NCBI GenBank assembly: GCA_046760505.1
Contig: JBHIEG010000030.1
Coordinates: 1 to 19,086 of the forward strand
Source: CAYFZR01 sp046760505 [NCBI: Candidatus Hydrothermarchaeota archaeon]
GTDB taxonomy: Archaea; CAYFZR01
Reading direction: 5' to 3'
Length of the DNA stretch: 19,086 bases
This document shows positions 1 to 19,086 of this stretch, in pieces. Made by a program: the position numbers and the translations under genes. The stretch's first letter is position 1. The number at the start of each line of letters is the position of its first letter. The notes under the pieces are model-generated. The model saw nothing but the letters and a program-made list of their open reading frames with translations, had not been told where the DNA came from and searched no databases.

Positions 1-8
1 CCTTTGAT

Positions 9-27
9 CCACCTTTATAAAAGGTGG
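9..27 (+). promoter_or_regulatory. TATA box inside a perfect inverted repeat, upstream of rps2
   Basis: The sequence CCACCTTT-ATA-AAAGGTGG is a perfect inverted repeat with 8-bp arms and a 3-nt centre. Its middle (CTTTATAAAAGG) is a good archaeal TATA box. A start site about 26 bp downstream would fall near base 45, giving a leader of roughly 16 nt that just includes the Shine-Dalgarno AAAAGGAG (46-53) before the S2 start codon. The palindrome could be an operator, a hairpin terminator of the gene upstream (in many euryarchaea this is enolase, which is not visible here), or chance. The TATA reading is the better supported one. Confidence 0.5.
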
Positions 28-60
28 AGGGGAGGAAAAAAATAGAAAAGGAGACTGAAT

Positions 61-660
61 ATGGAGGAAGAAGCGGAAGGACTGCTGGTACCTTTGGATA
101 AGTATCTTGCAGCCGGAATCCATATTGGCACGCAACAAAAAACAAAGGACATGAAACCATTTATCTACAGGGTTAGACCTGATGGATTGTACGTGCTTGA
201 CATTAAGAAGGTTGACGAAAGATTAAGGGTTGCGGCGAAATTGATCGCCAGATACAACCCAAGGGAAGTGCTGGTCGTTTCTTCAAGACAGTATGGATTC
301 AATCCAATAAAGAAATTCGCAGAGATCACAAACACAATCGCTATACCAGGTAGGTTCATACCCGGGACGCTCACAAATCCAAATTATCAGGGCTACATAG
401 AACCAAAGTTGTTGTTGGTAACGGATCCATTGGGGGATTCGCAGGCAATAAAAGAGGCTCAAAAGATCAAAATTCCGGTAATAGCATTGTGCGATACCAA
501 TAATGCAACAAAAAATATCGATCTAATAGTTCCTACGAATAACAAAGGGAGAAAAGCACTTATGCTAGTATATTGGGTCCTGGCGAGGGAGGTAATGAAG
601 GAAAGAGGAGAAATAAAAGAAGACGATGAGTTTTCATACCAGCTTGAAGATTTTGAGTGA
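61..660 (+). CDS. rps2: 30S ribosomal protein S2 (uS2), archaeal type
   Basis: Small-subunit ribosomal protein uS2. The 199-residue length matches archaeal S2, which lacks the coiled-coil insertion of bacterial S2. Recognisable family stretches are [11 protein letters not shown] (residues 15-25), the [11 protein letters not shown] motif in the middle, [10 protein letters not shown] followed by a polar stretch ending in [10 protein letters not shown], and an acidic C-terminal tail. The ATG at 61 is preceded by AAAAGGAG with about 7 nt of spacing. It is first of a run of same-strand genes: the MEMO-family gene starts 9 bp after its stop, and the mevalonate genes follow. This S2-MEMO-mevalonate kinase order is common in euryarchaea, so isoprenoid enzymes are probably co-transcribed with a ribosomal protein. 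Confidence 0.97.
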
Positions 661-669
661 GGGTGAAAT

Positions 670-1500
670 ATGAGAAAACCTTATGTTGCAGGTCAATTTT
701 ATCCTTCAGGTAAAAAAGCACTGAAAGATGCAATAGAGAGTTGCTATCTCCATAGACTTGGACCCGGAAAAATCCCTGAGATAGGTAAAGATAGAAGAAT
801 AGTTGGGGCGGTAGTACCTCATGCAGGTTACATGTATTCAGGACCTGTTGCGGCTTTTGCTTACTATGAAATTGGATCAGACGGAAAACCTGAGACTTTT
901 GTCATCATAGGACCTAATCATAGAGGAATGGGTCCAGGAATAGCTTTGAGCAGTGAGAGTTGGGAAACCCCTCTTGGGAGAGTAAATACTGATGAAGAAT
1001 TCGTGGAGGATTTAAGCTCACTAGGATTCGATGTAGATGACGATGCCCATATGTACGAACATTCTCTTGAGGTTCAACTTCCTTTTTTACAGGAACTCTA
1101 TGGTGATTTCTCTATAGTAGCTATTACAACGTGGATGCAAGATTTTGATACTTGTAAGGAACTGGGAGAAGCAATATCTAAAGTTACAAAAAAGTTAGGC
1201 AGGGAAACTATTGTTTTGGCAAGTACAGATTTTTCACATTACGAACCTCATGAAGTAGCAAGAAAGAAGGATAATATCGCTATCAAAGCGATAGTTGATA
1301 TGGATCCTTTGAAGTTAAGCGAAGTCGTATACTCAGAAAGCATATCTATGTGCGGTACTGGACCTACCATATCTGCCCTTATTGCCTCAAAAGAACTCGG
1401 CGCAAAAACGAGTTCATTGTTGAAGTATGCGACGAGCGGGGATATTACAGGAGATAGGTCTAGGGTAGTGGGATACGCCTCTATTGTTATGAGGAGATAA
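670..1500 (+). CDS. MEMO-family protein (MEMO1-like, LigB-dioxygenase fold)
   Basis: A 276-residue member of the MEMO family, related by fold to class III extradiol dioxygenases of the LigB type. The exact archaeal substrate is not established. The putative metal/active-site residues are present: His51 (VVPHAGYMYSGP), His84 (IIGPNHRGMG), Asp187 and His190 (STDFSHY) and Cys228 (MCGTGP), matching the His/His/His/Cys set of human MEMO1. The conserved EHSLEVQLPFL stretch is at residues 130-140. The full length is intact. The ATG at 670 has GGGTGA just upstream. It lies between rps2 and mevalonate kinase, only 2 bp before the latter, so it is almost certainly co-expressed with the isoprenoid genes. 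A link to isoprenoid metabolism is suggested by position only. Confidence 0.9.
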   Translation: MRKPYVAGQFYPSGKKALKDAIESCYLHRLGPGKIPEIGKDRRIVGAVVPHAGYMYSGPVAAFAYYEIGSDGKPETFVIIGPNHRGMGPGIALSSESWETPLGRVNTDEEFVEDLSSLGFDVDDDAHMYEHSLEVQLPFLQELYGDFSIVAITTWMQDFDTCKELGEAISKVTKKLGRETIVLASTDFSHYEPHEVARKKDNIAIKAIVDMDPLKLSEVVYSESISMCGTGPTISALIASKELGAKTSSLLKYATSGDITGDRSRVVGYASIVMRR

Positions 1501-1502
1501 TT

Positions 1503-2444
1503 TTGATTGTGGCCTCTGCACCCGCCAAGACTATCCTGTTTGGAGAGCATGCGGTTGTCTACGGCGAGCCTAGCATCGCTTGCGCAATTGATTTAAGAAC
1601 AAAAGCAAAAATATCTAAGAGCGATAAAATCGAGATTAAGTCAAGAGACGTTATTAAAACAGACGTTGATGCAATTTTAGACAGAGAAAATATGAGAAAT
1701 AAGAGCGAGTTGAGATACATCCTTACTGCCATAGACAAAACCTTCGAAAAAATAGGTAAGGAAAAAAATTTTTCCTTGGAAATAGATTCTAACATCCCAG
1801 TGGGTGTTGGATTAGGTTCTTCGGCTTCTGTTGTAGCTTCTACTATATGTGCACTTTCTAATTTTTTAAAAGAACCATTAGAAATAAAAGAAATCTCTGA
1901 ACTTGCATACGAAGTCGAGTTGGAAGTCCAAGGAGCAGCTAGTAGAATAGATACTTCTGTTGTAACATATGGAGGAGGAATTTTGGTGAAGGGCTCGGAT
2001 GTAAGACTAATCGATGTAAATTTACCCTTGGTGATAGGCAACACTGGAATAAAGGGAGATACGGGTAAGTTGGTCTCTATGGTAAGAGAGAGAAGAGAAA
2101 GAAATCCGGAAATAATCGATAGGATTATCGCTTCTATCGGAAATATTACTCTTAAGGCACTGGATGCATTGAAAAACAAGGATCATAATAAGATAGGCGA
2201 ACTCATGGACATAAATCACGGACTGTTAGATTCCTTGGGTGTTGTAACAAGAGAACTCTCAGAGCTCGTACACTTAGCAAGAAGAGAAGGATCCTTGGGA
2301 GCAAAAATGACCGGAGCTGGAGGAGGCGGCTGTATAATCGCATATGCTCCAGGAAAAGAAAATAACGTGGTAAAAGCGATAAGAGAAGCAGGATACTCTT
2401 CTTTTATTTCCTCTATTTCCAAAGAAGGAGTAAGATTAGAGTGA
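1503..2444 (+). CDS. mvk: Mevalonate kinase (GHMP kinase)
   Basis: ATP-dependent phosphorylation of mevalonate to mevalonate 5-phosphate, in the cytoplasm. The 313-residue protein shows all three GHMP kinase motifs: APAKTILFGEHAVVYG at the N-terminus, the ATP-binding loop GLGSSAS at residues 103-109, and KMTGAGGGGC at 268-277. The catalytic Asp is probably Asp150 in AASRIDTSV. I chose the TTG start at 1503 because GAGGAG lies 6 nt upstream (1491-1496) and because family members begin with a short M-I-x-A-S-A-P leader. The stop overlaps the GTG start of the next gene by 4 bp. It is the 5-phosphate-forming kinase, not the mevalonate-3-kinase of Thermoplasma, judging from its overall sequence. 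Confidence 0.95.
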   Translation: MIVASAPAKTILFGEHAVVYGEPSIACAIDLRTKAKISKSDKIEIKSRDVIKTDVDAILDRENMRNKSELRYILTAIDKTFEKIGKEKNFSLEIDSNIPVGVGLGSSASVVASTICALSNFLKEPLEIKEISELAYEVELEVQGAASRIDTSVVTYGGGILVKGSDVRLIDVNLPLVIGNTGIKGDTGKLVSMVRERRERNPEIIDRIIASIGNITLKALDALKNKDHNKIGELMDINHGLLDSLGVVTRELSELVHLARREGSLGAKMTGAGGGGCIIAYAPGKENNVVKAIREAGYSSFISSISKEGVRLE

Positions 2445-3235
2445 TAATTAAAATAGGCGGATCAGTGATATCCGACAAGAATGTGGATTACAGCTTTAGG
2501 GAAGATACCATAAGGAGACTTGCAAGGGAGATAAAAGAAATAGAAGATGATTTGATTCTTGTTCACGGAGGAGGATCATTTGGCCATCCTATTGCCAGAA
2601 AATTCAAAATTAGAGAGAAATTTTCGCGTGAAGGTTTTGCAAAAATCCATTGTGGCATGAGAAAATTGAACTTCATGATATCAAGGTGTTTTATTGAAGA
2701 GGGTGTTCATGTAGTAGGCGTATCTCCCTCATCCCTTGTTATTCTCAAGAAAGGTAAGGTTCATCGAATCTACATTGAAACAATAAGGAATATGATTGAA
2801 TTGGGGATTGTACCACTTTTACACGGCGACGTAGTTTTAGATTCGGAAAAGGGAGCAGATATATTATCTGGTGATCAAATAGTCAGTTTTTTGGCAAAAG
2901 AATTTGGAATGGACGTGATATTCTTGACTGACGTAGATGGTATCTATACAAAAGATCCAAAAAAATACGATGATGCAAAGCTGATAAGAGAATTAGATGG
3001 GAAATTTTTGGACAAAATTAAATTGGAAGAATCTTATTTAAATAGCAAAGATGTAACTGGAGGCATGAAAAAAAAATTAGAGGAAATACAGAAAATTGTC
3101 AAATACTCAAATGTTATTGTTGCAAACGGAATGCGCCAAAATGTTATAAAACTCGTATTGGAGGGGAAGGGACCATATACAACTATTGAGAGGAAAGTTT
3201 ATGGGAAAGAAAGACATGGAAAAAAGAAAACTTGA
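2441..3235 (+). CDS. ipk: Isopentenyl phosphate kinase
   Basis: Phosphorylates isopentenyl phosphate to isopentenyl diphosphate with ATP, the signature step of archaeal mevalonate pathways. It is an amino-acid-kinase-fold protein of 264 residues. IIKIGGSVIS at the N-terminus binds phosphate; VHGGGSFGHP (41-50) carries the conserved catalytic-type His49; HGDVV and LTDVDGIYTKDPKK form the nucleotide and substrate loops. The GTG start at 2441 overlaps the mevalonate kinase stop (GTGA), with AAGGAG at 2425-2430. Its last 35 bases overlap the next gene in another frame, so its lysine-rich C-terminus is encoded over the IPP isomerase start. Its adjacency to mevalonate kinase and the isomerase fits the archaeal route. 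Confidence 0.93.
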   Translation: MIIKIGGSVISDKNVDYSFREDTIRRLAREIKEIEDDLILVHGGGSFGHPIARKFKIREKFSREGFAKIHCGMRKLNFMISRCFIEEGVHVVGVSPSSLVILKKGKVHRIYIETIRNMIELGIVPLLHGDVVLDSEKGADILSGDQIVSFLAKEFGMDVIFLTDVDGIYTKDPKKYDDAKLIRELDGKFLDKIKLEESYLNSKDVTGGMKKKLEEIQKIVKYSNVIVANGMRQNVIKLVLEGKGPYTTIERKVYGKERHGKKKT

Positions 3236-4271
3236 ACACATCAATATCTGCCTCAAAGAGAACGTAGAGAGCAGGAGAACCACAGGATTTGAGGATGTCC
3301 ATTTCGTTCATGAGTGCATTCCAAACATAAACTTCGGAGATATAGACTGTAGTTGCGAATTATTTGGAAAAAAACTATCTGCTCCAATAATCGTAGCCGG
3401 AATGACGGGCGGACATAAAAATACAAAAAAAATTAATAAGAACATAGCAAGAGCCGTGCAGGATCTCGGTCTGGGAATGGGTGTTGGAAGCCAAAGACCC
3501 GGAATGGAAGAAGAGAATTTAATGGACACATATAAGGTGAGAGACGAGGCCCCGGACGTATTGCTTTTTGCAAACTTAGGCGTTTCACAGTTCATGGAAT
3601 ACACCTCCAAAGAAGCAAACAAGGCTGTAGAGGAGATAGAAGCTGATGTGCTTGCGATACACTTCAACCCTTTGCATGAGGTAGTCCAGCCGGAAGGAAA
3701 TGTAGAAACCAAGGGATTGAAGGAAAGGTTGAAAAGAATTATAAAAGAAGTAAGATATCCATGCGTTGCAAAAGAAACTGGAGCGGGGATTTCATATGAA
3801 AATGCCCTCGAACTTGATAGGATGGGTTTTTCCGGAATAGATGTTGGAGGCTTAGGAGGCACTTCATTCTCTGCTGTAGAGACCTATAGAGCTAAAGAAT
3901 CTCCGAGGAAAAAAAGGTTGGGAGAAGTTCTGTGGGACTGGGGCATACCAACAGCAATTTCTACATTTGAGGTGAGGAGAGCACTGCCAGATACCCAGAT
4001 AATATCGACAGGAGGAATAAGAACTGGCTTGGATATTGCAAAAGCCCTAGCATTGGGGGCAAACGCGGCAGGAATAGCATTACCCGTCCTTGAAAGAGCC
4101 ATAAAGGGAGAAAAACAAACTAAGGAATACCTGGAAGAAATAATCCTTCAACTCAAGGCAGTCATGTATTTATTGAATGCCGAGACAATAAAGGACTTAA
4201 AAAGTAAACATATTGTGGTCTGCGGAAAGACACGGGAGTATATAATGGCGAGGGGTTTTGAAATTGGATGA
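3201..4271 (+). CDS. fni: Isopentenyl-diphosphate delta-isomerase, type 2 (FMN-dependent)
   Basis: Interconverts isopentenyl and dimethylallyl diphosphate using reduced FMN and Mg2+. The protein is 356 residues from the ATG at 3201, which has GAGAGGA 6 nt upstream; an in-frame TTG at 3186 has no better site and would lengthen the overlap with ipk. TIM-barrel/FMN features visible are SAPIIVAGMTGGH (60-72), GVGSQRPG, VAKETGAGIS, DVGGLGGTSF and STGGIRTGLDIAKALALGA near the C-terminus. Oddity: the active-site loop reads HFNPLHE (154-160), whereas the type 2 isomerases I know have Asn-x-x-Gln-Glu there. His159 (codon CAT) thus replaces the Gln thought to act in catalysis, while the Mg2+-binding Glu160 is kept. 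The function call is still strong from whole-length similarity and position. Confidence 0.92.
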   Translation: MGKKDMEKRKLEHINICLKENVESRRTTGFEDVHFVHECIPNINFGDIDCSCELFGKKLSAPIIVAGMTGGHKNTKKINKNIARAVQDLGLGMGVGSQRPGMEEENLMDTYKVRDEAPDVLLFANLGVSQFMEYTSKEANKAVEEIEADVLAIHFNPLHEVVQPEGNVETKGLKERLKRIIKEVRYPCVAKETGAGISYENALELDRMGFSGIDVGGLGGTSFSAVETYRAKESPRKKRLGEVLWDWGIPTAISTFEVRRALPDTQIISTGGIRTGLDIAKALALGANAAGIALPVLERAIKGEKQTKEYLEEIILQLKAVMYLLNAETIKDLKSKHIVVCGKTREYIMARGFEIG

Positions 4272-5256
4272 GATTAATGTTCTTAGCATATTGGAAGAAA
4301 AATCAAAGAAGGTAGATCCAGTAATACTTTCTTGCTTTGAGGGGCGAGAAGAACCGACTAATCTTTATAAGGCATCAAGACATCTAATTGAGGCTGGAGG
4401 AAAAAGAATAAGACCATCCCTTACAATTTTGTCTTGCCTTGCGCTTGGAGGAAATGAAGAGGAAGCATTACCTGTTGCAGCTGCTTTTGAACTCATACAT
4501 ACCTTCACCCTTATTCACGATGATATAATGGACGATGATGATTTTAGGAGAGGATTGCCAACAATTCATAAGAAATGGGACGTTCCAATCGCAATACTAT
4601 CAGGAGATACCTTATTCGCACTAGCCTTTGAGTTGATTTCCTCAAGCGGTCTAGATTCACAAATATCGAAGGAGATATTAAATCTCTTAGCAAGAACAGC
4701 AGTAATCATATGTGAAGGCCAAACGATGGATTTAGAATTTGAAAAGAGATGGGACGTCAAAGAGGAAGAGTATCTCGAGATGGTGGAAAAGAAAACGGCT
4801 TCATTGTTAAGCGCATCAGCAATGGCTGGATCAATCGTTGCAAAAGGCACGGAGGAACAGGTAAATCAGGTAGCAAATTACGGTAAATACCTTGGAATAG
4901 CATTCCAGATAAAGGATGATTTGCTTGGTATCGTGGGGGAAAGGTCTGAGCTAGGCAAACCAGTTGGGAGCGACATCAAGAAGGGAAAGAAAAATTTGAT
5001 TATTCTGCACGCATTGGAAAACTCTGAAGGAGAAGATAGGGAATTTTTACTGAATCGACTTGGTAAAGATTTTCCGAACGATGAATTAAATAAAATTATA
5101 AGAATACTTGAAAAGACAAAATCAATAGAGTATGCGGAAAATAAGGCAAAAAATCTAATTAACAGGGCAAAAAAATGCATTAATACACTTCCTAAATCAG
5201 AGCCACAGGAAATATTGCTCAAGCTAGCGGATTTTGTAGTAGAACGAAAGTTTTAA
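4264..5256 (+). CDS. idsA: Geranylgeranyl diphosphate synthase (short-chain polyprenyl synthase)
   Basis: Condenses dimethylallyl diphosphate with isopentenyl diphosphate units, giving the C20 precursor of archaeal lipids. Numbering from the TTG at 4264: first Asp-rich motif DDIMD at 86-90, followed by DDDFRRG; second motif DDLLG at 218-222 after FQIK, the DDxxG form common in archaeal enzymes; GKPVGSDIKKGKKN after it. Phe81, fifth residue before the first Asp motif, is the chain-length position where an aromatic residue limits products to about C20 in the Sulfolobus enzyme. Two TTG starts are possible: 4258 is only 2 nt from GAGGGG, 4264 is 8 nt away, so I prefer 4264 (330 residues). It overlaps fni by 8 bp and ends the isoprenoid run. 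Confidence 0.94.
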   Translation: MDEINVLSILEEKSKKVDPVILSCFEGREEPTNLYKASRHLIEAGGKRIRPSLTILSCLALGGNEEEALPVAAAFELIHTFTLIHDDIMDDDDFRRGLPTIHKKWDVPIAILSGDTLFALAFELISSSGLDSQISKEILNLLARTAVIICEGQTMDLEFEKRWDVKEEEYLEMVEKKTASLLSASAMAGSIVAKGTEEQVNQVANYGKYLGIAFQIKDDLLGIVGERSELGKPVGSDIKKGKKNLIILHALENSEGEDREFLLNRLGKDFPNDELNKIIRILEKTKSIEYAENKAKNLINRAKKCINTLPKSEPQEILLKLADFVVERKF

Positions 5257-5332
5257 GAACTAAATACATTATTGTAGAGAAGACCTATACAATGACTGAT
5301 GAGGGGAAATACCCTAAAGGAGGTAGTTCGTT
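5257..5332 (+). promoter_or_regulatory. Probable internal promoter and leader of the L7Ae gene
   Basis: A 76-bp gap between idsA and the L7Ae gene. TAAATACATT (5262-5271) is a weak TATA candidate that would place a start near 5292, giving a leader of about 41 nt. The leader contains GACTGATGAGGGG, a small hairpin AGGG-GAAATA-CCCT (5302-5315) and then the strong Shine-Dalgarno AAAGGAGGT (5316-5324), 8 nt before the ATG. An out-of-frame ATG at 5292 opens a 36-codon reading frame running to 5402 across the L7Ae start. The start site is inferred, not seen. Confidence 0.4.
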
Positions 5333-5704
5333 ATGGCAAAAGCCGTTTATGTTAGATTTGAAGTTCCGAAAGATATCTATGAAAAAGCTTACGAGGCAGT
5401 AGAATTAGCAAGAACAACTGGAAAGATTAAAAAAGGAGTTAATGAAACAACTAAAGCAGTAGAGAGAAAAGAAGCCGAATTAGTGATCATAGCTGAGGAT
5501 GTTGACCCTCCTGAGATTGTTGCGCATCTGCCAATTCTATGCGAGGAAAAGGAGACACCCTATGTATACGTTCCAAAGAAGTTTGATTTAGGAAGTGCTG
5601 CTGGAATAGATGTTTCTTCTTCAGCAGTAGCGATTGTCAAACCAGGAGATGCAAAAGAATTGATAGAGGAAATAGTAAGTAAAATTGAAGATTTAAAGAC
5701 ATAG
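5333..5704 (+). CDS. rpl7ae: Ribosomal protein L7Ae (eL8)
   Basis: Kink-turn-binding protein. In archaea it is part of the large ribosomal subunit and also a core protein of box C/D and H/ACA guide RNPs and of RNase P. The 123-residue length and the run [30 protein letters not shown] (split across roughly residues 31-60) are diagnostic, as are [18 protein letters not shown] and [16 protein letters not shown]. It has the best Shine-Dalgarno of the window (AAAGGAGGT), as expected for a highly translated gene, and starts the L7Ae-S28e-L24e group. In Sulfolobus L7Ae is reported to bind its own 5' leader; the leader here may do the same, which is only a hypothesis. Confidence 0.97.
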
Positions 5705-5714
5705 GAGGATCTAA

Positions 5715-5924
5715 ATGACTGAAGAATCAACTCCAGCGGAGGTTATAGAAATCAAGGGAAGAACTGGAATGACAGGAGAGGTGATTCAGGTTAGATGTAA
5801 GATACTAGAAGGTAGGGATAAGGGACGAATACTTACAAGAAACGTAATGGGTCCTGTGAGAGTGGGAGACATTCTGGCCTTAATGGAAACCGAGAGAGAG
5901 GCAAAGAAACTATCAGCCCCTTAG
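5715..5924 (+). CDS. rps28e: 30S ribosomal protein S28e (eS28)
   Basis: Small ribosomal protein of 69 residues with an OB fold, found in archaea and eukaryotes and placed near the mRNA exit/E site. Family-typical sequence: [20 protein letters not shown], then [23 protein letters not shown] and [15 protein letters not shown]; the C-terminal half is nearly invariant in the family. The ATG at 5715 follows TAGGAGGA, which overlaps the L7Ae stop region. It lies 10 bp after L7Ae and abuts the L24e gene, so the three are one transcription unit. Confidence 0.96.
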
Positions 5925-5933
5925 GTGATATTT

Positions 5934-6110
5934 TTGCCTGAGAAAAGGAAATGTTCATTCTGTAAAAATGATATGAAACCAGGAACAGGAAAGATGTTTG
6001 TAAAGAATGATGGTACCATATTCTATTTTTGTTCTTCTAAGTGCGAAAAAAACATGTTGAAGTTGAAGAGGATACCAAGAAAGGTAAAATGGACATCTTA
6101 TTCTAGATAG
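5934..6110 (+). CDS. rpl24e: 50S ribosomal protein L24e (eL24)
   Basis: Small zinc-binding large-subunit protein. The motif CSFC ... CSSKC gives four cysteines for one zinc, and the ends [12 protein letters not shown] and [15 protein letters not shown] are family signatures. Start choice: the GTG at 5925 lies directly after the S28e stop and inside its own AGGTGA site, whereas the TTG at 5934 is 5 nt after AGGTGA and gives the expected M-P-E N-terminus. I therefore use 5934 (58 residues). It ends the L7Ae-S28e-L24e group; a 61-bp gap follows before ndk. Confidence 0.94.
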
Positions 6111-6171
6111 AACGGTTCAGATAACAATAAAATTTAGATAATAATGAAAAAAGGTTTGGGAAAGATTGAGT
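6111..6171 (+). promoter_or_regulatory. Gap before ndk, possible weak promoter
   Basis: A 61-bp AT-rich gap. ATAAAATTTA (about 6127-6136) could be a TATA box that would place a start near 6157, leaving about 15 nt before the ATG at 6172. No poly-T terminator is visible, so read-through from the L24e gene is equally likely. Only GGTTTGGG and GGGAAAGA resemble a ribosome-binding site. Confidence 0.25.
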
Positions 6172-6624
6172 ATGGAAAGAACGTTCGTCATGATAAAACC
6201 AGATGGAGTTTCAAGAGGACTAATGGGCGAAATTATAAGACGTATAGAGAGAAGAGGCCTTAAAATTTCTGGAATGAGGATGGTATGGATTGATAGAGAG
6301 CTCGCGGAAAAACTTTACGAAATACATAAGGATAAGCCGTTTTTTGAGTCGATAATTTCTTTTATAACTTCTTCTCCTGTTTTGACCATGGTAGTTGAAG
6401 GAAAGGATGTGGTAAAGGTAGTTAGAGACATGATCGGGTCTACAGACCCAAAAGATGCTTTAACAGGAACTATACGCGGAGATTTTGCAATTGATGTTGG
6501 AAGAAACGTTATACATGCTGCTGATTCTCTAGAGAATGCGGAAAGAGAGATTTCCCTATTTTTTACAGAAGAGGAAATATATAACTACAGAAGAACAGAT
6601 GATGACTGGTTGTATGAGGTGTAG
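6172..6624 (+). CDS. ndk: Nucleoside diphosphate kinase
   Basis: Transfers the gamma phosphate from ATP to nucleoside diphosphates through a phospho-histidine intermediate. The sequence begins [15 protein letters not shown], the hallmark N-terminus, and has the catalytic His in [17 protein letters not shown], where most enzymes have NVIHGSDS; the Gly-Ser to Ala-Ala change is conservative and the His is intact. TGTIRGDFA and a C-terminal W-L-Y-E-V complete the family pattern. I chose the ATG at 6172 (150 residues, the usual length) over an in-frame TTG at 6166. It sits upstream of infB with 2 bp between them. Ndk within the L7Ae-S28e-L24e-infB cluster is a conserved archaeal arrangement. Confidence 0.96.
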
Positions 6625-6626
6625 AT

Positions 6627-8402
6627 TTGAAAATAAGACAGATTATTACTTCTGTTCTTGGTCATGTAGATCATGGAAAAACCACTCTTCTAGACAAAAT
6701 AAGAGGAACTGCGATAGCACAGAAGGAATCCGGAGGAATAACGCAGCATATAGGCGCTACAGAAATACCAATCGAGACAATCAAGGATATATGCAAGGGT
6801 TTAATAGATGAGTCTAAATACAAAATAAGAATTCCTGGTCTTCTTTTCATAGATACACCCGGTCATGAGGCATTTACTACTCTCAGGAAGAGAGGAGGGG
6901 CATTAGCAGATCTTGCTCTCTTGGTTGTAGATATAAACGAGGGGATCCAACCCCAGACCATCGAGTCTCTAAACATTCTTAAACACTACAGAACTCCATT
7001 TGTGGTAGCAGCAAATAAGATAGACATGATATACGGGTGGCAAGCAAAAGAAAACTCGACTTTTCTCGCCTCTTTAAAAAATCAAAGCAGTTTTGTAAGG
7101 GAGAAAATAGACGAGAAACTTTACAGTCTGGTTGGTGAACTATACAAATATGACTTTAGTTCTGAGAGATTTGATCGAGTGAAAGATTTTACAAGGGAAA
7201 TTGCAATCGTTCCGGTAAGCGCTAAATCGGGTGAAGGTATACCTGAACTTCTCATGGTTTTGATTGGACTTGCACAGCAGTATCTAACGGAAAGTCTCAA
7301 AATAGAGGTTTCAGGACCCGGAAAGGGCACAGTAATGGAAGTAAAGGAAGAACATGGGTTAGGAACAACGTTGGATGTAATACTGTATGATGGATCTATA
7401 AAGAGGGGAGATAAGATAGCTATCGGTGGATTAGATGGAGTAGTAGTTACCAAGGTGAAGGCACTCCTAAAACCAAGACCTTTGGATGAAATTAGAGACC
7501 CCAGGTTTAAATTTCAACGATTCAATGAAGTCTATGCTGCTAGCGGAGTTAAGATCGTTGCAAAAGGTCTAGAAAACGTGATCGCTGGTGCCCCTTTGTT
7601 GGTAGTTGAAGAAGATTTGGAATCTGTGAAAGAGAGTATAATTTCTGAAATAGAAGGAATAAGAATTGAAACAGAAAGTCAGGGAGTTGTTTTAAAGGCA
7701 GATACCTTAGGATCCCTTGAAGCCACAATAGGTCAGCTTAGAAAATTAGGCATACCCATAAGAAAGGCAGATGTCGGTGATGTATCGAAAAGAGATGTAA
7801 TAGAAGCCTATTCTGTCAATCTCAATGACCCTTATCTCGGAGTTATAATTGCCTTCAATGTAAGAATATTACATGACGCATTGGAAGAAGCGGAAAGAAC
7901 CGGTGTAAAAATATTTCAGGATAATGTCATATATAGACTCATAGAAGATTACGAAAGGTGGGTAGAAGAATCAAAATTAGAGGAAAGAAGAAAAGAATTT
8001 GAAGCCTTAACACAGCCTGGAAAGATTCAAATTCTTGCAAATCACATATTCAGGGCCAGTAAGCCAGCGATTGTGGGTATAGAAGTGATTTCGGGATCCA
8101 TACGTCCAAAATATAAACTCATGCAATCTAATGGATCCATAGTGGGAGAAATAAGGAGCATTCAAGAAGAGAGAGAGAACATAAGCATAGCGAAAAAGGG
8201 AGATAGGGTTGCCATCGCTATAGAGGGGGCTGTAGTGGGAAGAAACATAAATGAAGGTGATTTTCTTTATGTATTCATACCAAATGGTCATTTATCCAAA
8301 TTCGATAAATTCCTAGACGAATTGAGCAATGATGAGTTAGGTGTACTTCAAGAGATAAAAAGTATAATAGAAAAGAAAAGGAAGGGTGAATCCTATGACT
8401 AA
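6627..8402 (+). CDS. infB: Translation initiation factor aIF5B (IF2-like GTPase)
   Basis: GTPase that promotes subunit joining during initiation. At 591 residues it has the archaeal length, without the long N-terminal extension of bacterial IF2 or eukaryotic eIF5B. G motifs: GHVDHGKTT (12-20), GGITQHIGATEI (36-47), DTPGHEAFTT (76-85), NKID (130-133) and SAKSGEG after residue 190. Then follow the beta-barrel domain II, the alpha/beta/alpha domain III (GVVLKADTLGSLEA), and a C-terminal barrel with helix. No intein interrupts it, although some archaeal copies carry one. TTG start at 6627 with GAGGTG 5 nt upstream. Its stop overlaps S6e by 8 bp. Confidence 0.96.
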   Translation: MKIRQIITSVLGHVDHGKTTLLDKIRGTAIAQKESGGITQHIGATEIPIETIKDICKGLIDESKYKIRIPGLLFIDTPGHEAFTTLRKRGGALADLALLVVDINEGIQPQTIESLNILKHYRTPFVVAANKIDMIYGWQAKENSTFLASLKNQSSFVREKIDEKLYSLVGELYKYDFSSERFDRVKDFTREIAIVPVSAKSGEGIPELLMVLIGLAQQYLTESLKIEVSGPGKGTVMEVKEEHGLGTTLDVILYDGSIKRGDKIAIGGLDGVVVTKVKALLKPRPLDEIRDPRFKFQRFNEVYAASGVKIVAKGLENVIAGAPLLVVEEDLESVKESIISEIEGIRIETESQGVVLKADTLGSLEATIGQLRKLGIPIRKADVGDVSKRDVIEAYSVNLNDPYLGVIIAFNVRILHDALEEAERTGVKIFQDNVIYRLIEDYERWVEESKLEERRKEFEALTQPGKIQILANHIFRASKPAIVGIEVISGSIRPKYKLMQSNGSIVGEIRSIQEERENISIAKKGDRVAIAIEGAVVGRNINEGDFLYVFIPNGHLSKFDKFLDELSNDELGVLQEIKSIIEKKRKGESYD

Positions 8403-8781
8403 GATAATTATATCTGATCCATCGACGCAAAGAAGTTATGAGTACAACATAGAAAAGATTGACGTTTTGCTGGGAACAAAGATAGGGGACACGATAGATG
8501 GATCTATCATTGGACTCAAAGGATACAAACTAAAGATTACTGGCGGGAGCGATAAAGATGGCTTCCCAATGAGGAGAGATATTCCTGGAACCGGTAGAAA
8601 AAGAATCTTAATTAGTAAAGGACCAGGATATAATCCAAAGGAGAAAGGGATTAGGAGAAGAAAAACCGTTAGAGGCAATACTATATCTGATGCAATCGTT
8701 CAAATAAATGCGAAGGTAGTAGAACATGGAAAAAAGCCCTTAGATGAATTGATGGGCGGTGATAAAGATAGCAAAGAGTAA
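8395..8781 (+). CDS. rps6e: 30S ribosomal protein S6e (eS6)
   Basis: Archaeal S6e, 128 residues from the ATG at 8395. The family motifs [44 protein letters not shown] and [24 protein letters not shown] are clear. The GGTGA site at 8385-8389 favours this ATG over an in-frame GTG at 8386 that lies inside the site. It overlaps infB by 8 bp and aIF2 gamma by 23 bp, and the infB-S6e-aIF2 gamma order is characteristic of euryarchaea. The long C-terminal tail of the eukaryotic protein is absent, as expected. Confidence 0.96.
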
Positions 8782-9994
8782 ACAACCTGAAATTAACATC
8801 GGAATGGTAGGACACATAGATCATGGCAAAACTACATTAACAGAGGCTTTATCTGGAATATGGACAGATACACATAGTGAAGAGATAAAAAGGGGCATTA
8901 CAATCCGATTGGGATATGCTGACGCTGAGTTCTATAAGTGTCCCACTTGCGATGAGCCCCAATGCTACACCACTGAAAAGGTATGTCCAATAGATGGATC
9001 CCCAACCGAGTTTCTCAGGATGGTCTCTTTTGTAGATGCACCGGGACACGAGACCCTTATGGCAACCATGTTGTCTGGCGCAGCATTGATGGATGCCGCA
9101 ATACTCGTTATAGCTGCTAACGAACCCTGTCCTCAACCGCAAACAAAAGAACATCTTGTGGCACTGAATATTATAGGAGTAAAAAACATTGTGGTTGTTC
9201 AAAACAAAATTGATTTAGTTACAGAAGAGCAAGCATTAAAAAATTATAAAGAAATCAAGAGTTTTGTATCTCAAAATTTGGGAGAAGACGTTCCGATTAT
9301 TCCTGTGGCTGCCCAGCACAGAGCAAACATAGATGTACTTATAAAGGCCATAGAAGAATACCTTCCTACTCCTAAGAGAGACGAGAAAAAACCATGGAAG
9401 ATGTATATAGCCAGATCTTTTGACGTGAATAAACCCGGTACAAGGCCTGAAGATCTTGTAGGCGGAGTAATAGGAGGTTCTCTTTCACAAGGCAAGGTAG
9501 CAGTTGGAGATGAAATCGAAATAAAACCTGGAGAAAAGAAAAAAAGGGAAAAGGGTTACGAATCCATCTTTACAGATGTAGAGTCCATAATGCATGGCGG
9601 TCGAAAAATCAAGGTAGCACGTCCTGGAGGATTGCTAGGAATTGCAACAGGCTTGGATTCTACCTTAACGAAGGCAGACGGGCTAGCTGGTAAGGTAGCG
9701 GGAAAACCCGATACCCTTCCACCTGTTTTGAGCAAAATTTCTCTCGAGGCGTATCTTCTTGAAAGAGTTGTCGGAACAAAAGAGGAGAGAGAAGTTTTAC
9801 CTATCAAGAAAGGAGAACTTTTGATGCTAAATCTGGGCACTTCGACCACACTAGGAACGGTTACTTCTGTAAAAGATAATTACCTAGAATTACTGCTTAG
9901 ATTACCAATTTGTGGCCAAACAAATGATAGACTAGCGATTAGCAGAAAGATAGGCGAAAGATGGAGATTGATCGGTCATGGGATCTTATGTTAA
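8759..9994 (+). CDS. eif2g: Translation initiation factor aIF2, gamma subunit
   Basis: GTPase core subunit of aIF2, which delivers initiator tRNA. G motifs: GHIDHGKTT (18-26), [11 protein letters not shown] (46-55), DAPGHE (93-98), NKID (149-152). The zinc-knuckle region after switch 1 has Cys61, Cys64, Cys69 and Cys76. Where most archaeal sequences I recall have a second C-x-x-C pair, here the last position is Asp79, so Cys69 may supply the fourth ligand or the knuckle may be degenerate. Domains II and III follow; the C-terminus shows [26 protein letters not shown] at 8759 is the only in-frame start after a stop at 8750; its ribosome-binding site is weak, suggesting translational coupling to S6e (23-bp overlap). 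Confidence 0.96.
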
Positions 9995-10358
9995 GGTGAT
10001 ACTTGATACAAATTTTCTTATGCTCCCTGGAAGACTTGGAATAGATATATTTAAGGAAATTGACAGGGAATTATGTGCGAATCATAAACTTTTTGTATTG
10101 TCCACCACTGAAAAGGAACTGAAGAATTTAGTCGAGAATGCAAAGGGATCTGAGAAAAAGATAGCAAAAATTGGCCTTGAGTTGATAGGGCGTTGCGAAA
10201 TTCTACCCGCAGAAAGAGAACCAGATATCGCTATTTTCGATTTCATAAATGAAAACACAGTTGTGGCAACTACAGACAAGGAATTAAGAAAAAAATTAAG
10301 GAAAAAAGGAGTAAAGACATTATATTTGGCGCAAGGCGCTTACATAAGGATGGACTAG
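9978..10358 (+). CDS. PIN-domain protein, Fcf1/UPF0129-like family
   Basis: A 126-residue single PIN domain of the archaeal family often found between aIF2 gamma and Rpo7, related to the eukaryotic rRNA-processing nuclease Fcf1/Utp24. Candidate metal-binding acids are Asp10 ([13 protein letters not shown]), Glu45 or Glu47 in STTEKEL, and Asp100 ([13 protein letters not shown]). The start lies 17 bp inside aIF2 gamma. Its fixed place in a translation cluster, without an antitoxin gene beside it, argues for an RNA-processing or ribosome-assembly role and not a VapC toxin. That role is inferred from family and context, and no substrate can be read from the sequence. Confidence 0.88.
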
Positions 10359-10373
10359 GCTTGGGGTGTATTG

Positions 10374-10928
10374 ATGTACCGAATTGTTACCATCAAGGAC
10401 ATAGTTGCGGTTCCACCTGAAAGATTTGGAGAAGATCTTGAGAGTGTGATAAAGGATATCCTCAGAGAGACCTACGAGGGTATATTAGATAAGGAACTTG
10501 GAGTAATCATATTAATCTCAAATATTAAAGACATCGGCATCGGAAAAATAGCCCCTGGGGATGGATCAGCCTATCATGAAGTAACATTCGATGCACTGAC
10601 ATTTAAACCGGATATGCAGGAGGTTTTGGAGGGAGAAGTGGTAGAGATAGTTGATTTCGGAGCGTTTGTGAGGTTAGGTCCTTTAGATGGACTTATTCAC
10701 ATCTCTCAAATAATGGAGGATTATATAGTTCACGATTCTAAAGGAGGCGCATTAATCGGAAAGGAAACGCACAAAACATTGAAAGAGGGGGACAAAGTTA
10801 GAGCAAGGGTTGTAGCCGTTAGTTTAAATCCAAGAGAACTGAGGGAAAGCAAGATTGGGTTGACAATGAGGCAAAAAGGACTGGGAAAGATCGAGTGGAT
10901 AAAGGCTGAGAAGGAGGAGAAGAAGTGA
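10374..10928 (+). CDS. rpo7: DNA-directed RNA polymerase subunit Rpo7 (RpoE1)
   Basis: Subunit of the polymerase stalk, equivalent to eukaryotic Rpb7, which binds nascent RNA together with Rpo4. The N-terminal RNP-like domain (MYRIVTIKDIVAVPPERFG) precedes an S1 RNA-binding domain from about residue 80 (GEVVEIVDFGAFVRLGPLDGLIHISQI). The length of 184 residues is normal. ATG at 10374 is 5 nt after GGGGTG; an in-frame TTG at 10371 is too close. The stop overlaps the Spt4 start by 4 bp, an arrangement conserved in archaea. The partner Rpo4 is not in this window. Confidence 0.95.
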   Translation: MYRIVTIKDIVAVPPERFGEDLESVIKDILRETYEGILDKELGVIILISNIKDIGIGKIAPGDGSAYHEVTFDALTFKPDMQEVLEGEVVEIVDFGAFVRLGPLDGLIHISQIMEDYIVHDSKGGALIGKETHKTLKEGDKVRARVVAVSLNPRELRESKIGLTMRQKGLGKIEWIKAEKEEKK

Positions 10929-11116
10929 CTAGGGAAAAAGTATGTCGAGACTGTCATGTAATTCTAAAGAAGGAAAATATATGTCCAGTATGCAAGAAGA
11001 GAAATTTATCCTCTGAATGGGGTGGCATGGCTATTATATTCGATCCAAAGAATTCAAAAATAGCCAAGGCAATGAACGTGGAGTTGGCGGGTAGATATGC
11101 TCTCAGAGTACGGTAA
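10925..11116 (+). CDS. spt4: Transcription elongation factor Spt4 (RpoE2)
   Basis: A 63-residue zinc-ribbon protein that pairs with Spt5 and acts as a polymerase processivity clamp. The zinc ligands are CRDC (7-10) and CPVC near residue 20. SEWGGMAIIFDP is the conserved Spt4 segment that contacts Spt5, followed by SKIAKAMN and a basic end. The GTG start at 10925 overlaps the Rpo7 stop and is preceded by GGAGGA. The following gene starts 20 bp before its stop, so both are translationally linked. Confidence 0.94.
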   Translation: MTREKVCRDCHVILKKENICPVCKKRNLSSEWGGMAIIFDPKNSKIAKAMNVELAGRYALRVR

Positions 11117-11651
11117 GTATACCCTCAGAATGCCTGCTAGTCTGGCAGATCAAAAATGTAAACAACCTTGGGGCACCATATATAAAGGAGAAGGTCTGAA
11201 ACCAGCAAAACAGGTTAAGGAAATCATAAAAAAGAAAAAATACTCAAAAGTAATTGCTGTGGGTGACATAACGGTGAGAAATCTGCTAAAAGTTGGTTTG
11301 ATTCCAGATTTATCCATCGTGGATGGAAAAGCAGAAAGAAATATAACTGAAGCGCCTGACTTCGACGCAATAAACGAGGAATGCATCAATCCAGCGGGAC
11401 ACATAACTAAAGACCTTTGGCTTTCTATAGAACGTGCCCTAAAAAAAGATAAACCTGTGAGACTTTTTGTTGTAGGGGAGGAAGATCTTGCAGTTGTGCC
11501 AGCTGCTTTACTTGCAGAGGATGCATGCATCTGTTATGGACAGCCAAAAGAAGGCTTGGTGCTTGTTGAGGTAACAGAAGAGAAAAAGAGACTTGCGAAA
11601 CATCTTGTAGAAAAAATGGAGGTATTGGAGAATGGAAATTCAGATAATTGA
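11097..11651 (+). CDS. GTP-dependent dephospho-CoA kinase (DUF359 family)
   Basis: Catalyses the last step of archaeal coenzyme A synthesis, using GTP to phosphorylate dephospho-CoA; the activity was shown for the Thermococcus kodakarensis homologue. The 184-residue protein has the family blocks AVGDITVRNLL, PDLSIVDGKAERN, CINPAGHITKDLW, FVVGEEDLAVVPAAL and ICYGQPKEGLVLVEV. ATG at 11097, with GGCGGGT just upstream, lies inside Spt4, and its end overlaps S24e by 20 bp. A CoA enzyme between Spt4 and S24e is a standing feature of many archaeal genomes, so expression probably follows growth along with translation genes. Confidence 0.92.
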   Translation: MLSEYGKYTLRMPASLADQKCKQPWGTIYKGEGLKPAKQVKEIIKKKKYSKVIAVGDITVRNLLKVGLIPDLSIVDGKAERNITEAPDFDAINEECINPAGHITKDLWLSIERALKKDKPVRLFVVGEEDLAVVPAALLAEDACICYGQPKEGLVLVEVTEEKKRLAKHLVEKMEVLENGNSDN

Positions 11652-11931
11652 AGAGAAAGATAATCCTTTGCTCAAGAGAAAAGAAGTAAGATTCAAGATA
11701 ATTCATGAAAAAGGACCGACTCCTAAGAGAGAAGAAGTCTTGAATAAACTATCATCTCTTATAAGGGCGGATAAAGAATTGCTCATCATTGATTCATTAA
11801 ATACTCAGTTTGGAAAACCTGTAACTGAAGGATACGCAAAAGTGTACAATTCTGTTGAGAGAATGAAATTTGTTGAACCAAAACACAAGATAAGGAAGAA
11901 TACCATGGAAAAGGAGGAGAGGGAAGAATGA
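11632..11931 (+). CDS. rps24e: 30S ribosomal protein S24e (eS24)
   Basis: A 99-residue S24e protein. Recognised by [21 protein letters not shown], the [16 protein letters not shown] segment, and [15 protein letters not shown]; the acidic/basic tail is normal. GGAGGT lies about 8 nt before the ATG at 11632. It overlaps the dephospho-CoA kinase at its 5' end and the S27ae start by 4 bp (ATGA) at its 3' end. The pairing with S27ae is conserved across archaea. Confidence 0.95.
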
Positions 11932-12074
11932 AATGGAAAAAGTATTCAATAAAAGAAGGAAAGATTGATTACAAGGGCAAATTTTGTCCTAGATGCGGGC
12001 CTGGAGTATTCATGGCAACCCATCAGAACAGATTATCTTGTGGTCAGTGCGGATACACTGAGTGGGTCAGGTAA
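11928..12074 (+). CDS. rps27ae: 30S ribosomal protein S27ae (eS31), 48 residues
   Basis: A tiny zinc-ribbon ribosomal protein. The translation from the ATG at 11928 begins [17 protein letters not shown], carries CPRC (20-23) and CGQC (38-41) as the four zinc ligands, includes [17 protein letters not shown], and stops at 12074. Length and both Cys pairs match archaeal S27ae, which lacks the ubiquitin fusion of eukaryotes. The start overlaps the S24e stop by 4 bp, and AAGGAGGAG lies upstream at 11911-11919. It is the last gene of the translation supercluster here. In many euryarchaea kae1 follows; a membrane protein gene follows instead. Confidence 0.94.
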
Positions 12075-12080
12075 AAATTA

Positions 12081-12815
12081 ATGGATAAGAAAATGGACAG
12101 TTCGGAGAAATCGCTCTCAGGAATAATAGATCTTTTTGAACAGACTTTCGCCATCTTCAAGGATAATTTTAAGGTTTTTATACCTATATCATCGATTTTC
12201 ATCATCGTTTTTGTATCTGGCGTGCTTATTTTTGGCATGCTCTTTGCATCAATCGCTCTTTTATCAGGGATACTGCCGGAAAAAATCATCTTAATGTTTA
12301 TTATCGCTATCTCATTTTTTTTGATCTTAATTCTTCTCCCTGCGTATTCATGGATATACGCAAGTCTTGTATCTGCTGTAAAAAATTTGAATGAAAAGGA
12401 TGTTATCTCCAATTCTCTGAAAGAGGGTTTTTCTCTAATTTTGCTCTTTTTAATATTGTTCGTAGCGTATGGTACTCTTGTGACATTTGGCTTTGTTTTA
12501 CTTATCATTCCTGGTATCCTCTTTTATACATGGTACTTCTTTTTTCCCTATGTAGTTGTATTTGAGAGATTGGGAGATAACACATTGAAAGACGTTTTTA
12601 ATTCTCTATCAAGAAGTAAGACTCTGGTTACAGGATATTTTCTTCCTGTATTTGCTAGATTATTTATGCTTTGGCTGTTTTCTTCACTTGCGGAGACCTT
12701 GCTTTCCTTTATCCCCTTAGGCATCCTTTTATTTTTCGTTTGTTATCTTCCATTTAAAACCATATTTGGATATCTTTTGTACAGAGATCTTAAGAGAATC
12801 AAGAATCAAAGTTAA
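12081..12815 (+). CDS. Six-segment integral membrane protein, function unknown
   Basis: A 244-residue, very hydrophobic protein. After a charged, cytosolic-looking start (1-33, with FEQTFAIFKDNFKVF), membrane segments lie at about 34-61, 69-100, 117-143, 144-160, 187-209 and 211-234. The pattern LLIIPGILFYTWYFFFPYVVVFE (in parts, 140-162) followed by SLSRSKTLVTG is typical of the DUF4013/DUF975 and glycerophosphodiesterase membrane-domain superfamily, where an Ile-Pro-Gly turn precedes an aromatic helix. No catalytic domain is attached. It starts 6 bp after S27ae with only a weak site (AGGT), so it may be read through from the ribosomal operon. The role is unknown; I infer a membrane-organising or transport function only from the family. 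Confidence 0.75.
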   Translation: MDKKMDSSEKSLSGIIDLFEQTFAIFKDNFKVFIPISSIFIIVFVSGVLIFGMLFASIALLSGILPEKIILMFIIAISFFLILILLPAYSWIYASLVSAVKNLNEKDVISNSLKEGFSLILLFLILFVAYGTLVTFGFVLLIIPGILFYTWYFFFPYVVVFERLGDNTLKDVFNSLSRSKTLVTGYFLPVFARLFMLWLFSSLAETLLSFIPLGILLFFVCYLPFKTIFGYLLYRDLKRIKNQS

Positions 12816-12822
12816 TTTTTCA

Positions 12823-13233
12823 CTAAATTACCCAGATTTTCCTTTCCACTTGATCTTTAATTTTTGTTAGCCTCTTATCAAAAAAGGTCTCGTCTTCTTT
12901 AATCTCTTCATAACTTCCCCAGAAATCAGATACAGGTTTAGATGATTTAAGAGAATAGACTCTCAAGTTAGAAGCATTCTCCGAGAATGATAGCTTTTCA
13001 AGCACGTATATTCTTCTGTTTAGAGGATAGATTTCGAAAGAATAATATTTAACATAATTTTCATGAATTAATCCTTCTTTTTTAAAATGATCCAAACATA
13101 GCCATCCTATGTGGGGTATATAGATCCCGTTATCTTTATAGCCTTCTATGTTCCATAACAAGGCTGTTTCCTTACGTCTTGCGGTGAAAAGGTATTCACC
13201 GCATTTTATACACCTACAAATTCTTTCTTCCAC
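12823..13233 (-). CDS. Unrecognised Cys-rich protein, possible zinc binder
   Basis: A 136-residue protein I do not recognise. Near the N-terminus it has Cys6, Cys8 and Cys11 (ICRCIKCGEYLF), and later GWLCLDHF with Cys46 and His49, so a treble-clef-like C-x-x-C/C-x-x-H zinc site is plausible. The rest is rich in Tyr, Lys and Glu with no membrane segment or coiled coil, and ends VERKIWVI. The GTG start at 13233 is the furthest upstream possible, since an in-frame TGA lies directly before it; no clear Shine-Dalgarno is present. It converges on the membrane protein gene with 7 bp between stops. Codon use looks like its neighbours. That it is a real gene is supported by length and by the paired ligands, not by homology. 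Confidence 0.65.
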   Translation of the reverse strand: MEERICRCIKCGEYLFTARRKETALLWNIEGYKDNGIYIPHIGWLCLDHFKKEGLIHENYVKYYSFEIYPLNRRIYVLEKLSFSENASNLRVYSLKSSKPVSDFWGSYEEIKEDETFFDKRLTKIKDQVERKIWVI

Positions 13234-13484
13234 TCAAATCACGCTATAAAATCTTGCTTTCCATTTGAAAATGCATGGAGATACAAATCTTGAGTTTTGT
13301 AGGTTTTCAACCTGAATATAGAAAATTCACAGTTTTCCACCGCCTTCCCCATATTACTGAATATTTTTTGGTTAAAAATCTTTTCTATAAGCTGCTTATA
13401 ATTTTAAAAAACTATCAGAACCTGATATGAAAATAACTTCTAGGATTTCGCAAGACTTATTTAGATGAGGGGAGTGGAAAGAAC
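13234..13484. other. 251-bp AT-rich divergent intergenic region
   Basis: No gene is visible. On the minus strand TTTTATAG (13244-13251) resembles a TATA box but lies only about 15 bp before the GTG of the Cys-rich gene, too close for a standard promoter. On the plus strand TTATAATTTTAA (about 13397-13408) and CTTATTTA (13456-13463) are TATA candidates for the glycosylase gene. Small inverted repeats are AGGTT-TTC-AACCT (13301-13313) and TATAAGC-T-GCTTATA (13386-13400). A C-rich stretch at 13337-13352 is unexplained. Confidence 0.45.
13386..13400. repeat. 15-bp palindrome TATAAGC-T-GCTTATA
   Basis: A perfect inverted repeat with 7-bp arms and a 1-nt centre, about 85-100 bp before the uracil-DNA glycosylase start and directly beside a TATA-like stretch at 13397-13408. 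The size and symmetry suit a dimeric regulator's operator, but in AT-rich intergenic DNA a chance palindrome cannot be excluded. Confidence 0.4.
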
Positions 13485-14036
13485 ATGGAAGAGATTGTAA
13501 AAAGGATAAATAAATGTAGACGCTGTCCTTTGCACAAATGGAGAACCAACATAGTAATCGGGGAAGGAGGCAAAAGAACGGAAATAATATTCATTGGAGA
13601 AGCACCCGGATTACATGAGGATAAAATGGGAAGACCTTTTGTGGGGAGAGCAGGAAAAATTCTCGATGAACTGATAGAGAGTATCGAGCTTAAAAGAGAA
13701 GATGTTTATATTACAAACGTAGTAAAGTGCAGGCCTCCAAATAACCGAGATCCGAGTGAAGATGAGATAAATTCATGCATAGGTTATCTTTTTGAACAGA
13801 TTAGAATGATAAAGCCAAAGATCATAGTTGCATTGGGAAGAATAGCATCAAGCGCCCTTTTAGGAAAGCCCGTATCTCTTTGGAAGGAACATGGCTCTTT
13901 AGTAGATTATCCCCGCGCCAAGTGCAAATTATTCATAACTTATCATCCCGCTGCCGCTATTTACAGCGGAGAAGTTAGATCTAAGTTGCAGGATGACTTC
14001 AAGAAATTGAAAAATATTAGAGAGTCAATGGGATAA
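13485..14036 (+). CDS. Uracil-DNA glycosylase, family 4 (4Fe-4S)
   Basis: Removes uracil from DNA to start base excision repair; important in warm-growing archaea where cytosine deaminates fast. The 183-residue protein has the four cluster cysteines Cys11, Cys14, Cys82 and Cys98, motif GEAPGLHEDKMGRPFVGRAG (38-57) that sets family 4 apart, NVVKCRPPNNRDP, and the C-terminal HPAAA motif after FITY. The ATG at 13485 follows GGGGAG. A TATA-like CTTATTTA at 13456-13463 would put the start of transcription at or next to the start codon, so the mRNA may be leaderless or have an upstream start. It stands alone between two unrelated genes. Confidence 0.94.
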   Translation: MEEIVKRINKCRRCPLHKWRTNIVIGEGGKRTEIIFIGEAPGLHEDKMGRPFVGRAGKILDELIESIELKREDVYITNVVKCRPPNNRDPSEDEINSCIGYLFEQIRMIKPKIIVALGRIASSALLGKPVSLWKEHGSLVDYPRAKCKLFITYHPAAAIYSGEVRSKLQDDFKKLKNIRESMG

Positions 14037-14109
14037 TAGTGATTATAGAAATCATAAAAATTATAGGAATTTGAAGAAAATATCTTCTAGAAAGCAAACG
14101 ATTTTTACT
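14037..14109. terminator. Convergent gap with small inverted repeat, likely bidirectional termination
   Basis: This 73-bp AT-rich gap separates the convergent glycosylase and YjbQ-family genes. It holds GAAGA-AAATA-TCTTC (14073-14087) and several short T runs on both strands. Archaeal termination relies mainly on T-rich tracts, so this is a plausible place for both transcripts to end. The signal is weak. Confidence 0.35.
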
Positions 14110-14511
14110 TCAATCTCCCATAACGGTAACCTCTATTCTTCTTGATCTTCCATGCGTATCTGCTTCTATGAAGAATAAACTCTGCCAAGTACCAATAACA
14201 ATTTTACCATTTCTTACAGGAAGAGTTTTGTCTGGAGCCAGAAGCATGGATCTTAAATGAGAATGTGCATTCCCAGTGTGTTTCCATCTTCCTTCAGGAA
14301 CAAGAGCCTCTAAAAAATTTTTTATATCGTCCTTTAATCTTGATTCCAGTTCTGTCAAGACGAATACCGCAGTAGCATGTGGAGCAAATATATGAACGAT
14401 TCCATTCTTCACTTTAGATTCTCTAACGATTTCACCTATTTTAGAGGTTAGATCAATTACGTCTCCTGGTCCCTTTGTTTTTATTGTAAAGGATGTGGTT
14501 TCGATTATCAT
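14110..14511 (-). CDS. YjbQ family protein (UPF0047)
   Basis: A 133-residue YjbQ/UPF0047 protein, a small trimeric beta fold widespread in bacteria and archaea. E. coli YjbQ has weak thiamine-phosphate synthase activity, but the real role is not settled. Conserved blocks are HIFAPHATAVFVLTE, RWKHTGNAHSHLRSMLL with several histidines, and the ending GTWQSLFFIEADTHGRSRRIEV. The ATG at 14511 is preceded by GGGGG a few bases upstream. A TATA box (TTTTATATA on the minus strand, 14541-14549) sits about 30 bp before it, so the leader should be very short. It is divergent from the THUMP gene. Confidence 0.93.
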   Translation of the reverse strand: MIIETTSFTIKTKGPGDVIDLTSKIGEIVRESKVKNGIVHIFAPHATAVFVLTELESRLKDDIKNFLEALVPEGRWKHTGNAHSHLRSMLLAPDKTLPVRNGKIVIGTWQSLFFIEADTHGRSRRIEVTVMGD

Positions 14512-14540
14512 TTTTCCCCCTCATGTAAGGATTTTTAAGA

Positions 14541-14549
14541 TATATAAAA
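14541..14549 (-). promoter_or_regulatory. TATA box for the YjbQ-family gene
   Basis: Read on the minus strand this is TTTTATATA, a strong archaeal TATA element. The expected start, about 26 bp downstream, falls near 14519, leaving about 8 nt of leader. This places only the GGGG tract before the ATG, so translation is likely with a minimal leader. Confidence 0.55.
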
Positions 14550-14584
14550 ATCAGAGGAACTATTGAGATGTAAGTAACCGGTAA

Positions 14585-14593
14585 GATATAAAT
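14585..14593 (+). promoter_or_regulatory. TATA box for the THUMP-domain gene
   Basis: GATATAAAT ends 27 bp before the ATG at 14620. The start of transcription should fall near 14615, a leader of about 5 nt, and no Shine-Dalgarno is visible. This looks like a nearly leaderless archaeal promoter. Confidence 0.55.
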
Positions 14594-14619
14594 CATTAGA
14601 ATGTAGATTAAGATCTAAG

Positions 14620-15132
14620 ATGATAAAACTTTTGGTTACATGCAGAGATATTTATGGAGAAGAAGAAACCAGAAGATCACTAGAAAGAGCCATCGAAGGA
14701 ATAAGAGTGAAATATACTGGATTCAGAGCAGTACTTATCGCAGAAATTGATGAGGGAGATCCCTTAGAAATTGCTGAAAAGGTATATAGAGAATGTACTC
14801 TCCAGATTGGCAAGCTTGTCCTAGTCTTAGACGAAGTGGAAAGCAGACTTGATTATGTTAAAGAGGCAGCAGTAAAGGTAGGCTTGGAGCATATAGGCGA
14901 AGGAGAGAGTTTTTGCTTCAGGATTTTTAAAAGGGGATCTCACTCCTTGGATAAATCCACTCCAGAACTTGAAAAAGAGATTGGAGGCGCCATATACGAA
15001 AAATTAGAAGAAAAATTCCAAAAGAAACCAAGGGTTGACTTGAAGAATCCTGATGTAACCGTTCTCGCCGAAGTGTTAGGCAAAAGAACCGAGATAGGCA
15101 TCACAAGAAAGAAATGGTCAGAGGCTGATTAA
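14620..15132 (+). CDS. THUMP-domain RNA-binding protein (Tan1-like, COG1818 type)
   Basis: A 170-residue archaeal protein of the stand-alone THUMP group. The N-terminal half (LLVTCRDIYGEEETRRSLERAI in parts) and the C-terminal THUMP segment (FKRGSHSLDKSTPELEKEIG, then VDLKNPDVTVLAEVLG) fit this family. THUMP domains bind tRNA; the eukaryotic relative Tan1 helps an acetyltransferase make N4-acetylcytidine in tRNA. A role as tRNA-modification adaptor is therefore likely but inferred. No catalytic domain is present. The stop overlaps the stop of the convergent methyltransferase gene by a few bases, so the two mRNAs are complementary at their 3' ends. Confidence 0.88.
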   Translation: MIKLLVTCRDIYGEEETRRSLERAIEGIRVKYTGFRAVLIAEIDEGDPLEIAEKVYRECTLQIGKLVLVLDEVESRLDYVKEAAVKVGLEHIGEGESFCFRIFKRGSHSLDKSTPELEKEIGGAIYEKLEEKFQKKPRVDLKNPDVTVLAEVLGKRTEIGITRKKWSEAD

Positions 15133-15905
15133 AACATCTTCTTTGAGAAAGAAAGAAGAAATTTCAGACTACCTTTTAAATGAATCCTATCATCTTCTTT
15201 TTTTATTTCAAATAACTCGTGTCTAAATTTTTTCAAAAGATCATCATCTCCCTTCTCCGCTATCAAATCGTATGCGTGGATATAATGAGGTCCCATTGGT
15301 ATTCCCTCCGTTCCGTACTGATCAAATTCTAAAATTATTTTTTCTGAGGTCTCTTCAATGAATCCAGCCTTCGTGAGCATTCCGATTATATCCTCTTCCC
15401 CAAATACTCTGTGGTATGGATGACCCGCCTTGAAAGCCTCTTCTAGTACTTCCCTTAATTTTAAATCCTTAGGACCTAGAGGCTCGTAGAGTACTAGGGT
15501 CCCATCTCTTTTTAAAACTCTGTAGATTTCATTCAGTGCCAACATAGGGTCTCTGAAGTGATGAAGGCTTATGACCAAAAATGCGATTTCAAATGTGGAA
15601 TCCTTGAATATAATATCTTCTGCATGGGATTTTAGAACATAGTAATTTGAGAGGTTTTTCTTCACTATGTTTTCTCTTGCCACCTTTAACATGGCCTGAG
15701 ACTGGTCAATACCGATGATATATCCATTTGGAAGTTTTTGACTCAGAATTTCAGCAAGATGTCCTGTTCCAGTTCCTACATCCAAAATAATCTCGTCTCC
15801 CCTCAAATTTAACATATTTATCATTTTTGAGAATAATTCTTCCCGATGTTTGTGTTTTCTAAACTCTCTATCCATCTCCAAGGCCTTTTCATAATCTTCC
15901 CTCAT
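15129..15905 (-). CDS. Class I SAM-dependent methyltransferase, UbiE/Methyltransf_11-like
   Basis: A 258-residue methyltransferase from the ATG at 15905. The SAM-binding motif I is ILDVGTGTGHL (40-50); GIDQSQAMLKVARENI is motif II, then SHAEDIIFKDSTFEIAF and ISLHHFRDP, the usual post-motif pattern of the UbiE/COQ5 group, and EIYRVLKRDGTLVLYEP. The C-terminal third has no family I recognise; the substrate is unknown. An in-frame TTG at 15917 would add four residues but has no site upstream. A minus-strand TATA box (15948-15957) predicts a start near 15926. Convergent with the THUMP gene, with a 3-nt overlap of stops; co-function is not implied. Confidence 0.85.
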   Translation of the reverse strand: MREDYEKALEMDREFRKHKHREELFSKMINMLNLRGDEIILDVGTGTGHLAEILSQKLPNGYIIGIDQSQAMLKVARENIVKKNLSNYYVLKSHAEDIIFKDSTFEIAFLVISLHHFRDPMLALNEIYRVLKRDGTLVLYEPLGPKDLKLREVLEEAFKAGHPYHRVFGEEDIIGMLTKAGFIEETSEKIILEFDQYGTEGIPMGPHYIHAYDLIAEKGDDDLLKKFRHELFEIKKEDDRIHLKGSLKFLLSFSKKMF

Positions 15906-15947
15906 AAAAGGTCCCAAAGTATAGGTTAAACTCTTTTAGATTTGAAT

Positions 15948-15957
15948 CTTTTTATAT
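15948..15957 (-). promoter_or_regulatory. TATA box for the methyltransferase gene
   Basis: On the minus strand this reads ATATAAAAAG. A start about 26 bp downstream, near 15926, would give a leader of about 21 nt before the ATG at 15905. The fit is better for that ATG than for the TTG at 15917. Confidence 0.5.
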
Positions 15958-15991
15958 GGCATATAAGCAAAAGAGCGTAAAACTAAATTTA

Positions 15992-16009
15992 ATCTATAAA
16001 TATCTATAA
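15992..16009. repeat. Direct repeat of ATCTATAA, 10-bp spacing
   Basis: ATCTATAA occurs at 15992-15999 and again at 16002-16009, exactly one helical turn apart, about 40 bp upstream of the methyltransferase TATA box. The surrounding 100 bp is extremely AT-rich. It may be a protein-binding site or simply low-complexity DNA. Confidence 0.35.
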
Positions 16010-16027
16010 GATTTAATATATAAATAT

Positions 16028-16066
16028 TCAAAATCTAAGAAAAATCTAAAAAATTGGAAAAAGAGA
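16028..16066 (-). terminator. T-rich terminator of the thermosome gene
   Basis: Directly after the thermosome stop the minus strand has successive T tracts (CTTTTTCC, ATTTTTTAG, ATTTTTCTTAG, ATTTTG), with AAAATCTAA repeated on the plus strand. Runs of T without a required hairpin are the usual archaeal termination signal, so transcription of the chaperonin gene probably ends here. Confidence 0.6.
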
Positions 16067-17716
16067 TTAGAACTCTTCTTCTCCTCCTGTTTCTTCGCTA
16101 GGACCTCCTGGAGGCCCTCCTCCTCCTGTTTCTTTCTTCGAAGCCGCTATTACATCGTCTATCCTTAGGATCATGATGGCTGCTTCGCTAGCAGATTTTA
16201 TTCCCTGTGTTTTTGTTCTCAATGGCTCTAAAACTCCTTCCTTGACCATATCTGTTGGCTTTCCTGTAAATGCATCCAATCCTAGATTCGGACCGCCTTT
16301 CTCATGAGCAGATCTTAACTCTACCAAGGTATCTATGGAATCCAATCCAGCGTTCTCTGCTAGAGTTCTTGGTATTATATCTATAGCATCTGAAAAAGCG
16401 GTTATCGCGAGCTGCTCTCTTCCGCCAACACTTTCTGCGTAGTCTCTCAATCCACGGGCAACTTCTATCTCTGGTGCGCCACCGCCCGGAACAACTTTTT
16501 TGTCCTCTATGGCACTCTCTACAACTCTTATAGCATCGTTTACTCCTCTTTCCACTTCATCTACTACGTGCTCGGTTCCTCCTCTTATGAACAGTGTTAC
16601 CGCCTTTGGATACTTGCACTCGGTTACAAACACCATTTCTTCGCCTGCTATCTTTTTCTCCTCTACGAATCCTGCCTCTCCTAAGTCTTCAGGAGTGAGG
16701 TCATCTAAACTGTTAACTATGCTAGCACCAGTAGCCTTTGCCAGTTTTTCCATGTCAGATTTCTTAACTCTTCTCACTGCAAATATGTTTTCCTTTGCCA
16801 AGAAGTGCTGAGCCATATCGTCGATTCCCTTCTGACAGAATACTACGTTAGCGCCTGATTTCTTGATTTTATCAACCATGTCCTTCAACATCTTCTCTTC
16901 TTCGTCTAAGAATGCTTTTAACTGAGTTGGATCTGTGATTCTTATTTCAGCATCTGTTTCTGTATCTTTTACTTCTATGGCTGCATTTATCAAGGCTATT
17001 TTTGCGTTCTTCACAGTTTTAGGCATTCTTGGATGCACTCTTTCTTTGTCTATTACTATTCCTTCTATGAGCTCTGTATCGCTTATACTTCCTCCTTCTT
17101 TCTTTTCCACCTTTATATCATCCGGATCTATCTCATATTTTCCGTCAACTTCTTCCGCTACGTGCTTAACTGCCTTGACTACCAATTTTGCTAAATGATC
17201 CTTTGCGCTTTCTGCTCCCTTTCCAGTCATAGCCGTCATTGCCACTTTTTTGAGAGTTTCTTCGTCGTCTATGGATATATCGATTGCCATGTTCTCCAGA
17301 ATTTCATTTGCTTTTTCAGCAGCTTGCCTGTAACCCGATGCTATTACTGTGGCATGAATGTTTTGATCTAAGAGTTCTTCTGCTCTCTTTAAAAGCTCTC
17401 CTCCCAAAACTACCGCAGTAGTAGTACCATCTCCTACCTCATCGTCTTGGGTCTTTGCGACTTCCACCATCATCTTTGCAGCAGGATGCTCAACGTCTAT
17501 GTCTTTAAGGATGGTGACTCCATCGTTTGTTATCGTTATGTCTCCCAGAGAATCCACCAGCATCTTGTCCATGCCTCTTGGTCCTAACGTTGTTCTCACT
17601 GCCTCTGCTATTATTCTGGCAGCTAAAATGTTTGTTCTCATAGCATCTCTTCCTATGTATCTAGAGGTCCCTTCTGGAAGTATCAAAACCGGTTTTCCGC
17701 TCAATTGGCCAGTCAC
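16067..17716 (-). CDS. ths: Thermosome subunit (group II chaperonin)
   Basis: ATP-driven double-ring chaperonin that folds cytosolic proteins. The 549-residue protein begins with the typical [16 protein letters not shown] and has [11 protein letters not shown] (43-53), NDGVTIL (64-70) and GDGTTT (95-100) for ATP binding, [15 protein letters not shown] and [13 protein letters not shown] in the C-terminal equatorial domain, and a Gly-rich tail ending GGEEEF instead of the Gly-Met tail of many thermosomes. The GTG start at 17716 has GGAGGTG 5 nt upstream. No second subunit is visible, so the ring may be homo-oligomeric or its partner lies elsewhere. It is divergent from a Phr-like regulator and has an operator-like inverted repeat over its predicted start site, which points to heat-shock control. 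Confidence 0.97.
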
Positions 17717-17749
17717 AATAGCACCTCCGCAATTTTTTTGTTGTACGGT

Positions 17750-17773
17750 TTTAGTAACTTTTTGTTATTTTAT
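17750..17773. promoter_or_regulatory. Candidate Phr-type operator at the thermosome promoter
   Basis: On the plus strand TTTA-N3-AC-N5-GT-N-A is present, with an imperfect inverted core AGTAAC-N5-GTTATT (17753-17769; five of six paired positions complementary). As I remember it, the Phr consensus of Thermococcales is TTTA-N3-AC-N5-GT-N-A-N2-AAAA; the last block here is TTAT, a mismatch. The site lies just downstream of, or on, the predicted thermosome start (about 17773), the place from which Phr blocks polymerase recruitment. The alternative TATA near 17768-17778 would instead be covered by the site. Binding is inferred. Confidence 0.5.
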
Positions 17774-17794
17774 TTATCATTAATATAACCATTA

Positions 17795-17805
17795 GATATA
17801 TAAAT
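17795..17805. promoter_or_regulatory. Shared TATA region of the thermosome and regulator promoters
   Basis: GATATATAAAT reads as a TATA box on both strands. For the minus strand it predicts a thermosome start near 17773 (a leader of about 57 nt); for the plus strand a regulator start near 17826 (about 44 nt of leader). One nearly symmetric element may serve both genes, or the thermosome may use the weaker AATAAAATA-like box at about 17768-17778. Confidence 0.5.
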
Positions 17806-17816
17806 GTTGTGTTTCC

Positions 17817-17836
17817 ATATGTTAATTTGTACATAT
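17817..17836. repeat. Inverted repeat ATATGT-N8-ACATAT over the regulator start site
   Basis: A perfect inverted repeat with 6-bp arms and an 8-nt spacer (TAATTTGT) covering the predicted transcription start of the regulator gene. Position and symmetry suit self-repression, as reported for Phr in Pyrococcus, but the sequence differs from the candidate operator on the thermosome side, so it may bind another protein or be chance. Confidence 0.35.
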
Positions 17837-17869
17837 AGAGAGAAATCTGATAGGCAAAGGGGGTCAACA

Positions 17870-18382
17870 ATGGAGAAGGCAAAAACACTCCTAAACATAC
17901 TGGGAAACCCTACAAGGAGAGAAATACTACATCTACTATCCGATGAACCTTACTTTGTAAGCCAACTGGCAAAAGAGTTAGACATAGGTCAAAAAGCTGT
18001 TATACAGCATCTGGAATTGATGGAAAGCGTAGGTTTGGTATCAAAAACGGAACAACAGATGGAAAGGGGACGCCCTAGAAAATACTATGAAATTGATAGC
18101 AACTTGCAGTTGGAAGTGCTGATAGCACCATACCTATTTGAGACTTATCTCTCTGAGCCAAGTTTTGAAAAAGATGAAATTATAGATGATCCATTTAACA
18201 AACTTAGGAAAGTCAAGGACCCTCTAAAGAGACTGGAGATACTTTCCGAGGTAATTAAGGATACCCTGATGCTTATTCAATACCATGAGGGAACAAAGAG
18301 AAGACTAGAAAGGACGCTGGAAAGATTGAAGGAAGAGATGAGGAAGACAATCGAAACCATAGATCAGAGCATCGAGTTATAG
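17870..18382 (+). CDS. Winged-helix (ArsR-type) regulator, Phr-like heat-shock repressor
   Basis: A 170-residue DNA-binding protein with a helix-turn-helix at residues 27-55 (PYFVSQLAKELDIGQKAVIQ), a wing ERGRPRKYYEI at 65-75, and a long charged helical C-terminus (117-170) suited to dimerisation by coiled coil. The N-terminal half closely resembles my recollection of Phr of Pyrococcus furiosus (LGNETRRRIL, PYFVSEL, GQKAV, PRGRPRKYY), which represses chaperone genes and itself. The start is the ATG at 17870, with AAAGGGGG upstream; an in-frame frame open to 17804 adds 22 residues of unlikely sequence across the promoter. Divergent from the thermosome, it is a natural candidate to control it. 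The ligand or heat-sensing mechanism is unknown. Confidence 0.85.
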   Translation: MEKAKTLLNILGNPTRREILHLLSDEPYFVSQLAKELDIGQKAVIQHLELMESVGLVSKTEQQMERGRPRKYYEIDSNLQLEVLIAPYLFETYLSEPSFEKDEIIDDPFNKLRKVKDPLKRLEILSEVIKDTLMLIQYHEGTKRRLERTLERLKEEMRKTIETIDQSIEL

Positions 18383-18384
18383 AC

Positions 18385-18398
18385 TTTATTTTTTTTAT
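18385..18398 (+). terminator. T-rich terminator after the regulator gene
   Basis: TTTATTTTTTTTAT, with an uninterrupted run of eight T at 18389-18396, begins 3 bp after the regulator stop. This is a typical archaeal T-tract terminator. An inverted repeat (18398-18422) begins at its last base. Confidence 0.6.
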
Positions 18399-18422
18399 CG
18401 AAAATTGTTCCAGATTTTTCGA
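18398..18422. repeat. Inverted repeat TCGAAAA-N11-TTTTCGA
   Basis: Perfect 7-bp arms at 18398-18404 and 18416-18422. It is the first of four inverted repeats between the regulator and the integrase. It could be part of the regulator's terminator or a protein-binding site. Confidence 0.5.
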
Positions 18423-18433
18423 CTATAACATTA

Positions 18434-18454
18434 ATTTTCTGGTAACAAGAAAAT
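18434..18454. repeat. Inverted repeat ATTTTCT-GGTAACA-AGAAAAT
   Basis: Perfect 7-bp arms at 18434-18440 and 18448-18454 with a 7-nt spacer. It abuts the next repeat with no gap. Confidence 0.5.
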
Positions 18455-18471
18455 ATGCCGGGGGCGGGCAT
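18455..18471. repeat. GC-rich inverted repeat ATGCC-GGGGGCG-GGCAT
   Basis: Perfect 5-bp arms at 18455-18459 and 18467-18471 with a 7-nt spacer. The run of G and C is unlike the surrounding AT-rich DNA. It is flanked by copies of AAATAT (18451-18456 and 18473-18478). Confidence 0.45.
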
Positions 18472-18487
18472 GAAATATAAGGTTCAA

Positions 18488-18504
18488 AACCCTTTTATAG
18501 GGTT
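18488..18504 (+). promoter_or_regulatory. TATA box of the integrase gene, inside inverted repeat AACCC/GGGTT
   Basis: AACCC-TTTTATA-GGGTT is a perfect inverted repeat whose 7-nt centre is a TATA box. About 26 bp from the centre of that box is 18522, the ATG itself, so the integrase mRNA is predicted to be leaderless. A dimer bound to the arms would cover the TATA box and silence the gene; this is inferred. Confidence 0.5.
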
Positions 18505-18521
18505 GGTTACACTTAAAGATC

Positions 18522-19086
18522 ATGGCTGAGATATATTCCATAAAGAGACAGTACGAATACAGGGTACGCAGCATAAGAGAAGATGAAAAAATAACTCCCA
18601 GGAACAAAGAACTAATCTTAGAATTTGAAAGAGATTTGTTTTCTGAAGGTTTGACCCTGCAGAGAGTTCTGTTTTATTTAAACAGGTTGCACATGATTGC
18701 TAGATGGATAGAAAAAGATTTGGATAAACTCGACAAAAAAGATGTTAAAAATCTTGTAGCGAGAATAGAGAGATCAGATTACTCAGAATGGACAAAAAAA
18801 GATTACAATGTGACCATTAAGAAATTTTACAAGTGGCTTAACGGCGGAGAGGAGTATCCAGAGCAAGTGAAATGGATAAGGACAACCATGAAGAAGGATA
18901 GGCAAAAACTTCCGGAAGATCTTCTTACCGAGGAGGAAGTTAAAAAATTAATTGAAAGTGCAGAGAACATAAGAGACAAGACCATGATAAGCGTTCTTTA
19001 CGAAGGAGGCCTTAGAATAGGAGAGCTCTTAGATACAAAGATAAAGCATGTTAGCTTTGACCGGCACGGTGCATCAATCTTGGTCC
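18522..19086 (+). CDS. Tyrosine recombinase/integrase (3' end outside window)
   Basis: Only the first 188 codons are in the window; the frame is open to the end. The N-terminal SAM-like core-binding domain covers about residues 24-107 (RSDYSEWTKKDYNVTIKKFYKWL in parts, 84-106). The catalytic domain begins near 134 (LLTEEEVKKLIESAEN), and EGGLRIGELL contains the first catalytic arginine, Arg165. The remaining His-x-x-Arg and Tyr residues would lie beyond 19086. It resembles the long-N-terminal archaeal integrases common in euryarchaeal genomes and is related to XerA. ATG at 18522 is predicted to be leaderless, with no Shine-Dalgarno. Whether it is the chromosomal XerA or belongs to an integrated element cannot be told from this part. 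Confidence 0.87.
   Translation, partial: MAEIYSIKRQYEYRVRSIREDEKITPRNKELILEFERDLFSEGLTLQRVLFYLNRLHMIARWIEKDLDKLDKKDVKNLVARIERSDYSEWTKKDYNVTIKKFYKWLNGGEEYPEQVKWIRTTMKKDRQKLPEDLLTEEEVKKLIESAENIRDKTMISVLYEGGLRIGELLDTKIKHVSFDRHGASILV

What the first reader, a model, noticed from the sequence alone, without database searches (positions are those of the whole stretch)
17716..18382. Thermosome paired divergently with a Phr-like regulator and an operator-like site between them
The regulator's winged helix and wing (GQKAV, RGRPRKYY) look like Phr, the heat-shock repressor known from Thermococcales. In the 153-bp intergenic region AGTAAC-N5-GTTATT, within a match to most of the remembered Phr consensus, lies over the predicted thermosome start. 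A Phr-like protein next to the chaperonin gene in an organism whose gene set does not look like Thermococcales would be a compact local heat-shock switch, and would extend this regulation to the chaperonin itself.
Basis: partly seen in the sequence, partly recalled or inferred. Interest (0 to 1): 0.62.

Follow-up and report, generated by a model that had tools for sequence, protein, structure and literature searches.

The report
Heat-shock repressor beside a chaperonin gene
In an uncultured archaeon, a protein of the known archaeal heat-shock repressor family (Phr/HSR1) is encoded back to back with a protein-folding machine, and the DNA between them carries this family's binding site placed where it could keep the folding machine switched off until heat releases it.

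Summary
Confirmed. Genes, coordinates and inverted repeat are as described. The regulator belongs to the Phr/HSR1 family (best solved match is Phr, 2p4w; GQKAV and RGRPRKYY identical). The repeat is this family's operator: TAAC-N5-GTTA occurs within 150 bp upstream of 81 of 143 distinct Phr-family genes (about 0.6 expected by shuffling). A matrix trained only on regulator promoters ranks the window site first in 19 kb (14.8 bits, next 5.5).

The divergent pair itself was found nowhere else (0 of 80 thermosome loci, 0 of the surveyed regulator loci); G011 has one same-strand cluster of both. The link is nevertheless supported. In 9 of 20 regions from related genomes a Phr-family gene lies divergently next to a heat-shock gene or operon. 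Thermosome promoters of a Hydrothermarchaeota-like group carry the operator (9 of 28 score 10 bits or more; 0 of 30 and 0 of 70 in two comparison sets).

Best reading: a Phr-family repressor sits just downstream of the predicted thermosome start and is released by heat. This is a new variant of a known switch; a published summary says Phr/HSR1 regulons lack thermosome genes. Binding, start sites and heat response are inferred; autoregulation is unresolved.

The parts
16067..17716 (-). thermosome (group II chaperonin) subunit gene, 549 aa, GTG start
   Evidence: NCBIfam thermosome_alpha 867.6 bits and thermosome_beta 865.1 bits, Pfam Cpn60_TCP1; up to 73% identity to other archaeal thermosomes
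17722..17728 (-). ribosome-binding site GGAGGTG of the thermosome
   Evidence: read from sequence
17753..17769 (.). operator AGTAAC-TTTTT-GTTATT (minus strand AATAAC-AAAAA-GTTACT), Phr/HSR1-family type
17797..17804 (-). predicted TATA box TTTATATA of the thermosome, with BRE-like CAACA in front (17805-17809)
   Evidence: best match (10 of 11) to the published BRE/TATA consensus in the 153 bp (consensus from PMC10746257, passage); distance to the dyad as in many other thermosome promoters
17859..17864 (+). ribosome-binding site GGGGGT of the regulator
   Evidence: read from sequence
17870..18382 (+). Phr/HSR1-family winged-helix regulator, 170 aa
   Evidence: NCBIfam Phr_regulator 1.4e-33 (below its exception cut-off), PDB 2p4w 1.4e-28, Pfam HTH_5

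Best explanation
A divergent heat-shock switch. The 170-aa protein is a Phr/HSR1-family repressor. As a dimer it binds the dyad 17753-17769, which covers about +5 to +21 of the predicted thermosome transcript, and at normal temperature keeps RNA polymerase from starting on the TBP/TFB-TATA complex, as reported for Phr on hsp20. When heat inactivates or depletes the repressor, thermosome synthesis rises. Whether the same site also limits the regulator's own transcription is open: it lies 100 bp from the regulator's start codon. Shown by sequence: gene identities, operator identity, and recurrence of operator with chaperonin in other genomes. Predicted: TATA box and start site. Inferred: binding, repression, heat release.
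For: Regulator: Phr_regulator model 1.4e-33 and PDB Phr 2p4w 1.4e-28 with identical GQKAV and RGRPRKYY. Operator: exact TAAC-N5-GTTA in 81 of 143 distinct Phr-family upstreams against about 0.6 by shuffling, the core of the published HSR1 site CTAAC-N5-GTTAG (PMC9133787, passages); the window site is top in 19 kb. Architecture: in 9 of 20 Phr regions from related genomes the next gene on the other side is a heat-shock gene or operon: HSP20-thioredoxin-like-CDC48 in L132, L142, L143, L145; HSP20-like-CDC48 in L133; CDC48 in L139; thioredoxin-like with CDC48 two genes on in L141; GrpE-DnaK-DnaJ in L149, L150; in L138 HSP20 comes second, after one other gene. GrpE-DnaK-DnaJ in L298 and CDC48 in L301 are also divergent. 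Of these 12, 11 have the operator or a one-base variant in the gap or, in L138, before HSP20; L301 has none. Chaperonin: matrix score of 10 or more in front of 9 of 28 Hydrothermarchaeota-like thermosomes, 0 of 30 in a mostly Thermococci-like set and 0 of 70 in others. A Phr-family gene and a thermosome in one cluster behind such an operator in G011. Spacing from TTTATA to the two half-sites: 39/46 nt in the window, 36-39/43-46 in 14 Thermococci-like and 40-41/47-48 in five Hydrothermarchaeota-like promoters, 35/42 in L162.
Against: The divergent pair has no second example: 0 of 80 thermosome loci (70 of 80 have at least 1 kb upstream), 0 of 51 loci around Phr or weaker ArsR-like matches with up to 1.5 kb flanks, 0 of 20 larger regions and 0 of 108 further loci. 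PMC10653856 states that Phr and HSR1 regulons do not include thermosome subunits (passage). The Thermococci-like set has no exact operator at a thermosome (0 of 29). In four operator-bearing thermosome promoters (L158, L174, L175, L176) the dyad stands before an AAAATNTTTT box rather than after a TTTATA, so the position is not uniform. G003 has a site before a thermosome but no clear Phr (best E 6.6e-5). No operator-like dyad is evident at the regulator's own TATA candidates. No expression or binding data.
Confidence: 0.74

Rival explanations
1. The dyad belongs to a chaperonin-promoter element read by some other factor, and the neighbouring Phr-family gene is coincidental or regulates other targets. 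Thermococci-like chaperonin promoters carry a related half-site GTNACTAAAA at the same place although their thermosome is not a reported Phr target.
For: GTNACTAAAA in 14 of 29 thermosome upstreams of a mostly Thermococci-like set (shuffle 0.08), in register and at about the same TATA distance as the window; exact operator in 0 of 29 there; G003 has the site but no clear Phr.
Against: The window site matches regulator-promoter operators far better (14.8 bits) than any site of the Thermococci-like set (at most 7.5), and full operators occur at thermosomes of genomes that have Phr-family genes (G004, G018, G019, G025, and G011 at cluster level).
Confidence: 0.12
2. The site is used only for autoregulation of the regulator; the thermosome merely lies next door and is expressed constitutively.
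For: Phr-family genes commonly carry the operator in front of themselves (81 of 143); a TATA-like GTTATTTTATT (17764-17774, 9 of 11) overlaps the end of the dyad towards the regulator, and in several relatives the operator likewise directly precedes such a box.
Against: The dyad lies 36 bp from the thermosome start codon and 100 bp from the regulator's; the stronger TATA faces the thermosome and its distance to the dyad is one seen in other thermosome promoters; thermosomes elsewhere carry the operator without a Phr neighbour.
Confidence: 0.08
3. The protein is a general ArsR-type sensor (metal, redox) rather than a heat regulator.
For: HTH_5 (ArsR) domain match; score far below the Phr exception cut-off (116 against 320 bits); SurR, a sulfur-metabolism regulator, is a weaker relative.
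Against: The Phr model beats SurR and the metalloregulator models by many orders (1.4e-33 against 9.9e-11 and 2e-13); the operator is that of Phr/HSR1; in relatives the family sits beside heat-shock genes.
Confidence: 0.06

Closest known systems
Phr of Pyrococcus/Thermococcus (NCBIfam NF053602, PDB 2p4w)
   Same: full-length homology (E 1.4e-28), same recognition helix and wing motifs; operator near the start site of a chaperone gene (Phr overlaps the start of hsp20; PMC9133787, passages)
   Different: a published summary puts the thermosome outside the regulon (PMC10653856, passage); the Thermococcal Phr clade does not include the window protein; in 30 of 30 Thermococci-like Phr loci none of the chaperone queries matches within the roughly 1.5-kb flanks
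HSR1 of Archaeoglobus fulgidus
   Same: same family (arCOG01684 for Phr and HSR1, PMC5852551, passages); operator CTAAC-N5-GTTAG (PMC9133787, passages) against AGTAAC-N5-GTTATT here
   Different: HSR1 lies in one operon with hsp20 (cdc48 recalled); here the regulator is divergent to the thermosome
Divergent Phr-family gene with HSP20, CDC48 or GrpE-DnaK-DnaJ in unnamed related genomes (L132, L133, L139, L141-L143, L145, L149, L150, L298, L301; L138 with one gene between)
   Same: regulator back to back with a heat-shock gene; operator or one-base variant in 11 of these 12
   Different: the partner is not the chaperonin
G011 cluster (L291): operator, membrane protein, thermosome, GroEL, Phr-like, INO1-like, IPCT/DIPPS-like, HSP20-like
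   Same: Phr-family gene and thermosome in one cluster behind a TAAC-N5-GTTA site
   Different: one strand instead of divergent; a Phr paralog of another subtype; several heat-shock genes together

Membership tests
Phr/HSR1 heat-shock regulators (arCOG01684 / NF053602) | full-length sequence homology to Phr | tested here: met
   2p4w E 1.4e-28 over residues 3-169; Phr_regulator model 1.4e-33, best of all NCBIfam models
Phr/HSR1 heat-shock regulators (arCOG01684 / NF053602) | NCBIfam exception cut-off of Phr proper (320 bits) | tested here: not met
   116.1 bits; hence a family member, not called Phr itself. Three other relatives beside heat-shock or INO1/IPCT-like genes also stay below (75.0, 99.3, 68.5 bits)
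Phr/HSR1 heat-shock regulators (arCOG01684 / NF053602) | recognition helix and wing motifs GQKA and RGRPRKYY | tested here: met
   identical to 2p4w; R70 and Y72 invariant, A43, H47, L48 in at least 95% of 59 homologs
Phr/HSR1 heat-shock regulators (arCOG01684 / NF053602) | operator TAAC-N5-GTTA at a heat-shock gene promoter | tested here: met
   17753-17769
Phr/HSR1 heat-shock regulators (arCOG01684 / NF053602) | autoregulation | tested here: inconclusive
   the only operator lies in the shared region but 100 bp from the regulator's start codon; no second site near the regulator
Phr/HSR1 heat-shock regulators (arCOG01684 / NF053602) | repression at growth temperature, release by heat | not testable with these tools
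   needs protein and RNA experiments
Thermococcales Phr orthologs | position within the Thermococcal Phr clade | tested here: not met
   tree of 60 proteins: window outside the Thermococcal clade (100/99; that clade holds the G072 protein, 4.3e-103 to 2p4w), weakly with the Phr-2 clade (96/71) and then the DnaK-partner clade (93/90); long branch, placement unsure
Thermosome (group II chaperonin) | match to thermosome models above cut-off | tested here: met
   804.8 bits against a cut-off of 671.1 for TIGR02339; 867.6 against 450 for thermosome_alpha

The most novel reading that the evidence does not exclude
Phr-family repressors are a modular local heat-shock switch whose partner is exchangeable (HSP20, CDC48, GrpE-DnaK-DnaJ, inositol-phosphate osmolyte synthesis, thermosome). 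The dyad just after the TATA box of thermosome genes is an old Phr-family operator: intact and in use in the window's lineage and the Hydrothermarchaeota-like group, worn down to NNAC-N5-GTNACTAAAA in Thermococcales. That would make Phr-family proteins the missing regulators of the archaeal chaperonin.
Probability: 0.38. Interest if true: 0.72.

Novelty: new variant of a known kind. Interest (0 to 1): 0.57.

Why it matters
Thermosomes are heat-induced (log2 fold change 2.7 in P. furiosus; PMC10746257, passages), yet a published summary puts them outside the Phr and HSR1 regulons (PMC10653856, passage), so their regulator is an open question. Here the known repressor family, its operator and the chaperonin gene meet in 153 bp, and the same operator recurs before thermosomes of several genomes. 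That gives a concrete binding site to test, and a half-site in Thermococcales to re-test with Phr.

Tried and rejected
Chance repeat: rejected. A second inverted repeat, ATATGT-N8-ACATAT at 17817-17836 near the regulator, was considered as an autoregulatory site and dropped: any perfect 6-bp inverted repeat with spacer 0-12 occurs in 53% of shuffled regions, and it does not resemble the operator.

The window's organism is not identified. eIF2gamma is 60-69% identical in the Hydrothermarchaeota-like genomes that gave a match (best rows 66-69%), 63-64% in G027/G049 and 61% in G052/G072. The thermosome tree (47 rows, with only about a quarter of the non-Hydrothermarchaeota-like rows used) places it outside that group, near Hadarchaeota, Aenigmatarchaeota and one Archaeoglobi row, on long branches. 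Only 1 of 28 genomes of the Hadarchaeota phylum has a Phr match at 1e-10.

A single-sequence AlphaFold model was too poor to use (mean pLDDT 51.6), so no fold search was made. For the statement that no paper seen describes Phr control of a thermosome I searched, an open-licence library only; passages of five papers were read (PMC10746257, PMC5852551, PMC9133787, PMC10653856, PMC3038420); Keese 2010 and Rohlin 2005 were not held; Vierke 2003 and Kanai 2010 were not read.

Rows dropped: rows with too little upstream and duplicate proteins or upstreams were left out of the counts; eight thermosome rows from Hydrothermarchaeota-like or neighbouring records were removed from the 'other' set. One row (L331) has an artefactual upstream and was called short, so the valid comparison set there is 29. 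One search had one locus (L215) in which the regulator match did not reappear. In one search several regions (L134, L144, L145) begin close to the regulator and could hide a neighbour; L135 has GrpE-DnaK-DnaJ about 2.6 kb away with other genes between and was not counted. Spacing list: matches outside the stated range are L063 (25/32), L328 (20/27) and a second match in L314 (49/56). The group called 'relatives' includes a few Thermococci-like and Halobacteriota rows. One search repeated the genome set and added nothing.

Full report
What is there. The thermosome gene runs 16067-17716 on the minus strand and the regulator 17870-18382 on the plus strand, each with a good ribosome-binding site, with 153 bp between their start codons. 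The thermosome assignment is clear (867.6 bits). The regulator's best NCBIfam model is Phr_regulator at 1.4e-33, far ahead of SurR (9.9e-11) but well under that model's own cut-off of 320 bits, and its best solved relative is Phr (2p4w, 1.4e-28, aligned over residues 3-169), with GQKAV and RGRPRKYY identical. It is therefore a member of the Phr/HSR1 family and is not called Phr itself.

The repeat. AGTAAC-TTTTT-GTTATT at 17753-17769 holds the only TAAC-N5-GTTA in the window. To learn whether this is an operator, I collected Phr-family genes from unnamed archaeal genomes reached through thermosome loci and read their upstream regions. Within 150 bp upstream, exact TAAC-N5-GTTA occurs in 12 of 29 Thermococci-like regulators, 13 of 39 of the relatives set, 50 of 66 Halobacteriota and 6 of 9 mixed ones, 81 of 143 in all, against about 0.6 expected from Markov versions of the same stretches. 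It is also the core of the published HSR1 site CTAAC-N5-GTTAG (PMC9133787, passages). Some copies nearly equal the window's, such as AGTAACCTTTTGTTATT before L116. A matrix trained only on regulator promoters gives the window site 16.8 bits (next best 4.9; 0 of 40 shuffled windows and 1 of 5000 shuffled intergenic regions reach it). A less strict matrix built iteratively from 108 of 138 upstreams gives 14.8 against 5.5.

Is the pair kept? Not as such. None of the 80 thermosome loci has a Phr-family gene in the DNA held (70 of 80 have at least 1 kb upstream). None of 51 loci around Phr or weaker ArsR-like matches has a thermosome within flanks of up to 1.5 kb, nor has any of 20 larger Phr regions, nor any of 108 further loci (68 have CDC48 directly downstream on the same strand; 39, including all 30 Thermococci-like ones, match none of the chaperone queries; 1 gave no regulator match). 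One genome, G011, has a same-strand cluster: TAAC-N5-GTTA, a small membrane protein, thermosome, GroEL, a Phr-like paralog, INO1-like, IPCT/DIPPS-like and HSP20-like genes.

What the neighbours of relatives show. In 9 of 20 regions around Phr-family genes the adjacent divergent gene or operon is a heat-shock one: HSP20-thioredoxin-like-CDC48 in four, HSP20-like-CDC48 in one, CDC48 in one, a thioredoxin-like gene with CDC48 two genes on in one, GrpE-DnaK-DnaJ in two; in a tenth, L138, HSP20 is second after one other gene (families of ten representative proteins checked). L298 (GrpE-DnaK-DnaJ) and L301 (CDC48) are also divergent, and L299 has Phr, a small CxxC protein (by eye) and GrpE-DnaK-DnaJ on one strand behind an operator. 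Of the 12 divergent cases 11 carry the operator, exact in 5 and with one changed base in 6; L301 has none. The window thus repeats a recurrent layout with a new partner.

The operator at thermosomes. In the Hydrothermarchaeota-like group (22 genomes) exact TAAC-N5-GTTA lies within 200 bp upstream of 5 of 28 thermosome genes (0.11 expected) against 1 of 70 in other archaea (0.2 expected) and 0 of 29 in the Thermococci-like set. Allowing TWAC-N5-GTWA the numbers are 11 of 28 (0.43 expected), 1 of 70 (0.76) and 2 of 29 (0.40). With the matrix, 9 of 28 score 10 bits or more, against 0 of 70 and 0 of 30. These rows are related, so the counts are not independent events. Against a tidy picture, G003 carries a site but no clear Phr gene.

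Position. The best BRE/TATA in the 153 bp faces the thermosome: CAACA-TTTATATA, 17809-17797. Counting from TTTATA, the AC of the left half-site lies 39 nt and the right half-site 46 nt downstream. The values are 40-41 and 47-48 in five Hydrothermarchaeota-like promoters, 35 and 42 in L162, and 36-39 and 43-46 in 14 Thermococci-like chaperonin promoters. In four other operator-bearing thermosome promoters (L158, L174, L175, L176) the dyad instead stands before an AAAATNTTTT box, as it does before several regulators, so two arrangements exist. By the usual TATA-to-start distance (recalled) the window's start is near 17774 and the dyad spans about +5 to +21. Published Phr binding overlaps the start site of hsp20 and blocks polymerase recruitment (PMC9133787, passages).

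Thermococci-like chaperonins. They lack the full operator (0 of 29), in line with the statement that Phr and HSR1 regulons omit the thermosome (PMC10653856, passage), but 14 of 29 carry GTNACTAAAA in the same place, with AC in register seven bases before it; 5 of 28 Hydrothermarchaeota-like and 0 of 70 other upstreams carry it. The window has GTTACTAAAA there too. This may be a degenerate form of the same operator, or an element of another factor. I rate the first likelier for the window because of its full operator, but keep the second as the main rival.

Mechanism. Most likely a dimer of the regulator sits on the early transcribed region of the thermosome, prevents initiation, and is released on heating. 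Autoregulation is a reported trait of Phr and HSR1 (PMC9133787, passages) but is unresolved here, since the only operator is 100 bp from the regulator's start codon.

Placement and novelty. The regulator falls outside the Thermococcal Phr clade and joins, weakly and on a long branch, the clade of the Phr-2 paralogs (which includes that of the G011 thermosome cluster) and then that of the DnaK partners. Phr-family control outside Thermococcales is known (HSR1; AMET1_0853 with heat-induced CDC48, PMC5852551, passages). New are the divergent pairing with the chaperonin and the operator in front of thermosomes. I found no description of either in the searches, which cover an open-licence library only. 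I class it as a new variant of a known kind.

Noticed in passing
L291 (G011:C3) 3-7900: One apparent minus-strand cluster holds a group II thermosome, a group I GroEL, a Phr-like paralog, INO1-like, IPCT/DIPPS-like and HSP20-like genes behind a single TAAC-N5-GTTA site.
   Followed up: partly
L292 2296-5705, L293 5690-9108, L296 5874: A second Phr-like subtype sits with a small membrane protein and genes like those for the thermoprotectant di-myo-inositol phosphate (inositol-phosphate synthase-like, IPCT/DIPPS-like, below the models' cut-offs) downstream of a Phr-type operator; gene calls in L296 are uncertain.
   Followed up: partly
L149, L150, L298, L299: Phr-family genes beside GrpE-DnaK-DnaJ operons, divergent in three genomes (L149, L150, L298) and same-strand in one (L299); the divergent gaps carry at least two one-base variants of the operator each.
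   Followed up: partly
L306-L321 (upstream of thermosome): Chaperonin promoters of Thermococci-like genomes share NNAC-N5-GTNACTAAAA about 36-39 nt after TTTATA, in the same register as the window's operator (14 of 29 upstreams).
   Followed up: partly
L153-L157, L164 (upstream of thermosome): Another thermosome paralog of the Hydrothermarchaeota-like group has a variant dyad TWAC-N5-GTAAC, 40-41 nt after TTTATA in L153-L157.
   Followed up: partly
window 18522-19085: A tyrosine recombinase of the archaeal XerA type starts right after the regulator and runs off the window.
   Followed up: no
window 61-11931: Conserved archaeal block S2, MEMO-like, mevalonate-pathway and GGPP synthase genes, L7Ae, NDK, IF-2, S6e, eIF2gamma (roles recalled from the sequences, not run against a family library).
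   Followed up: no
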